A stretch of 59,454 bases of DNA from Gammaproteobacteria bacterium (lineage in GTDB: Bacteria; Pseudomonadota; Gammaproteobacteria; JAKEHO01). How positions within the stretch are numbered: the stretch's first letter is position 1; every line of letters starts with the position of its first letter. The translations under genes were made by a program, and so were the position numbers. This document shows, piece after piece, positions 1-59,454 of the stretch. The notes beneath the pieces were generated by a model that was not told the DNA's origin, searched no databases, and saw only the letters and a list, made by a program, of their open reading frames with translations. The DNA lies in NCBI GenBank assembly GCA_027296625.1, contig JAPUIX010000112.1, forward strand, positions 1 to 59,454. Reading direction: 5' to 3'.

Positions 1-190
1 ACGCAGAGTGTAAAAGGGGGTGGGGGGCTGGTGGTCGAAAACGCGGGGCCTAACCAAGCCCGAAGGGGCAATTTTCTGGGGCGTTAAGGGGACCGAAATG
101 GGATCACCCCGCACCACCTGTGCACCACCAGAAAGAAACCGGGGATGGACAAGAGAGGCAATCTAGCAATAACTTATTGTGTTCGTTGGC
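1..190. other. Structured gene-free block at window start (nested inverted repeats)
   Basis: No credible gene lies here. The sequence contains nested complementary arms: CTGGTGGT at 28-35 pairs with ACCACCAG at 124-131, and inside it GCGGGG at 43-48 pairs with CCCCGC at 107-112. A small hairpin, GCCC 58-61 with GGGC 66-69, sits inside that. A separate short palindrome CAATAA-c-TTATTG lies at 167-179. Together with the repeat units downstream this suggests a long structured RNA or single-stranded DNA element. The strand of transcription, if any, is not known. The nesting is seen directly; the RNA interpretation is inference. Confidence 0.45.
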
Positions 191-274
191 GGCTATGGGT
201 GGGTGAGTCGGATACAGATAACGGTCCAGTGAACCGTTATCCCGACGAACGGGTTGGCCAGGGAAGGTCGACCC
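191..274 (+). repeat. Structured repeat unit A (two hairpins)
   Basis: First of four copies of a two-hairpin element. Hairpin 1: outer stem GTCGG 207-211 with CCGAC 242-246, a 5-nt one-sided bulge ATACA at 212-216, a 9-bp inner stem GATAACGGT 217-225 with ACCGTTATC 233-241, and a 7-nt loop CCAGTGA at 226-232. Hairpin 2: GGGTTGGCC 251-259 with GGTCGACCC 266-274 (two G-U pairs as RNA), loop AGGGAA. The leader at 191-206, starting GGCTATG and ending GGGTGAG, resembles the tRNA-derived leader of units C and D but lacks the internal part. Confidence 0.75.
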
Positions 275-316
275 TGGACTTTCGAGTGGAACAGGAATGT
301 GCAGCGAAGAAAGGGA

Positions 317-339
317 CCGATTTGACGGGATCAAATCGG
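317..339 (+). repeat. Isolated 9-bp hairpin resembling hairpin 2 of the repeat family
   Basis: A perfect 9-bp stem, CCGATTTGA at 317-325 with TCAAATCGG at 331-339, closes a 5-nt loop CGGGA. Loop size and the GGA ending match hairpin 2 of units C (CCGGA) and D (GTGGA). No matching hairpin 1 with a CCRGTGR loop is visible just upstream, so it may be a remnant of a further unit between A and B. A second small hairpin, CGTGC/GCACG, follows at 342-354. Confidence 0.55.
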
Positions 340-357
340 GACGTGCGCAGCACGCCC

Positions 358-435
358 GCAGGGGAGAGGCGGAAATGGGCGAAGATCCGGTGAATCTTCG
401 CCCCGCCGAGCGGGCAAGCCGCGGATGGCTTGCCC
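358..435 (+). repeat. Structured repeat unit B (two hairpins)
   Basis: Same architecture as unit A with different stem sequences. Hairpin 1: outer GGCGG 368-372 with CCGCC 403-407, 5-nt bulge AAATG 373-377, 9-bp inner stem GGCGAAGAT 378-386 with ATCTTCGCC 394-402, loop CCGGTGA 387-393. Hairpin 2: GGGCAAGCC 412-420 with GGCTTGCCC 427-435, loop GCGGAT. The leader GCAGGGGAGAGG at 358-369 aligns with GCTGGGTGAGG of units C and D. It starts about 160 bp after unit A, in the same orientation. Confidence 0.75.
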
Positions 436-574
436 TGGCGTTCAAGCAAAGCAGGATTGCGCAGCGATGAACGACTGTATAGGGACGTACGTCATCAGCC
501 CCGACCTTAGGTCGGTGTTTCACAAGCGGAGAAGTTAACGTCTGGGTTAGTTTGTTGCTTCAGACTAGTAAAGC
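436..574. other. Gene-free spacer downstream of tRNA-Met with one small hairpin
   Basis: Seen from the tRNA on the minus strand this is the 3' flank. It holds a 6-bp hairpin, CCGACC 501-506 with GGTCGG 510-515 (3-nt loop), and a palindrome GACGTACGTC near 484-493. Neither is followed by a T-run on the minus strand, so a classical intrinsic terminator for the tRNA is not visible. No coding sequence is supported. Confidence 0.5.
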
Positions 575-651
575 TGGTGGCTATGGGTGGACTCGAACCA
601 CCGACCTCAGCATTATGAGTGCCGCGCTCTAACCGGCTGAGCTACATAGCC
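575..651 (-). tRNA. tRNA-Met (CAT), elongator type
   Basis: The minus strand gives a complete 77-nt cloverleaf with encoded CCA. Acceptor GGCTATG pairs with CATAGCC; the D-stem is GCTC/GAGC; the anticodon stem CGGCA/TGCTG carries loop CTCATAA with anticodon CAT; the T-stem is GGTGG/CCACC around TTCGAGT. The start GGCTAYGTAGCTCAG is shared with E. coli elongator tRNA-Met rather than tRNA-Ile2 (which begins GGCCCC), so the elongator assignment is preferred. The gene lies between two oppositely oriented pairs of structured repeats, two of which carry pieces of its 5' end. Confidence 0.95.
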
Positions 652-738
652 ATAGTTTTGATTTCTTGCAGTAATTAATTGCTTCACTACTATAACCACA
701 GCCCTAAGCTCGACCGTCCGGGTCTCGCTAATGGCCCG

Positions 739-828
739 GCCTCGTCATCCACTGACTCGGCGTTCGTCCGGAAAAAAGTCCACTGGACTTTTTTCTTAAT
801 CGGCCTCACCCAGCTGAGCTACATAGCC
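739..828 (-). repeat. Structured repeat unit D fused to a tRNA-Met 5' fragment
   Basis: On the minus strand, 809-828 copies the tRNA 5' acceptor and D-arm start (16 nt identical to the functional gene). Hairpin 1 follows: outer stem at 801-805 with 766-770 (one mismatch), 5-nt bulge ATTAA at 796-800, 9-bp inner stem GAAAAAAGT with ACTTTTTTC (771-779 and 787-795), loop CCAGTGG. Hairpin 2 at 739-761 has GTCA/TGAC around loop GTGGA, then tandem G-A mismatches, then GCC/GGC. The A/T-rich inner stem would also act as a bidirectional intrinsic terminator. Confidence 0.75.
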
Positions 829-888
829 ATGGTTGAACGTTTTTTCCGGCCGTCCATGGCGCGACTACGTAGCCATCGATACTCTCCG

Positions 889-977
889 GCCTCGCCATCC
901 GGTGGCTCGGCGCTCGGTGGGAAAAAGGTTCACCGGACCTTTTTCTTTCTCCACCTCACCCAGCTGAGCTACATAGG
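889..977 (-). repeat. Structured repeat unit C fused to a tRNA-Met 5' fragment
   Basis: Minus-strand unit about 150 bp upstream of unit D, same orientation. 959-977 copies the tRNA 5' end and D-arm start. Hairpin 1: outer GGTGG 951-955 with CCACC 916-920, bulge AGAAA 946-950, 9-bp inner stem GAAAAAGGT with ACCTTTTTC (921-929 and 937-945), loop CCGGTGA. Hairpin 2 at 889-911: GCCA/TGGC around loop CCGGA, tandem G-A mismatches, then GCC/GGC, exactly as in unit D but with C-G replacing T-A in the stem. Confidence 0.75.
921..945. terminator. Bidirectional intrinsic terminator-like hairpin downstream of crp
   Basis: The inner stem of unit C starts with an A-run and ends with a T-run on both strands, with a G/C pair cluster near the loop. 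It lies about 110 bp beyond the crp stop codon on the minus strand, so it can plausibly end the crp transcript. Its loop belongs to the conserved CCRGTGR family, so termination may be a secondary use. Confidence 0.5.
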
Positions 978-1055
978 CAGTAAACAGGGGGATTGCAGGA
1001 CGCGCGATCTTGGATGTGACAAGGGGCGATGTCAAGGCGACACAGTTTTGTTCTA

Positions 1056-1688
1056 CTACCTCGCGCCGAAAATCACCATGGTCTTGCCACTTACCGCGAT
1101 TAGGTGCTGCTCTTCCAGGCCTTTCAGTACGCGACCCACCATTTCCCGGGAACAACCGACTATTCGGCCCAGTTCCTGACGGGTAATGCGTATCTGCATA
1201 CCGTCCGGATGCGTCATGGCATCGGGTTCCTTGCAGAGATCCAGTAAAGTACGCGCTACGCGCCCCTGCACGTCCGTGAAAGCCAGATCCGTGACCTTCC
1301 GGCTTGTCTTCCTGAGTCGCACAGCCATCTGGGAGGCAATCGCGATCAACAGTTCAGGAAACAGCGAATTCAAACTCTTGAGCTTGTTGTAGCTCATCTG
1401 CGCTATCTCACAATTCGTGCGGGCGCGCACAAACGCGCTTCGTTTGTCATCATCAAACATGCCGATTTCACCAAAAAAGTCGCCTGGATTGAGGTATGTA
1501 AGTACGATCTCCCGGCCCTTATCATCTTCGGTCAGGACCGTTACTGATCCGCTGATGACATAGAAGAGATCATAAGACGGATCGCCCTCCTTGATGATGC
1601 TGCTCTTTGCCCGAAAACGCTTATGGCGGCAGTTCTCCAAAAACCGTTCAATGGCCTGCTCAATAGATTGTGTCGACGCATTCGCCAT
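1056..1688 (-). CDS. crp: Crp/Vfr-type cAMP-responsive transcription regulator
   Basis: A 210-aa protein close to E. coli CRP and Pseudomonas Vfr in length and layout: N-terminal cyclic-nucleotide-binding beta-roll, long dimer helix, C-terminal winged helix-turn-helix. cAMP contact positions known from E. coli CRP are kept: G73-E74 in the GEIGMF segment, R83-S84, and T128-S129 in the dimer helix. The recognition helix region at 168-192 contains CSREMVGR, against CSRETVGR in E. coli, so similar DNA sites are likely. It is divergent from an osmC-type gene, the same neighbour as yhfA beside E. coli crp. A perfect 12-bp palindrome TGCGTGCACGCA at 1716-1727 in the shared promoter region may be an operator. 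Confidence 0.93.
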   Translation of the reverse strand: MANASTQSIEQAIERFLENCRHKRFRAKSSIIKEGDPSYDLFYVISGSVTVLTEDDKGREIVLTYLNPGDFFGEIGMFDDDKRSAFVRARTNCEIAQMSYNKLKSLNSLFPELLIAIASQMAVRLRKTSRKVTDLAFTDVQGRVARTLLDLCKEPDAMTHPDGMQIRITRQELGRIVGCSREMVGRVLKGLEEQHLIAVSGKTMVIFGAR

Positions 1689-1809
1689 GACTCAAGCCCC
1701 CCCGCTCCCATCATCTGCGTGCACGCATTGTTGAATAGTGTAGGCAAGCTCCAGCAAGATGTCGAACTATGTTAGTGTTACTAGGGGTGCCAAATAACAG
1801 GAGAACGAG

Positions 1810-2229
1810 ATGAAAACCCGTCTTAAATGGGTGGGCGACGCCGCATTTATCGGAGAAACGGACAGCGGTCATGCCATTATAATCGATGGGCCACCGGAAG
1901 GCGGCGGTCGTAACCTAGGTCCCCGGCCGATGGAGATGATATTGCTTGGGATGGGGGGCTGTACGGCATATGACGTCGTCCACATCCTAAAGAAGTCACG
2001 CCAAGACGTGACCAACTGCACGGTTGAACTGACAGCCGAGCGCGCCGAAGACCATCCAAAGGTATTTACCCGTATTCACGTCCACTTCGTCGTCAGCGGC
2101 AATCACTTAAAGGAGCCTCAAGTTGAACGGGCCGTCACACTGTCCGCCGAGAAATACTGCTCTGCAACGTTGATGCTCGGAAAGACAGCGAAGATCACGC
2201 ACGATTTCGAGATTCAAGACGTCAATTGA
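1810..2229 (+). CDS. OsmC family protein (YhfA-like)
   Basis: A 139-aa OsmC/Ohr-fold protein. The two conserved cysteines typical of the family are present: C51 in the GMGGCTAYD segment and C117 in EKYCSAT. Members reduce peroxides or handle reactive sulfur species; the YhfA subgroup has no settled substrate. The ATG at 1810 follows an AGGAG ribosome-binding site six to seven bases upstream. Divergence from crp over a 121-bp gap matches the E. coli crp-yhfA arrangement and supports the YhfA subgroup. It is a cytosolic protein with no signal peptide. Confidence 0.88.
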   Translation: MKTRLKWVGDAAFIGETDSGHAIIIDGPPEGGGRNLGPRPMEMILLGMGGCTAYDVVHILKKSRQDVTNCTVELTAERAEDHPKVFTRIHVHFVVSGNHLKEPQVERAVTLSAEKYCSATLMLGKTAKITHDFEIQDVN

Positions 2230-2262
2230 GTACAGTCCAGTACCGAGGCTCCACCTAGCCCC

Positions 2263-2985
2263 TTAAAACAGCAACGCCAGATTGCAATCCTGGGCGTCGT
2301 TTGCGATATCCCAGATGATGGGTGCTACTGCCGTTCGGCACTCGGTGGGGGCCGCACTAACCGGATCAAAATGGGTCGTGGGGCTCATCCCGGTATAGCG
2401 CACGGAGCCGGTTTGTGGAAGCCCGTCATCAACCTTCACATCCAACTCTCGGGCAATGTCGACGGGAATGTTATCGCCCAAAACAAGGTTGAGTCTCGGC
2501 GTCGCCACACCCGTATCGACATAGTCGACGCTCACTGCGAGCAGTACGGTACCGTTCAAAACATTGACCGGGGCCACACCCGCAACCTGATATGTCGCTG
2601 CCGTGGTGGCACCGCCCGGGTAGACCCCTTGAATGAACCCGGCCTTGGAGAGGTGTTCCCACGCCGCCGAGGCCTCATCCCAGTTCCCAGCGTCGATCTG
2701 CCCATTGCCCACAGTCGCTGCGGCAGCCGGGTTGGTGATGGCCTGGCCGATCGCCTGCGTCGCCAGCGCCGCAGCCATATCGCCCGGGACCTGACGGTAA
2801 CGGTCGATGAAGCCATAGTACGCCGCCTGGATCCCGGAACTCATCTCAGCCAGGCCACGCACTCTCGCGCTGTTGACTAATTCCTGACCCTTCACGACGC
2901 CGACAAGAATCAAGCCGACGATCACCAACACAATGGCGATCTCGACGAGCGTAAAGCCCGTCTGTCTTATCATCATGGTTTTCAT
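2263..2985 (-). CDS. Type IV pilin-like protein (paralogue 1)
   Basis: A type IV prepilin of about 240 aa. A short basic leader ends in G before FTLVEIA, the prepilin peptidase (PilD) cleavage and N-methylation site with the invariant E at mature position 5, followed by a single hydrophobic helix. The C-terminal region has two cysteines that could form the usual D-loop disulfide. I chose ATG 2985 because it leaves a normal leader; an in-frame start at 3021 would add 12 residues. It is a close paralogue of the gene at 4003-4731, and the two lie on either side of an ABC ATPase gene. No strong promoter of its own was seen; it is likely co-transcribed with that gene and the second pilin. Confidence 0.85.
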   Translation of the reverse strand: MKTMMIRQTGFTLVEIAIVLVIVGLILVGVVKGQELVNSARVRGLAEMSSGIQAAYYGFIDRYRQVPGDMAAALATQAIGQAITNPAAAATVGNGQIDAGNWDEASAAWEHLSKAGFIQGVYPGGATTAATYQVAGVAPVNVLNGTVLLAVSVDYVDTGVATPRLNLVLGDNIPVDIARELDVKVDDGLPQTGSVRYTGMSPTTHFDPVSAAPTECRTAVAPIIWDIANDAQDCNLALLF

Positions 2986-3049
2986 TTGCTTATGGTGCTG
3001 TCGGGATGTGATTCGCGTCACCGTTCTTCAAGTTTCAGGATTAGCTTAA

Positions 3050-3072
3050 GTGCGTCTCCTGCCGGAGCGCAC
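3050..3072. other. Hairpin between ABC ATPase and pilin paralogue 1
   Basis: GTGCG 3050-3054 pairs with CGCAC 3068-3072, and CTCC 3056-3059 with GGAG 3064-3067, around a 4-nt loop with one bulged T. There is no T-run on the minus strand after it, so it is not a clear intrinsic terminator. It could partly block read-through or protect a processed 3' end. Confidence 0.35.
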
Positions 3073-3089
3073 GAATAGGACCGTGCTCG

Positions 3090-3824
3090 CTAGTGCACTG
3101 GCGTCTTTGAAGTGACACACGCTAGGTAAGCCTGCTCTAGATCATCCACGCCATAGTGCTGGCAGCACTCGGTTGGCGAGCCTACGAAACGTAGCTCCCC
3201 ATCATGGAGTATCGCCATCCGATCGCACAATGCGTCGACATCGGCAAGCAGATGCGTACTGAAAAAGATCGTATGTTGTGACTCTTTCAGACCAAGGAGA
3301 AGGTGTTTGAACTGTGCCCGTGCCTTCGGATCCAGACCGCTCATCGGCTCATCCAGAATAAACAATGCTTTCTCACTCAGAATGCACGCCGCGAGACCCA
3401 ATTTTTGCGCCATGCCCTTGGAGTACTCACGGACGGGTTTTGACAGCGCCGAGGGATCTAGATCAATCGCACTAAACAATTGATTGACCTTGTCACGATC
3501 ATATTTGACGGAGTGAAGTTTGCACATGTAGAGAAGAAAATCTTTGCCGCGGAGAAAATAGGGCGGCACAAATCGTTCGGGCAGAAAGGCAAGCCGCGAT
3601 CGCGCTTTCGTATCTCGGTGTGTTATCCCGAAGAACTCGATCGTGCCATCATCTATACCGCAAAAGTCCAGCATACCCTTAATGAGCGTTGTTTTTCCTG
3701 CACCATTGACACCAACGAGACCGAAAAATTCGCCTTCGTCAACAACGAGATCAACCTTGGACAACACAACCTGTTTGCCATAGGCCTTGGCAACACTGTC
3801 AAGTTCCAACACTGTCTTCGCCAT
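3090..3824 (-). CDS. ABC transporter ATP-binding protein
   Basis: A 244-aa single nucleotide-binding domain of the kind that pairs with ABC-2 permeases. Walker A GVNGAGKTT (38-46), signature YSKGMAQ (134-140), Walker B ALFILDEP (153-160) and the H-loop histidine at 191 are all intact, so it should hydrolyse ATP. The likely partner is the ABC-2 permease encoded at 7524-8294, about 3.7 kb away, with a pilin gene and a cyclase gene in between. The substrate is unknown. Similar ATPase/permease pairs occur beside MSHA-like clusters in other proteobacteria, but a role in pilus function is only inferred from position. Confidence 0.85.
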   Translation of the reverse strand: MAKTVLELDSVAKAYGKQVVLSKVDLVVDEGEFFGLVGVNGAGKTTLIKGMLDFCGIDDGTIEFFGITHRDTKARSRLAFLPERFVPPYFLRGKDFLLYMCKLHSVKYDRDKVNQLFSAIDLDPSALSKPVREYSKGMAQKLGLAACILSEKALFILDEPMSGLDPKARAQFKHLLLGLKESQHTIFFSTHLLADVDALCDRMAILHDGELRFVGSPTECCQHYGVDDLEQAYLACVTSKTPVH

Positions 3825-3910
3825 TACATAGTCCTGGAAAAGGAATCACGTCATCTGGAAGCTTACGTCAGCCGGGAAGCTTTTGCTGTAGACAGGAACA
3901 AGGGATCAGC

Positions 3911-3941
3911 GTGCCGCTGCGCACAATTTAGCCAGCGGCAC
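3911..3941. other. Perfect 9-bp hairpin between pilin paralogue 2 and ABC ATPase
   Basis: GTGCCGCTG 3911-3919 pairs perfectly with CAGCGGCAC 3933-3941 around a 13-nt loop. It sits in the 178-bp gap of a likely minus-strand operon. Lacking a T-run, it could act as a 3' stabiliser for an abundant upstream pilin message, or as a weak attenuator that sets ATPase expression below pilin expression. This role is inference. Confidence 0.4.
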
Positions 3942-4002
3942 ACTGAGAAGCGGATAGATGCTCTACAAAAAAATGTGCTTGCCGTCGAGCGCTTCCTACC
4001 CG

Positions 4003-4731
4003 TTAGTAGAGAAAAGCCAGATTACAGTTCTGCGCGTCGTTTGCGATGTCCCAAATAATGGGCGCCGCCGCCGTTATGCAGTTTACCGAGGTCGACGCAC
4101 TCACCGGATCAAAATCGGTCATGGGAGTCACACCGGTATAGCGCAGGACACCAGTCAGTGGCTGTCCGTCATCAACCTTCACATCCAGCTCCCGGGCGAT
4201 ATTGACCGGAATGTTATTGCCCATAATAAGGTTGAGCCTCTGTGCCACCGCAGCCGTACCGGAATAGTCGGCATTGCGCGCCAAGATCAATGTGCCATTC
4301 AAGGCATTGACCGGGGCGACGCCAGCAACTGCATACGCGGCTGCCGTTGTGGCGCCGCCCGGGTAGATCCCCTGGATAAACCCGGCCTTGGAGAGCTGTT
4401 CCCACGCCGCCGAGGCTTCATCCCAGTTCCCGGCGTCGATCTGCCCGTTGCCGACAGTCACCGCCGCAGCTGGATTGGCGATGGCCTGACCAATCGCCTG
4501 TGTCGCCAACGCCGCAGCCATATCGCCCGGGACCTGGCGGTAACGGTCGATGAAGCCATAGTACGCCGCCTGGATCCCGGAGTTCATATCGGCCAGGTTA
4601 CGCACCCTCGCGCTGTTGATTAACTCCTGGCCCTTCAAAATACCGCCGAGCAGCAAGCCAATAATCACCAGCACAATAGCAAGCTCCACGAGCGTGAAAC
4701 CGGACTGTTTTGACACCAAATTCTTCATCAT
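4003..4731 (-). CDS. Type IV pilin-like protein (paralogue 2)
   Basis: A 242-aa prepilin: basic leader, cleavage site before FTLVELA with E at mature position 5, and a hydrophobic first helix with GQELINSARVR. The middle part is nearly identical to the product of 2263-2985, while the C-terminal third differs more. Two C-terminal cysteines could form a disulfide. It is the best candidate here for a promoter-proximal gene under a sigma-54-type promoter at 4776-4790. It may be a major or minor MSHA-type pilin; the sequence alone does not decide which. Confidence 0.87.
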   Translation of the reverse strand: MMKNLVSKQSGFTLVELAIVLVIIGLLLGGILKGQELINSARVRNLADMNSGIQAAYYGFIDRYRQVPGDMAAALATQAIGQAIANPAAAVTVGNGQIDAGNWDEASAAWEQLSKAGFIQGIYPGGATTAAAYAVAGVAPVNALNGTLILARNADYSGTAAVAQRLNLIMGNNIPVNIARELDVKVDDGQPLTGVLRYTGVTPMTDFDPVSASTSVNCITAAAPIIWDIANDAQNCNLAFLY

Positions 4732-4775
4732 GATCTACCGCCTCACTCTATTAAAAAACGCCTATTGGTTCATAT

Positions 4776-4790
4776 GCATTTTGCATGCCA
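4776..4790 (-). promoter_or_regulatory. Predicted sigma-54 (RpoN) promoter for the pilin/ABC operon
   Basis: The minus strand reads TGGCATGCAAAATGC, matching the sigma-54 pattern TGGCACG-N4-TTGC with the invariant GG and GC at the required spacing and two mismatches elsewhere. The -12 GC is at 4776-4777, which puts the start site near 4764 and leaves about 33 nt before the pilin ATG at 4731. A sigma-54 activator of the NtrC family is encoded in this window at 23110-24549. Confidence 0.6.
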
Positions 4791-5357
4791 TCTTCATATC
4801 TACTTGATAGTTAGAGACTTTTCTCAGACCTCCTCGTCCCTAACCGACTCCGCTGTGTCAGCATATCAACAAAAACGTCGAAAATTCAACATTTATCATG
4901 GAAACCTCAGGCACCACAGCACAAAACAACGGTAAGGTACCTATCCAAGGCGCATCCGGACGTGCTGAGCCCAGCGATAGCTATGGTGAGCCTCAACCAT
5001 CATAGGGATCACGGACGATACCGCCGCACATTGAGTCACACGCTTTATGTCACGCTTTTTGCATATATCATCAATTATCCGATGCTATCCACAAAATGCC
5101 TGGGGATACCCTTGAGGTTGAAAAATACGATCGCTAGACTGCGACGAACAGTTTTATCTGCGAAGCAGACAGTCGACGCCAAATGCGGCGCATTGAAGCA
5201 AGCACACAGGTTAACTCGTGCCTTCTTTGCAGGGGGTTGTTAAAGATTCCACCTGACTGGCATTAGCTCGGATAGGTGGATATATCAAAAAAGTTAGGTT
5301 AAAAACGCTTCTATAAGATGCACGCCGTAACACCTCAACTCATTTCACTAGCGAACG
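4791..5357. other. Long intergenic region before the adenylate cyclase gene
   Basis: About 570 bp between the sigma-54 box and the cyclase start. I see no supported gene. Short open frames here lack ribosome-binding sites and family resemblance. A TATAAG near 5312-5317 could be a -10 element for the cyclase, but no good -35 pairs with it. The region is AT-richer than its neighbours and probably holds regulatory sites for both divergent units. Confidence 0.4.
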
Positions 5358-6662
5358 ATGCCTAGAATCACTCGCCAGAATAGCATCAAGGTCGTTCTGA
5401 TATTCGCGGTCTTCTTGGTGTTTCTATTCAATGGAATCGGTCTACTGCGTTTTAAATTCCACGTGGGCTCGGATATTTCTATTCAGCAAGGGCTCCTTAC
5501 TCAGATGCTTCAGTACGGCGAACTCACCTTACCTGAGGCGATGAAGACGCCCGAGTTCTTTGCCTTTGTCTTGATTGGTCTGACCTTGTGTATATTCCTG
5601 CCTTTATTGAGCCCCGTCAAAGCATCGATTCTAACGCTTCTCGCCATGATACCGCCGGTCTATATGAATTATGCGGGACCAACGCAAAATACGCTTCTAC
5701 CAATGGAGTACAGCCTGTTAACCATCTTGATGCTCTTCGTAGTAAACGTGCTAATCAGTTACTTTGTCGAAACGCACGCGAAACAGAAACTAATCGCTGT
5801 ATTTGGTCAATACGTTCCTGCAGCAGTGGTTGGCGATATAAGCAAGCAATTAGGCAAACTATCTCTCGATGGCGAATCCCGCGAACTTACCGTGATTTTT
5901 TGTGACCTCAAGAATTTTTCAGGCATATCAGAACAGTTGAATCCGAAACAACTCGTTCAGTTCCTTAATGAATTTTTTACGGCGATGACCAAAATACTGC
6001 ATGAGCATGGCGCCACAATAGATAAGTATATGGGCGATGCAATCATGGCGTTTTGGGGGGCGCCGCTTCCACAGCCAGATCATGCACAAAGGGCCGTCAT
6101 GGCCGCACTGCATATGCAAAAGGAACTGGAGAACATCCGCATGGCATTTAAGCACAAGAGTTGGCCGGATATCAGCATGGGAATTGGAATTAACACGGGA
6201 GTCATGAACGTAGGGAATATGGGCTCCGAGTTTCGCATTGCATATACGATTGTCGGTGATGCCGTAAATCTTGGCTCTCGCCTAGAGCCACTAACACGGA
6301 TCTATAAAGTCGATACGATAGTGAGTGAATCAACGAAACACGCGGCAAACAATACCTTATTCAAAGAGCTTGATCTGGTACAGGTTAGAGGCAAACAGGT
6401 CCTGACACGAATCTTTAACCCTATTTGTGCAATCCAAGAAGCGGACAAATCGCTCCAAGAACACCTTGAGCTGCACGATGAGGCTCTGCAATGCTATTAC
6501 GCACGCGAATGGGACAAGGCGAGATCGATGTTTCAACGGCTGCAACCGCAAGTCCCGGACTACGCCGAATACTATGCGCTAATTATCAGTCGCATTGACA
6601 CGCACAGAGAACAGCCGCCACCGGATGACTGGGGAGGCGAGACGCGATACTACGCGCTATAG
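5358..6662 (+). CDS. Membrane-bound class III adenylate cyclase
   Basis: A 434-aa protein with about four N-terminal hydrophobic segments (roughly 12-30, 67-85, 90-104, 118-137) and a cytosolic class III cyclase domain (about 170-360). Metal-binding aspartates are D183 in IFCDLKNF and D227 in YMGDAI. K223 and T297 occupy the base-selecting positions in a K/T pattern usual for bacterial adenylate cyclases. N304 and R308 of the VNLGSR transition-state motif are present. The full periplasmic CHASE2 sensor common in such cyclases is absent or reduced to a short stretch. A C-terminal tail of about 75 aa is helical and TPR-like. It is predicted to make cAMP, perhaps for the Crp/Vfr protein encoded at 1056-1688. 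Confidence 0.88.
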   Translation: MPRITRQNSIKVVLIFAVFLVFLFNGIGLLRFKFHVGSDISIQQGLLTQMLQYGELTLPEAMKTPEFFAFVLIGLTLCIFLPLLSPVKASILTLLAMIPPVYMNYAGPTQNTLLPMEYSLLTILMLFVVNVLISYFVETHAKQKLIAVFGQYVPAAVVGDISKQLGKLSLDGESRELTVIFCDLKNFSGISEQLNPKQLVQFLNEFFTAMTKILHEHGATIDKYMGDAIMAFWGAPLPQPDHAQRAVMAALHMQKELENIRMAFKHKSWPDISMGIGINTGVMNVGNMGSEFRIAYTIVGDAVNLGSRLEPLTRIYKVDTIVSESTKHAANNTLFKELDLVQVRGKQVLTRIFNPICAIQEADKSLQEHLELHDEALQCYYAREWDKARSMFQRLQPQVPDYAEYYALIISRIDTHREQPPPDDWGGETRYYAL

Positions 6663-6710
6663 AGCGAAATCGGGGTCTAAAACCGTGGTGATGTACGACA
6701 GACCGCCCGG

Positions 6711-7436
6711 CTATTGATCGTCAGATGATCCCTTATCATTTTGCTCGAGTTGTTTAAGCCTTTCCGTCAAGAACCAGATCTCATGCGGATCGGTGATTGT
6801 GCCACTCTCTAGTAGACCACCGATCAACACCTTCGCGCTTTCTAACTCACCCATATCTTCAAGCACATAGAGTTCCATCTGACGAGCCCAATGGGGCACG
6901 TTCTCCCCTGTCGCATGCTCCCTCAACGCACGGGCGTACTCATACGCTAAGGGCAAATCTTCTAAGCGATGCTTGGCAACGTAAATCGCATGCGCGAGCC
7001 AGGGCCAGCGCCTGTTCGGATCCGCTAAAAACTGGTCATATACAAAGGCTAACATCTGTCGCTGCTTAGCCTCTACAGGGACTTCACCATATACCCTGCT
7101 AGCCGCAAGCAATGGATATTGTCCGTCTGGATCGAGCTGTAGAATACGCTCCATCCACCCAGTCACCTTGTCGTAATCAAGTTCTTTAAACGGTATGCTG
7201 ATACCGGGCTGATTATCAAAGGCCTGCAACCAAAGCATCAACAGCTTGGCTAATGCGACGGGATCGCCGAGACTCACCGCGCGTAGTTGTTCCAGCGGTA
7301 GGGGCGTCGGCAATGCGGCGGCGGTTGCCTCAGGTGCCGGACGAGTGCCGTGCCAGACAATCTGTATCACCAACATCACTGCAACGAGCGCTACCACTAG
7401 TCTTGGAATATCTCTTATCGGACGCTCTCTGCTCAA
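6711..7436 (-). CDS. Conserved hypothetical membrane-anchored protein with helical repeats
   Basis: A 241-aa protein with one N-terminal membrane helix (about residues 11-28), then an Ala/Pro linker and an all-helical domain that looks TPR-like (segments such as LLMLWLQAFDNQPG and DPNRRWPWLAHAIYVAKHRL). It lies 87 bp downstream of the ABC-2 permease gene on the same strand and is likely co-expressed with it. The topology suggests a periplasmic helical domain. I do not recognise a characterised family; a link to the ABC system or to pili is inferred from position only. Confidence 0.75.
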   Translation of the reverse strand: MSRERPIRDIPRLVVALVAVMLVIQIVWHGTRPAPEATAAALPTPLPLEQLRAVSLGDPVALAKLLMLWLQAFDNQPGISIPFKELDYDKVTGWMERILQLDPDGQYPLLAASRVYGEVPVEAKQRQMLAFVYDQFLADPNRRWPWLAHAIYVAKHRLEDLPLAYEYARALREHATGENVPHWARQMELYVLEDMGELESAKVLIGGLLESGTITDPHEIWFLTERLKQLEQNDKGSSDDQ

Positions 7437-7523
7437 TTCCGGCTCCGTTCAAAGAACAAACAGCAAGTCGCTTAATCTCCGAAATACGAGGTTGGCATGA
7501 AGGTTCACCGCCAGGAAGTCCTG

Positions 7524-8294
7524 CTACAAGTTTTTACGATAAAGATCAAAAAGCCCCACAGAGACTAACAAGCCAACGTAGATGACCGTTTGCGCAAATA
7601 TTGGGCCAAGTACGTTCCACTGACCGGTGTGATAGATCAGCCAATCCGTCAGCGTAAACTGATCCAGGCTCGGCAGAATGAAGGCAATGCCATCAACTAT
7701 TTTGTTGATTACATTTTGTGACAGGGTTCCACTTTCAAGCAACGGACTTTGTCCGATCAGCTGTATGGCGCTGATGCTGCGCGATAGTATGTAAAACGCC
7801 ATAACGGCACTAAAAGCAGGCGTGATCTGGTTAAAGGTGAACATGCAAAGTAAGCTCAATGCCGTAATCATCCATAATTCACAAGTCAATGATGCACCCC
7901 ACAATACGACCTGTGCTACCGGCGCATGGAGCAATAAAACCAAGCTAATGAGGACGGCAATAACAGCTGCGAGCACAGAGAACCCGATCAACTTCCCGAA
8001 ATAATAGGTTGCGCGCGCAATAGGCAAAGACAATACCAGTTCGAAACCTTTGTCGTTGAACTCACGTACCATGCTGGTGATTACGAAAAGACTGACCACG
8101 AAAACAGAAAATAAGCGCAACGTAGCGGCCAAGAGACTGCTCTGTACCTCGTTGCTTTCGGTTATTGCCAGTTCCCCAGCGAACTCACTCAGAGCAAACG
8201 CCGCTATTATTACGATGATAACCAGCCAAAGGAGGCGGTTGCGCAGCGCCTCTAAAACTGTGAAAACGCCGATTGTTAATGCAGAATAAAACAT
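7524..8294 (-). CDS. ABC-2 type transporter permease
   Basis: A 256-aa integral membrane protein with about six hydrophobic segments and the layout of ABC-2 permeases: a short cytosolic start, a first helix (LWLVIIVIIAAFAL), a loop with the cytosolic motif REFNDKGFELVLSLPIARATYYFGK typical of the coupling region, then further helices. The partner ATPase is most likely the gene product of 3090-3824. The substrate is unknown. The gene is divergent from the histidine kinase gene with a 78-bp shared upstream region. Confidence 0.83.
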   Translation of the reverse strand: MFYSALTIGVFTVLEALRNRLLWLVIIVIIAAFALSEFAGELAITESNEVQSSLLAATLRLFSVFVVSLFVITSMVREFNDKGFELVLSLPIARATYYFGKLIGFSVLAAVIAVLISLVLLLHAPVAQVVLWGASLTCELWMITALSLLCMFTFNQITPAFSAVMAFYILSRSISAIQLIGQSPLLESGTLSQNVINKIVDGIAFILPSLDQFTLTDWLIYHTGQWNVLGPIFAQTVIYVGLLVSVGLFDLYRKNL

Positions 8295-8372
8295 ATTCTT
8301 TGCTAGGCTGCTTTTTTACAGAATAATTGTATAGTTTACTATAGGGTCTGGAATTATTTGAGAATCAATTCT

Positions 8373-10097
8373 ATGTCGCAGATTGTGACACTAATTCGTC
8401 AGCGACAGGAGCATTTGATCATCGCATTGATGCTTCTCCTGCTCCATCTGTCCATTTGGTCAGAGTTTGGTAGCCCCTTATCTCGTTCACTTATGCTCGC
8501 CCACCTTGGGTTATTTTTGCTTTGGCAGCCGCTGTGGCGTGGTGATCAGCAACTGAAATGGCAGGATACGGTGGTTTTTATTGTTCTAACTCTAGCCTTT
8601 CTGATGTGGATCAATTGGTGGCTGATCTTTGGCTGGCTAGTGCTCTTAATCGGCTTAGTAGGCGGGCGAATACTTTTGGATCAGAATGAGCGAAATGCTT
8701 ACATGATTGTATTGATATTTCTCGTATCCGAGTTGCTCATCGGATGTGTCACGCAACTTTTTTCCATTCGAATATTGCGAGGAGTACCGGAGCTTTTTGA
8801 ATTTGCGCTGCTACTACTGCTGGTATCGCTAGTATTAATACCGCCAGGTCGAAGTATCGAAAAGCAAGCACGCCCGGTGGACTTTCTACACGGCATTACC
8901 ATGTCGCTGCTCATCAGCCTTTTGGCGCTTGGCAGTCTCGTTAATATGTACTCTACCGGTGCAGAGTACCCGATCGCATTACTCCAAACCCTCATTGCGA
9001 TCGCCCTGTTTTTATCCGCCATCAGCTGGCTTCTTTCGCCAACGGCTGGATTCAGTGGCTTGGCGCAGCTCTGGACCCGTTCGCTACTCAGTATAGGAAC
9101 CCCTTTCGAGCAATGGCTCACAAAGCTCTCAAGGCTCGCGGAACAACAACAAACCCCGGAAAAATTCTTAGAAGCGTCAATGGACGCACTCGTGGAATTG
9201 CCGTGGGTCGCAGGCGTCAAGTGGCGAGCCCCTGGAAGTGAAGGAACACGAGGCGTCATGGCCACGCACAGGATCGAGTTAAAGATTTCAGAGATCTCCG
9301 TGACGATTAACAGCAATAGGCCTGTTGGAGCTGCCTTGCTACTTCATTGCAAGTTATTAATGCAGCTACTTGCAAACTTTCACATAGCCAAAACGAGGGA
9401 ACGGGAACTTACACACCGCGCCCATCTACAAGCGATCTATGAGACCGGAGCTCGGGTGACCCATGACATAAAAAATCTGCTGCAGTCATTGCAGATCATA
9501 ACGGCTGCTATGCAAAATAACATGAGCCGTAAGAAGACGGACATTTTCAATTTGTTGCAACGACAGCTGCCCCACCTCTCTCAGCGGCTGCAGCTCGCCC
9601 TCGACAAGTTACAAGCACCAGAAAAGGCTACCAATGAAGAAACCCATCTAAAATCGTGGTGGCAGCTACTAAAAGGGCGGTATAAGACAGGAGATATTGA
9701 GTTTACATCGGATATTAAGGCAGATCCGATTATCCCTGCTGATCTTTTCGACAGTATCGTTGAAAATCTTCTGGAGAATGTGCGAAGCAAGCAGCAAATA
9801 GAAACTGCGCTGAAGATTACTGTGAGCCTATTCGCAGACGAAGCCGAACTTATCTTAGATGTCTGTGATAATGGGAGTAGAATCGAACCCGACAGAGCCA
9901 ATGCGCTGTTTAAACAGCCCGTGGCGTCAGACAGTGGATTAGGTATTGGCCTGTATCAAGCCGCCAAACAGGCAGAACTCATGGGTTACACGCTTGTGCT
10001 GAAGCATAACGAACCGGGTCAGGTGTGTTTTGAGCTATCCCGAAGCACGGTCCATACCGATGACAATCCACAATTCGGGCTGTTCACCTCAGAGTGA
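8373..10097 (+). CDS. Membrane sensor histidine kinase (PrsK-like)
   Basis: About 574 aa. The N-terminal 230 residues form a multi-helix membrane region, followed by a linker or degenerate GAF-like segment (about 260-345) and a kinase core. The H-box is TGARVTHDIKNLL (phosphorylated His about residue 364 from this start). The N-box is SIVENLLENV and the G-boxes are DNGSRIEPD and GLGIGLYQA. I chose ATG 8373; a TTG at 8358 would add five residues. No regulator is adjacent, but a sigma-54 response regulator is encoded at 23110-24549 on the far side of the msh block, and the pair resembles PrsK/PrsR. Pairing is inferred. Confidence 0.83.
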   Translation: MSQIVTLIRQRQEHLIIALMLLLLHLSIWSEFGSPLSRSLMLAHLGLFLLWQPLWRGDQQLKWQDTVVFIVLTLAFLMWINWWLIFGWLVLLIGLVGGRILLDQNERNAYMIVLIFLVSELLIGCVTQLFSIRILRGVPELFEFALLLLLVSLVLIPPGRSIEKQARPVDFLHGITMSLLISLLALGSLVNMYSTGAEYPIALLQTLIAIALFLSAISWLLSPTAGFSGLAQLWTRSLLSIGTPFEQWLTKLSRLAEQQQTPEKFLEASMDALVELPWVAGVKWRAPGSEGTRGVMATHRIELKISEISVTINSNRPVGAALLLHCKLLMQLLANFHIAKTRERELTHRAHLQAIYETGARVTHDIKNLLQSLQIITAAMQNNMSRKKTDIFNLLQRQLPHLSQRLQLALDKLQAPEKATNEETHLKSWWQLLKGRYKTGDIEFTSDIKADPIIPADLFDSIVENLLENVRSKQQIETALKITVSLFADEAELILDVCDNGSRIEPDRANALFKQPVASDSGLGIGLYQAAKQAELMGYTLVLKHNEPGQVCFELSRSTVHTDDNPQFGLFTSE

Positions 10098-10134
10098 ACT
10101 GGCAAGACTCGCAGGACTTACTTTAATCATTTGG

Positions 10135-10893
10135 TCAGGGTAGTTGGCCTGAAACCACCATGCGATTTCTTAGGACACTCGGCGAGATCCAGGTCACCAG
10201 ATCATCAAACTCAAGGATGGGATCACGGCTGTAGATCTTCAGTACATAGATTGTATCCCCATCGGTGTTCTCGATCTCTTGTGCTGAGGTCGGTGGAAGT
10301 GTTTTTCCGTTACTTCCATGGGAGATAATGATAGCTGGGATATTTTGAGCGATATCCGCTCCGCCTGCTGCATCCTTGACAGTGATGTTGCCATTATCCG
10401 CCAGAACAAAAGACGGCACTGGATCATCTGCAAAGGCCGTGGTGACTTGATACGTATACCTTGAATCCCACGGATCCCTTTCTGGGACCCCAAGGTCTAC
10501 CCAGGGAAGATTACCAACCGCTGTCGAGCATACCTTGGGCGTGTTCACCCGGTCTTCCTGCCCATCATTGGCTGTAACGGAGACACACAAGCCTGTGTTG
10601 TCGCGACAGTCCGGACATATGAGTCGTCCATTGGTCATCGCGAACCCAATCAGCGCTTCCCTCGCCTGATCGAGGGTTTCGTGTGCTTTTTTGCGCTCAG
10701 ACTGTTCTACTTGAATCGACAGCGCCGGCAGCAAACTCCCCAGCAAAAGGGCCAGAATGATCAACACGATGGCCACCTCAATCAGGGAGAACCCATCATG
10801 GAGACTCTTGCGAGGTAGCTTACGCCGACGCAGCGTGTGCATCAGATTATCCATAGATCCATGCCCGTTTAGCGGATTATGGGCAACCACCAT
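10135..10893 (-). CDS. Prepilin-like protein at the end of the msh operon
   Basis: A protein of up to 252 aa with a long basic leader ending in DG before FSLIEVA, a prepilin peptidase site with E at mature position 5, then a hydrophobic helix (VLIILALLLGSLLPAL). The globular part has two Cys pairs (ICPDC and later cysteines). The longest frame starts at 10893 and overlaps the upstream gene by 17 nt; an ATG at 10854 would remove the overlap and 13 residues. Its place at the 3' end of the operon suggests a minor pilin or pseudopilin, perhaps MshC- or MshD-like. Exact identity is uncertain. Confidence 0.78.
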   Translation of the reverse strand: MVVAHNPLNGHGSMDNLMHTLRRRKLPRKSLHDGFSLIEVAIVLIILALLLGSLLPALSIQVEQSERKKAHETLDQAREALIGFAMTNGRLICPDCRDNTGLCVSVTANDGQEDRVNTPKVCSTAVGNLPWVDLGVPERDPWDSRYTYQVTTAFADDPVPSFVLADNGNITVKDAAGGADIAQNIPAIIISHGSNGKTLPPTSAQEIENTDGDTIYVLKIYSRDPILEFDDLVTWISPSVLRNRMVVSGQLP

Positions 10894-12340
10894 CCTGGCA
10901 TGCTTTATCGTTGAAAATCGGCGTTAGCGGCCCATTGACAAAGGCTTCATCGCCTGCCGGAATACTCCCCGGTCCTGCTCCCGGCACATTGTCGGCTTCC
11001 AGATAGTTACCGATATTTCCCTTATCAACATCATTTGCACGTGTCTGCACGCCTAGACTCCGGCTCGCAACCACCATAGCAACTTTTGCGTTCGCTGCAT
11101 TGAGGGATAGTATCGGCACGCCGCTCCCCGGACTTCCTGGTCTGTACGCATCGTCCACCCCAAAAAATACCATCTCCCGCCATTCGTCCCACCACCACCA
11201 ATACCAGTCCAGGCCGGTCGCACCTAGATCTTTGTCAAAGCATACCGGATAGGGATTACCGGTAAAGGGGACAAAATCAGCCACCGGGATAGCTGGATCG
11301 GGATCAGTCTTCCAAGCGCCCAACATGCCCGTACCGGCTGTATCATCCAAGGTATCGGGGATACGTCCAAAGCGCTCGGTAGGATCATCGTCGTATGCAG
11401 GCGGACTGCCTCCATTCAAAACCGCTGCCCACGGATATCGCCCGCCGTTGGTGACATCGGCGGCGTAGTCATCCAGACAGGCTTGCGCTCTTTCCGCGAC
11501 CCATTCATCCATGCGCTCATAAATTCTCTGAAAATGTTGCGGCGTTATGAGCAACGAAACATCGTTAAAGATGACGTTAGCGCTCGCGCCCCGAACTTGA
11601 GGACTCGCCACGAATACAGACGGCGTCGCACTCGGCAATGCATTACTACCCGGTGTGCCCACGGGCGCTCCCACCTTAGTGCCCTGTGCATTATTCACTC
11701 CGTTAAGCGTCTCCAAATAGTTCGCGGGCAGGCTGATACCATCGGCAGGATTCGTGCTTCCGCACTCAGTCAGTGTTGCAGGTGAGCTGACCCCCCGAGT
11801 CTGCGAGCCGATTAGCTCACCGGAGGCAAAAACGATCGCTAGCGCGCGCCCGGGACTCGTGGGACCCGCAATTGGGCTCCCGGTCGCCGTCTCCACAACA
11901 AACTGGCCATCGCTATTGCTTGTCAGCGTTCGTTTTGGATTATTCTTATAGTTACCAGAGACGGCGTACCACAAGCACTGGCCAGCGCCATCTCGAAGGG
12001 GTGGTAACCCAAGTGTGCGCCAAGGTAACCGGCCGATGGCGCTCTCTCCCGTCGCAGCACAGGTACTAGCAACGCCATCACCATCGAAATCAGGGCACGG
12101 AAGATAGCCTTGCGGCTGTCCAGGACGCGTTTCAGCATAGGTTATTGCATAACCCACAAGAGCATCCCTTGCCCTGGCCAGGGATGACGCCGTTGCGTAG
12201 AGATCTGTGGCCTGCCCGCTTGCTGCATTTAACTTCGTTATCAACAAGGTTGATGCACCCACGACCATGACGAGTGCAAACGCTAACAGCGCAGCCCCCG
12301 ATTGATAACGGGGTGAATATTTATCAAGTCCGCTTACCAT
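10877..12340 (-). CDS. Large pilus-associated protein with N-terminal membrane helix
   Basis: A 487-aa protein with one hydrophobic segment (about 14-36, GAALLAFALVMVVGASTLLI) preceded by basic residues, resembling PilX/GspK-like minor pilin components, although a clear G-FTLxE cleavage site is missing. The exported part has several cysteines, an acidic DFDGDG stretch (84-89) that could bind calcium, and a striking aromatic run WYWWWW at 379-384 followed by DEW. It lies between mshK- and pilin-like genes on one transcript and may be a tip or adhesin component. That is inference from context. Confidence 0.7.
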   Translation of the reverse strand: MVSGLDKYSPRYQSGAALLAFALVMVVGASTLLITKLNAASGQATDLYATASSLARARDALVGYAITYAETRPGQPQGYLPCPDFDGDGVASTCAATGESAIGRLPWRTLGLPPLRDGAGQCLWYAVSGNYKNNPKRTLTSNSDGQFVVETATGSPIAGPTSPGRALAIVFASGELIGSQTRGVSSPATLTECGSTNPADGISLPANYLETLNGVNNAQGTKVGAPVGTPGSNALPSATPSVFVASPQVRGASANVIFNDVSLLITPQHFQRIYERMDEWVAERAQACLDDYAADVTNGGRYPWAAVLNGGSPPAYDDDPTERFGRIPDTLDDTAGTGMLGAWKTDPDPAIPVADFVPFTGNPYPVCFDKDLGATGLDWYWWWWDEWREMVFFGVDDAYRPGSPGSGVPILSLNAANAKVAMVVASRSLGVQTRANDVDKGNIGNYLEADNVPGAGPGSIPAGDEAFVNGPLTPIFNDKACQDGGCP

Positions 12341-12409
12341 ATCGCAAAGCAGCCAAAATGCGTATCAGGGATAGCTTTTATGGTTTAACGATTGGCGCCG
12401 ATATAGTTA

Positions 12410-12916
12410 CTACCGACTTGGTGCCGGTGAACTTGGTTTCTGTTTCGATTCGTTAACATCAATGACGGCGCCACTCAACGGTTCGTAGGTCTGCCCAACC
12501 TTGAGCTCCACTCTGGTAACGTTATCCGGCATAACCACCGGAACCCGGTCACCCCGAATTCCTGCTGTATCCACACTGATGTATTGAGATTCCAGGTCCC
12601 CATCAAAGGTGCTGCTTCCATTCACCCATGCCGTACTGCGTCCACCCTTACGATATACAAGGCCGTTGACCGTGACGCCCTCAATAACGGGTGTTGGCTC
12701 AACAACTTCTACTTCTTCCTCAACGACTGTTATCTCGATGGGCTCGATGTCCATGAACGGCCGTTCATGTCGAAGTTCCTCCAGCATTGCTCGTTCTTTC
12801 GCCGTCATAAACAGCCTGCCTAATTCATCCCCCTGGATAGCACTCGCATACAACCCTAACGCAACGATTGTTGCTATAAATAAACTGTATCCGAGTGACA
12901 TTTTGTTAGCCAGCAT
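12410..12916 (-). CDS. mshK: MshK/PilP-like pilus assembly protein
   Basis: A 168-aa protein with an N-terminal signal or membrane segment (LFIATIVALGLYAS), an acidic Glu/Val-rich linker (about 56-75), and a small beta domain containing GVTVNGLVYRKGGRSTAWVNG, typical of PilP/GspC homology domains that touch the secretin. It follows mshI- and mshJ-like genes with a 9-bp gap, matching MshK in the MSHA order. The predicted location is periplasmic, anchored in the inner membrane. The family assignment rests on position and this motif. Confidence 0.72.
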   Translation of the reverse strand: MLANKMSLGYSLFIATIVALGLYASAIQGDELGRLFMTAKERAMLEELRHERPFMDIEPIEITVVEEEVEVVEPTPVIEGVTVNGLVYRKGGRSTAWVNGSSTFDGDLESQYISVDTAGIRGDRVPVVMPDNVTRVELKVGQTYEPLSGAVIDVNESKQKPSSPAPSR

Positions 12917-12925
12917 AAATGTGCC

Positions 12926-13549
12926 TCACGAAATGACTAACTGCCTACCATCAGATGGTCTTATCGTATACCACAATAACTCGCATTGAGCCAAAATGTT
13001 CTCCTGCTTCGGATCACGCTCAATGGTCTTCTGTGAACTCGTGAACGTGCAGTCAGCTACACTGTATAGACCTGACGCGCGTTGATTAAGTTCGTCAAAC
13101 AAGCGCTCAAGATCGCCCTCATGCAATAATCCAAATGTAAGCTTCATTTTACTCACATAAATCTGGTAGCTGCCTCGGTAAATAGCATAACCGGGGGTGT
13201 ATTCTTTTTGCGACGTAATCTCATAGCTTAACGACGGAAGATCAATCCTCGCCCCCGCGCTTCGCAGCGTTTCAATCCAGTTCAGCCTATGTTCATTTCC
13301 AATGATTCCTTCCGCATACAGTTCCCTAAATCTTGGATAGAACTGCTTAATAAATCGGTCTTCCTCATCGATCGCAAGATACTTACGGCTAATGCTTTGG
13401 AATCGTACTTGATCCTTATTAAAATCAGATTCCATCTCGTCGCGAAAATAGATACTAGCCGCAAGCATAGCGCCGCTAACCAGAAAACAAAGCACAAACA
13501 CAGTGAGTGCGCCACGAAGTATAGGCCAATTTATGTCAGCTAGCTTCAT
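12926..13549 (-). CDS. mshJ: MshJ/PilO-like pilus assembly protein
   Basis: A 207-aa bitopic protein: short cytosolic start, one membrane helix (about 13-33, GALTVFVLCFLVSGAMLAA), a coiled-coil-prone stretch, and a periplasmic domain ending in an LxVS segment. This is the PilO/GspM-type plan of inner-membrane alignment proteins. It overlaps the mshI-like gene upstream by 14 nt and precedes the mshK-like gene, which supports translational coupling and the MshJ assignment. Confidence 0.75.
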   Translation of the reverse strand: MKLADINWPILRGALTVFVLCFLVSGAMLAASIYFRDEMESDFNKDQVRFQSISRKYLAIDEEDRFIKQFYPRFRELYAEGIIGNEHRLNWIETLRSAGARIDLPSLSYEITSQKEYTPGYAIYRGSYQIYVSKMKLTFGLLHEGDLERLFDELNQRASGLYSVADCTFTSSQKTIERDPKQENILAQCELLWYTIRPSDGRQLVIS

Positions 13550-15149
13550 TGCCCATACCCAAGACGACTCTTACGGAAAAGTTAGCCTTGCCCGCTTCAC
13601 TGCCAGTGGTACCACGAAGGCGTGCGTCCGAACTCGTATCTAACGGAAATGTAACGACACTCACATCGTAAACAGAGTCCATCGTTCGTAACGTTTCGGC
13701 ATACTCACTAATGGTTGCCAAAGCTTTGCGATAATTACCATCGAATCGGTCAAGATAACCCGTGACCAACGCAATTTGGAAAAATCGATATGATGTATTC
13801 GTTGCCTCGGCTGTAGCTGGCGCAGCAATTCGATTCTCACTTCCCCGCGTACGGATGTTACCGATCTGATCGTTGGGATCCGTACTTGCACTCCAATCCA
13901 ATTTTTCCAGCTGTATGTTTGGGAACCTAGTCAGTCCCTTGCTAATTATCTTCATCATTTCAAAGGGTGACGTCTTATACTGATCTATTGTGTCAACCAA
14001 ATCGACCGCCACCTTGATCTCTGCGGGAGATACCGGGGTATCCTTTAATCGCTCCCGAGCCATCTGGTAGCGCGCCTCGTAAAAATCCGCTTTTTGTTCG
14101 GCAGCGATACGTTTTTGCCTGAAGCCAATCCCTTCCATTAATGTGAAGCCACTCCATAATGCGCTTCCAAGTATCAAGAGTAGACTACCAACCAGCATCC
14201 CATTGCGAATCCGATGCAACTGATAAATCGGAGTTTGACTGGGAGTCGCATAATTGTGCTTCGGAGGAGATTTCAATAGCAGGTGGGCAAACAGTGGCTC
14301 ACAAAACGGCGACGATAGCATGCGTTTCATACCGATCCGTCGGCCTACCTCATTAACATCCACTAAGTGGTAGCGTATCAACGCCGAGTCGTTACACTGC
14401 GTCCTAAGATCGGAGAGCAATCTGCCATGGCTCAACAGGTAAACGTCTAACGCTTCATCCGGCAATGTGAGGCGGAGGCTATTAAGATATTTGTGGATCT
14501 TTCCAACCTCTTCCAGGATGTATGACGCATCCGGTACCTCACCCAATCGCCGCGTTGTCGCGAGACGACTCATCTTAAGCTGCTGATTGTGAAAAAACGA
14601 TTGCCGCAAGCCGCTCGTCTGCTGAAAACTCACAATCAAAGTGTAAGTTGATGAGCCCGGCAAGGATTTCAATAGCGTTTCGCTCAGGATTGGGACAGAA
14701 TAGATCCCGGCTAGTGGTATCTTGTGCTGTGGTAATAGTTCAAGCCAGGGCTTCAGGATCTCCTGATTCATCAGCGCCGTGAATAGCACCTTGTCATCAC
14801 GACGGCCCTCTGAATCACGTCCCTGCATCAAGGCACAGATGTAAGGAGAATCCCTAAATAGCCGGTTCTTCTTTCGAGCGATCAGGGTCCGCCTGTCGGC
14901 GAGGTAAACATGAGGGATGTGTTCCTGCCTAAATTCCTCCTCCACGATATCCACTAATAAATAAACCGGCACGTCCGGTGTTTCCTCTAGATATCGCGAA
15001 AAATGAAATAACCCCTCCTCGGTGGCATCAAAGACATAAGAATTGCTCAAACCACCTTTGTGCCAATGGTAGACAGTAAGCTTGCCACCGCCCAAAAAGA
15101 AAACCCGTCTACCAAGAAAATCAAATTTTGATCTGAGTAATGACATCAT
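13536..15149 (-). CDS. mshI: MshI-like protein (PilM-PilN type fusion)
   Basis: A 537-aa protein. The first 310 residues look like an actin-fold PilM/GspL-type cytosolic domain. A single membrane helix at about 322-345 (GMLVGSLLLILGSALWSGF) follows, then a coiled-coil and a PilN-like periplasmic domain. A single protein thus supplies what PilM and PilN supply separately in Pseudomonas type IV pili. It overlaps the mshG stop by 29 nt. It should link the cytosolic motor to the periplasmic alignment complex with the MshJ- and MshK-like proteins. Confidence 0.75.
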   Translation of the reverse strand: MMSLLRSKFDFLGRRVFFLGGGKLTVYHWHKGGLSNSYVFDATEEGLFHFSRYLEETPDVPVYLLVDIVEEEFRQEHIPHVYLADRRTLIARKKNRLFRDSPYICALMQGRDSEGRRDDKVLFTALMNQEILKPWLELLPQHKIPLAGIYSVPILSETLLKSLPGSSTYTLIVSFQQTSGLRQSFFHNQQLKMSRLATTRRLGEVPDASYILEEVGKIHKYLNSLRLTLPDEALDVYLLSHGRLLSDLRTQCNDSALIRYHLVDVNEVGRRIGMKRMLSSPFCEPLFAHLLLKSPPKHNYATPSQTPIYQLHRIRNGMLVGSLLLILGSALWSGFTLMEGIGFRQKRIAAEQKADFYEARYQMARERLKDTPVSPAEIKVAVDLVDTIDQYKTSPFEMMKIISKGLTRFPNIQLEKLDWSASTDPNDQIGNIRTRGSENRIAAPATAEATNTSYRFFQIALVTGYLDRFDGNYRKALATISEYAETLRTMDSVYDVSVVTFPLDTSSDARLRGTTGSEAGKANFSVRVVLGMGNEAS

Positions 15150-16326
15150 AAATCGGACCCAAAACAGATAGCATTACCCAAGCAACGATAAGGCCTAATG
15201 TCACCGTCATAGCGGGTTCAAGCGTCGCTTGTAGTCGCTCGATCGATTCTTTAACGTCGCGGGTGTAGAAATAACTCACATTCAAAAGAGCATTTTCGAG
15301 CGCGCCTGTAGTCTCACCAACCTTCAACATTCTAACTACGAGGGGCGGGAAAAGCCCAGTCGCCTGGAAGCTTGCACTCAGGCTTGCACCATCGGCAATT
15401 TGCCGGCCAACCTGGCGCATTGCTTCTTGAACTGCCTTATTACCCACAATTTCCTCGCCAACGTGTATGCACTCCATAATCGTGATACCTGATGCATACA
15501 TCATAGCAAAGAAGTTCGCCAAGCGAGTGAGTATGATCTTTTTAAGCAGAGGCCCGAAAATCGGGATTTTCAACTTATAATAATCAACTTTGTACCGCAT
15601 TGCGGGACTCACCCGAACCGCTAGTATTAAGGCGACAATCACGACGACGGGCACAAGTAAAATGATATACCAATAGTTAGCAAATATTCCTGATACGCCG
15701 ATAAGCACCTTGGTATGCATCGGCAGTTCCTGCCCCATGCTTTGAACAAACTTCAAAAGTTCAGGCACTAAATAGGTCATCAAGAAAAAAAGAACAGCGA
15801 TCACAACACCCACTACAAACAAGGGATAGATGAATAACTTTTTGGTATGGGCCACCTGCTCATCCTGCCATTTAAGATTCTCAGCAAGATTCCGGAACAC
15901 CTCGCTAACCTGACCGCTGCGCTCCCCCGCTTTGACGAGGTTTGCAAATACGTCGCTAAAAACGGAGGGAAACTCAAACATCGTCTCTGACAACGTTTTT
16001 CCGCCTTCAATAGCTTCAAGCATCGCTGAAGTAACTTCACGCATGCGCGGGTTGTCTACACTGTCCCGCAAATCGGTTAGCGCTTCCAGAATTGGCACGC
16101 CGGCTCGTGACGTCTGTTCAAGGTGAAAGCAAAAAGTAATCAGGTCTCGGCGTTTTACGCCCCGCCTAGCGATGCTTAGGCCACGAAAAGCAAGCTGTTT
16201 AAAGTTAACAAGGTCTAGCCCCATCTTCTTGAGGCGTAGCTCAAGATCAGAAACATTAAATGCATCAACGCGTCCTTGAAGGACCTTGCCGTCCGCATTC
16301 ATCGCCTTGTATTTGTAGTATTCCAT
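15121..16326 (-). CDS. mshG: MshG inner-membrane platform protein (GspF/PilC family)
   Basis: A 401-aa type II secretion F-family protein of normal length. It has two cytosolic helical-bundle repeats (about 60-160 and 265-365, each with a G-x-x-x-x-A/E-L and GE(x)SG/TG motif: KAGERSGQV and KVGETTGAL) and three membrane spans near 165-190, 217-240 and 375-398. It is the platform on which the ATPases act during pilus polymerisation. It is nine bases downstream of mshE and overlaps mshI, so all three are probably one transcript. Confidence 0.92.
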   Translation of the reverse strand: MEYYKYKAMNADGKVLQGRVDAFNVSDLELRLKKMGLDLVNFKQLAFRGLSIARRGVKRRDLITFCFHLEQTSRAGVPILEALTDLRDSVDNPRMREVTSAMLEAIEGGKTLSETMFEFPSVFSDVFANLVKAGERSGQVSEVFRNLAENLKWQDEQVAHTKKLFIYPLFVVGVVIAVLFFLMTYLVPELLKFVQSMGQELPMHTKVLIGVSGIFANYWYIILLVPVVVIVALILAVRVSPAMRYKVDYYKLKIPIFGPLLKKIILTRLANFFAMMYASGITIMECIHVGEEIVGNKAVQEAMRQVGRQIADGASLSASFQATGLFPPLVVRMLKVGETTGALENALLNVSYFYTRDVKESIERLQATLEPAMTVTLGLIVAWVMLSVLGPIYDVITQIKI

Positions 16327-16335
16327 GATAGGTGG

Positions 16336-18051
16336 TTATTGCTTCAAGCGACTTGTCAAATCGACGACACGGGCAACTTCATCGAGACTGGTGATACCTT
16401 GAAGTACGCGATTAGCACCCATCTCGGCGAGAGGTCGATACCCCGTGGCCAACGCGGCCCTAGTGAGATCACGCCGAGTCGCATGGCGCGCGATCAGTTC
16501 ATCCAAACTTGAATCAAAATGCAACAGTTCCATCAGTGCTGTGCGACCCTTGTATCCTTGATGGTCGCATGCATCACACCCTTTGGCGCGGAAGATGCTC
16601 TGGGACTTGTCAGTGACCTTGAGCCCCAACAAGTGTCTTTCCGTATCTGACGGTTCATAGGCCTCCTTGCAGTTCGAACAAAGCGTTCTGACCAAGCGCT
16701 GGGCTATAATACCGATGATATTTCCAGCCATGATGTCTGGCGAAATACCAATATCGAGCAGGCGCGGGATGGCGCCAATAGCAGAGTTCGTGTGCAAGGT
16801 GGAAAACACCTGATGTCCGGTCATTGCAGCTCTGAACGCCATTGTTGCAGTGTCTACATCACGTATCTCGCCGACCAGCACGATGTCTGGATCTTGGCGC
16901 ATCACAGAACGAATACCGCTAGCGAAATCGAGCCTTATGGCTTCGTTCACTGAGGTCTGACGTATCATGGCCGTCGGGTATTCCACAGGATCTTCCAAGG
17001 TCATGATGTTGACAGACTCGTCATTTAAATAGTTCAGTAGCGAATAAAGCGTCGTGGTCTTGCCACTCCCTGTCGGGCCTGTCACCAGGATGATTCCTTC
17101 CGGACGCGCCACCATGACCTTAAGCGTCTCAAGCGCCTCTTCATGTAATCCGAGCTCTTCCAGCTGCATGATCCCTTTCTGGCGGTCGAGGATACGGAGC
17201 ACAATATTCTCGCCGTGGACAATAGGAAGCGTAGAGACCCGGAAGTCGATGGGCCGTCCAGAAAGCGACAGGGAAATTCGACCATCCTGGGGCGCGCGGG
17301 TTTCTGCGATATCCATCCCAGCCATGACCTTTAATCGAACGGCAATGGCCGACCAATAGTTCTTGTGGAGACTGCGAACCTGCCGTAACACGCCATCGAT
17401 GCGATAACGGAAGCGTAGAAAATCCTGCTCCGGATTGAAGTGAATATCCGACGCCCCGCGCTTAACGGCATCGGACAACAATGCATTCACGAGGCGTACA
17501 ACAGGCTGACTGTACTCGTCGCTCTCCGCATCCAAACTTTGGTAATCTATTTCACCGGTTTCGATCTCATGCAAGATGCCGTCAACGGATAGCTCGAAAC
17601 CATAAAACTGGTCGATCGCCTTTTGGATCTCCGCCTCGCCCGCCAGCAAAGGAACGATTTCCACATTGTTCCCTAACTGCGCACTGATCTGATCCAATGC
17701 GACCACGTTAAATGTGTCTGCCATAGCCACGGTCAATTGATGACTATCTTCATCGTAAGTAATGGGCAGGATATGGAAGCGCCCTGCCATTTCCTTGGGA
17801 ATAAGCTTGATGGCCTCGCTGTCCGCTACGACCTTTAATAGATCAATACTTTCCTGCCCCAGCGCGCCTCCGACCACATCCCGGATGATCGCCTCTGTGG
17901 CAAAACCCAAGCGCACCAAGATTTTACCGAGGTGTTCCTTTGTTCGATTTTTTTGCTGTTCCGTGAGGGCGATGTGGATCTGGTCGAGGCTGACTACCCC
18001 CTTTTTTACCAGTAGCTCGCCGATACGAAGGTTTTTCTTCGGGGCATCCAC
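16336..18051 (-). CDS. mshE: MshE pilus extension ATPase with MshEN c-di-GMP-binding domain
   Basis: A 571-aa GspE/PilB-type ATPase. The N-terminal domain carries two motifs of the MshEN fold that binds c-di-GMP: RIGELLVKKGVVSLDQ (9-24) and LGKILVRLGF (41-50). The motor domain has Walker A GPTGSGKTT (325-333), Walker B DIVLVGEIRD (389-398), and a four-cysteine zinc site (C458, C461, C492, C495). All catalytic elements look intact. It powers pilin polymerisation through MshG. The c-di-GMP response is family knowledge from Vibrio cholerae MshE, and the motifs are seen here. Confidence 0.93.
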   Translation of the reverse strand: MDAPKKNLRIGELLVKKGVVSLDQIHIALTEQQKNRTKEHLGKILVRLGFATEAIIRDVVGGALGQESIDLLKVVADSEAIKLIPKEMAGRFHILPITYDEDSHQLTVAMADTFNVVALDQISAQLGNNVEIVPLLAGEAEIQKAIDQFYGFELSVDGILHEIETGEIDYQSLDAESDEYSQPVVRLVNALLSDAVKRGASDIHFNPEQDFLRFRYRIDGVLRQVRSLHKNYWSAIAVRLKVMAGMDIAETRAPQDGRISLSLSGRPIDFRVSTLPIVHGENIVLRILDRQKGIMQLEELGLHEEALETLKVMVARPEGIILVTGPTGSGKTTTLYSLLNYLNDESVNIMTLEDPVEYPTAMIRQTSVNEAIRLDFASGIRSVMRQDPDIVLVGEIRDVDTATMAFRAAMTGHQVFSTLHTNSAIGAIPRLLDIGISPDIMAGNIIGIIAQRLVRTLCSNCKEAYEPSDTERHLLGLKVTDKSQSIFRAKGCDACDHQGYKGRTALMELLHFDSSLDELIARHATRRDLTRAALATGYRPLAEMGANRVLQGITSLDEVARVVDLTSRLKQ

Positions 18052-18053
18052 GG

Positions 18054-19727
18054 TTACTCCGTAGTAACTGCAGCAGACAGGGATGTTATACGTGATTTGA
18101 CTGCAGTGTTATTAAAGTTAACCGAGTCTCGCCCGGCCAACTCCAATGCGCGATTATAATAGGTCAACGCTGATTTCGACTGTCCCAAGTGATCCAGACT
18201 GACCGCAAGATTCAACGCATAGTCTGAGTTAGTGCTATCGGCACTATACGCATTAAAATAGGCGCCCTGTGCTTCCGCCCAACGCGACTGTCTTGCATAG
18301 GCATTACCGAGATCAAACTTAAGGTAGGGTGCACCGGGATTCTCAGCGATCAAAAGCTTGACCCGGCTCTCAACCAAGACAGGATCGCTTCCACTACCCC
18401 GCAGGTTCAACATGGCTGCTTGGGCGACGGTGTCCTTGGGATTAAGTGTCAACAGCTGACTGTATATCCGGTACGCTATTTGCAAATCGCCATGGTGCGT
18501 GGCAATGGCTCCAAGCCCGAGTAACGCATTCCGGTTTTCCGGCTCCGTGCTTAGGATCTCTCGGTAGCCTGCCGCAGCCTGAGGGTAGTTCCCTGCAAGG
18601 TAGGCCTGATAGGCACTCGTCACCAAGCTGGCTACGCGATCGGGGGACCGGCTGCGCGTGATCCTGATCAGCCTGGGTTCCACCACGAACTGTCCGGGGG
18701 ACATCAGGCTTTCACCCTCACCCCTCATGGGCGCTGGGGCTTGCGCGGCGAATCGGGTTGTAGGCGCTACTTTGACCTCAGGCTCGGTGCGGAGCGTCTG
18801 GGGTGGCGCACCGGCTGCCACCTCGGCCTCACCCGCCAAGCTCCGCGGCGTCCCCACGGCAACCTCGGGGCTGGTTGGTACGGACGCCACCGTCTCAACT
18901 TCCACCTCGCCGGCCACCGCAACATCTGGGGCGGGCACGACCACTTCCCCGATAGGCGGCTCAGCAACCGGCTGAACTGGAAGTGGAGACTCAATGCCCT
19001 TTGCCACCAACGGTGAGGGCACATCCCGCGATATGGGCGTCACCATCAGATAGTAGATGACGCTGCCCGCGAGCACCGCCACCAACACAAGACCGCTGAA
19101 CGCGCCCCATTTCAGACCGCTGCCCGAGGCGGATGTCCCGGCGGCAGTGAATACCGTCTGCGCTGCAACCGGTGTCGGTTGCTCGGACACGCCCGGGCCA
19201 ATCCCACGGGCACCTATCCCGGGCTCCCCCGTCACGGTCCTGTCGTACGAGCCGGTGGCATCAAAATAGCCCTCAAGCGAACTCCGCACCGCGCGCTGTG
19301 ACGGCAGGGTGGAGACCTGATCGTAGGAGTCCTCCCCAAGGACTTGCATCTCGGGATCCGTCTGCCCGTCCTCGTTATCGTAGGGCGCAGCTGACCCTTC
19401 TAGGACCATGGTGTCCGCTGCGAGCTCTGTGGTCTTCTCAGGGTCGTGAGACCCTTCGGGGCCAAGCGCTGTGTCCTCTGCCTCCGCCTCCATGGGTTCG
19501 AGGCCGAGCCGCGTGCCCTCTTCTTCGCCTGGGAGATCATCGACGCTTGCCTCAATGGGCACGTCCTCCGCGCTCGGTGGCGTGGCCTTTGGGGTCTCGG
19601 CCGTGGCAGCCGGCTTAGCGCTCGAAATCTCCCCTTCCGGTTTTTCGGCCTCCGCCTCGCGCCGGCGCTTAGCCGCCGCTTTCTTCTCCTTTTCGGCCTT
19701 CTTGAGCGCGTCCATCAAGAGGCTCAT
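18054..19727 (-). CDS. mshN: MshN-like TPR protein
   Basis: A 557-aa protein: a charged start (MSLLMDALKKAEKEKK) typical of MshN/GspB-like proteins, an acidic low-complexity region to about 200, one membrane helix at 208-229, a Pro/Val/Glu-rich periplasmic linker (about 235-345), and a C-terminal domain of about five TPRs (375-545). It overlaps mshL by 4 nt (ATGA) and ends 2 nt before mshE, so expression is coupled. MshN is thought to help secretin or pilus assembly. The linker is unusually long and compositionally biased. Confidence 0.82.
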   Translation of the reverse strand: MSLLMDALKKAEKEKKAAAKRRREAEAEKPEGEISSAKPAATAETPKATPPSAEDVPIEASVDDLPGEEEGTRLGLEPMEAEAEDTALGPEGSHDPEKTTELAADTMVLEGSAAPYDNEDGQTDPEMQVLGEDSYDQVSTLPSQRAVRSSLEGYFDATGSYDRTVTGEPGIGARGIGPGVSEQPTPVAAQTVFTAAGTSASGSGLKWGAFSGLVLVAVLAGSVIYYLMVTPISRDVPSPLVAKGIESPLPVQPVAEPPIGEVVVPAPDVAVAGEVEVETVASVPTSPEVAVGTPRSLAGEAEVAAGAPPQTLRTEPEVKVAPTTRFAAQAPAPMRGEGESLMSPGQFVVEPRLIRITRSRSPDRVASLVTSAYQAYLAGNYPQAAAGYREILSTEPENRNALLGLGAIATHHGDLQIAYRIYSQLLTLNPKDTVAQAAMLNLRGSGSDPVLVESRVKLLIAENPGAPYLKFDLGNAYARQSRWAEAQGAYFNAYSADSTNSDYALNLAVSLDHLGQSKSALTYYNRALELAGRDSVNFNNTAVKSRITSLSAAVTTE

Positions 19728-21367
19728 AGTCCACTCTCCGAACCGGCGTATTCTGCAGGCGGGGCCCCCGCCGTAACGTCCTCCAGGAAGGGCCGGTAAT
19801 CGGCCAAGTCCCCAGCAAGGCTCGCCCTGTGCACCACCACGGGGCGCAAGAAGATGACCAGCTCTGTCTTTAGATAGTCCTTGGTCACGCTGGTAAAGAG
19901 CAGCTCGCCGATGAGCGGCAGCTTGGAGAGAAACGGCACCGAGGTGGTAAGGTCGTCAGTGATATCCTGCATCAGACCGCCAAGCACGGCAATGTCACCA
20001 TCGTTGATCCTGAGCACCGACTCCATCTCCTGTACCGCGATCACGGGGACCTGGTTCTGCACCGTCAAAACAGGATTCGGATCAGTCGCGAAACTGGCAA
20101 TCCGAGAGATGGTTGGGCGCACGGTGAGCGTCACGGCACCGTCTTGGCTAATCTGCGGGGTTACCGTCATGATGAACCCGACGGGCACCGTATGCACCGT
20201 CGACGAAGTGGCCTGAGAGGATACCCCCTGCGTCGTATCGACTGTCTGTTCGACCGTAAAATAAACCTCATTTCGAACCACCTTAAGCAACGCCGTTTGG
20301 TTGTTCAGTACCATCAGCCGGGGACTGGAGAGGACCTTGGTGTCACCAAACTCATCGAGTAGACTGACCAAGGCGGTCACGTCATTGTTGCCGCCGGTTG
20401 GGAATCGCTCGATGGTAAAAAACGTCGTTGTCAGGGCCGGGGCAGCCGGGAGCAGCAGCTGGGTGATGTCGATGGCCTCGCCCCCTATGTTAATTACGGA
20501 CCAGTCAATTCCGGCCTGGTATTTATCCGACAGCGTCACTTCCGCCACGGTGGCCTCAACCAGCACCTGGCGCTCGGCGTTCGCCATGACCTGGTCAATA
20601 AAGGCCTGCACCTGCTCGTGCTCGCGGGCGGTGGCCACGACGCTGATGAGCCCGGTCTCGGGGTTCACGATCACGAACTCCGAGGAGGGGATGCCGCCCC
20701 CGCCTCCCAGGGTCGCGCCCGCCCCTTCGCCGATGATCGCCAGGATGTTTCTGCTGAGCGTTTCCCAGAAGCGATTAAAGTGGAGTGTAGTTACATTTGT
20801 GGTAGAGGCATTGGTCCCGGCAGCACCGCCTGCCCCTCCCTCACCAAGCGCCGCGAGGCCCGTTGTCGCGACCTCCGTGGTCACCTGGTTGCTACTGGTG
20901 GTCTCCCGGGTGATGTTGACGTAGTCCACCGGATAGGTCCTAAGATGGGGGCGATCCGGCGAGAGAATCAAAGTGTCGCGCTTGTATTCGTAGCGGAGAT
21001 CCACCTGCCTTGCGATCCGGTCCAGGATCTGCGGGAGTGTCTGGTCCACCGCATTCAGGGTGACGACGCCCTCGATGCTGGGGTCGATATCCACATTCAG
21101 ATTGGCGTCACGGGCAAGGGCAAACAATAGCTCACCGGCCGGCACCTGATTCACGACCACCGTATATCGCTCGAGCTCGGGTACAGGCTCAGGCGCCGGG
21201 ACGAACGGGGCTGCCTGCACCAGCTCGGGGATCTCTTCTGCGGGCGCCACCTCCTTGTCCGGGACTAGGTGGCCAGGAGAGGGCTCGAAAGGTTCGGGCC
21301 CGTCCCAGTTCAGGGAACAGGCGGCCAATAGGATCGTTAAGCTACTGATTAATGAGAATTTACCCAT
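19724..21367 (-). CDS. mshL: MshL secretin, outer-membrane lipoprotein
   Basis: A GspD/PilQ-family secretin of about 547 aa. A lipoprotein signal MGKFSLISSLTILLAAC gives lipid attachment at C17. An STN/N0-type domain follows (LFALARDANLNVDIDPSIEGVVTL), then N1-like domains with a Gly-rich loop, and the secretin core with VLVEATVAEVTLSDKYQAGI and the VAVQEMESVLRINDGDIAVLGGL region. I chose ATG 21367, which has GGGG about eight bases upstream and gives a classical signal. A TTG at 21397 with AGAGG upstream is an alternative that adds ten residues. It forms the pore for the pilus. Confidence 0.9.
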   Translation of the reverse strand: MGKFSLISSLTILLAACSLNWDGPEPFEPSPGHLVPDKEVAPAEEIPELVQAAPFVPAPEPVPELERYTVVVNQVPAGELLFALARDANLNVDIDPSIEGVVTLNAVDQTLPQILDRIARQVDLRYEYKRDTLILSPDRPHLRTYPVDYVNITRETTSSNQVTTEVATTGLAALGEGGAGGAAGTNASTTNVTTLHFNRFWETLSRNILAIIGEGAGATLGGGGGIPSSEFVIVNPETGLISVVATAREHEQVQAFIDQVMANAERQVLVEATVAEVTLSDKYQAGIDWSVINIGGEAIDITQLLLPAAPALTTTFFTIERFPTGGNNDVTALVSLLDEFGDTKVLSSPRLMVLNNQTALLKVVRNEVYFTVEQTVDTTQGVSSQATSSTVHTVPVGFIMTVTPQISQDGAVTLTVRPTISRIASFATDPNPVLTVQNQVPVIAVQEMESVLRINDGDIAVLGGLMQDITDDLTTSVPFLSKLPLIGELLFTSVTKDYLKTELVIFLRPVVVHRASLAGDLADYRPFLEDVTAGAPPAEYAGSESGL

Positions 21368-21397
21368 CGTGTGGGCCCCATTATTGGCTTTATACAA

Positions 21398-21575
21398 GAT
21401 TCGGCACCTCTCTAAACTAGCATATTATAAATATTATAGAAGCAATTCACTTACATCGGTTTTCGAATGCGGGGCTCTCATGGAAGCCAGACATCGGCGA
21501 GGGGGCATGAAGCCGGACGCAATACTAAAGTGTAGCTAATAGAGAACGGCAATAAAGCCCGGGATGCCCATACCC
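21398..21575. promoter_or_regulatory. AT-rich gap between mshM and mshL, possible promoter
   Basis: A gap of about 180 bp inside an otherwise tightly packed minus-strand operon. On the minus strand it holds two TATAAT hexamers in an AT-rich stretch at about 21420-21440, close upstream of mshL. I found no good -35 partner at 17 bp, so the promoter is tentative, but the size of the gap suggests that mshL to the last pilin gene can be transcribed apart from mshM. Confidence 0.4.
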
Positions 21576-23108
21576 CTACCGGGATTCGGGCGATCCGGGG
21601 CGGGTGTGGGCGTCGCTCGCAGGAATGGCCCGATAGATGATGGACGTACAGCGGGTACAGGCCTTCTCAGACAGGACCGGTCCGTCGTCGAAGACGACCT
21701 CGGGGGGCAACACCGCAATCTGCTGCTCAAGGCGTGCCGCCTCCTTGGCTGAGAGCTGACCCAGGGGCATATCATCGACCTGAGACACCGGGGCAATGCC
21801 AAGCGCCGTCTCAAGTTGAACTTGGACCGCATTCGAGGGCAAGGAGGTTGCCGTTGGCTGGCGCTCATCGGGCAGATCCATTGCCAAGACCAGCTCGTCA
21901 TCGGGCCCCACTGCGACCACGTCCCGACTTTCCTCAGCGATGGGAAACAGGTCAAGGGATGCGCTACGGTATGCCACTTCCTCCGCTCGCCGTGAATGCG
22001 CGAGCCCATCGGCCGGGGCGTCCACTGCTACGGTATCCGTCTCGGCCAAAGAGGCGTCTGGGACCGCATCGGGCGCACTCGCGGGTTCAGCCGGCTCCAC
22101 GGGCTCCACCTCGTCAATGGCCTCCTCACCGCCGCCCCCCACCGTCAGTTCATGGGTTACGGTGCCCATGGCAAGGGCAGCCAGCTCAGAAAACGCGTCG
22201 CTTTTCCAGAGCGCTTGATCCCACGCCCACAGCACGACGGCCCCCACAATCACGAAGCCCACTACGGCCTGAGTGGCAGCGCGCAGCCACCCCCACCGAG
22301 CCACGAACTCGCTGTCCCGCGCGGCCGCCTTCACATGCCTTGAGGTGACCCGCTTGCCATTGGCTGCGTAGGCCGCCAACAGAGACTTATCCGCAAGGAT
22401 ATTGATGCGTCGAACCAAACCATTAGAGCGCCGAGCAACTTCACGGATCGCCGCTGGCGTAAAGAGCTCTGCCCCCATATAACCACAGGTCCTCAGGCGC
22501 GCGTTGACGTAATCCCGGATCTCACCCGGCTTGAACGGGAGAAGCTTGAAGTTGTAAGTGATGCGTTCCTTCAGCTGGCGAATTTCAGCCCTGCCCAGGA
22601 GCTGGTCGAGTTCGGGCTGCCCGAAAAGCACGATCTGAAGCAGCTTGTGTTGTTGGGTCTCGAGGTTGCTAAGTAGCCGGATCTCCTCTAGCGTCTCGAC
22701 CGGCATGCTCTGAGCCTCCTCGATAAAAACCACCACTAGATGGTTTTCAGCATGCCGCTTCAGTAACCAATCCTGCAGGGTCTGCATGACTTGCAAGCGG
22801 CTATCGGAGGCACGAATCGGGAGCTTTAACTCAAAAGCAATGATGTCCAGAATATGCTCCGGCGCGACACTGGGATTAGCGAGATAGACGACGTCAACGT
22901 TGGCCGGCAACTCGACTGCCAACATGCGGCACAACATAGTCTTGCCGCTTCCCACTTCGCCAACAACCTTGACAATCCCCTCGCCGCTAACAATGGCATA
23001 CATCAAGGCCTCTAAAATGGGGCCGCGGTTACCACCCGGGAAAAACAGGTGTGTATCTGGCGTTATCTTAAAAGGCGGTTGCTTCAGGCCGAAATAACCA
23101 TAATACAT
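21576..23108 (-). CDS. mshM: MshM/ExeA-like AAA+ ATPase with long periplasmic extension
   Basis: A 510-aa protein. The first 265 residues are an ExeA/MshM-type AAA+ domain, beginning MYYGYFGLKQPPFKITPD, with Walker A GEVGSGKT (about 50-57), Walker B VVVFIEEAQ (about 124-132) and a sensor region SNLETQQHK. A membrane helix follows at about 281-299 (VVGFVIVGAVVLWAW), then about 210 residues rich in Glu, Pro and Ala that should be periplasmic. ExeA proteins help place the secretin, often by touching peptidoglycan, but no clear peptidoglycan-binding motif is visible. Its start lies 1 nt after the regulator stop, with GGAGAGGTG as ribosome-binding site. Confidence 0.85.
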   Translation of the reverse strand: MYYGYFGLKQPPFKITPDTHLFFPGGNRGPILEALMYAIVSGEGIVKVVGEVGSGKTMLCRMLAVELPANVDVVYLANPSVAPEHILDIIAFELKLPIRASDSRLQVMQTLQDWLLKRHAENHLVVVFIEEAQSMPVETLEEIRLLSNLETQQHKLLQIVLFGQPELDQLLGRAEIRQLKERITYNFKLLPFKPGEIRDYVNARLRTCGYMGAELFTPAAIREVARRSNGLVRRINILADKSLLAAYAANGKRVTSRHVKAAARDSEFVARWGWLRAATQAVVGFVIVGAVVLWAWDQALWKSDAFSELAALAMGTVTHELTVGGGGEEAIDEVEPVEPAEPASAPDAVPDASLAETDTVAVDAPADGLAHSRRAEEVAYRSASLDLFPIAEESRDVVAVGPDDELVLAMDLPDERQPTATSLPSNAVQVQLETALGIAPVSQVDDMPLGQLSAKEAARLEQQIAVLPPEVVFDDGPVLSEKACTRCTSIIYRAIPASDAHTRPGSPESR

Positions 23109-23109
23109 A

Positions 23110-24549
23110 TTACACCTCTCCCAACGAGAGCCGCTGAAGCTTGCTATACAGTGTAGTACGATTTATGCCAAGCAACTTTGCTGCTTTACTCAAATTTCCG
23201 TCACTAAGCTTCAGTGCAGCATTGATATAGCGTCGCTCGCATTCGTTAAGCGTTTCATCCAACCTAAACCCGGACGACATAAGTTCACGTTCGGCCGCTT
23301 CATCCAGATCCGAATTTGTTGTCCCGATCGGCTCCACGAACGCGGACTCGAGTTCGGCATTCAGCTCTTCGGCGCCGACGCACTTGCCCGGATACTTGGC
23401 TCCGAGACGGATCACGATGTTGCGAAGCTCTCTCACATTGCCTGGGAACGAATACTGCTCGAGATACTTTTCTGCCTCCTTACTTAGAGTAAACGGCGTT
23501 ACCGTCGGTGCGTACAACTGCCGAAAGTGCTCAAACAATAATAAGCAATCTACGCCACGCTCACGCAACGGTGGGACATTAATCGTTAACACGCTCAAAC
23601 GGTGGTATAGGTCCTGACGAAAGTGGCGGGCGCGGACCTCTTCCCGAAGATCTTTATTGGTCGCTGCAATCATTCTTGCCCTGGCAATTCGTGGCCGCGT
23701 TTCACCCAGACGGTAATATTCACCATTCTCTAACACACGCAGGAGCTTCGACTGCAATTCCAATGGCAACTCCCCTACTTCATCAAAAAGCAGACTCCCA
23801 TCACCTGCTTCTTCAAAGAAGCCCGGCCGAGCTGTCGCTGCCCCGGTAAACGCGCCTTTGGCATGACCGAACAGTTGTGCCTCGAGGAGGTCTGGAGTAA
23901 AAGCCGCACAGTTGATTGTCAAAAAAGGCTCTTGGGATCGCGCGCTCTGGTTATGGAGACACTGCGCTACAAGTTCCTTGCCACTGCCTGATTCACCTTC
24001 AATCAGCACTGGGAAGGGCGTGTCCGCGAATTGCGTAATCAGTGCCCGCAGCGTTTCAAGCGCCGAGCTCTGTCCCAAAAGCCCTCCTTCCTCGACATCT
24101 GCGCGTGTCTCGTGCTGTTCAGCATCCAAGATCATTAACTGATGTTGGAGACGCGCCTTTAACAACAGCACATCGCACGGCTTCGGAATAAAGTCCACCG
24201 CACCGAGCGTAAGTGCATGTTGGATGTTAGAACGCGCGCTCTGGCCGGATAGTACTAGGATCTTGATGGATCGATTAAGGCCCAAAAGCTCAGAGATGAG
24301 TGCAAAACCCTCGTCGGGTACGTGCGGCGTCGGAGGCAACCCAAGGTCCACCAACGCAAGTGATGGCATGATCTCCAATTCTACCAACAGGGACTTGGCA
24401 TCTGGTCGGGTCGCCGCCGTATAGACCTCATAGTCTTCCTTTAATACGAACGACAGCGATTCGACGATCAGCGGGTCGTCATCAATGAGGATCAGGCCCG
24501 GCTTGTTGTGAGGCTCGGCGCGAGAGACCTTGGCAATATCATCAGGCAA
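23110..24549 (-). CDS. Sigma-54-dependent response regulator (PrsR/NtrC family)
   Basis: A 479-aa activator. The receiver domain (about 17-135) has acidic pocket DDD, phosphoacceptor D68 and K123. The AAA+ domain (about 155-390) has Walker A GESGSGKE and an intact GAFTGA loop (232-237) that contacts sigma-54. The Fis-type helix-turn-helix at the C-terminus reads LSKAAKLLGINRTTLYSKL. The length and order resemble PrsR regulators of exosortase and pilus-linked clusters. It is the first gene of the msh transcript. The kinase at 8373-10097 is the likely partner, and the sigma-54-like box at 4776-4790 a possible target. Confidence 0.88.
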   Translation of the reverse strand: MPDDIAKVSRAEPHNKPGLILIDDDPLIVESLSFVLKEDYEVYTAATRPDAKSLLVELEIMPSLALVDLGLPPTPHVPDEGFALISELLGLNRSIKILVLSGQSARSNIQHALTLGAVDFIPKPCDVLLLKARLQHQLMILDAEQHETRADVEEGGLLGQSSALETLRALITQFADTPFPVLIEGESGSGKELVAQCLHNQSARSQEPFLTINCAAFTPDLLEAQLFGHAKGAFTGAATARPGFFEEAGDGSLLFDEVGELPLELQSKLLRVLENGEYYRLGETRPRIARARMIAATNKDLREEVRARHFRQDLYHRLSVLTINVPPLRERGVDCLLLFEHFRQLYAPTVTPFTLSKEAEKYLEQYSFPGNVRELRNIVIRLGAKYPGKCVGAEELNAELESAFVEPIGTTNSDLDEAAERELMSSGFRLDETLNECERRYINAALKLSDGNLSKAAKLLGINRTTLYSKLQRLSLGEV

Positions 24550-24710
24550 GAGAGGCTCTCCTAAATAAACGCCCTACAATCAACATACATCGTTCAAATA
24601 AATCGAGCAACTGAGCGGCGTCCCGTGATGATACAACGAACTCACTTGGGACTTGCGCGTTTGGGGAATTTGGAACGAGGCAGAGCTAACCGCTTAGAGC
24701 GCGGAACACC

Positions 24711-25598
24711 TCAGCCAACGGATGCAGGGGTTTTCTTTTGCGTTGCGTCGGTCAACCCCAGATTTTGCCAGATCGCCTCACTGGCCTCCGCCTGATTCAT
24801 TGTATAGATGTGTAAGCCAGGCGCGCCACCTTCTAACAATCGTTGACATAGTTCGGTCGTGACGTCTATGCCGAACCGCCTGATGGCGACCCTATCATCA
24901 CCAAAGTCCTTCAACCGGCGCAAGATCCAGCGCGGTATTTCCGCACCACAGGCCTCGGAAAAACGAACCAGTTGCGTGCAGTTGATGATGGGCATAATGC
25001 CTGGCACGATGGAAATATCTAACCCACGCTTCTCGCAAGCGTCGACAAAGTAGAAATACGCATCGGGATTATAGAAGTACTGGGTGATTGCACTGTCTGC
25101 CCCAGCTTTTACCTTGCGTTCAAAATTATCAAAATCACTCTCGGCGCTCGGCGCCTGAGGATGAAATTCGGGATAAGCTGCCACTTCGATATGGAAGTGA
25201 TCGCCTGTCTCTGCTCGGATAAACGCGATGAGTTCATTAGCATAACGTAGCTCCCCAAAACCGACTGATCCGGACGGAAGGTCGCCTCTGAGGGCTACTA
25301 CGTGACGTATACCGTTCGCCTTGTAAAGATTAAGGACCTCGCGAATACTGTCGGTTGGATAGCCGATACATGAGATATGCGGCACCGCTTCAATGCCTGT
25401 CTTGTCCCTGATCTCGAGAACCGTCTCGAACGTTCGTTCCCGAGTACTGCCGCCGGCACCAAATGTGACTGAGAAATAATCGGGCTTCAGTTGCGCCAGT
25501 CTATCGCGGGCAGTTTGCAGCTTACCGACCGCCTCCGGCGTCCTGGGCGGGAAGAACTCAAAACTATATGTTTGAGGGAACTTACTTTGCGATTTCAT
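24711..25598 (-). CDS. metF: 5,10-methylenetetrahydrofolate reductase
   Basis: A 295-aa FAD enzyme matching the normal MetF length (E. coli 296) when started at ATG 25598 (MKSQSKFPQTYSFEFFPPRTPE); the longer frame to 25658 adds 20 residues with no family resemblance. Family segments are present: SFEFFPPRTPE, VTFGAGGSTRERT, HVVALRGDLP and SAITQYFYNPD. It makes 5-methyl-THF for methionine synthesis. With ahcY and metK just upstream on the same strand it forms an activated-methyl-cycle group. Confidence 0.94.
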   Translation of the reverse strand: MKSQSKFPQTYSFEFFPPRTPEAVGKLQTARDRLAQLKPDYFSVTFGAGGSTRERTFETVLEIRDKTGIEAVPHISCIGYPTDSIREVLNLYKANGIRHVVALRGDLPSGSVGFGELRYANELIAFIRAETGDHFHIEVAAYPEFHPQAPSAESDFDNFERKVKAGADSAITQYFYNPDAYFYFVDACEKRGLDISIVPGIMPIINCTQLVRFSEACGAEIPRWILRRLKDFGDDRVAIRRFGIDVTTELCQRLLEGGAPGLHIYTMNQAEASEAIWQNLGLTDATQKKTPASVG

Positions 25599-25665
25599 AC
25601 TGGCTATCGACAAGCGACTTAACGCATAAACCAAGCAGCCGCAAATTGCCGCCTGCAAGAACTAA

Positions 25666-26979
25666 CTAGTAGCGATAATAGTCAGGCTTATACGGGCCAT
25701 CCTTGTCTACGCCAATGTAATCTGCCTGCTCCGCCGTAAGTCGGGTCAAGTTTGCCCCAATCTTCTCCATATGCAGTCGTGCGACTTTTTCATCCAGTTT
25801 CTTTGGTAGCATGTATACCTTCTTTTCGTAGCTTGCATGGTTTTGCCAGAGTTCAATCTGAGCAAGGATTTGATTGGTAAAGGATGCAGACATGACGAAA
25901 CTAGGATGCCCAGTCGCGCATCCTAGGTTAACCAAACGACCCTCGGCCAGCACGATGAGCCGCTTGCCATCCGGGAAGATGACATGGTCCACCTGTGGCT
26001 TGATGTTCTCCCATTGATACTGCCGTAGTGCATCGATATCAATCTCCGAATCAAAATGGCCAATATTGCAGACTATAGCCTCATCCTTCATGCGCAGCAT
26101 GTGATCCTGTGTGATCACATGGACATTACCGGTGGCGGTCACAAAAACGTCGCCCAGCGGTGCAACCTCGTCCAGACTGACCACCCGATAACCCTCCATT
26201 GCCGCCTGTAGCGCACAGATCGGATCGATTTCAGTCACCCACACGGTAGCGCCCATGCCACGAAGCGCTTGCGCACAACCTTTGCCAACATCACCATAAC
26301 CACACACGACGACGATCTTGCCAGCGATCATGACATCTGTCGCCCGCTTGATCCCATCCACTAGCGATTCCCGACAACCGTAGAGGTTGTCAAATTTTGA
26401 TTTGGTTACCGAATCATTGACGTTAAACGCTGGAACGGCGAGCGTCCCATGCTCCATCATCTCGTACAGACGATGGACCCCGGTTGTTGTCTCCTCAGAA
26501 AGCCCCTTGACGTCCTCTAACAGGTCCCGATGTTTCTCATGCATAACTTTGGTGAGATCCCCACCATCATCGAGAATCATGTTGGGCCGCCAACCCTCGG
26601 GGCCAAAGATCGTCTGCTCGATGGCCCACCAGAATTCCTCCTCGCTCTCACCCTTCCACGCAAAGACCGGGATCCCCTCAGCCGCCATTGCCGCAGCCGC
26701 ATGATCCTGGGTTGAAAAGACATTGCAGGAAGACCAACGAACCTCAGCACCTAGCTCTACGAGTGTTTCAATCAACACCGCCGTCTGGATAGTCATGTGG
26801 ATACATCCGGCGATACGTGCTCCCGCCAGTGGCTTTTTGCCTCGGTACTCCTCACGTAACGCCATGAGGCCCGGCATTTCCTTCTCCGCAATACGGATCT
26901 CCTTGCGACCCCATTCGGCAAGTGAGATGTCCGCAACCTTATAATCCAGCTTAATGCTCTCAATCGGTTGGCCGCTCAT
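25666..26979 (-). CDS. ahcY: S-adenosylhomocysteine hydrolase
   Basis: A 437-aa NAD-dependent enzyme that splits S-adenosylhomocysteine into adenosine and homocysteine. It has the substrate domain ([30 protein letters not shown]), the Rossmann motif [11 protein letters not shown], and the C-terminal tail ending in PDYYRY, whose Lys/Tyr reach the NAD of the neighbouring subunit. Two ATGs are in frame (26985 and 26979). The AAGGAG at 26987-26992 is only 1 nt from the first but 7 nt from the second, so 26979 is the probable start. Confidence 0.96.
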
Positions 26980-26986
26980 ACCCATG

Positions 26987-26992
26987 CTCCTT
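26987..26992 (-). promoter_or_regulatory. Ribosome-binding site that decides the ahcY start
   Basis: AAGGAG on the minus strand lies 7 nt before the ATG at 26979 but 1 nt before the ATG at 26985. The spacing favours the second ATG. Confidence 0.75.
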
Positions 26993-27012
26993 CAAGCAGA
27001 CTTACCATGCTA

Positions 27013-28212
27013 TCAGCCAGCTTGCACATGCTCTATCACCTCATGGGAATGGGAATTCCCGAGTGCATCACGCAGCGCCTCGGCTTTGTCTGTGTGCTCC
27101 CAACTAAACTCCGGCTCCTCACGACCGAAATGCCCATAGGCCGCCGTTTTACGATAGATCGGGCGCAATAAGTCGAGCATTTTAATTATCCCCTTTGGCC
27201 TTAGATCGAAATGTTCCCGGATCACATCGGTTAACCGCGCCTCATCTACCTTACCCGTACCAAATGTATCGACCCTGAGGGACATCGGCTCGGCAACCCC
27301 GATGGCATAGGCAACCTGGATCTCGCAACGGTCCGCCAAACCTGCCGCAACCACATTCTTCGCGACATAACGCGCAGCATAGGAAGCTGACCGATCGACC
27401 TTCGATGGGTCCTTACCGGAGAATGCCCCGCCGCCGTGGCGGGCCAGACCCCCATAGGTATCCACAATGATCTTACGGCCCGTCAAGCCACAGTCCCCCA
27501 TCGGCCCCCCAATCACGAACCGCCCCGTCGGATTGACGTAAAAATGCGTGTCCTTCGTTACAAAATGGGCCGGCAGGACCGGCCGAATGATTTCTTCAAT
27601 CACGGCATCTCTAAGATCCAACAGACTAACCTCAGGGGTATGCTGTGTGGATAAGACCACGGCTTCAACACCACAGGGCTGGCCCTCTTCATACCGGAAG
27701 GTAACCTGGCTCTTTGCGTCGGGGCGCAACCAGGGTAGGGTCCCGTTCTTCCGTACCTCCGCCTGGCGCATGACGAGCCGATGCGCGTAAGTAATCGGCG
27801 CGGGCATCAACACCTCAGTTTCGTTGCAGGCATACCCAAACATCATGCCTTGGTCGCCCGCGCCCTGTTCATGGCCCTCGCTCTCATCGACCCCCATGGC
27901 AATATCGGGCGATTGCTTACCGATGGAGACCAGGACCCCACAGCTCTCCCAGTCAAATCCTATATCAGGGTCGTTATAGCCGATGTCCCGGATCGTCTCG
28001 CGGACAACGTCACGATACTCAACTTTGGCAGAGGTCGTTATCTCGCCGGCCAGCATCACAACCCCCGTGGTAACCAGCGTTTCGCATGCTACACGCGCGC
28101 GCGGATCGTCGCTCAATATCGCGTCTAATATGGCATCTGAAATCTGATCCGCAATCTTATCCGGATGCCCTTCAGATACTGACTCAGAGGTAAATAGACG
28201 GCTCTCTAGCAT
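27013..28212 (-). CDS. metK: S-adenosylmethionine synthetase
   Basis: A 399-aa enzyme making SAM from methionine and ATP. Motifs are intact: [18 protein letters not shown] at the N-terminus, the [16 protein letters not shown] hexapeptide-type segment, and the P-loop-like [19 protein letters not shown]-type region (with SASYAARY here). It is first in the group metK-ahcY-metF. No SAM or SAH riboswitch could be recognised in the 164-bp upstream region. Confidence 0.96.
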
Positions 28213-28308
28213 GGCAACTTCCTGGCCCTATTGGCCGATTTTGGCGTAGTGTATCCGCTCTTTCGGTCTTTTTACACCATTGTCCCGTAGCACCTAGACG
28301 GCCTACGA

Positions 28309-28330
28309 GGCAAGAATTGCAAATCTTGCC
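28309..28330. promoter_or_regulatory. Inverted repeat in the metK/thioredoxin divergent promoter region
   Basis: GGCAAGA 28309-28315 and TCTTGCC 28324-28330 form a perfect 7-bp inverted repeat with an 8-bp centre, between the divergent starts of metK and the thioredoxin-fold gene. It could be a repressor operator. No regulator is known for it, and a simple RNA hairpin is equally possible. Confidence 0.35.
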
Positions 28331-28376
28331 GAAATTGCGTAATAGCTAACTAACCTCATATCACGGAGTCCTCGTT

Positions 28377-28940
28377 ATGGTTCCTATGGAAACCGAAGTT
28401 TGCGAGTTCGGTAAACCTGCTATTGACTTTACGCTGGCCGGCATCGATGGCAAGACCTGGACCTTGGCGGACTGCACAGGGGAACGTGCCACGCTCGTCA
28501 TGTTCATCTGCAACCATTGCCCTTACGTGAAAGCCATACAGGAACGCCTCGTGCGCGATACAAGCGACTTATTGGGCTACGGTGTCAAGAGCGTCGCGAT
28601 CATGCCGAACGACCCTGCCGATTATCCCGAAGACTCGTTTGAGAACATGAAGATAGTTGCAGCCAAGTTTGATTATTCATTTCCGTACCTTTTTGACGAA
28701 ACCCAGGAAACTGCCAGGGCCTACGGTGCTGTCTGCACTCCCGATTTTTTTGGCTATAACGCGGCGCTTGAACTTCAGTACCGTGGACGACTGGACGCCA
28801 GCGGCATAAAACCAGCGTCACCCGACGCGCAGCACGATCTGTTTGAAGCAATAAAACAGATCGCCGAGAGCGGTGAGGGGCCAAAAGAACAGTTCCCCAG
28901 TATGGGATGTTCCATCAAATGGAAGCACGAAACCCGGTAA
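28377..28940 (+). CDS. Thioredoxin-family (AhpC/TSA-like) protein
   Basis: A 187-aa protein with a thioredoxin/peroxiredoxin fold: FTLAGIDGKTWTL start and ICNHCPYVKA with a CxxC-like CNHC redox site near residues 43-46, followed by SVAIMPNDP and a FLFDETQE-type segment (FPYLFDETQETARAYGA) as in AhpC/TSA-like redoxins. No signal peptide, so it is cytosolic. GGAG lies eight bases before the ATG at 28377, which supports this start over the internal ATG three codons later. Its exact substrate is unknown. Confidence 0.82.
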   Translation: MVPMETEVCEFGKPAIDFTLAGIDGKTWTLADCTGERATLVMFICNHCPYVKAIQERLVRDTSDLLGYGVKSVAIMPNDPADYPEDSFENMKIVAAKFDYSFPYLFDETQETARAYGAVCTPDFFGYNAALELQYRGRLDASGIKPASPDAQHDLFEAIKQIAESGEGPKEQFPSMGCSIKWKHETR

Positions 28941-29238
28941 CAATGTGATCAGAAAACACGTCCGTCAGACCGCTTGCTATTGCCGCTGTTGGGAAGCTGC
29001 GAGAGAATATCGCCCTTGACTCAGGGACTCAAACCTGTCATTTGAATCCTCACATCACACCCTCCCGGGTGGTGCTCAAAGCGCTTGGAAAAGTGGCGAA
29101 ACATCGCCTTGAGCCAACAATTAAGAACAACGAAATTATTTGACAGGCAATCAATTTTTAGCAACGTCAAGCCGTCCAAACTATGCAGCCAAACCTGCCG
29201 TAGACTAAATGGGTCAGCGCCGTAAACAGGAGACTTAT
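28941..29238. promoter_or_regulatory. Upstream region of the tkt-gap-pgk-pyk-fba run
   Basis: About 300 bp without a gene. It holds a small hairpin CACC-N6-GGTG near 29058-29075 and a TTGACA hexamer near 29139, for which I see only a poor -10. Control of the sugar-phosphate run is likely to lie here, but I cannot identify a regulator site. Confidence 0.35.
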
Positions 29239-31239
29239 ATGCTCTCTAGGAGAGATCTTGCCAATGCCATCCGGGCGTTGAGCATGGATGCAGTACAGAA
29301 AGCCAATTCCGGACACCCGGGTGCGCCCATGGGGATGGCAGATATCGCTGAAGTGCTATGGAATGATTATCTACGCCATAACCCAGCCAATCCTCGTTGG
29401 ATTGACCGCGATCGTTTCATCATGTCTAACGGGCACGGCTGCATGTTGTGGTACGCGCTGTTGCACCTCACGGGCTACGACCTGCCACTGGAAGAGATAA
29501 AACAATTCCGTCAGCTGCACTCGAAGACACCCGGGCACCCGGAATATGGCGCTACGCCCGGCGTCGAGACAACCACCGGACCGTTAGGTCAAGGGCTCTC
29601 AAATGCTGTTGGTATCGCCATTGCCGAGCAGGTACTCGCTGACCAGTTTAACCGGGACGGCCATAACATTGTCGATCACTATACCTATGTCACCATGGGA
29701 GATGGCTGCCTCATGGAAGGCATTTCTCACGAGGCTTGCTCTCTTGCCGGCACGCTTGGCCTTGGCAAGCTCATTGCCATTTATGACAACAACCAGATTT
29801 CTATAGACGGACCGGTCGCAGGCTGGTTCACCGATGACACAAACAAACGGTTTGAGGCCTACGGCTGGCACGTGATCCCGAACATCGACGGACACGATCC
29901 CGATGAAATCGCACAGGCCATCGAGAAGGCCCGCACTGTTCTGGATAAGCCGAGCGTCATCAATTGCAACACCGTGATCGGTTGGGGATCACCTAACAAG
30001 CAAGGCAAAGCGGCCAGTCACGGCGCGCCGCTGGGCGAAGACGAAGTAGCACTGGCGCGGGAAGCCATTGGCTGGCGCCATGAGCCATTTGTGATCCCTG
30101 ATGAGCATTACGCGGGCTGGGATGCACGTGCTCGTGGCGCAAGACTCGAGGCGGAGTGGAATGACAGATTCGCTGCGTATCGTAAGGAATATCCTGACCT
30201 CGCGGCAGAGTTTGAACGCCGCACGCACGGTGATCTCCCTGTTGACTGGGAGAAGAAGGCAAAAAATTACATTCGCGAGACACAATCGAAGAGCGATGCG
30301 ATGGCATCGCGCAAGGCCTCGCAAAACGCCTTAGACGCGTACGGACCGCTACTCCCGGAACTCATCGGCGGCTCGGCAGACCTTACCGGATCCAACCTCA
30401 CCAAGTGGTCCGGGTCCAAACCCATCACGAAGGCGTCAGTGGACGGGAACTATATTCATTATGGTGTTCGCGAATTTGCCATGGCCGGCATCATGAACGG
30501 GATCGCCTCGCACGGTGGCTTCATTCCCTACGGTGGCACATTCCTTGTGTTCACCGATTACGCCCGCAATGCCTTACGATTGGCTGCGCTAATGAGGATC
30601 CGCAGCATCCTTGTCTTGACCCACGACTCCATCGGTCTCGGCGAGGATGGCCCAACTCATCAGGCGGTTGAACATGCCGCAAGCCTCAGGCTCATGCCCA
30701 ACATGTCTGTCTGGCGACCCTGCGACGCGGTGGAGGCTGCAGTGGCGTGGAAGGCAGCCATTGAAAGGACGGACGGGCCAACAGCATTATTATTTACGCG
30801 CCAGAAGATTGCCCACCACTCAAGGACACCGAAGCAGGTTAGCATCATTGCGCGAGGAGGTTACGTGTTAATTGACTGCAAAGGAAAGCCAGATGCCATC
30901 ATCATCGCCACGGGATCAGAAGTAGAACTTGTAGTCAATGCGGCCGAACAGCTAAAGATCGATGGCATAAAAATCCGGGTTGTGTCCATGCCGTCCACCG
31001 ACGTCTTCGACAATCAAGATGATGTATATAAGGAGTCGGTTCTGCCGTGCGAGTGCGGCAAGCGAGTAGCGGTGGAAGCGGGTGTCACTGATTACTGGCG
31101 CAAATACGTCGGCTTGAACGGCAGGGTGATTGGAATCGATACCTTCGGCGAGTCAGCACCGGCTCAGGTGGTGTTCAAACACTTCGGCTTTACGGTGGAC
31201 AACGTAATCAATGTCGTCAAAGACCTTCTAGCGGCCTGA
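29239..31239 (+). CDS. tkt: Transketolase
   Basis: A 666-aa thiamine-diphosphate enzyme of normal length that moves two-carbon units in the pentose phosphate and Calvin cycles. The N-terminal domain has [18 protein letters not shown] and the ThDP motif [13 protein letters not shown] ending in NNQIS. The Pyr domain has [14 protein letters not shown] and the [16 protein letters not shown] segment. I chose ATG 29239, seven bases after AGGAG, over the earlier in-frame start at 29209. It is first in a same-strand run with gap, pgk, pyk and fba. Confidence 0.96.
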
Positions 31240-31336
31240 CAAATAGCACTATCGCAGAATTAGATGGTGCACAGAAAGAAGAACACCGTAGTTTTGGCCA
31301 GGCATGGCATCATCGAAACCAAAGCGGAGACAACCA

Positions 31337-32350
31337 ATGGCGATTAAAGTGGGAATCAATGGATATGGGCGCATTGGGCGCAACATACTCCGCGCGCTAT
31401 ACGAATCTGGTCGCACAAACGAAATCCAAATAGTCGCAATCAACGATCTCTGCGACGCCCGTACGAATGTGCACCTAACACAATACGATAGCGTTCACGG
31501 TAAGTTTCCTGGTGAGATCAGTGTCAACGAGGATTGCATGATCGTCAACGGTGACAAGATCAGTGTTTTGGCTGAGCGAGACCCAGCAAAGTTACCGTGG
31601 AAGGATCTGAGCATTGATGTCGTGCTGGAATGTACCGGACTGTTCGCGAGCAAAGATAAGGCAAGTACCCATTTAGTCGCCGGCGCAAAAAAAGTGGTCA
31701 TATCAGCACCTGGGGGAAAAGATGTAGATGCCACCATCGTGTTTGGAGTGAATCACAACGTTCTCAGAGCATCTCATACCGTCATCTCCAATGCATCGTG
31801 CACTACGAACTGCCTCGTGCCGCTAGTCCAACCTCTACATGAGCATATCGGGGTATTGCACGGCGTCATGACGACGGTACATGCCTACACGAATGACCAA
31901 GTATTGCTTGATGTATTTCACGAAGACTTACGGCGCGCCCGCTCGGCGACTCAGTCAATGATACCGACGAAAACTGGGGCGGCAGCGGCTGTGGGCCTTG
32001 TATTACCGGAGTTGGATGGCAAGCTCGATGGTTACGCCATTCGCGTACCGACCATGAATGTCTCGATCGTAGATCTTGCCTTTCAGGCGGCACGAGAAAC
32101 CAGTAAGGATGAAATCGACAATATCATGAAAGAAGCATCCAAGGGATCACTCAACGGAATTCTGGAATTCAATGATAAACCGCTCGTGTCAATCGACTTC
32201 AACCATAACCCAGCATCGTCAATTTACGATGCGTCGCTGACTAAGGTGATCGATGGTACGCTCGTTAAGGTCGTTGCCTGGTATGACAACGAGTGGGGTT
32301 TCGCCAATCGCATGTTGGATACCACTGTCGCACTCATGCATGCTAAGTAA
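31337..32350 (+). CDS. gap: Glyceraldehyde-3-phosphate dehydrogenase
   Basis: A 337-aa enzyme. The N-terminal Rossmann motif is [11 protein letters not shown] and the catalytic cysteine sits in NASCTTNC. The NAD-binding aspartate follows AIN in VAINDL, which suggests NAD preference. The ATG at 31337 has GGAG about eight bases upstream and gives the usual N-terminus [11 protein letters not shown]; the longer frame to 31304 is not needed. It lies between tkt and pgk and could serve glycolysis, gluconeogenesis or a Calvin cycle. Confidence 0.96.
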
Positions 32351-32390
32351 CCGAGCTTCGATAGCGTGCCGCTAGTCAACGGAGCCGTCC

Positions 32391-33602
32391 TTGATAAACG
32401 TCATCAAAATGACCGATGTAGACATTTCGGGCAGACGCGTACTGATCCGCGAAGATCTCAATGTGCCGCTGAAAAACGGCACAGTGGCGGATGACACGCG
32501 TATCCAGGCGTGCCTGCCCACATTGCAGCACGCGATGAATATGGGAGCTAAGACCATGCTGATCTCGCACCTTGGACGCCCAATGGAGGGGCAATATGAC
32601 GAGACACTCTCGCTCCGCCCAGTTGCCGCATGCCTATCGGCTAGACTCGGTCAAGATGTCTCGCTTGTACAGGACTGGCTTGACGGTGTGGACGTCGAAG
32701 ATGGCGGCGTGGTGCTTTGCGAGAACGTACGATTTCTAGTGGGTGAGAAACAGAATGATGATGATTTAGCGCAGCGCATGGCCGCACTCTGTGAGGTATT
32801 TGTTAATGATGCGTTCGCGACCGCTCACCGGGCTCAAGCATCTACCTATGGAGTTGCAAAGTACGCGCCTATCGCGTGCGCCGGCCCGCTGCTTCTTGGG
32901 GAGCTTGAGGCCCTTGCGAAAGCCTTGGAGAAACCCGCACGACCCCTTTTTGCCATTGTGGGAGGAGCGAAGGTATCGACCAAACTGACGCTCCTCGACT
33001 CACTCATCGAGCGGGTAGATCAACTCATTGTGGGGGGAGGGATTGCCAATACGTTTCTTCGCGCCGCAGGGTACAACATTGGGTGCTCGCTGCATGAACC
33101 GGATCTCATCGCCGAGGCACAGCATCTATCTGAATTGGCAAAGGACCGCGGTAGCGACATTCCGCTTCCAATCGACGTTGTCTGCGCAAAGGCACTTCGT
33201 GAGGACGCCAAGGCCATTGTAAAACCTGTTAGCAAGCTCGCGGACGATGACATGATCTTGGACGTGGGTCCTAAGACCGCGAAACGCCTTGTCGCGCTGT
33301 TGAAAGAAGCGCGCACAATCGTCTGGAACGGCCCACTCGGCGTGTTTGAATTTGACCGTTTTGGTGATGGAACCAAGGCAATCGCAAAGGCCATTGCCCA
33401 AAGCGATGCTTATTCGATCGCGGGCGGAGGCGATACGGTTGCTGCCATCGCTAAGTATCGTGTGGCGGAAGACATTTCCTATATCTCCACCGGCGGCGGG
33501 GCCTTCTTGGAGTTCCTCGAAGGTAAAGTCTTGCCGGCTGTCAGCATTCTAGAGGAGCGCGCCCGCGGAGATACTCTAGCTGGCCACTCGTGCAACGAAT
33601 AG
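32391..33602 (+). CDS. pgk: Phosphoglycerate kinase, TTG start
   Basis: A 403-aa enzyme. N-terminal [12 protein letters not shown], substrate segments LISHLGRP and VVLCENVRF, and the nucleotide site [15 protein letters not shown] with the GGGDTVAA hinge region are intact. The start is a TTG at 32391: GGAG lies six bases upstream and the resulting [17 protein letters not shown] aligns with E. coli MSVIKMTDLDLAGKRV. The first ATG, at 32409, has no ribosome-binding site. Confidence 0.96.
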
Positions 33603-33653
33603 GCCATCGAGGCGTCTTATATACCAAAGCTGCATTACGTACATATTAAATCG

Positions 33654-35099
33654 ATGATACGAAGGACCAAGATAGTCGCGACACTAGGCCCCTCGACGGA
33701 TGAGCCCGGCATGCTGGAGAAGATCGTTAAGGCCGGGGCCGATGTGGTTCGCCTCAACTACTCCCACGAAACGCGAGAAAAGCACAAGCAACGCGCAACG
33801 CAATTGCGCGCGGCATCAAGAGCCTTGGGCACCGAAGTTGCCATTATTGCAGATCTTAGGGGACCTAAGATTCGGATCGGGAGCTTTAAGGCCGGAAAGG
33901 TACAGTTGCCTGAGGGTGCACCATTTACCATCGACGCAGATCTAAGAGAGGATGAAGGTGATGCGCACCACGTGGGTGTAAGTTACAAGAATCTGCCCAG
34001 GGATGTACACAGCGGGGACAAGCTGCTGATCGATGACGGGCGCGTTGTGTTACAGGTAAAAAAAGTGAGCGGAAGCCGAGTAGAATGCGAGGTCGTACTA
34101 GGAGGCGAGATATCGAATAACAAGGGCATCAACCGACAAGGTGGCGGATTGTCGGCCGGGGCGCTGACGGCCAAAGACCGGGCTGACGTCCGGCACGCTG
34201 TCGAAATCGGCGTCGACTTCATCGCCATCTCCTTTGCGCGTTCCGCGGACGACCTTCACGAAGCTCGTCGGCTTATTGAAGATGCCGGAGGTAAAGCAGG
34301 CATCATCGCCAAGATCGAGCGGGCCGAGGCGCTGGATACAATCGACGCGATTGTTGATGCGTCAGAGGCCATTATGATCGCTCGGGGTGACCTTGGCGTT
34401 GAGATTGGCGACGCCGCGCTCCCACCGGTACAGAAAAACCTTATCAAACTCGCTCGTGACATGGACCGCGCAGCTATCACCGCCACCCAGATGATGGAGT
34501 CAATGATCGATAATCAAATGCCAACACGGGCTGAAGTATTTGATGTCGCTAATGCAGTACTCGACGGGACTGACTCGGTGATGCTATCCGCGGAAACCAG
34601 CATTGGACATTATCCGGATAAGGCTATCGAGGCTATGGTCAGGGTTTGTCTCGAGGCGGAAAAACAACACATCGCCCGGACGTCCGATCACCGCATCAAT
34701 CTACGCTTCAAGCGAATCGATGAAGCGATTGCGATGTCTACGATGTACGCGGCCAATCACATTGGCGCGAAAGCCATTGCAGCCTTAACCGAAACAGGGG
34801 CAACCTGTGTATGGATGTCCCGTATCAGCTCGGGCATCCCTATTTTTGCCTTTACCCGACATGTAGAAACCGGCAGAAAGATGACGCTTTACCGGGGAGT
34901 CTATCCGATCGGATTTGATATCACCCACACGGATCCACTGGTAGCTAATAAAGAGATGATCGGTGAGCTTGTAAAGCGTGGCACTGTGGACGATGGCGAT
35001 CTGGTGATCATTACCAAGGGTGATCTACGCGGTCGAACGGGCGGTACGAACAATATGAAGATTGTGCGCGTCGGAGAGCCAATCGATCACATGGTGTAG
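33654..35099 (+). CDS. pyk: Pyruvate kinase
   Basis: A 481-aa pyruvate kinase beginning RRTKIVATLGPSTDEPG. Active-site segments are present: RLNYSHETR (in place of the usual NFSHG), DLRGPKIRIG, the AKIERAEALDTIDAIV helix, IMIARGDLGVEIG and ATQMMESMI. The C-terminal domain is complete. It converts PEP and ADP to pyruvate and ATP. It follows pgk on the same strand. The ribosome-binding site is weak. Confidence 0.95.
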   Translation: MIRRTKIVATLGPSTDEPGMLEKIVKAGADVVRLNYSHETREKHKQRATQLRAASRALGTEVAIIADLRGPKIRIGSFKAGKVQLPEGAPFTIDADLREDEGDAHHVGVSYKNLPRDVHSGDKLLIDDGRVVLQVKKVSGSRVECEVVLGGEISNNKGINRQGGGLSAGALTAKDRADVRHAVEIGVDFIAISFARSADDLHEARRLIEDAGGKAGIIAKIERAEALDTIDAIVDASEAIMIARGDLGVEIGDAALPPVQKNLIKLARDMDRAAITATQMMESMIDNQMPTRAEVFDVANAVLDGTDSVMLSAETSIGHYPDKAIEAMVRVCLEAEKQHIARTSDHRINLRFKRIDEAIAMSTMYAANHIGAKAIAALTETGATCVWMSRISSGIPIFAFTRHVETGRKMTLYRGVYPIGFDITHTDPLVANKEMIGELVKRGTVDDGDLVIITKGDLRGRTGGTNNMKIVRVGEPIDHMV

Positions 35100-35256
35100 G
35101 TCATGAAACCCGCCATGACACGGGACAGACTAGTCGCTACATGATCAATTGCGGTATTTCACTGGAACTCCAGACTCGCGATTTATAATATACAGATTTA
35201 GCCTGCCTCTCCCTACAGGTCGCCGTGGTCAATTACCGTATGCGAGGTTGAAATCG

Positions 35257-36285
35257 ATGAGTACACAAGATCTTCAAACGACCGCCAATGCGATGGTCGC
35301 CGCGGGCAAGGGGATCCTGGCGATTGACGAGAGTTTTCCGACCATCAAAAAACGCTTTGATGGCATCAGTATTGAGTCCACGGAGGAGACCCGACGGGCC
35401 TATCGGGAACTGCTGATCACATCACCCGGTAGCAATGAGTTCATCAGTGGCATGATCCTCTTTGATGAGACCATCAGACAGGCCACCACCCAGGGGACGC
35501 CATTTCCCCAGGTACTTATCAAAGAGGGCATCCTGCCGGGAATCAAGGTCGACAAAGGTGCCAAGGCGCTGGCTGGCCATCCTGGCGAGAAGGTCACTGA
35601 AGGACTCGACGGGCTGCGCGAGCGCCTGACTGAATACCGGCAACTCGGCGCCCGTTTTGCGAAGTGGCGCGCCGTCATTACCATCGGCGAAGGCATACCG
35701 TCGCTCAGCTGCCTCAAGGCCAATGCCCACGCGCTGGCGCGTTACGCTGCGCTGTGCCAGGAGGAAGAGCTCGTGCCGATCGTTGAACCGGAAGTCTTAA
35801 TGGACGGTGACAATTCCATCGAACGCTGTGATGAGGTAACCGAGACGACGCTCAGATGCCTGTTCAATGCCTTATATGACCAGCGTGTTAAGCTCGAGGG
35901 GCTGGTGTTGAAGACCAACATGGTCATCGCCGGCAAGAAATGCCAAAAGCAAGCCAGCGTGGCTCAGGTGGCCGAACAAACAACGCGTTGTTTGCGGAAC
36001 GCGGTGCCTACGGCGATAGCCGGGGTAGTCTTCCTGTCTGGCGGACAAAGCGCGGAACTCGCGACAGCCCATCTGAACGCGATGAATGCCATGTCCGTCA
36101 CCCATCCGTGGCCTTTAAGCTTCTCCTACGGGCGCGCACTGCAGGCTCTCGCACTGAAGATCTGGAGCGGAAACGCGGACAACGTGGACGAGGCACAAAA
36201 AGCCCTGTTTCACAGAGAAAAGTGCAATGGGCTTGCAACACTTGGACGATACACGGAGGCGTTGGAAAAAGAATTGGCCGCCTGA
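35257..36285 (+). CDS. fba: Class I fructose-bisphosphate aldolase
   Basis: A 342-aa class I (Schiff-base) aldolase of the type shared with eukaryotes: ANAMVAAGKGILAIDES at the start, FAKWRAVITIG, IVEPEVLMDG, and the lysine segment GLVLKTNMV. Class I is less usual than class II in many gammaproteobacteria. The ATG at 35257 follows GAGG at good spacing; the longer frame from 35149 adds 36 residues unlike the family. It ends the tkt-gap-pgk-pyk-fba run. Confidence 0.93.
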   Translation: MSTQDLQTTANAMVAAGKGILAIDESFPTIKKRFDGISIESTEETRRAYRELLITSPGSNEFISGMILFDETIRQATTQGTPFPQVLIKEGILPGIKVDKGAKALAGHPGEKVTEGLDGLRERLTEYRQLGARFAKWRAVITIGEGIPSLSCLKANAHALARYAALCQEEELVPIVEPEVLMDGDNSIERCDEVTETTLRCLFNALYDQRVKLEGLVLKTNMVIAGKKCQKQASVAQVAEQTTRCLRNAVPTAIAGVVFLSGGQSAELATAHLNAMNAMSVTHPWPLSFSYGRALQALALKIWSGNADNVDEAQKALFHREKCNGLATLGRYTEALEKELAA

Positions 36286-36383
36286 GCATCGGTCATACCC
36301 TCAACAAATTTAGGCTCGCCGACTGCGCCTACTGCTCTCCTGAATTGCCGCTCATCTTGGAACTGCCGGGGCCCGCTGCCTTA

Positions 36384-37280
36384 TCAAGCCTCCACCAATC
36401 GCGTCATCGCCTCTTGGTACTTCTCGGCGCTTTTTAACACGATATCTTCGGGAAGTTCCGGGGCAGGTGGTTTCTTATCCCACCCCAGGGTCTCCAGGTA
36501 GTCTCGAATAAACTGCTTGTCGAAACTAGGCGGGCTTGTGCCGGTACGGTAGGAGTCTGCCGGCCAAAAACGAGATGAATCGGGCGTTAAAAGTTCATCA
36601 ATGAGCACGAGCTTCCCTTTCTCATCCTGACCAAACTCCATTTTCGTATCCGCTATGATGATCCCGCGCTGACGTGCGTAGTCCACCGCATATCGGTAGA
36701 TGGCAACACTGAGATCACGAACCTCTGAAGCAACGGCCTCGCCTAAAAGCTCAACTGTCTTCTCGAAACTGATGTTCGCGTCATGCTCACCAACCTCCGC
36801 CTTGGTGGACGGCGTGTAGATAGGCTCAGGCAACATCGCTGCCTGCTCCAGACCTTTCGGCAGGTGGATCCCGCACACCGCACCGGTCCTCTGATAGTCC
36901 TTCCATCCCGAACCGATCAAGTACCCACGCACAATCGCCTCGAGGGGGAGGGTCCTCAGCCTCCCTACCACAACGGCGCGACCCTCGACCGGTTCGCGTT
37001 CGGCAACATCAGGCAAGACGTCCTCCAGGCGAATACCCGCCAGATGGTTAGGCACGATCTGAGCAGTCTTTCCAAACCAAAAATTGGATAGGGCGGTCAG
37101 CACCACGCCCTTACCAGGGATGGGGTTCGGCAAGACCACATCAAATGCCGAGATCCGGTCTGTGGTCACAATAAGCACGTGTTCATCGCCAATCGCGTAC
37201 ATATCCCTTACTTTGCCACGATGAATAAGCGGCAAGCTTGCGATATCGGACTGAAAGAGTGCCGTTTTTGGATCATTCAT
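36384..37280 (-). CDS. purC: SAICAR synthetase (purine biosynthesis)
   Basis: A 298-aa enzyme joining aspartate to CAIR. It has the longer form resembling yeast ADE1 rather than the 237-aa E. coli form. Motifs include [57 protein letters not shown] and [15 protein letters not shown] 37280 gives the natural N-terminus; the open frame continues to 37442 without family support. It is convergent with fba. Confidence 0.94.
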
Positions 37281-37512
37281 AGGCTGTGTGCCCTGTGCCG
37301 ATTCCCCGTGCCGATTTTCCCATACGCGAGGGGCCGCCACCATCATTGCAGCGCGAGCAGAACGCATACGGAAGTTGGTGTCCCTCGTCAAACGGCAGCG
37401 ACACGGCAATCCAGCCGCCGACACCGGAGACTCGTCTTCCAAATCTCACACCACTGGTATAATGTGCCGCTTCTTTAAAGGGGGCACTGCCGGCAAGCCG
37501 AACACAACCCCG

Positions 37513-37944
37513 ATGGCTTCAAACCAATCCTCAAGTCACACGCCAATGAATCGACCTGAACCGACGGCTGGACTGCGTCACGTTGCGCTCAATGTACGCA
37601 ACTTTGAAGCGTGCGAGCGCTTCTATGTAGAGCTTTTGGGGATGGAAGTCGAATGGCGCCCGGACGCGGATAATGTTTATCTCTGCTCCGGTAATGACAA
37701 TCTTGCACTGCACCGGATGTCAAATGACCAACGACTAGACGGCCCCCAACACCTACATCATATTGGCTTTATCCTTAAAACACCTGACCAAGTGGACGCA
37801 TGGTACGACTACTTGCGCACCCATGGGGTAGTTATCACAGCAGTGCCTAAGACACACCGCGATAGGGCTCGCAGCTTCTACTGTAATGATCCAGATGGCA
37901 ATACCGTGCAGATGCTTTATCATCCGCCGATCGCCGATTCTTGA
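37513..37944 (+). CDS. VOC-superfamily (glyoxalase-like) protein
   Basis: A protein of about 143 aa with the VOC fold: [30 protein letters not shown] and a second half with [20 protein letters not shown] and [17 protein letters not shown]. The putative metal ligands (His in LRHVAL, Glu/His in HHIGF and the final strand) look kept. The start is uncertain: ATG 37513 or ATG 37546, neither with a clear ribosome-binding site. It overlaps the speD frame by 4 nt only if speD used its upstream start. The substrate is unknown. Confidence 0.78.
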
Positions 37945-37982
37945 AACATCGCACGTACGGGCAAATTGAGCGGCAGTCAACC

Positions 37983-38789
37983 ATGTTCAAGATATCCAAC
38001 AGAATCAAGTTGCACGGTTTCAACAACTTGACCAAGACGCTGAGCTTTAACATTTACGATATTTGCTACGCGCAGACCGACGCGCAACGCTGCGAATACA
38101 TGCAATACATCAGCGATGAGTACAACGCAGATCGACTTACCCAAATATTGACAGAGGTGGCGAACATTATTGGCGCTCGGATCCTGAACGTTGCGAAAGC
38201 GGACTATGAACCCCTTGGCGCGAGCGTTACCCTGCTTGTATCCGAAGAAGCGCCGGTCCCTGAGGGCGTAACCAATAGCGAGACGCCAGGTCCACTACCT
38301 GAAGCAGTCGTTGCCCACCTCGATAAGAGTCACATTACAGTCCATACCTATCCAGAAGGTCATTCCGACTTTGGGATCAGTACGTTCCGAGCCGACATCG
38401 ATGTTGCTACGTGTGGCCATATCTCGCCACTAAAGGCGCTGAACTTTCTAATCCACAGCTTTGACTCAGATATCGTTATCATTGACTATCGTGTACGAGG
38501 CTTTACCCGCGACGTCAATGGCACGAAGTACTTCATCGAGCACAAAATAAACTCCATCCAAAACTATATTTCGCGGTCTACGAAAAACCGATACCAAATG
38601 ATTGACGTCAATGTCTATCAAGAAAATATTTTCCACACGAAAATGATGCTTAAGGAATTTGATCTGGATGATTATCTATTTGGGATCGATAAGGACGATC
38701 TTGATCCCAGGGAGCAATTGGAAATCGAGGAGCGGCTACATCGGGAGATGGTCGAGATCTTCTATGGCCGGAATCTAAGCCGCAACTGA
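37983..38789 (+). CDS. speD: S-adenosylmethionine decarboxylase proenzyme
   Basis: A 268-aa pyruvoyl enzyme of the E. coli SpeD type. It cleaves itself between K115 and S116 in [13 protein letters not shown], turning the serine into the pyruvoyl group. [26 protein letters not shown] and the [39 protein letters not shown] region fit the family. The product, decarboxylated SAM, feeds spermidine synthesis. I chose ATG 37983 ([18 protein letters not shown]), since an earlier start at 37941 adds residues unlike the family. Confidence 0.94.
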
Positions 38790-38847
38790 CGAGCCAATCG
38801 AACCGCTCAAGCGAACGGCGACCAAGCCTCGCAACAAACCCCGCGCC

Positions 38848-40083
38848 TTAACTCACTACTCGTGCCAGCCTTGGCAAATCGCCAGCTAACCCCATCGCTC
38901 GACGCATAAACCAATGCTTCATTGGCTCAATGGCATTGACCACATCCAATCCGAGATTGCGCGCCCACTGTACAGGCTCGAACTGGTTAGCAAATAGATG
39001 ATTCAGGCCGTCTAGAAACATCATCATCGCAAGGTTTTCACCCTTACGCCAACGTTCATAGCGCCTTAATGTGCTTAAGCCGCCGATGTCGCACGAAGCA
39101 GCGCTCGCATCATCAAGCACCTCGGCGAGCGCCGCCGCGTCCAACAATCCTAAATTTGCACCCTGGCCAGCAAGCGGGTGTACACAATGGGCCGCATCCC
39201 CCACTAAGACAACCCGCTGCTGGCAATAACGCCTCGCGTGGGCACGCTGTAATGGGAATGCAACTCGCGAACTACTCCATGTAATGTCCCCCAAGCGACC
39301 GCAAAAAGCATTTTTTAGTGCTGTACGAAACGTATCTTCATTCAGTCCCAAAAGAGCCGTTGCCTCTTCCGGTTTAGTGGACCACACGATGGCGCATTGG
39401 TGTGCATCAGCTAACGGTAAAAAGGCAAGCGGCCCCGTTGCCAGAAACCTCTGTCTGGCGACGTTGCCATGCGATCTTTCCGTAGTCACTATACACACCA
39501 GGGCCTTTTGATGGTAATCGTGCAGCGAATTTTCGATACCGGCGAGATCCCGCACGGTGGAGCGGCTACCATCAGCACCCACCACAAGGCGTGCGGTTAG
39601 TGAGATACCGTCCTCGAGTTCAACCGCGATATGATCATCTACCAGGTTAAATTTTCTGAGTGCTGTGGGTCGATACGATGTGATCCCCGGAAGTTTCGCG
39701 ATTACACTCTCGAGCGCTGACTGGATCAGTTGGTTTGCAGCGATATAGCCGAGCGTCGGCTCACACAGATCGGCACTATCGAAACAGATACTACCGTCCC
39801 CGTTGGCGTCCCAAACCTCAATCCGTCGAAAGTATCCGATGTCACCTTCCTCAATAGGCCCCCAAGCACCGACAGCCTTGAAAATCTGTGCAGAGGCAGG
39901 AGTGATAGCTAGCACCCGAAGGTCATGTTCCTGCGTGTCGTTCATTGACCGAGCTTCGCTCGCCTCCACGAGAGCGACGCGCAGTCCTTGCCGAGCGAGG
40001 ATGCACGCCAAGGTGCTACCAACGATCCCGCCGCCGCTAATGACGATATCCGTGTCCGTGCAGGGCGCCTTGCGAATGCTCAC
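38848..40083 (-). CDS. ubiI: FAD monooxygenase of ubiquinone synthesis (UbiI/VisC-like)
   Basis: A 411-aa flavin hydroxylase of the UbiH/UbiI/UbiF family: FAD motif VISGGGIVGSTLACILA, the DG motif LVVGADGSRSTVRDLAGI, and the GD motif VLVGDAAHCVHPLAGQGANLGLLDAAAL. It overlaps ubiH by 4 nt (ATGA) in the order pepP-ubiH-ubiI known from E. coli, which favours UbiI, the C5 ring hydroxylase. Sequence alone does not exclude UbiF-like activity. Confidence 0.88.
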   Translation of the reverse strand: MSIRKAPCTDTDIVISGGGIVGSTLACILARQGLRVALVEASEARSMNDTQEHDLRVLAITPASAQIFKAVGAWGPIEEGDIGYFRRIEVWDANGDGSICFDSADLCEPTLGYIAANQLIQSALESVIAKLPGITSYRPTALRKFNLVDDHIAVELEDGISLTARLVVGADGSRSTVRDLAGIENSLHDYHQKALVCIVTTERSHGNVARQRFLATGPLAFLPLADAHQCAIVWSTKPEEATALLGLNEDTFRTALKNAFCGRLGDITWSSSRVAFPLQRAHARRYCQQRVVLVGDAAHCVHPLAGQGANLGLLDAAALAEVLDDASAASCDIGGLSTLRRYERWRKGENLAMMMFLDGLNHLFANQFEPVQWARNLGLDVVNAIEPMKHWFMRRAMGLAGDLPRLARVVS

Positions 40084-41300
40084 AACGCAAGCCCTCGCAC
40101 CAAGCGTGGTTGTCGTCCAAAGAGCCCCATTGCCTGTCGCATGAACTGTCGCTTCAGTGGCGGAATTAAGTCTACGGCCAGCATTCCGATATCGCGCACC
40201 ATGATCCGGGACAGGTAATCATTGTAGAAAAGGCTGGCCAGTCCTTCGGTAAACGCAATGACCCGGCGCTGATCGGATCTCCTTGATGCAACGTACTGTT
40301 TGAGGCATTGCTCTGATCCGGGATCTTCCCCGGCACGAATGGCATCCGATATCACTTCGGCGAGCGCCGCAACGTCGCGCAGACCGAGATTGAACCCCTG
40401 AGCCGCATTGGGATGCACCGTGTGGGCTGCGTTTCCCAGCACAACGATCCGCGGACCCGCTTGCTGCTCAGCCTCAATCATGCACAAGGGGTATGACTTA
40501 CGTTGGCCTATACGCAAAAATCGGCCGAGCCGGCCACCGAAGCATTTCTCCAAGTTGCTAAGGCAACTTTGCTCATCCATCGCCAAGATCCGGTCCGCCT
40601 CAGCACTGGCCACGGTCCACACAAGCGCTGAGCACCCATCCGATAACGGGAGTAACGCGAGCGGGCCGGTTTCGGTAAACCGCTCATACGCAGTGTCGCG
40701 ATGCGGTCTCTCAAGAGTGACATTTGCGACAATCGCGGTCTGACCATAGTCCCGCTCACGGGTTTCTGTCCCGAGCGCTTGCCGTACCTTCGAGTTGGTC
40801 CCGTCGGCCCCCACCACAAGGCGAGTTTTCAGACTAACGCAATCCCCGTTAAGCTGAACGGAGACCTCTACTTTCTCCTCACCAAGGTGAATTGCGTGGA
40901 GTCGGGCTGGGCAGAATAGATCGACGTTCGCGAAAGAGATCAGATTCTCTGACAGCACTTTGCCGAGCAGACGCGCCAGTACGACATAACCGAGGGCATC
41001 CACACCGACCATCCCAGCGTCCATACGCACGAAACCGAAATGACCTCGGTCAGAGACATGAACGCGACGTATCGGGTTAGCCTCCTCGCTTATCCGATCC
41101 CACAGCCCAAGCGCCGCGAGAACGCGTTGAGAAGACAGAGCGAGTGCAAGCCCCCGATCGTCGTAACTTGGCTGACCTTCGTCCTGGAACGGTACCGCTT
41201 CAACAACACCAATGCGCAACGGCTGGCTAGCCAGGGCACACGCCAGACTTGCTCCCACCATGCCGCCACCGATGATTAAGACATCATAGTCACGCGGCAT
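40080..41300 (-). CDS. ubiH: 2-octaprenyl-6-methoxyphenol hydroxylase
   Basis: A 406-aa flavin monooxygenase: FAD motif LIIGGGMVGASLACALA, DG motif LVVGADGTNSKVRQALG, and GD motif VVLGNAAHTVHPNAAQGFNLGLRDVAALAEV, where GN replaces GD, as is usual in UbiH. It acts on the ring of the ubiquinone precursor. It overlaps pepP upstream by 11 nt and ubiI downstream by 4 nt, so the three are a coupled operon. Confidence 0.92.
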   Translation of the reverse strand: MPRDYDVLIIGGGMVGASLACALASQPLRIGVVEAVPFQDEGQPSYDDRGLALALSSQRVLAALGLWDRISEEANPIRRVHVSDRGHFGFVRMDAGMVGVDALGYVVLARLLGKVLSENLISFANVDLFCPARLHAIHLGEEKVEVSVQLNGDCVSLKTRLVVGADGTNSKVRQALGTETRERDYGQTAIVANVTLERPHRDTAYERFTETGPLALLPLSDGCSALVWTVASAEADRILAMDEQSCLSNLEKCFGGRLGRFLRIGQRKSYPLCMIEAEQQAGPRIVVLGNAAHTVHPNAAQGFNLGLRDVAALAEVISDAIRAGEDPGSEQCLKQYVASRRSDQRRVIAFTEGLASLFYNDYLSRIMVRDIGMLAVDLIPPLKRQFMRQAMGLFGRQPRLVRGLAL

Positions 41301-42609
41301 GGCCGTTCGCCATTAACGTCTCAATATCGTCCGGGTCCGTAGGAGCGTCATTGCTGAGCACCTCATGACCATCACGGGTCACCAACACATCGTCCTCGAT
41401 GCGCACCCCAATGTTCCACCACTTTTTGCGTATACCCTTGCTACCGGCTGGGAAGTACAGCCCTGGCTCTATTGTCATGAGCATACCCGGCTCCAGCATG
41501 CGCCACTCGCCGTCTACCTTGTAGTCACCCACATCGTGGACATCCATGCCCAGCCAGTGTCCAGTTCGGTGCATGAACGTCTTTCCATAAGCCTGCTGCT
41601 TAATAAGCGTCTTTACCCGGCCCTTGAGGATACCAAGGTCAATCAAACCCCCGGTCAAAACGCGTACCGCAGCCTCGTGAGGTTCGTTCCAATGGTTACC
41701 CGGCTTTACTTTTTTGATCGCCTCATGCTGCGCTTCGAGGACTACTTCATAAACTGCCTTTTGCTCCTTTGTGAAACGCCCGTTGATAGGAAATGTCCGG
41801 GTGACGTCGCTTGCGTACCCGTCGTACTCCGCGCCCGCATCGATAAGTAATACATCTCCATCATTGAGTACATCCGAATTTTGAACGTAGTGCAGAATGC
41901 AACTATTGGCACCCCCTCCCACGATTGGGGGATATGCCGGAACACGCGCCCCCCTCTGCATGAATTCGTGCAGTAATTCCGCTTCGATTTGATACTCCTT
42001 AAGACCTGGCCGACAAACCTTCATGGCGCGAATGTGAGCCGCAGCGGAGATTTTGGCTGCCTGGCGCATCGCCTTAATTTCATGCCGACTCTTGTATAGG
42101 CGCATCTCATGAAGCAGATGCCCAAGGGAAATAAACTCACCTGGCGCGTTGACGCCCGCCCGGCCACGACTACGGACCTGGTTGACCCAGCCCACCACCC
42201 GTTGATCGAATGCCGGGTGGAACCCCATGGTGTAGAATACGCGGTCACGATCCTCCAGAAGCCCAGGGACAATGTCATCCAAATCATCTACCGGGAAGGC
42301 GTCGTCGGCTCCGTAGATCTCACAAGCACCTTCAAGGCCCGCACGGCGACCGTGCCACGTTTCCATCTTCGGATCCCGCTCCCGGCAGAAGAGCACATAC
42401 TCCCCCTGGGGACGGTCGGGGACGAGCACCGCGACGGCATCAGGTTCCGGGAAACCCGTAAGGTAAAAAAAATCGCTGTCGGGCCTAAAGGGATACTCCA
42501 CATCGCGATTCCGCACTACCACCGGCGCAGTAGGGAATATGGCCATACTCCCCTCGTTCATCATATCCATTAGCCGTTTACGTCGGCGGGCAAATTCTTT
42601 TCGATCCAT
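41290..42609 (-). CDS. pepP: Xaa-Pro aminopeptidase P
   Basis: A 439-aa metalloaminopeptidase that releases N-terminal residues before proline. The five metal ligands of the pita-bread fold are visible: D in LLIDAGAEYDGYASDVTRTF (two), H in HRTGHWLGMDVHDVG, E in MTIEPGLYF and E in GVRIEDDVLVT. Its ATG at 42609 shares one base with the TAA of the ygfB 3' frame (TAATG), which implies translational coupling to that frame. The order ygfB-pepP-ubiH-ubiI is as in E. coli. Confidence 0.95.
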   Translation of the reverse strand: MDRKEFARRRKRLMDMMNEGSMAIFPTAPVVVRNRDVEYPFRPDSDFFYLTGFPEPDAVAVLVPDRPQGEYVLFCRERDPKMETWHGRRAGLEGACEIYGADDAFPVDDLDDIVPGLLEDRDRVFYTMGFHPAFDQRVVGWVNQVRSRGRAGVNAPGEFISLGHLLHEMRLYKSRHEIKAMRQAAKISAAAHIRAMKVCRPGLKEYQIEAELLHEFMQRGARVPAYPPIVGGGANSCILHYVQNSDVLNDGDVLLIDAGAEYDGYASDVTRTFPINGRFTKEQKAVYEVVLEAQHEAIKKVKPGNHWNEPHEAAVRVLTGGLIDLGILKGRVKTLIKQQAYGKTFMHRTGHWLGMDVHDVGDYKVDGEWRMLEPGMLMTIEPGLYFPAGSKGIRKKWWNIGVRIEDDVLVTRDGHEVLSNDAPTDPDDIETLMANGHAA

Positions 42610-43220
42610 TAATTCGCTCCATCTGGCCCATGACCACGGATGTCTCCACCACGAAGCTGCTCGTGCATGAGCAGCACGCAGATACGTATATACTCCACAA
42701 TCTCGAGATAGGCCGTTTCCTGACCCTCATCGGCCACCTCGTCCAAGTCTCTTAGACCTGATATTTTCGTAAAGTCATCCATAATTTACCTGCAATCGTC
42801 TGATAACCAAGCATCTTCGCCGACCCCGCCTTGACGGATCCCGTACAGAAAACCCCGGCACCACTCACCCACTGCCGCGCTCCGTACCGGCATCGGCTCT
42901 TCATCATCCGGAAGCAAGGGGTAAAATCCCCATTCCATAGGACTAAACTGCCGCACCGTATCCCTGGCGAGGGCTCGTAGCACGACGCAAGACTCATCCA
43001 GCATCCCTTCATCCACCTGATGCTCGCCTAGTACTTCTCGAAGACAGGATCCTTCGTCTACCCCACCGATAGCGCAGATCTGACCGCAGACCAACCCATG
43101 CCATTCTGCGGCACCCGTGCTGGCGCCGATCTGCCCTAGGGCCTCGCGCACATCATCAAAGCTAGGCACAGGACCAGGTATTTCCTGTACGTATTCCACT
43201 ACACGCCTATATGTGCCCAC
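42609..43220 (-). pseudogene. ygfB: ygfB (UPF0149) interrupted by an in-frame TAA
   Basis: The 5' frame (43220 to 42786, GTG start, 144 aa) encodes the first part of a YgfB/UPF0149 protein (AAEWHGLVCGQICAIGG) and stops at TAA 42786-42788. The same frame continues directly: two codons later an ATG at 42782 opens 57 residues (MDDFTKISGLRDLDEVADEG..., YLEIVEYIRICVLLMHEQL) that match the missing family C-terminus, ending in TAATG with pepP. No frameshift is needed. Options are a nonsense mutation (AAA to TAA would restore a lysine), a sequencing error, readthrough, or two polypeptides; AGG about seven bases before the second ATG allows reinitiation. Confidence 0.8.
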
Positions 43221-43300
43221 AGACGCTACCTACAACGAATCACACAGCGACTTGAACTGCTGATAGGACATTGTGCTGACCGGCGTGACTGCATCGCCTG

Positions 43301-43329
43301 TTGACCGCTATGACAGGCCGCTCTATATT
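43301..43329 (+). promoter_or_regulatory. Sigma-70 promoter for the ZapB-like gene, zapA and 6S RNA
   Basis: TTGACC at 43301-43306 and TATATT at 43324-43329 are separated by exactly 17 bp. The start site would lie about 60 bp before the ATG at 43398. It also lies in the divergent region to ygfB. Confidence 0.65.
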
Positions 43330-43397
43330 GAGCGTCAAATAATAATGTACCGCGGGCACCTATGCATTCATATCCTCAATTTCCTAGGTAAGGCACG

Positions 43398-43622
43398 ATG
43401 GGCGAGCAGGACACTGACAAGTTAGATCTGGTAGCACTTGAGGCTCGCGTCGACGACCTCATCCGAACGGTCGAACAGTTAAAAACTGAAAACACGGCTC
43501 TGCGTGGCCAGCAAACGAGCCTTGTGACCGAACGTGCCGCACTGATTGAAAAGACCGAACAGGCGCGCACCCGCATTGAGTCCATGATATCCCGCCTCAG
43601 AGCAATGGAAACGCGCTCATGA
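43398..43622 (+). CDS. Small coiled-coil protein, ZapB-like (TIGR02449 type)
   Basis: A 74-aa protein that is almost entirely a predicted coiled coil (LEARVDDLIRTVEQLKTENTALRGQQTSLVTERAAL). It precedes zapA with a 4-nt ATGA overlap, a constant arrangement for TIGR02449 proteins in gammaproteobacteria. It resembles ZapB in size and structure and probably takes part in cell division with ZapA; that role is inferred. Confidence 0.8.
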   Translation: MGEQDTDKLDLVALEARVDDLIRTVEQLKTENTALRGQQTSLVTERAALIEKTEQARTRIESMISRLRAMETRS

Positions 43623-43933
43623 GTGCAGAAACGACCCCCGTCAACGTCACTATTTTAGACAAGGAATATCTGGTAACGTGCGATGACAGTGAGCGAGAGT
43701 CTCTTCATGCTGCCGTTGAGTATTTGAACGCAAAGATGAGAGAGCTGCGGCAGAGCGGCAAAGTAATCGGAACTGAGCGAATTGCCGTTATGACAGCACT
43801 CAACATTGCGCATGATTACCTAGAATGCAAAGACCGACGCGAGGACTATACTGTAAAAGTAGACTCGAGTATCCGCCGCTTGCAAAGTAAGATTGACGAC
43901 GCCCTGACCAAGGGCAAGCAATTCGAAATTTAG
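43619..43933 (+). CDS. zapA: Cell division protein ZapA
   Basis: A 104-aa protein that bundles FtsZ filaments. The N-terminal part (VNVTILDKEYLVTCDDSERESLHAAVEYLNAKMRELR) is the conserved ZapA globular domain, followed by a coiled-coil tail. It overlaps the upstream ZapB-like gene by 4 nt and is followed within 20 bp by the 6S RNA gene, as in E. coli zapA-ssrS. Confidence 0.92.
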   Translation: MSAETTPVNVTILDKEYLVTCDDSERESLHAAVEYLNAKMRELRQSGKVIGTERIAVMTALNIAHDYLECKDRREDYTVKVDSSIRRLQSKIDDALTKGKQFEI

Positions 43934-43948
43934 ACGGAATTAATTTGG

Positions 43949-44134
43949 GTTTCCCCTGCGGAGTGCGTCAGTAGGCCGAGATATCCTTGAGCCTATTTAC
44001 CACAACCTTGGGGACAAAACGGCGGTGTTGTTGAGCATGTCCACCGCACAGTGGAAAGCCTGATACGCTGCCTGTTGTTCCCACTTGAACCTTTGGTTCA
44101 AGATGAAGGTCTGCAACGGCTCTGCGGGGGAAAC
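43949..44134 (+). ncRNA. ssrS: 6S RNA
   Basis: About 185 nt with the closing stem TTTCCCCTGCGGAG near 43950 pairing with CTCTGCGGGGGAAA near 44120-44133. Internal landmarks shared with E. coli 6S RNA are CCTTGAGCC, ACCACAA, TTGAGCATG, and the terminal-arm hairpin CTTGAACC-TTT-GGTTCAAG near 44084-44102. It mimics an open promoter and holds sigma-70 RNA polymerase in stationary phase. Position between zapA and the next gene is the conserved one. Ends are approximate. Confidence 0.92.
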
Positions 44135-44199
44135 CCTCCCTCCTCCGCCTTCCATGACGAAAGCGTACCGTACACTCAAAGAAGCGTATCTGAGAAGCC

Positions 44200-44664
44200 A
44201 TGCAATTCTGGCTCATGAAATCAGAGCCAAGCGAATTCAGCATCGACGACTTGATGGCGAGGCCTGGGCAGACTGAGCCATGGGATGGTGTACGCAACTA
44301 CCAAGCACGCAACCTGATGCGCGATGACATGAAGGTTGGCGATTTAGCCTTTTTCTACCATTCAAACTGCGTAGAACCCGCGATAGTCGGGATTATGGAC
44401 ATTGTCCGCGCAGGCTACCCGGATAACACAGCATTTGATCCAAAGGATAAGCACTATGATCCGAAGAGTAATCCCGGCAGTCCGAAGTGGTATCGCATCG
44501 ATGTTCGCTTTCAGCACAAGTTAGGACGAGCTATTACACTTGCTGAGTTACGGGAGCACCCACCACTTGCAAATGTGCCGCTACTTCAGAGGGGCAACCG
44601 GCTCTCAGTGATGCCGATAAGCAAATTAGAGTGGGACTTTATTTTAGGACTCGAGCTCGCGTAG
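44200..44664 (+). CDS. EVE-domain protein
   Basis: A 154-aa single EVE domain (PUA-like fold): FWLMKSEPSEFSIDDL start, WDGVRNYQARNLMRDDMKVGDLAFFYHSNC, and GSPKWYRIDVRFQHKL. The family binds modified bases in DNA or RNA. This stand-alone form often lies near ssrS/zapA in gammaproteobacteria. No partner nuclease is present, so a restriction role is not indicated. Cytosolic. Confidence 0.88.
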   Translation: MQFWLMKSEPSEFSIDDLMARPGQTEPWDGVRNYQARNLMRDDMKVGDLAFFYHSNCVEPAIVGIMDIVRAGYPDNTAFDPKDKHYDPKSNPGSPKWYRIDVRFQHKLGRAITLAELREHPPLANVPLLQRGNRLSVMPISKLEWDFILGLELA

Positions 44665-44685
44665 TATGGCCGCGCACCAAGTTAT

Positions 44686-46206
44686 TTAGCTAAGAAATAG
44701 CCTGTATGCCGGATTGTTCGATTCCTCCCAATAATTCAGGCCTAACCCATCGAGAAAGGACTGAAACTCGTCGCGTTCCTCGTCTTTGACCTGAGTACCC
44801 ACGAGCACACGTCCGTAGGCCGCGCCGTGGTTGCGATAGTGGAACACGCTGATGTTCCAACGTTCACCCATCTGCGTTAGAAAATGCAATAAGGCCCCAG
44901 GTCGTTCCGGAAATTCAAACCGATAAAGCAATTCGTTGTCAACAAAGCCCGCGTGACCGCCTACCATATAGCGGACATGCATCTTTGCCACCTCGTCGTT
45001 ACTCATATCAACGACACGGTAACCTTTGCTCCTCAAGTTCTTAATCAACGTGTTCTTCTCAGGAATCCCTTGCCGTAACTGCACACCAGCAAAAACATGT
45101 GCTTCTTTAGCATCGGAATAACGGTAATTGAATTCTGTGATAGAGCGGGGCCCTAATGCATGACAGAACGCTCTGAAGCTACCGGGTCTTTCAGGAATTG
45201 TCACGCCTAAAAGCGCTTCGCGCTGTTCGCCAAGCTCAGCCAGTTCAGCGATGTGCCGTAAACGGTCAAAATTAACGTTAGCGCCACTAAAAATCGCCAC
45301 CAGATCTTTGTTCTTGACACGCTTTCGCCCAACATACTGCTTCAATCCAGCAAGAGCTAAAGCGCCCGCAGGCTCTGGAATGGATCGAGTATCCTCAAAA
45401 GTGTCCTTGACCGCTGCACAAATTTCATCGGTACTCACGAGCAACACGTCGTCGACATATTTGCGGGCAATACGGAATGGTTCTCTACCTACTTGGCGCA
45501 CCGCAGCGCCATCGGCGAAGATTCCAACCTGATCCAAAACCACGCGTCTTCCGACCTCCAGCGCACGCTGCATACAAGGCGCCTCGTCAGGCTCGACACC
45601 GATGATGCGGATACCTGGGGAGAGATGTTTACAGTACACTGCAATCCCGGCGATAAGCCCACCGCCACCGACTGGCACAAAAATGGTATCCAACTCCCCA
45701 CGGTGTTGGTGCAGTATCTCCATGGCCACAGTGCCTTGTCCGGCAATAACCAGGGGATGATCGTATGGTGGAATAAAGGTCAGTCCTTCATCTGTTGCAA
45801 GGTGCAGCGCGTGTTCATTTGCGTCGTCATAGGTGTTCCCCTGGAGCACGATTTCAGCGCTGAGGCGGCGTACGGCTACCACCTTAATCTCTGGCGTCGT
45901 CTTAGGCATCACGATGACCGCCCGGATCCCGAGCTTTTGGGCCGCGAGCGCAACGCCCTGCGCATGATTCCCAGCAGACGCCGCGATGACGCCGTGCTTT
46001 CGCTGCTGCTCAGACAACGCTGACATCAAATTGTAAGCGCCGCGGAGCTTGTAGGAGAACACGGGCTGCAGGTCCTCGCGCTTCAGCCACACGCGATTGG
46101 TGAGCCGCCGCGATAATTCGGGCGCGTAATCTAAGGGGGTCTCCTTAGCCACGTCGTAGACGCGAGCTTGGAGTATCATCTTCACATATCGTTCAAGCAT
46201 ACGCAT
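44686..46206 (-). CDS. ilvA: Biosynthetic threonine deaminase
   Basis: A 506-aa PLP enzyme making 2-oxobutyrate for isoleucine. The catalytic lysine is in SYKLRGAYN (about K53); the PLP phosphate loop SAGNHAQGVALAA and GGGGLIAG are intact. Two C-terminal ACT-like regulatory modules (from about 325 and 420; LGVTIPERPGSFRAFC and RFEFPERPGALLHFL) give the isoleucine-sensitive long form. Two in-frame ATGs at 46206 and 46200 are possible starts. Confidence 0.95.
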   Translation of the reverse strand: MRMLERYVKMILQARVYDVAKETPLDYAPELSRRLTNRVWLKREDLQPVFSYKLRGAYNLMSALSEQQRKHGVIAASAGNHAQGVALAAQKLGIRAVIVMPKTTPEIKVVAVRRLSAEIVLQGNTYDDANEHALHLATDEGLTFIPPYDHPLVIAGQGTVAMEILHQHRGELDTIFVPVGGGGLIAGIAVYCKHLSPGIRIIGVEPDEAPCMQRALEVGRRVVLDQVGIFADGAAVRQVGREPFRIARKYVDDVLLVSTDEICAAVKDTFEDTRSIPEPAGALALAGLKQYVGRKRVKNKDLVAIFSGANVNFDRLRHIAELAELGEQREALLGVTIPERPGSFRAFCHALGPRSITEFNYRYSDAKEAHVFAGVQLRQGIPEKNTLIKNLRSKGYRVVDMSNDEVAKMHVRYMVGGHAGFVDNELLYRFEFPERPGALLHFLTQMGERWNISVFHYRNHGAAYGRVLVGTQVKDEERDEFQSFLDGLGLNYWEESNNPAYRLFLS

Positions 46207-46306
46207 AAGATACCACTTAACCCCCTACAATAACCCTCGCCTAGGTGACGTAGACGCTGTTTCATGTAGGGGCGTTTGCGTAAAATACCATTGAGGAGGT
46301 CAATCC

Positions 46307-46963
46307 ATGACACAAGATGAGAAGAAGCGCCACGCGGCGGAAGCGGCATTGGATTATGTTAAGCCTGAAATGACTATCGGTGTGGGAACAGGGAGCACCG
46401 TCGATTATTTCATTGAGTGCCTTGCCCGAGTCAGGCACAAAATCGATGGTGCGGTGGCCAGTTCCGAGGTGACAGCCACACACCTTCGGGAACACAACAT
46501 CCCAATTGTCGATTTGAATAACGTCCACGAGGTCGCAGTCTATGTTGATAGCAGTGATGAGGCGACCAAGTTTCTTCACCTCATCAAAGGTGGAGGAGGT
46601 GCATTGACGCGAGAGAAGATAATCGCCGCCGCAAGCAGACAATTCGTCTGTATAGTCGACGACTCGAAACTCGTTGATGTGTTAGGGCGCTTTCCACTAC
46701 CAGTTGAGGTGATCCCGATAGCACGCAGTTATGTCGCTCGTGAGATCGCTAAGCTGCGTGGCCAACCAAGCTTACGAGACGGTGTTACCACCGACAACGG
46801 TAATCTCATCTTGGATATCCGCAATCTATCCATCGTAGAACCAGTCAAATTAGAAGTAACCTTGAATAATATCGCGGGCATCGTAGCCAACGGTATATTT
46901 GCCCAGCGTCCAGCTGACGTGCTGCTCGTAGGTAGCGATGAAGGCGTTCGGACACTCACATGA
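46307..46963 (+). CDS. rpiA: Ribose-5-phosphate isomerase A
   Basis: A 218-aa enzyme converting ribulose-5-P and ribose-5-P, of normal length (E. coli 219). Motifs: [41 protein letters not shown] with the catalytic Glu/Lys, and [10 protein letters not shown] very strong ribosome-binding site, GAGGAGG, lies just before ATG 46307. The gene is divergent from ilvA with a shared region of about 100 bp. Confidence 0.96.
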
Positions 46964-46996
46964 CGGCATACGATCGTTGATGCGCGCGTTACCACG

Positions 46997-47197
46997 ATGT
47001 CTCGTTTACTAATTAGCATCGGCCTGGCGCTTGTGCTCCTTGGCGTCATGTGGCCCTGGCTAAGCAAAATCGGACTTGGTCGACTTCCCGGTAATATCGT
47101 CATCGAGCGAGAAAACTTTAGATTTTATCTGCCGCTAACGACGGGGATCATCGTCAGTATTCTGGTGACTGCGCTGATGTGGATAATGCGCAAGTAG
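46997..47197 (+). CDS. Small membrane protein, DUF2905 family
   Basis: A 66-aa protein with two membrane helices (about 3-20 and 46-63) around a short loop GLGRLPGNIVIERENFRFYLPL, the hallmark of the DUF2905 family. Function unknown. It follows rpiA by 33 bp on the same strand. Confidence 0.82.
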   Translation: MSRLLISIGLALVLLGVMWPWLSKIGLGRLPGNIVIERENFRFYLPLTTGIIVSILVTALMWIMRK

Positions 47198-47247
47198 GCA
47201 CTCAGCGATGACGCCTGTGATCAGACCGAAAAGAACCCGCATTGACA

Positions 47248-48507
47248 TTAAGCGACCGGCCTATTTGCCTGTCGTTCGAATATGTGTCGCGTGTGAAAGA
47301 CTGCTGGGCTGAAACCTTGATTGTTTACCCGCAAGGAACGCTTCAGTACAAGATCAAACAATAACGGGTTATGGCGACGTATGGCCGAGAGAACATTTGC
47401 CTCATCGCGGGTCAAAAGCTTAAGGCTGACCAGCTGATTCATAGAATACAGGGGCATCACCCCCGGCAAGGGATAGTCCGAACCATTCAGTAACCTGTGG
47501 TGCCAATCTCCTCTTTTGATTACCGTCGTAAGCGGTTCTCCGATGCGATTGACCTGGGCCAAGCCGGAAATGTCACCGAACAGCAGGTCCTCGGAGTCCA
47601 CCTCATCCATCATCCGTGCAAACAGTGAAAAATTGGAGGCTGTTGGCCCGGTTTTGCCTTTGTCAATATCCGTGGCGACCCCTTTTGAGGCGCAATGAGC
47701 AACGATGACCCGCACACCATGATCCAACGTGCGCCTCAGCAACAAAGGATTGCCCAATGACTGCGCCTCGCCAGTCGGTACAGCGTGTTCATCGCCGGAA
47801 TGAACAAGCAAAGGGATGTCCATACGCACCATGGCTTCGTAGAAGCGATCGCATAGCGGCGATCCCGGATTAATCCCCATGGTATTCGGTAACCATTTGA
47901 CCGCCCGTGCTCCGGATGTAACCGCATTTTCCAAGGCCGGAATGCAATCCGACCGATAGGGGTGAATTGATGCGATCCATTCGAAGCGTCTTGGGTGTTT
48001 GCGGGCAACGTACGCCGCATACGTGTCAGGGATGTAGAAAAAAGTGTGTACAAGATCGCGCTGGCCTGCCTCATCGTAGTTGTAATCGAATGCCAGCAGC
48101 ATGATTCGCCCCCCTTGCGGGAGGCCGTCCTGTAATGCCAAGAGGCGTTCGAGATAACCCTGATCGACTCCTGCATTGGGATCGAGACAAGCCGCATCCA
48201 GATAGAAGCGAAACCGGGCGTATTGCAATGGATGGGCCAGGCTACGCAGGTTGGGGTTTACCCAGATCCCACTGCCGCTATCGCCAGTTCCTAGCAGGTG
48301 TACGTGGCAGTCCCATAGCTCTGAGCCATCAAGATCCGCCAATGCAGCAAGTATCAGTTCATGCTGAGATAAATCATCAGGCAGTGCAGCGGCAAGGCAC
48401 GGATTGCTGATACCTTCATCAAGCCACGGACGACACCCTGTCAGCAGCACAGGTCCTGCTCCAATCGCGGCAATAAACTCCCGTCGCTTCACATTGCGAG
48501 CCGTCAC
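47248..48507 (-). CDS. Predicted Tat-exported amidohydrolase (lipoprotein)
   Basis: A 419-aa amidohydrolase-2-type TIM-barrel protein. The N-terminus has a twin-arginine signal KRREFIAAIGAG followed by a lipobox LLTGC, so export by Tat and lipid attachment are predicted. Metal motifs: HVH in DCHVHLLG, LLVHSGDEH, VIVAHCASKG and the Asp of LNGSDYPLPG. The GTG start overlaps the tatC stop by 4 nt (GTGA), so it is co-translated with the machinery that probably exports it. The substrate is unknown. Confidence 0.8.
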   Translation of the reverse strand: MTARNVKRREFIAAIGAGPVLLTGCRPWLDEGISNPCLAAALPDDLSQHELILAALADLDGSELWDCHVHLLGTGDSGSGIWVNPNLRSLAHPLQYARFRFYLDAACLDPNAGVDQGYLERLLALQDGLPQGGRIMLLAFDYNYDEAGQRDLVHTFFYIPDTYAAYVARKHPRRFEWIASIHPYRSDCIPALENAVTSGARAVKWLPNTMGINPGSPLCDRFYEAMVRMDIPLLVHSGDEHAVPTGEAQSLGNPLLLRRTLDHGVRVIVAHCASKGVATDIDKGKTGPTASNFSLFARMMDEVDSEDLLFGDISGLAQVNRIGEPLTTVIKRGDWHHRLLNGSDYPLPGVMPLYSMNQLVSLKLLTRDEANVLSAIRRHNPLLFDLVLKRSLRVNNQGFSPAVFHTRHIFERQANRPVA

Positions 48508-49367
48508 GAACCCGATTCAGGGCTTCCCGGATCCTTATCGCCAGGTTTCTTACCCACCTTTTTGCGCCGGGTCGAGCGACGTTTACGCCCTTGGGCAATT
48601 GTAGGCGCCCGGCTAGGGCCATTACCCTGAACCCAGGTTCGGGAAAAAAATAATCCGAGCTCGAAAAGCAGCCATATCGGGACTGCCAAGAGTATCTGCG
48701 AGACTACATCGGGCGGTGTGAGTAACATTCCCATAATAAAAGCGGCAACAAACACATACGGGCGCTTCGCCGCCAGCGATTCTGGCGTGGTAACACCCGC
48801 CCAGACCAGCAAAATTGTGGCAACGGGCACCTCAAATGCCATGCCAAACGCAAAGAACAACTTAAGGACAAAATCCAGATATCTGCTGATGTCGGTCATC
48901 ACGGTCACCCCTTGCGGCGCAACCGCGGTAAAAAACGCAAAGATGAGCGGGAACACAAGAAAGTAGGCAAATGCAACGCCGAGATAAAACAGGAGTGCGG
49001 TAGAGATGACAAGCGGTAGCGCCAAGACGCGCTCTTGTCGATAGAGTCCCGGGGCAACGAAAGCCCACGCCTGATAAAGCACGAACGGCATCCCGATGAA
49101 GATCGCCATCATCACGGTGACCTTAAAAGGTGCAAGAAAGGGTGCAGCCACCTCGGTAGCAATCATGGCGCTCCCTGCCGGAAGCTGTGCAATCAGCGGC
49201 GTCGCAACGAGGAGATAGATGTCATTGGCAAATGGGAATAGCACAAGAAAAATCAGGAGAATACAGAGAACACTTCTCAAGAGCCGATCGCGGAGTTCGA
49301 TCAGATGAGAAAGAAATGATTGCTCGCGATCCTGAGTGTTTTCGTGACGCGGTTTACGTGCCAGCAT
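48504..49367 (-). CDS. tatC: Twin-arginine translocase subunit TatC
   Basis: A polytopic protein of about 287 aa with six membrane helices; the N-terminal part SFLSHLIELRDRLLR and the FxxxPLxxxLP-like loop (ATPLIAQLPAG) are typical, as is the LTPPDVVSQ region. I chose ATG 49367, overlapping tatB by 14 nt; a longer frame to 49451 would add 28 residues inside tatB. A C-terminal tail rich in Arg and Lys (RKRRSTRRKKVGKKPG) extends beyond the usual length. It recognises twin-arginine signals with TatB. Confidence 0.93.
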   Translation of the reverse strand: MLARKPRHENTQDREQSFLSHLIELRDRLLRSVLCILLIFLVLFPFANDIYLLVATPLIAQLPAGSAMIATEVAAPFLAPFKVTVMMAIFIGMPFVLYQAWAFVAPGLYRQERVLALPLVISTALLFYLGVAFAYFLVFPLIFAFFTAVAPQGVTVMTDISRYLDFVLKLFFAFGMAFEVPVATILLVWAGVTTPESLAAKRPYVFVAAFIMGMLLTPPDVVSQILLAVPIWLLFELGLFFSRTWVQGNGPSRAPTIAQGRKRRSTRRKKVGKKPGDKDPGSPESGS

Positions 49368-49719
49368 CAGACGATGATGTTTTTGCAGATCGCCCCCGAG
49401 CTCTGCGATCACTACGTTTAGACGACGCCTGGCGCTTTGCATCTCCGCCACTGGCCACGCGTTCCTTCTTAACTACGTTGGGTACTACATCCTCAAGCAC
49501 TGGATCGAGGCCAGAGAGCTGGGACTCATTAACCAGGCGTTTGGCTTCCTCAAGATGCAGTTCCTGCTCGATCTCGGCCTTCACGGAATCAACCAACCGG
49601 CGAGCCTTCCCCAGCCACAGCCCCAACGTGTGTGCAAGCCTTGGCAATCTCTCCGGACCAACCACCAAAAGGGCGACGATCCCGATGAGCACGAGCTCCC
49701 AGAATCCAACGTCAAACAT
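49354..49719 (-). CDS. tatB: Sec-independent translocase subunit TatB
   Basis: A 121-aa protein with one N-terminal membrane helix (FDVGFWELVLIGIVALLVVGPERLPRL) containing the conserved Glu and the PERLP hinge that separates TatB from TatA, an amphipathic helix, and a charged variable tail. It lies between tatA and tatC in the usual order. Confidence 0.92.
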   Translation of the reverse strand: MFDVGFWELVLIGIVALLVVGPERLPRLAHTLGLWLGKARRLVDSVKAEIEQELHLEEAKRLVNESQLSGLDPVLEDVVPNVVKKERVASGGDAKRQASSKRSDRRARGRSAKTSSSDAGT

Positions 49720-49739
49720 GATCCACGCCTCGTGCTCGC

Positions 49740-49967
49740 CTATTTATCGTCCTTAGGGCGCGCATCGTCACTGACGTCGGTCCGTTTTTCCCCATCATTG
49801 TCCTTCGAGCTACCCGCCTCAACTTGCTCGTCGCTCTCTGCCATGGCGCTCCGAAGACTCTTGATGGCGCCGCCAATATCACTACCCAGACTGCGTAGTT
49901 TCTTGGTCCCAAATAGCAGAATCACAATCACCAAGATAATCAACAACTCTGTGATCCCAAGATTCAT
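49740..49967 (-). CDS. tatA: Sec-independent translocase subunit TatA
   Basis: A 75-aa protein: membrane helix (GITELLIILVIVILLFG), the FGTKKLRSLG hinge typical of TatA, an amphipathic helix GGAIKSLRSAM, and an acidic tail. ATG 49967 has GGAG about seven bases upstream; the frame opens earlier at 49988 with no support. It follows hisE, an arrangement seen in many proteobacteria. Confidence 0.92.
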   Translation of the reverse strand: MNLGITELLIILVIVILLFGTKKLRSLGSDIGGAIKSLRSAMAESDEQVEAGSSKDNDGEKRTDVSDDARPKDDK

Positions 49968-50026
49968 GCTGTCTCTCCACCTCTTCAAACCCGTTCAAAA
50001 TCGTCAACGTCCGCCGTCGGACGAAT

Positions 50027-50359
50027 TCAACCATGATCACCTTCGCGACTCGCTTTCTCCTCAAGGCCTGATTGTCCAAAGCGCCGTTCGAGTTCGGCCA
50101 GTACGTCCGCCGCCCCGAGCCCCTGGTGTGCCAGCATCACCAACGTGTGAAACCACAGATCGGCTGTTTCACTCACGATGCGCTTCGCTTCACCCTCCTT
50201 TGCAGCGAGTACGGTCTCTGCGGCTTCCTCCTCGATCTTCTCGAGAATGCTGTCCAGGCCCTTTTCATAGAGACTTGCGACATAGGACACACTCGGGTCT
50301 GCCTGTTTTCTGCTTTCAATGATATCCGCTAGGCGGCTGAGGACATCGGGCATCGTCAT
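50027..50359 (-). CDS. hisE: Phosphoribosyl-ATP diphosphatase
   Basis: A protein of about 110 aa that removes pyrophosphate from phosphoribosyl-ATP in histidine synthesis. It is a MazG-like helical fold with [14 protein letters not shown] and the [13 protein letters not shown] metal-binding helix. It is a separate protein here, not fused to HisI as in E. coli. Starts at 50359 or 50353 are both possible; the open frame reaches 50395. Confidence 0.92.
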
Positions 50360-50463
50360 CGGATCAATGTCGATTATGCGTCTCGCCCGCGGCACAAAAA
50401 AGCTAAGATAGCTTCTTTGCTCCCAAATATCGGCTGCCGCTTATAGAAGCCTGGATATGCATC

Positions 50464-50868
50464 CTAGTTGCTGCCGTAAATCTCTTTGGGGTTTTTGATC
50501 ACCGGCTCCACGACAACCCATCGATCCCCATCCAGACGGTGAAAGAAACATCGGTGCCGACCTGTGTGACATGCAATCTCACCCACTTGTTCGACGGCGA
50601 GTAGAATAACATCCTTGTCGCAGTCCAGGCGAACTTCGGACACTTTCTGGACGTGTCCGGACTCCTCACCCTTTTCCCACACACACTGACGGGAGCGGGA
50701 CCAGTAGAACGCATGTCCTTCGGCAACTGTGCGATAAAGGGCCTCACGGTTCATCCAGGCAACCATCAGAACTTCACCGCTATCGACTGCTTGCGCGACG
50801 GCTGGCACTAATCCGTCACTGTCCCAGTTAACATCATCAAGCCATGCTGCGTCCGGGATGTCTTCCAT
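50464..50868 (-). CDS. hisI: Phosphoribosyl-AMP cyclohydrolase
   Basis: A 134-aa zinc enzyme opening the adenine ring of phosphoribosyl-AMP. Zinc and Mg ligands are kept in [16 protein letters not shown] and [11 protein letters not shown]; the [21 protein letters not shown] segment is the family hallmark. It lies 3 bp downstream of hisF, and hisE follows after 68 bp. Confidence 0.95.
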
Positions 50869-50871
50869 GCT

Positions 50872-51645
50872 CTACAACCGCACCTCAATTCCCCGTGCTG
50901 CCATGACCTCCTTCGCTTCGCGCACCGTGTGCTCACCAAAGTGAAATATGCTGGCCGCGAGCACGGCGTCGGCCTTACCCTGTGTGACGCCCTCAACCAA
51001 GTGTTCAAGGCACCCGACGCCGCCGGATGCTATTACCGGAACAGACACAGCCTCACTGACGGCACGGGTCAGATTCAGATCAAACCCATTGCGGGTCCCG
51101 TCCCGATCCATGCTCGTCAACAGGATCTCCCCTGCACCCTGCTTGACCATCTTCCTAGCCCACAGAACAGCATCAATACCTGTGGCCCTGCGCCCGCCAT
51201 GGGTAAAAACTTCCCAGCGCGGCGCATTCTCTTTGGGCTCCACTTGTTTGGCATCGATCGCAACGACAATACATTGTGATCCAAAGCGTCTCGCAGCCTC
51301 AGCAATAAATCCAGGATTTTCAACTGCGGCCGTATTGATACTGACCTTGTCAGCTCCTGCATTTAGCAGGCCCCTGATGTCTTCCACCGTGCGGATGCCG
51401 CCGCCTACGGTGAGTGGAATGAATACCTGACTTGCAACGGCCTCCACGACGTGCACCAGGGTCTCGCGCTCCTCGCTACTTGCCGTGATGTCGAGAAACG
51501 CCAGCTCATCGGCGCCTTGTTCGTCGTAGCGTTTCGCCACTTCAACCGGGTCTCCTGCATCTCGAATATCAACAAATCGCACTCCTTTGACGACGCGGCC
51601 AGCATCCACATCCAAACAGGGAATAATGCGTTTGGCCAACGCCAT
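50872..51645 (-). CDS. hisF: Imidazole glycerol phosphate synthase cyclase subunit
   Basis: A 257-aa TIM barrel. It begins [22 protein letters not shown] with the catalytic Asp, and the second Asp is in CIVVAIDAK; the phosphate sites GGGI and ASGGVG are present. It works with HisH, which is not adjacent in this window. It shares one base with the hisA stop codon. Confidence 0.96.
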
Positions 51646-52394
51646 TATCCCGCGCCCTGGTTGCTTAGTGCGTCGGCAAGCCGCTGCGCCTCGGCGAAGT
51701 CCAGTTTACCCTCATAGATTGCCCGCCCTGTGATGGCTCCCTCAATCCCTTCTTCGGCGACATTACACAAGGCGCGCACGTCATTTAGATCGGTGATTCC
51801 GCCAGAAGCAATGACCGGGACATTGACCTCGCGAGCAAGCGCGACTGTAGCGTCTATGTTGAGCCCCGTCATCATGCCATCTCGGCCAATATCAGTAAAA
51901 ATGATCGCCGTTACGCCATCGTCTTCAAATCGCTGTGCTATATCGATGGCATCGTGGTGCGATAATTTGGACCAACCATCGAGTGCAAGCTTGCCATCAC
52001 GCACGTCGAGCCCGACGATAATACGTCCCGGAAACTCCATACATACGTTGGCAACAAAATGAGGGTCAGTGACCGCCTTGGTCCCGACAATGACATAGCT
52101 CACGCCAGTATCTAGATAGGCTTGAATCGTGTCTTCGTCACGTATGCCTCCGCCAACTTGTACAGGAACATCTCGGCAGCACTCGACAATAGCACGCACA
52201 ACCTCGCTGTTTACCGGCCGTCCGGCTTGCGCACCATTCAGGTCAACGACGTGCAGACGCCGCGCGCTGGCTTCTAGCCAGCGTTTGGCCATGGCAGCCG
52301 GATCCTCAGCATAGATTGTTTCATCATTCATGCAGCCCTGACGCAGACGCACACATTTTCCGTCTTTGATATCAATCGCAGGTATCAACAGCAT
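51645..52394 (-). CDS. hisA: ProFAR isomerase
   Basis: A 249-aa TIM barrel related to His[18 protein letters not shown] with the catalytic Asp, [17 protein letters not shown] with the second Asp, and phosphate sites GGGIRDED and ASGGITDLN. It catalyses the Amadori isomerisation of ProFAR. It is the first gene of the hisA-hisF-hisI-hisE group visible here; the 143-bp gap upstream to polA shows no strong terminator. Confidence 0.96.
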
Positions 52395-52537
52395 GACGGC
52401 TTGCTTCTGACGATCGTGGATTTCAGGAGGTTAGGCCAGGATGGGGATTCGGTAATTATTACGCCAAATTGCTTGTTTACTAAATGGTAGCACAGGAAAC
52501 CAGTTGATCCCGCCTGTCTCGCATTACGCAGGAATTA

Positions 52538-55240
52538 TCAGTGCGCTTCATCCCAGTTATAGCCACTGTCAACGCTAACAACGAGTGGCACGGTCAGGTG
52601 CGCTGCACCCTCCATTATCTCGCAAATCACTTTTCCCGCCTGATCAACTGCCTCTTCGGCAACTTCAAAAACCAGCTCATCATGAACTTGCATGACCATC
52701 TTGGCATCGATACCGCTCTCGGCCAACCAGGCATGCACTGCTATCATCGCACGCTTAATAATATCAGCTGCGGTCCCCTGCATAGGAGCATTAATCGCCG
52801 TTCGTTCCGCGTACTGCCGGCGTTGGGCGTTCCGGGCATTTATATCCGGAAGATACAAACGTCGCTTGAACACCGTCTCAACAAAGCCTTGCTCACAAGC
52901 CGTCGCACGCGTCTCATCCATAAAGATCTTGACCCCAGGATAACGATTAAAATATCGATCAACATAGACCTGTGCGGCACTGCGGTCGATTCCCAGCTGT
53001 TTTGCCAGCCCGAAGGCCGACATGCCATAGATGAGCCCGAAATTGATTGCCTTAGCGGCTCGGCGCTGTTCGCTGTTCACCTGTTCCTGAGAAATACCGA
53101 AGACTTCCGCTGCTGTTGCCATGTGGATATCCTCGCCTTTAGCGAAGGCGCCTGTCAGTCCTTGATCTCCTGATAGATGCGCCATAATACGCAACTCAAT
53201 CTGCGAATAATCTGCGGCGAGTAATTGGTAACCAGGCGCTGCGACAAAGGCTTGACGAATGCGCCGACCCTCATCAGTGCGTACCGGAATATTTTGCAGG
53301 TTGGGGTCAGACGACGAGAGCCGGCCCGTGGCCGCCACTGCCTGATGGTAGGATGTATGGACACGTCTCGTGTGTGGATTGATCTGGCCAGGCAACTTAT
53401 CGGTATAGGTTGACTTGAGCTTGCTCAAGGTCCGGTACTCTAAAATCAGCTTGGGGAGGGGATAGTCCAGGGCCAGCTCTTGCAGGACAGATTCGGCAGT
53501 AGACGGTTGTCCTTTAGGCGTTTTCGCGAGCACCGGTAATTGCAGCTCGTCGTACAGAATACCCTGAATCTGTTTGGGAGACGCGATGTTGAATGCTTGG
53601 CCCGCAAGCTCGTGGGCCTGACGTTCAATATCGCGTGCACGGACCGCAAGTTCCTCACTTTGCCTTTGCAGGAGCGCAGCGTCCACCATCACACCGTTTC
53701 GTTCAACGCACGAGAGGACAGGGACCAGCGGCATTTCAATGTCTTCAAATAACTTCTGTAGTCCGGGTTCCGCCTCTAGCTTTGGCCACAAGGCGAGATG
53801 TAACTTCAACGTAACATCGGCGTCCTCCGCCGCGTAGGGACTTGCTTGCTCAACGGGGACCTGGTTAAAGGTGATTTGTTGCGTCCCCTTTCCTGCAACA
53901 TCTTCATAATGGATAGTATCTTCTCCCAGATACTTCAGCGCGAGAGAATCCATATCGTGTCGAGTTGCGGTACTGTCCAAAACGTAGGACTCAAGCATCG
54001 TATCAAAGCGGATCCCATTAAGTGCAATGCCGTGATTAGCCAGAACGCTCATATCAAACTTAAGATTATGTCCAAGTTTTGCCCGACCTCGGTCCTCCAA
54101 GAGTGGTCGAAGAGCGGCCAGCACTGCGTCCCTCGATAGCTGTTTTGGCGCGCCCTCATAATCATGTGCTAACGGTACATAAGCTGCCTCGCCTGGGCTC
54201 ACTGCAAACGAGATGCCCACGATCTCAGCCTCCATGTAATCCAGACTGTTGGTCTCAGTGTCAAAGGCAAAGACCTCTGTTTTTTCTAGGCGCCTAAGCC
54301 ATGACTGAAACTTACGTTCGGAATCCACCGTCTCGTAATTGTGCTGATGCTCGGTTTCTCCCGCTTTAGTCTCGCAGGCCGCATCCGGGGAACTACAATA
54401 TTCGGAAAGCCACGACTTGAATTCGAGGCGCGTAAACAATTCCCTTAGCGCAGCGCGATCCGGATTCTGAGGTTTAAGCTCCTTGGGCTTTCGCTCAAGT
54501 GGCACGTCGCAGCGGACGGTGACTAGCTCACGCGATAGGGGCAATTGATCGAGACTCGCACGCAGATTCTCCCCCACCTTGCCCGGGATCTCGTTCGCGT
54601 GAGCGATAATCGAATCCAATGATCGATAGGTCTTCAACCACTTGACTGCTGTCTTTGGACCAACCTTGGGTACACCGGGCACATTGTCCACACTGTCCCC
54701 GATCAAGGCCAGATAATCCACCATCAGTGAAGGCGGGATACCAAATTTGCGTTCCACTCCATCTATGTCCAAGACTGCATTGGTCATCGTGTCTACGAGG
54801 CGAACGTGCTCATCGACTACCTGCGTCATGTCCTTATCGCCCGTCGCTATGACGATCTCAAGTCCTTGTGCCTTAGCCTGAGCGGCGAGTGTGGCCATAA
54901 CATCGTCCCCTTCCACACCATCGATCATCAATAACGGCAGTCCCATGGCACGTACGACATCATGTAATGGTTGCAACTGGCTGACAAGTTCATCCGGCAT
55001 GGGTGGGCGGTTCGCCTTATACTCCGGATAGAGTTCGTCACGAAAAGTCTTACCTTTCGTATCGAATACAACCACCATATAAGTCGGCTCGTAGTCCTTC
55101 TGCAATTTGCGCAGCATTCCGATCACACCATAGATCGCTCCAGTAGGTTCCCCCTTAGAGTTGGATAGGGCGGGCAACGCGTGAAATGCTCGGTAGAGAT
55201 AAGAAGAGCCGTCTACCAGAACCAACGTGGGCTTGTTCAT
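52538..55240 (-). CDS. polA: DNA polymerase I
   Basis: A 900-aa enzyme with three intact domains. The 5' nuclease (1-290) has LVLVDGSSYLYRAFHALP and the EGDDVMATLA and GDSVDNVPGVPKVGPKTA motifs. The 3'-5' proofreading domain keeps its metal residues in AFDTETNSLDYMEAE, GHNLKFD and YAAEDADVTLKLH. The polymerase domain has LLAADYSQIELR, the finger helix RRAAKAINFGLIYGMS and VMQVHDELVFE. It repairs gaps and removes RNA primers. The start at 55240 gives the standard MNKPTLVLVDGSSYLYR. Confidence 0.97.
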   Translation of the reverse strand: MNKPTLVLVDGSSYLYRAFHALPALSNSKGEPTGAIYGVIGMLRKLQKDYEPTYMVVVFDTKGKTFRDELYPEYKANRPPMPDELVSQLQPLHDVVRAMGLPLLMIDGVEGDDVMATLAAQAKAQGLEIVIATGDKDMTQVVDEHVRLVDTMTNAVLDIDGVERKFGIPPSLMVDYLALIGDSVDNVPGVPKVGPKTAVKWLKTYRSLDSIIAHANEIPGKVGENLRASLDQLPLSRELVTVRCDVPLERKPKELKPQNPDRAALRELFTRLEFKSWLSEYCSSPDAACETKAGETEHQHNYETVDSERKFQSWLRRLEKTEVFAFDTETNSLDYMEAEIVGISFAVSPGEAAYVPLAHDYEGAPKQLSRDAVLAALRPLLEDRGRAKLGHNLKFDMSVLANHGIALNGIRFDTMLESYVLDSTATRHDMDSLALKYLGEDTIHYEDVAGKGTQQITFNQVPVEQASPYAAEDADVTLKLHLALWPKLEAEPGLQKLFEDIEMPLVPVLSCVERNGVMVDAALLQRQSEELAVRARDIERQAHELAGQAFNIASPKQIQGILYDELQLPVLAKTPKGQPSTAESVLQELALDYPLPKLILEYRTLSKLKSTYTDKLPGQINPHTRRVHTSYHQAVAATGRLSSSDPNLQNIPVRTDEGRRIRQAFVAAPGYQLLAADYSQIELRIMAHLSGDQGLTGAFAKGEDIHMATAAEVFGISQEQVNSEQRRAAKAINFGLIYGMSAFGLAKQLGIDRSAAQVYVDRYFNRYPGVKIFMDETRATACEQGFVETVFKRRLYLPDINARNAQRRQYAERTAINAPMQGTAADIIKRAMIAVHAWLAESGIDAKMVMQVHDELVFEVAEEAVDQAGKVICEIMEGAAHLTVPLVVSVDSGYNWDEAH

Positions 55241-55533
55241 GCGATATGAGACTGGTGACGTGTATTAAGAGGTAACATTATGGATGATTCGCGAGCGACT
55301 GCCTATCTTGTAATGTTGCATGGATCGATTGCCCATGGCCCAACGACGGAGCCTTGACAGCACGGACGCCCAATTGCCCAAAAAATCGCCCGATCAAGTA
55401 GACAGACGACCGGAAGTAGTGGATGCTATCTTGAGGTACCAAGAAGATCAAAACTGCCTGCGTACATGGACGAACACGCGTCTTTGTTAGATCATTTGAG
55501 CCAATTAATACAATATCTACCAGGTGGACCACT

Positions 55534-55884
55534 GTGAGAGCCTCCACAATTTTATATTGTGTCATTGGCCTTTTAGCGTCCCTGCAAATACTTGGTGAGC
55601 CTATTAACCCGGACGGCCTTGAAGTCGTTCCTGAACCTCCGCCATTGCCGGAACCTGTACAAAGTGGGGAGGTACTTGAGCCGGAAATCACCATTATTCA
55701 AAAGGAAGAGGTCACCGTCGAGGAATACCGCATTAACGGGATCCTGTACATGGTGAAAGTCACACCGAGCGTTGGACTACCCTATTATCTCATCGACCAG
55801 GACGGCGATGGGGTGATGGAGACGCAAATGGACGGTATATACGCCGATCCCGTCGTCCCTCAATGGGTCTTGTTTAGCTGGTAA
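55534..55884 (+). CDS. DUF2782 family exported protein
   Basis: A 116-aa protein with an N-terminal signal segment (ILYCVIGLLASLQILG), a Pro/Glu-rich linker (VPEPPPLPEPVQ) and a small C-terminal domain with YRINGILYMVKVTPSVGLPYYLIDQDGDG typical of DUF2782. Function unknown; probably periplasmic. The start is GTG at 55534, six bases after AGGTGG. It is divergent from polA, as is common in gammaproteobacteria, and thrB follows. Confidence 0.83.
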   Translation: MRASTILYCVIGLLASLQILGEPINPDGLEVVPEPPPLPEPVQSGEVLEPEITIIQKEEVTVEEYRINGILYMVKVTPSVGLPYYLIDQDGDGVMETQMDGIYADPVVPQWVLFSW

Positions 55885-56033
55885 ACGGATGCAGCCAAAA
55901 TAGTCCTTCGTGACTCCACAGAACTCTAATAACACGCGCGATTAAGAACTAGGCCTGGAATGAACCGGCGCAAGCAGCGTGAGTCGCCGTTGCGGAACCG
56001 GTGTCAAACTAAAGCAAGTGACACAGGAATCGC

Positions 56034-56987
56034 ATGTCTGTCTATACATCCGTTTCACGCCAAGAGCTTCAAAAATTTCTAGAACACTATTCACTAGGGG
56101 AGTTAAGTCACTTCCAAGGAATCAGTGAAGGCATAGAAAACACGAACTACTTCGTCACTACCAGCAACGGGGAGTTCGTATTGACCCTGTTCGAAGCGCT
56201 AGAAGCCACCGAGCTACCATACTTCCTCGAACTTATGGCGTTTCTCGCCGAGCATAATATTCCGAGCGCACATCCAATTGGCGATGATAATGGAACTTAC
56301 TTACGCCAACTGAATGGTAGACCTGCAGCTTTAGTACGACGTCTAAAAGGTTTCAGCGTCAAAGCGCCCACGGTACAGCAGTGCTTCGCTATTGGCGAAT
56401 TCATCGGCCGGATACATACCGTAGGAAAACAGTTTCGGTTATACAGGGAAAATGATCGCGGACCGAGTTGGTGGAGACAAACAGCAGCGAAGGTCTTATC
56501 CAAGCTAACGTCTGACGACGCATCGCTGCTTACCGAGGAACTTGCGTACCAATCCCAGTTTCGCCATCACAAACTGTCACGCGGGGTAATTCACGCAGAT
56601 CTGTTTCGCGACAATGCACTGTTCGTGGGCGATCAGCTGACCGGCGTCATTGACTTTTACTACGCTTGTAATGACGCCCTGATCTATGACCTCGCTGTGA
56701 CGGCTAATGACTGGTGCAACGTGGAGAATGGAGATTTCTACACAGACCGCGCCCGGGCCATGCTCCATGCCTATACGGAGCAGTTTCGGCCCATTGCGCC
56801 TGAGGAGCAAGACGCCTGGCCAGTAATGCTACGGGCCGGTGCACTTCGGTTCTGGCTGTCACGGCTGCATGACATGTACTTCCCGCGGCAAGGCGAAATC
56901 ACCCACATTAAGGATCCGGATGTATTCAAGCTTATCCTACGCCACCGCATTGAGCATGCTGCCGAATTGCGAGATCTATGGGATTGA
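56034..56987 (+). CDS. thrB: Homoserine kinase (APH-fold, ThrB type II)
   Basis: A 317-aa kinase of the aminoglycoside phosphotransferase fold, the type used for threonine synthesis in Pseudomonas and relatives, not the GHMP-type ThrB of E. coli. Motifs: GISEGIENTNYFVTTSNGEFVLTLFE in the N-lobe, the Brenner catalytic loop GVIHADLFRDNALF and the metal-binding VIDFYYACND. DUF2782 and polA next to it form a conserved group. Confidence 0.92.
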   Translation: MSVYTSVSRQELQKFLEHYSLGELSHFQGISEGIENTNYFVTTSNGEFVLTLFEALEATELPYFLELMAFLAEHNIPSAHPIGDDNGTYLRQLNGRPAALVRRLKGFSVKAPTVQQCFAIGEFIGRIHTVGKQFRLYRENDRGPSWWRQTAAKVLSKLTSDDASLLTEELAYQSQFRHHKLSRGVIHADLFRDNALFVGDQLTGVIDFYYACNDALIYDLAVTANDWCNVENGDFYTDRARAMLHAYTEQFRPIAPEEQDAWPVMLRAGALRFWLSRLHDMYFPRQGEITHIKDPDVFKLILRHRIEHAAELRDLWD

Positions 56988-57062
56988 GAGCGATTGGCCT
57001 CGGGCGCACCATACTGATTTCTGCAGACCCACGTTGCCTCCCGTGCCAGACAGGTGCTCCCA

Positions 57063-58424
57063 TTAGGAAATTAAAAAAATCGTCGCAAGGCCAAGGAAGG
57101 CCATGAAACCCACAACATCCGTCACCGTCGTCAGAAGCACACCGCCGGCAAGGGCCGGATCGATTCCAAGGCGCTTCAGGGCAAGTGGGATCAGTGCGCC
57201 GGCCGACGCCGCTGTTAGGAGGTTGATGACCATAGCAAGCCCAATGATCAATCCAAGCCCAACATCTCTAAACCACAACATCGCAAGTCCACCAACAACC
57301 ATCGCCCAGAATAGGCCATTGATTAGGCCAACCGCGAGTTCCTTGAGCATGAGAGCGCGCGCGTTTGCGGCGCCGAGCTGCCCGAGGGCGATGCCCCGAA
57401 TCGCGATGGTGAGTGTCTGAACACCGGCAATACCCCCCATGCTCGCAACAATGGGCATGAGTATCGCGAGCGCAACGAGTTGCTGGATGCTCGCCTCAAA
57501 GCGACTAATCACCCACGCCGCCAGAAACGCGGTCGCTAAGTTAACGCCGAGCCAGATTGCGCGCCGCCTGGCACTGACGACCACGGGCGCAAACATGTCA
57601 TCTTCCTCACCGAGCCCAGCCAGGCTCATGAGGGAGTGATCAGCCTGCTCATGAATAACGTCCACTACATCGTCAATGGTGATCCGCCCGAGCAGCTTGC
57701 CCACCTCATCCACCACCGCGGCTGACACCAGGTCCCGCTGCTCGAATAGTTTGGCGACATCCTTCGCTGGGAGGCTGGCGGGTAGGCCCGCAATGTCCTG
57801 CACGATCAAGTCACCGACGGTCGCTTCTGGATCGCGGAGCAACACCTCGGACAAAGGCAGCACGCCAAGATACTCGCCTTCCCGATCAACCACCATCAGC
57901 TGGTCTGTCTTCTCCGGTATGGCACCCCGAAGCCGCAAGTAACGGGAGACCACATCCAGCGTCACATCACCCCGGACAGTAACGACATCGGTGTTCATTA
58001 AGCCGCCGGCGGTATCCTCGGGATAGGTAAGCACCGATGCCAGGCGTTGGCGGTTCTGCTCGTCCATCGCAAGCAGTACCTCATCCACAAGGGGCTCCGG
58101 CAGGTCTTGCAGGATGTCAGCCGCATCGTCGGCATCGAGATCCCTGGTCGCCGCCGCGACCTCGTAGGGCGCCATCTGTCCGAGCAGTCCAGCACGCACT
58201 TCGTCTTGGCATTCGGAGAGCACATCACCCTCAAGGTCTGGGTTGACCAGTTCCCAGACCACACCACGTTCACTCGGTGGCAATGCCTCCAAGACGTCAG
58301 CGGTTTCGGAAGGGTGCAGCTGGTCAATAAGGCTCCGCACCTTAGACTTCGCTCCGGCCTCCAACGCTTCGTGGACTTGGCTCAGTGTCTCCTGGATCTT
58401 TTCTCGTTCGCTGCGCTTGCTCAT
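57063..58424 (-). CDS. mgtE: MgtE magnesium transporter
   Basis: A 453-aa Mg2+ channel: N-domain of superhelical repeats (residues about 20-130), a CBS pair (about 130-260, GVLPLSEVLLRDPEATVGDLI and GRITIDDVVDVI), a connecting helix and five membrane helices (from about 285). The pore helix segment NLLTAASAGALIPLALKRLGIDPALA includes the acidic residue that selects Mg2+. It lies downstream of a PTS enzyme I gene, an order known in gammaproteobacteria such as Xanthomonas. Confidence 0.93.
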   Translation of the reverse strand: MSKRSEREKIQETLSQVHEALEAGAKSKVRSLIDQLHPSETADVLEALPPSERGVVWELVNPDLEGDVLSECQDEVRAGLLGQMAPYEVAAATRDLDADDAADILQDLPEPLVDEVLLAMDEQNRQRLASVLTYPEDTAGGLMNTDVVTVRGDVTLDVVSRYLRLRGAIPEKTDQLMVVDREGEYLGVLPLSEVLLRDPEATVGDLIVQDIAGLPASLPAKDVAKLFEQRDLVSAAVVDEVGKLLGRITIDDVVDVIHEQADHSLMSLAGLGEEDDMFAPVVVSARRRAIWLGVNLATAFLAAWVISRFEASIQQLVALAILMPIVASMGGIAGVQTLTIAIRGIALGQLGAANARALMLKELAVGLINGLFWAMVVGGLAMLWFRDVGLGLIIGLAMVINLLTAASAGALIPLALKRLGIDPALAGGVLLTTVTDVVGFMAFLGLATIFLIS

Positions 58425-58731
58425 GGGCCTGAGGGGCTTATAAGTTAAAAAAGTGCACTAGTGTATCAGCCACAGCATGGCATGTTTAGGGGAGCATCAG
58501 CACAAAACCGCGGGTGCATGGGCCTAACAGGGCTCGCGGCGTATAGGCATTGCGTTGGATTCTATCTCGCAAACGCCGCAACGCACTAACATCAGGGCAT
58601 GATCTTAGATGCTGCTCGAACAAGCAGCGCAATATGCACTGGGATTGTCCTCAGATTTGCGATGTCAATGCCGCAAACTGGATTGTGGCGTCAACACACT
58701 CTGGAAGAGAAACTTCGGTGTCTTAGTTGGC
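58425..58731. other. Intergenic region between PTS enzyme I and mgtE
   Basis: About 307 bp without a supported gene. An inverted repeat GCGGCGT 58536-58542 with ACGCCGC 58573-58579 encloses a 30-nt loop, and a 6-bp hairpin GCTGCT/AGCAGC lies near 58610-58627. I do not recognise a Mg2+ riboswitch. Short open frames here lack family resemblance. Confidence 0.4.
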
Positions 58732-59454
58732 TTACTGATTTATATGCCGCGTCAGCTGCGCCACGTCCGTGCCGCTCCTGCTCTTCAAAGCTTTCTTCGC
58801 GAGATAGGTGAGTTCATCCACTCGACTATCAATGATAATTTGTTTGACTTCTAAAAGCGCTGCGGGATGGACACTGAACTCCCTCAACCCAAGCCCTAGC
58901 AGAAGCCGCGTGTAACGCGTGTCACCCGCCATCTCGCCACACATAGCCACTGGAATTTTCGCTTTCTGGCCCGCCTGGAGCGTTGTGTAAATAAGCCTTA
59001 ATACCGCTGGGTGCAGCGGGTCGTAGAGATAATTAACTTCATCGCTCACCCGATCGATCGCCATTGTGTACTGGATCAAGTCGTTCGTCCCTATCGATAG
59101 AAAATCGAGATCACTCGCAAATACATCCGCGCAGATAGCTGCGGCCGGTACTTCGATCATGCCTCCAATCGCCATATCCGGATCGAATTTGATGTTCGCT
59201 GACTTCAGCTCATCGCGAATTGTCCCTACCATCTCCAGAACCTGTGACATTTCCTGAATATTGGAGAGCATGGGTATCATCATTCGTACCGGCCCGAGGC
59301 TTGATGCCCGGATAATCGCTCTCAGCTGTGGTCGAAACAGCGATGGTTCCTTGAGGCATAGCCGGATAGCTCTAAGCCCCAAAGCTGGATTTGACGGCAC
59401 CGGCCCAGATTGCCGCCCGCCGCCATCAACCTGCTTGTCGGCACCGAGATCGAG
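58732..59454 (-). CDS. PTS enzyme I (PEP-protein phosphotransferase), 3' part
   Basis: The C-terminal 240 residues of an enzyme I; the 5' part lies beyond the window end. From the edge, LDLGADKQVDGG precedes NPALGLRAIRLCLKE, as in PtsI. PEP-binding segments follow: IMIPML-type (RMMIPMLSN), GGMIEVPAAAICADVFASDLDFLSIGTNDLIQYTMAIDR, and the catalytic cysteine in VAMCGEMAGD. The neighbour mgtE suggests the HPr/PTS-Ntr-type cluster, but whether this is PtsI or another enzyme I paralogue needs the missing part. Confidence 0.9.
   Translation of the reverse strand, partial: LDLGADKQVDGGGRQSGPVPSNPALGLRAIRLCLKEPSLFRPQLRAIIRASSLGPVRMMIPMLSNIQEMSQVLEMVGTIRDELKSANIKFDPDMAIGGMIEVPAAAICADVFASDLDFLSIGTNDLIQYTMAIDRVSDEVNYLYDPLHPAVLRLIYTTLQAGQKAKIPVAMCGEMAGDTRYTRLLLGLGLREFSVHPAALLEVKQIIIDSRVDELTYLAKKALKSRSGTDVAQLTRHINQ

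Follow-up and report, generated by a model that had tools for sequence, protein, structure and literature searches.

The window analysed here covers positions 1 to 59,454 of contig JAPUIX010000112.1 (assembly GCA_027296625.1, Gammaproteobacteria). It contains a block of msh pilus genes with a membrane histidine kinase gene at one end and the gene of a sigma-54 response regulator at the other, and beyond the kinase gene two pilin genes that enclose a gene for an ABC transporter ATPase (Table 1). The MshL secretin scored 261.0 bits against TIGR02519 (cut-off 250.2) and the MshE-type ATPase carries MshEN and T2SSE domains, as in MSHA-type systems. Judged by gene linkage, pilin 1 would belong to this adjacent MSHA-type machinery, and gene order and spacing indicate that the ABC ATPase gene and pilin 2 are probably co-transcribed with it. 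The layout recurs in the loci of relatives, in which the msh block is followed by the kinase gene and then, divergently, by an ABC-2 permease gene, a gene of the 6711-7436 type, the pilin and the ABC ATPase gene.

Table 1. Features of the pilin and msh region (positions in the window)
Feature	Position	Strand	Remark
Pilin 2, 77% identical to pilin 1	2263..3021	-	without a box of its own
ABC transporter ATPase	3090..3824	-	gene order conserved in relatives
Pilin 1, prepilin with N_methyl motif	4003..4731	-	predicted promoter target; ATG at 4731
Sigma-54 (-24/-12) promoter box TGGCATGCAAAATGCA (core TGGCATGCAAAATGC)	4775..4790	-	predicted start near 4764
Putative enhancer palindrome, promoter-proximal copy TGTTGATATGCTGACA	4856..4871	-	conserved
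Putative enhancer palindrome, far copy TGTTGAATTTTCGACG	4876..4891	-	conserved
Class III adenylate/guanylate cyclase, divergent from pilin 1, common intergenic region	5358..6662	+	
Conserved gene of unknown family, one TM-like segment	6711..7436	-	
ABC-2 type permease	7524..8294	-	
Membrane histidine kinase, about six TM-like segments, invariant THDIKNLLQS H-box	8373..10097	+	
msh block: MshM-like ATPase, MshL secretin, TPR protein, MshE, MshG, unknowns, minor pilins	10135..23108	-	
Sigma-54 response regulator (receiver, AAA+ with GAFTGA, Fis HTH)	23110..24549	-	directly before mshM

The product of the 6711-7436 gene gave no Pfam match. Homologues were present in 52 of the 369 genomes of the class (E 1e-12), in most loci beside the permease and the pilin, which makes it a candidate new part of the pilus or the transporter. 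A crp gene (1056-1688) lies 3 kb from the pilin, and the cyclase gene is divergent from it. Both genes recur near the pilin in some relatives, a possible cAMP input to the pilus.

The core TGGCATGCAAAATGC, on the minus strand at 4790-4776, occurs once in the window and has its GG and GC 10 nt apart, as in -24/-12 promoters. The first-pass annotation had reported this exact sigma-54 spacing and placed the box 45 bp before the pilin start codon; the spacing and the position were both recovered, while the distance from the end of the box to the ATG was counted here as 44 bp. This distance together with the -24/-12 geometry yields the predicted start site. Compared to TGGCAYGN4TTGC the box has one mismatch, matching 11 of the 12 consensus positions, and the genome encodes one RpoN (494 bits against a cut-off of 277). 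No sigma-70-like promoter was found in a search of 4700-5400, and candidate CRP, FNR and NtrC-like sites in the pilin-cyclase intergenic region were rejected, the best reaching 7/10, 7/10 and 8/12, respectively. As a single motif the box could be a chance match, in which case the pilin would have an ordinary promoter. Sites with up to two mismatches were at chance in the window (23 against 21.1 expected), and the 129 one-mismatch sites in the genome were only modestly above the 83 obtained with the reversed pattern. The significance of the box derives from its position-specific conservation and not from single-motif statistics.

Conservation was scored on first pilins, counting a box when a GG-N10-GC site reached at least 10/12 within positions -175 to -60 relative to the codon of the mature glycine. 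Thirty-nine first pilins from 38 of the 50 kinase-bearing genomes were tested. The other 12 genomes had no testable first pilin (G108, G133, G176, G209, G224, G240, G245, G283, G301, G315, G323 and G341, the last with a remote pilin-like match of 29% that was excluded), and second-copy pilins behind a first pilin were excluded from the counts. A box preceded the first pilin in 32 of the 39 loci, corresponding to 31 of 38 genomes and 15 of 19 families, and none of 11 related pilins from genomes without the kinase; as the genomes are related, these counts are inflated. The orthologous pilin of the genus mate, like that of two genomes from other families, has the box at -52 to -64. The box lies at -70 on an RBG_16_51_14 contig (L087) that was kept out of the kinase-positive count because the analysed stretch ends before any kinase gene. 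Shortening or lengthening the spacer by one base left 0 of 41 pilins with a box. At the threshold used, 7 of the 39 pilins in kinase-bearing genomes were without a box and 13 without the tandem enhancer described below, and the exceptions include weaker or distant boxes (GT for GC in L138; a box at -347 in L150).

Within the same loci the box preceded 29 of 41 pilins as opposed to 4 of 332 other module genes. The first-pass annotation had proposed a search for the same box before other msh genes, and this extension of the circuit was not borne out. Among 30 regulator loci, a box before the regulator-msh operon was found once, at score 10 (L187). The pilin gene follows the 6711-7436-type gene at 8-136 bp in 7 loci without the kinase and at 106-298 bp in 20 loci with it, as if the pilin had gained a promoter region of its own.

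A dyad count upstream of 32 boxes yielded a 16-bp palindrome, TGTYGA-N4-TCRACA, that is often present twice about 20 bp apart. In the window the tandem copies lie 65-101 bp upstream of the box. Palindromes scoring at least 10/12 were present in 27 of the 32 regions (0.97 expected in shuffles) and the second-best site reached this score in 19 (0.03 expected), but as these regions also supplied the consensus, the other enhancer checks carry more weight. The tandem site is unique in its own 2.42-Mb genome, at 4856-4891. When 49 genomes were scanned for the tandem pattern with up to three mismatches, 10 genomes had one match each and the reversed pattern had none. Eight of the ten matches lie at a pilin, including one on a G120 contig that was found before any pilin had been noticed there, and two lie elsewhere (L232 and L236). 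Tandem sites occurred upstream of 25 of 38 pilins and of none of 333 other genes when cyclase and kinase genes were set apart. The cyclase gene had a tandem site in 2 of 10 cases and the kinase gene in 3 of 41, either in intergenic regions common with the pilin (L127, L134, L147 and L149) or at the composite site of L158. Pilins of kinase-less genomes had no enhancer score of 10 or above (0/11). Single sites were uninformative, at chance in the window (7 against 3-12 in shuffles) and too loose a pattern in the own genome (277 sites against 175 in the control). The outline TGT-N10-ACA is also that of NifA sites. The tandem palindromes are likely an upstream site for an NtrC-family activator.

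Enhancer and box were then considered jointly. A composite scan, requiring a tandem enhancer 40-240 bp before a box, covered 1.04 Mb of related loci. It gave 27 matches distributed over 26 loci, with 23 of these loci at a pilin and exactly one match in the window; the reversed sequences gave 0. Together with the conservation of position and exact spacing over 15 families and the lack of a sigma-70-like site at 4700-5400, this makes a chance box very improbable.

A separate arrangement was observed beside the kinase homologue of L158 (G209:C29:147000-166500), where positions 10715-11010 hold three enhancer-like palindromes and a sigma-54 box, TGGCACGCCCTCTGCA, at 10881. No protein gene is evident downstream of this box, and a terminator-like hairpin follows at 10986-11001; folding of the stretch was not better than that of shuffles. 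Enhancer and promoter may here serve not a pilin but a short transcript that stops at the terminator, possibly a small RNA under the control of the regulator.

Both signalling genes named in the first-pass annotation, a kinase at 8373-10097 and a sigma-54 activator with GAFTGA at 23110-24549, were recovered. The first encodes a membrane histidine kinase and starts with the ATG at 8373, its open reading frame opening at a TTG at 8358; the product of the second has receiver, GAFTGA-containing AAA+ and Fis-type HTH domains. Thirteen aligned kinases have in common the N, G1 and G2 motifs and an invariant THD-K-N-LQS H-box, and fourteen regulators have in common the phosphoacceptor D68, most GAFTGA residues and the recognition region NRTTLYS. 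The regulator gene lies directly before the MshM-like gene in 26 of 30 loci examined, often behind metF or ahcY. About 13 kb separate the kinase gene from the regulator gene, so that their proposed partnership rests on co-occurrence. The kinase was found in 50 of the 369 class genomes (E 1e-20 or better) and the regulator in 47 (E 1e-110 or better), with 45 genomes having both, 5 the kinase alone and 2 the regulator alone (G032 and G216). For this co-occurrence Fisher's test gave p 1e-49, uncorrected for kinship. The kinase-only genomes are G028, in which the kinase is broken, G199, which is 64% complete, and G108, G224 and G323, which have divergent kinases (29-32%). Of 398 genomes sampled across the phylum, 5 had the kinase, and all 5 belong to this class.

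In G028 the kinase homologue (L089, G028:C11, about 1277-2361) is interrupted by stop codons and no regulator is found at E 1e-110, while box and enhancer before the pilin persist. Like the pilins without box or tandem enhancer in kinase-bearing genomes, this speaks against the circuit proposed below, although a recent loss of the circuit is possible in this genome.

The best NCBIfam match of the regulator is PrsR (342.6 bits), which raises the question of whether this pair belongs with its kinase to the PrsK/PrsR (PEP-CTERM) system and was recruited to a pilin, all the more as PrsR targets are also described with a sigma-54 motif and an upstream motif (PMC1569441). This score is however far under the PrsR cut-off (TIGR02915, 502.6) and level with that for NtrC (336.5), the kinase matched no PrsK model, and PrsR motif 1, as given in PMC1569441, ends in TTTACA and not in TCRACA. 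The genome furthermore has no exosortase (PF09721, 0 matches). A PrsKR identity was rejected on account of the regulator score and the missing exosortase, and recruitment of such members to the pilin is scarcely credible.

A further sigma-54 pilin locus lies on another contig of this genome (L210, G000:C113:1-5000). It consists of a PilR-like regulator, an adjacent ORF in the place of a kinase and a pilin of the PilA type that has a sigma-54-like box of its own, TGGCACAGATCCTGCT. For C113 the names PilS, PilR and PilA are presumptive, given from position and resemblance. That the window circuit and this PilSR-like locus are one and the same was rejected, as C113 is a separate contig with its own pilin and box and an upstream region without the enhancer. 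In seven related loci (L147, L148, L149, L153, L159, L162 and L209) an additional NtrC-family regulator gene stands beside the pilin or ABC gene, its product 34-36% identical to the regulator of the window and 35-39% to that of C113.

Another of the cell's NtrC-family regulators, for instance the PilR-like protein of C113, could activate the sigma-54 promoter of pilin 1, with the kinase and the msh-linked regulator serving something else. The genome offers three more such regulators (E 1e-60 or better), one of which adjoins the PilA-type pilin with its own box, and the additional regulators of the seven related loci fit the same explanation. Against it, box and enhancer track the kinase (32/39 versus 0/11), the kinase in turn tracks the msh-linked regulator (both in 45/369), and the enhancer is lacking upstream of the C113 pilin. 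Activation by another regulator is on this evidence unlikely.

Box and enhancer are conserved jointly, and kinase and regulator co-occur. The reading we favour, at a probability of roughly 0.8, is that pilin 1 is expressed from the sigma-54 promoter and driven by the msh-linked regulator and the kinase by way of the tandem palindromes. The membrane kinase would phosphorylate the regulator, which would bind the two palindromes and drive open-complex formation by RpoN-RNA polymerase at the box at 4775-4790, making transcription of pilin 1 dependent on RpoN. The circuit would be reserved for the pilin of the neighbouring MSHA-type pilus, with no such promoter before the msh assembly genes themselves, and by analogy with PilS the signal is possibly the level of pilin itself. 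A two-component circuit turning on the pilin genes had been suggested in the first-pass annotation. The proposal is well supported by the comparative conservation of box, enhancer and kinase-regulator pair and by the finding that pilins of kinase-less genomes have neither box nor enhancer (0/11), and it would now include a defined enhancer that the annotation did not have. Conservation of the switch and of the sensor/activator pair across many gammaproteobacterial families suggests a dedicated on-switch for the pilus. A more far-reaching version, which we regard as tentative and rather doubtful, is that of a private, essentially one-promoter system in at least 15 families that serves the MSHA-type pilin only, with the kinase reading the membrane pool of pilin and L158 as a small RNA variant. 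If true, the pilin-reading kinase would close a feedback loop for a second pilus beside that of PilSR in the same cell.

Many environmental Gammaproteobacteria attach to surfaces by means of MSHA-type pili. If such pili have their own kinase-regulator pair acting through a defined enhancer, their transcription would be under a switch that can be tested, two uncharacterised proteins would acquire a function, and a single cell would hold two distinct sigma-54 circuits for pilins. In a literature search of titles and abstract openings, no report of sigma-54 control of an MSHA-type pilin was found.

Among the closest known systems is the control of pilA by PilS-PilR and RpoN in the type IVa system of Pseudomonas aeruginosa. 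Like it, the locus described here has a multi-TM kinase, an NtrC-family regulator and a sigma-54 pilin promoter, with a functional link that we infer. PilSR is described as responding to the level of PilA (PMC6058289). The present system differs in that the pilin is part of an MSHA-type system, the msh block separates the kinase gene from the regulator gene, the enhancer is TGTYGA-N4-TCRACA, and a separate PilSR-like locus with its own PilA exists in the same genome. In commensal Neisseria, Npa/Nps and RpoN are described as controlling pilE alone among the pilus genes, which matches the proposal made here that a two-component system and RpoN act on the main pilin only, whereas the pilus there is type IVa and nps and npa share one operon (PMC6528607). 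PrsK-PrsR with RpoN has in common a kinase, an NtrC-like regulator, sigma-54 and upstream motifs and matching phylogenetic profiles, and its motifs were found by the same kind of profiling as here; its targets and upstream motif are different and, according to the same source, prsK and prsR are usually in tandem (PMC1569441). An RpoN-dependent PEP-CTERM gene has also been described (PMC9850573). The MSHA pilus of Vibrio cholerae has the same MshL, MshE, MshG and MshM-type assembly genes, whereas here an ABC transporter and a two-component pair accompany them, and a paper on that pilus states V. cholerae to be without PilS-PilR homologues (PMC9815625). The type of control is thus known from PilSR, and what would be new is a dedicated version for an MSHA-type pilus, in which the msh block is flanked by the kinase gene on one side and the regulator gene on the other.
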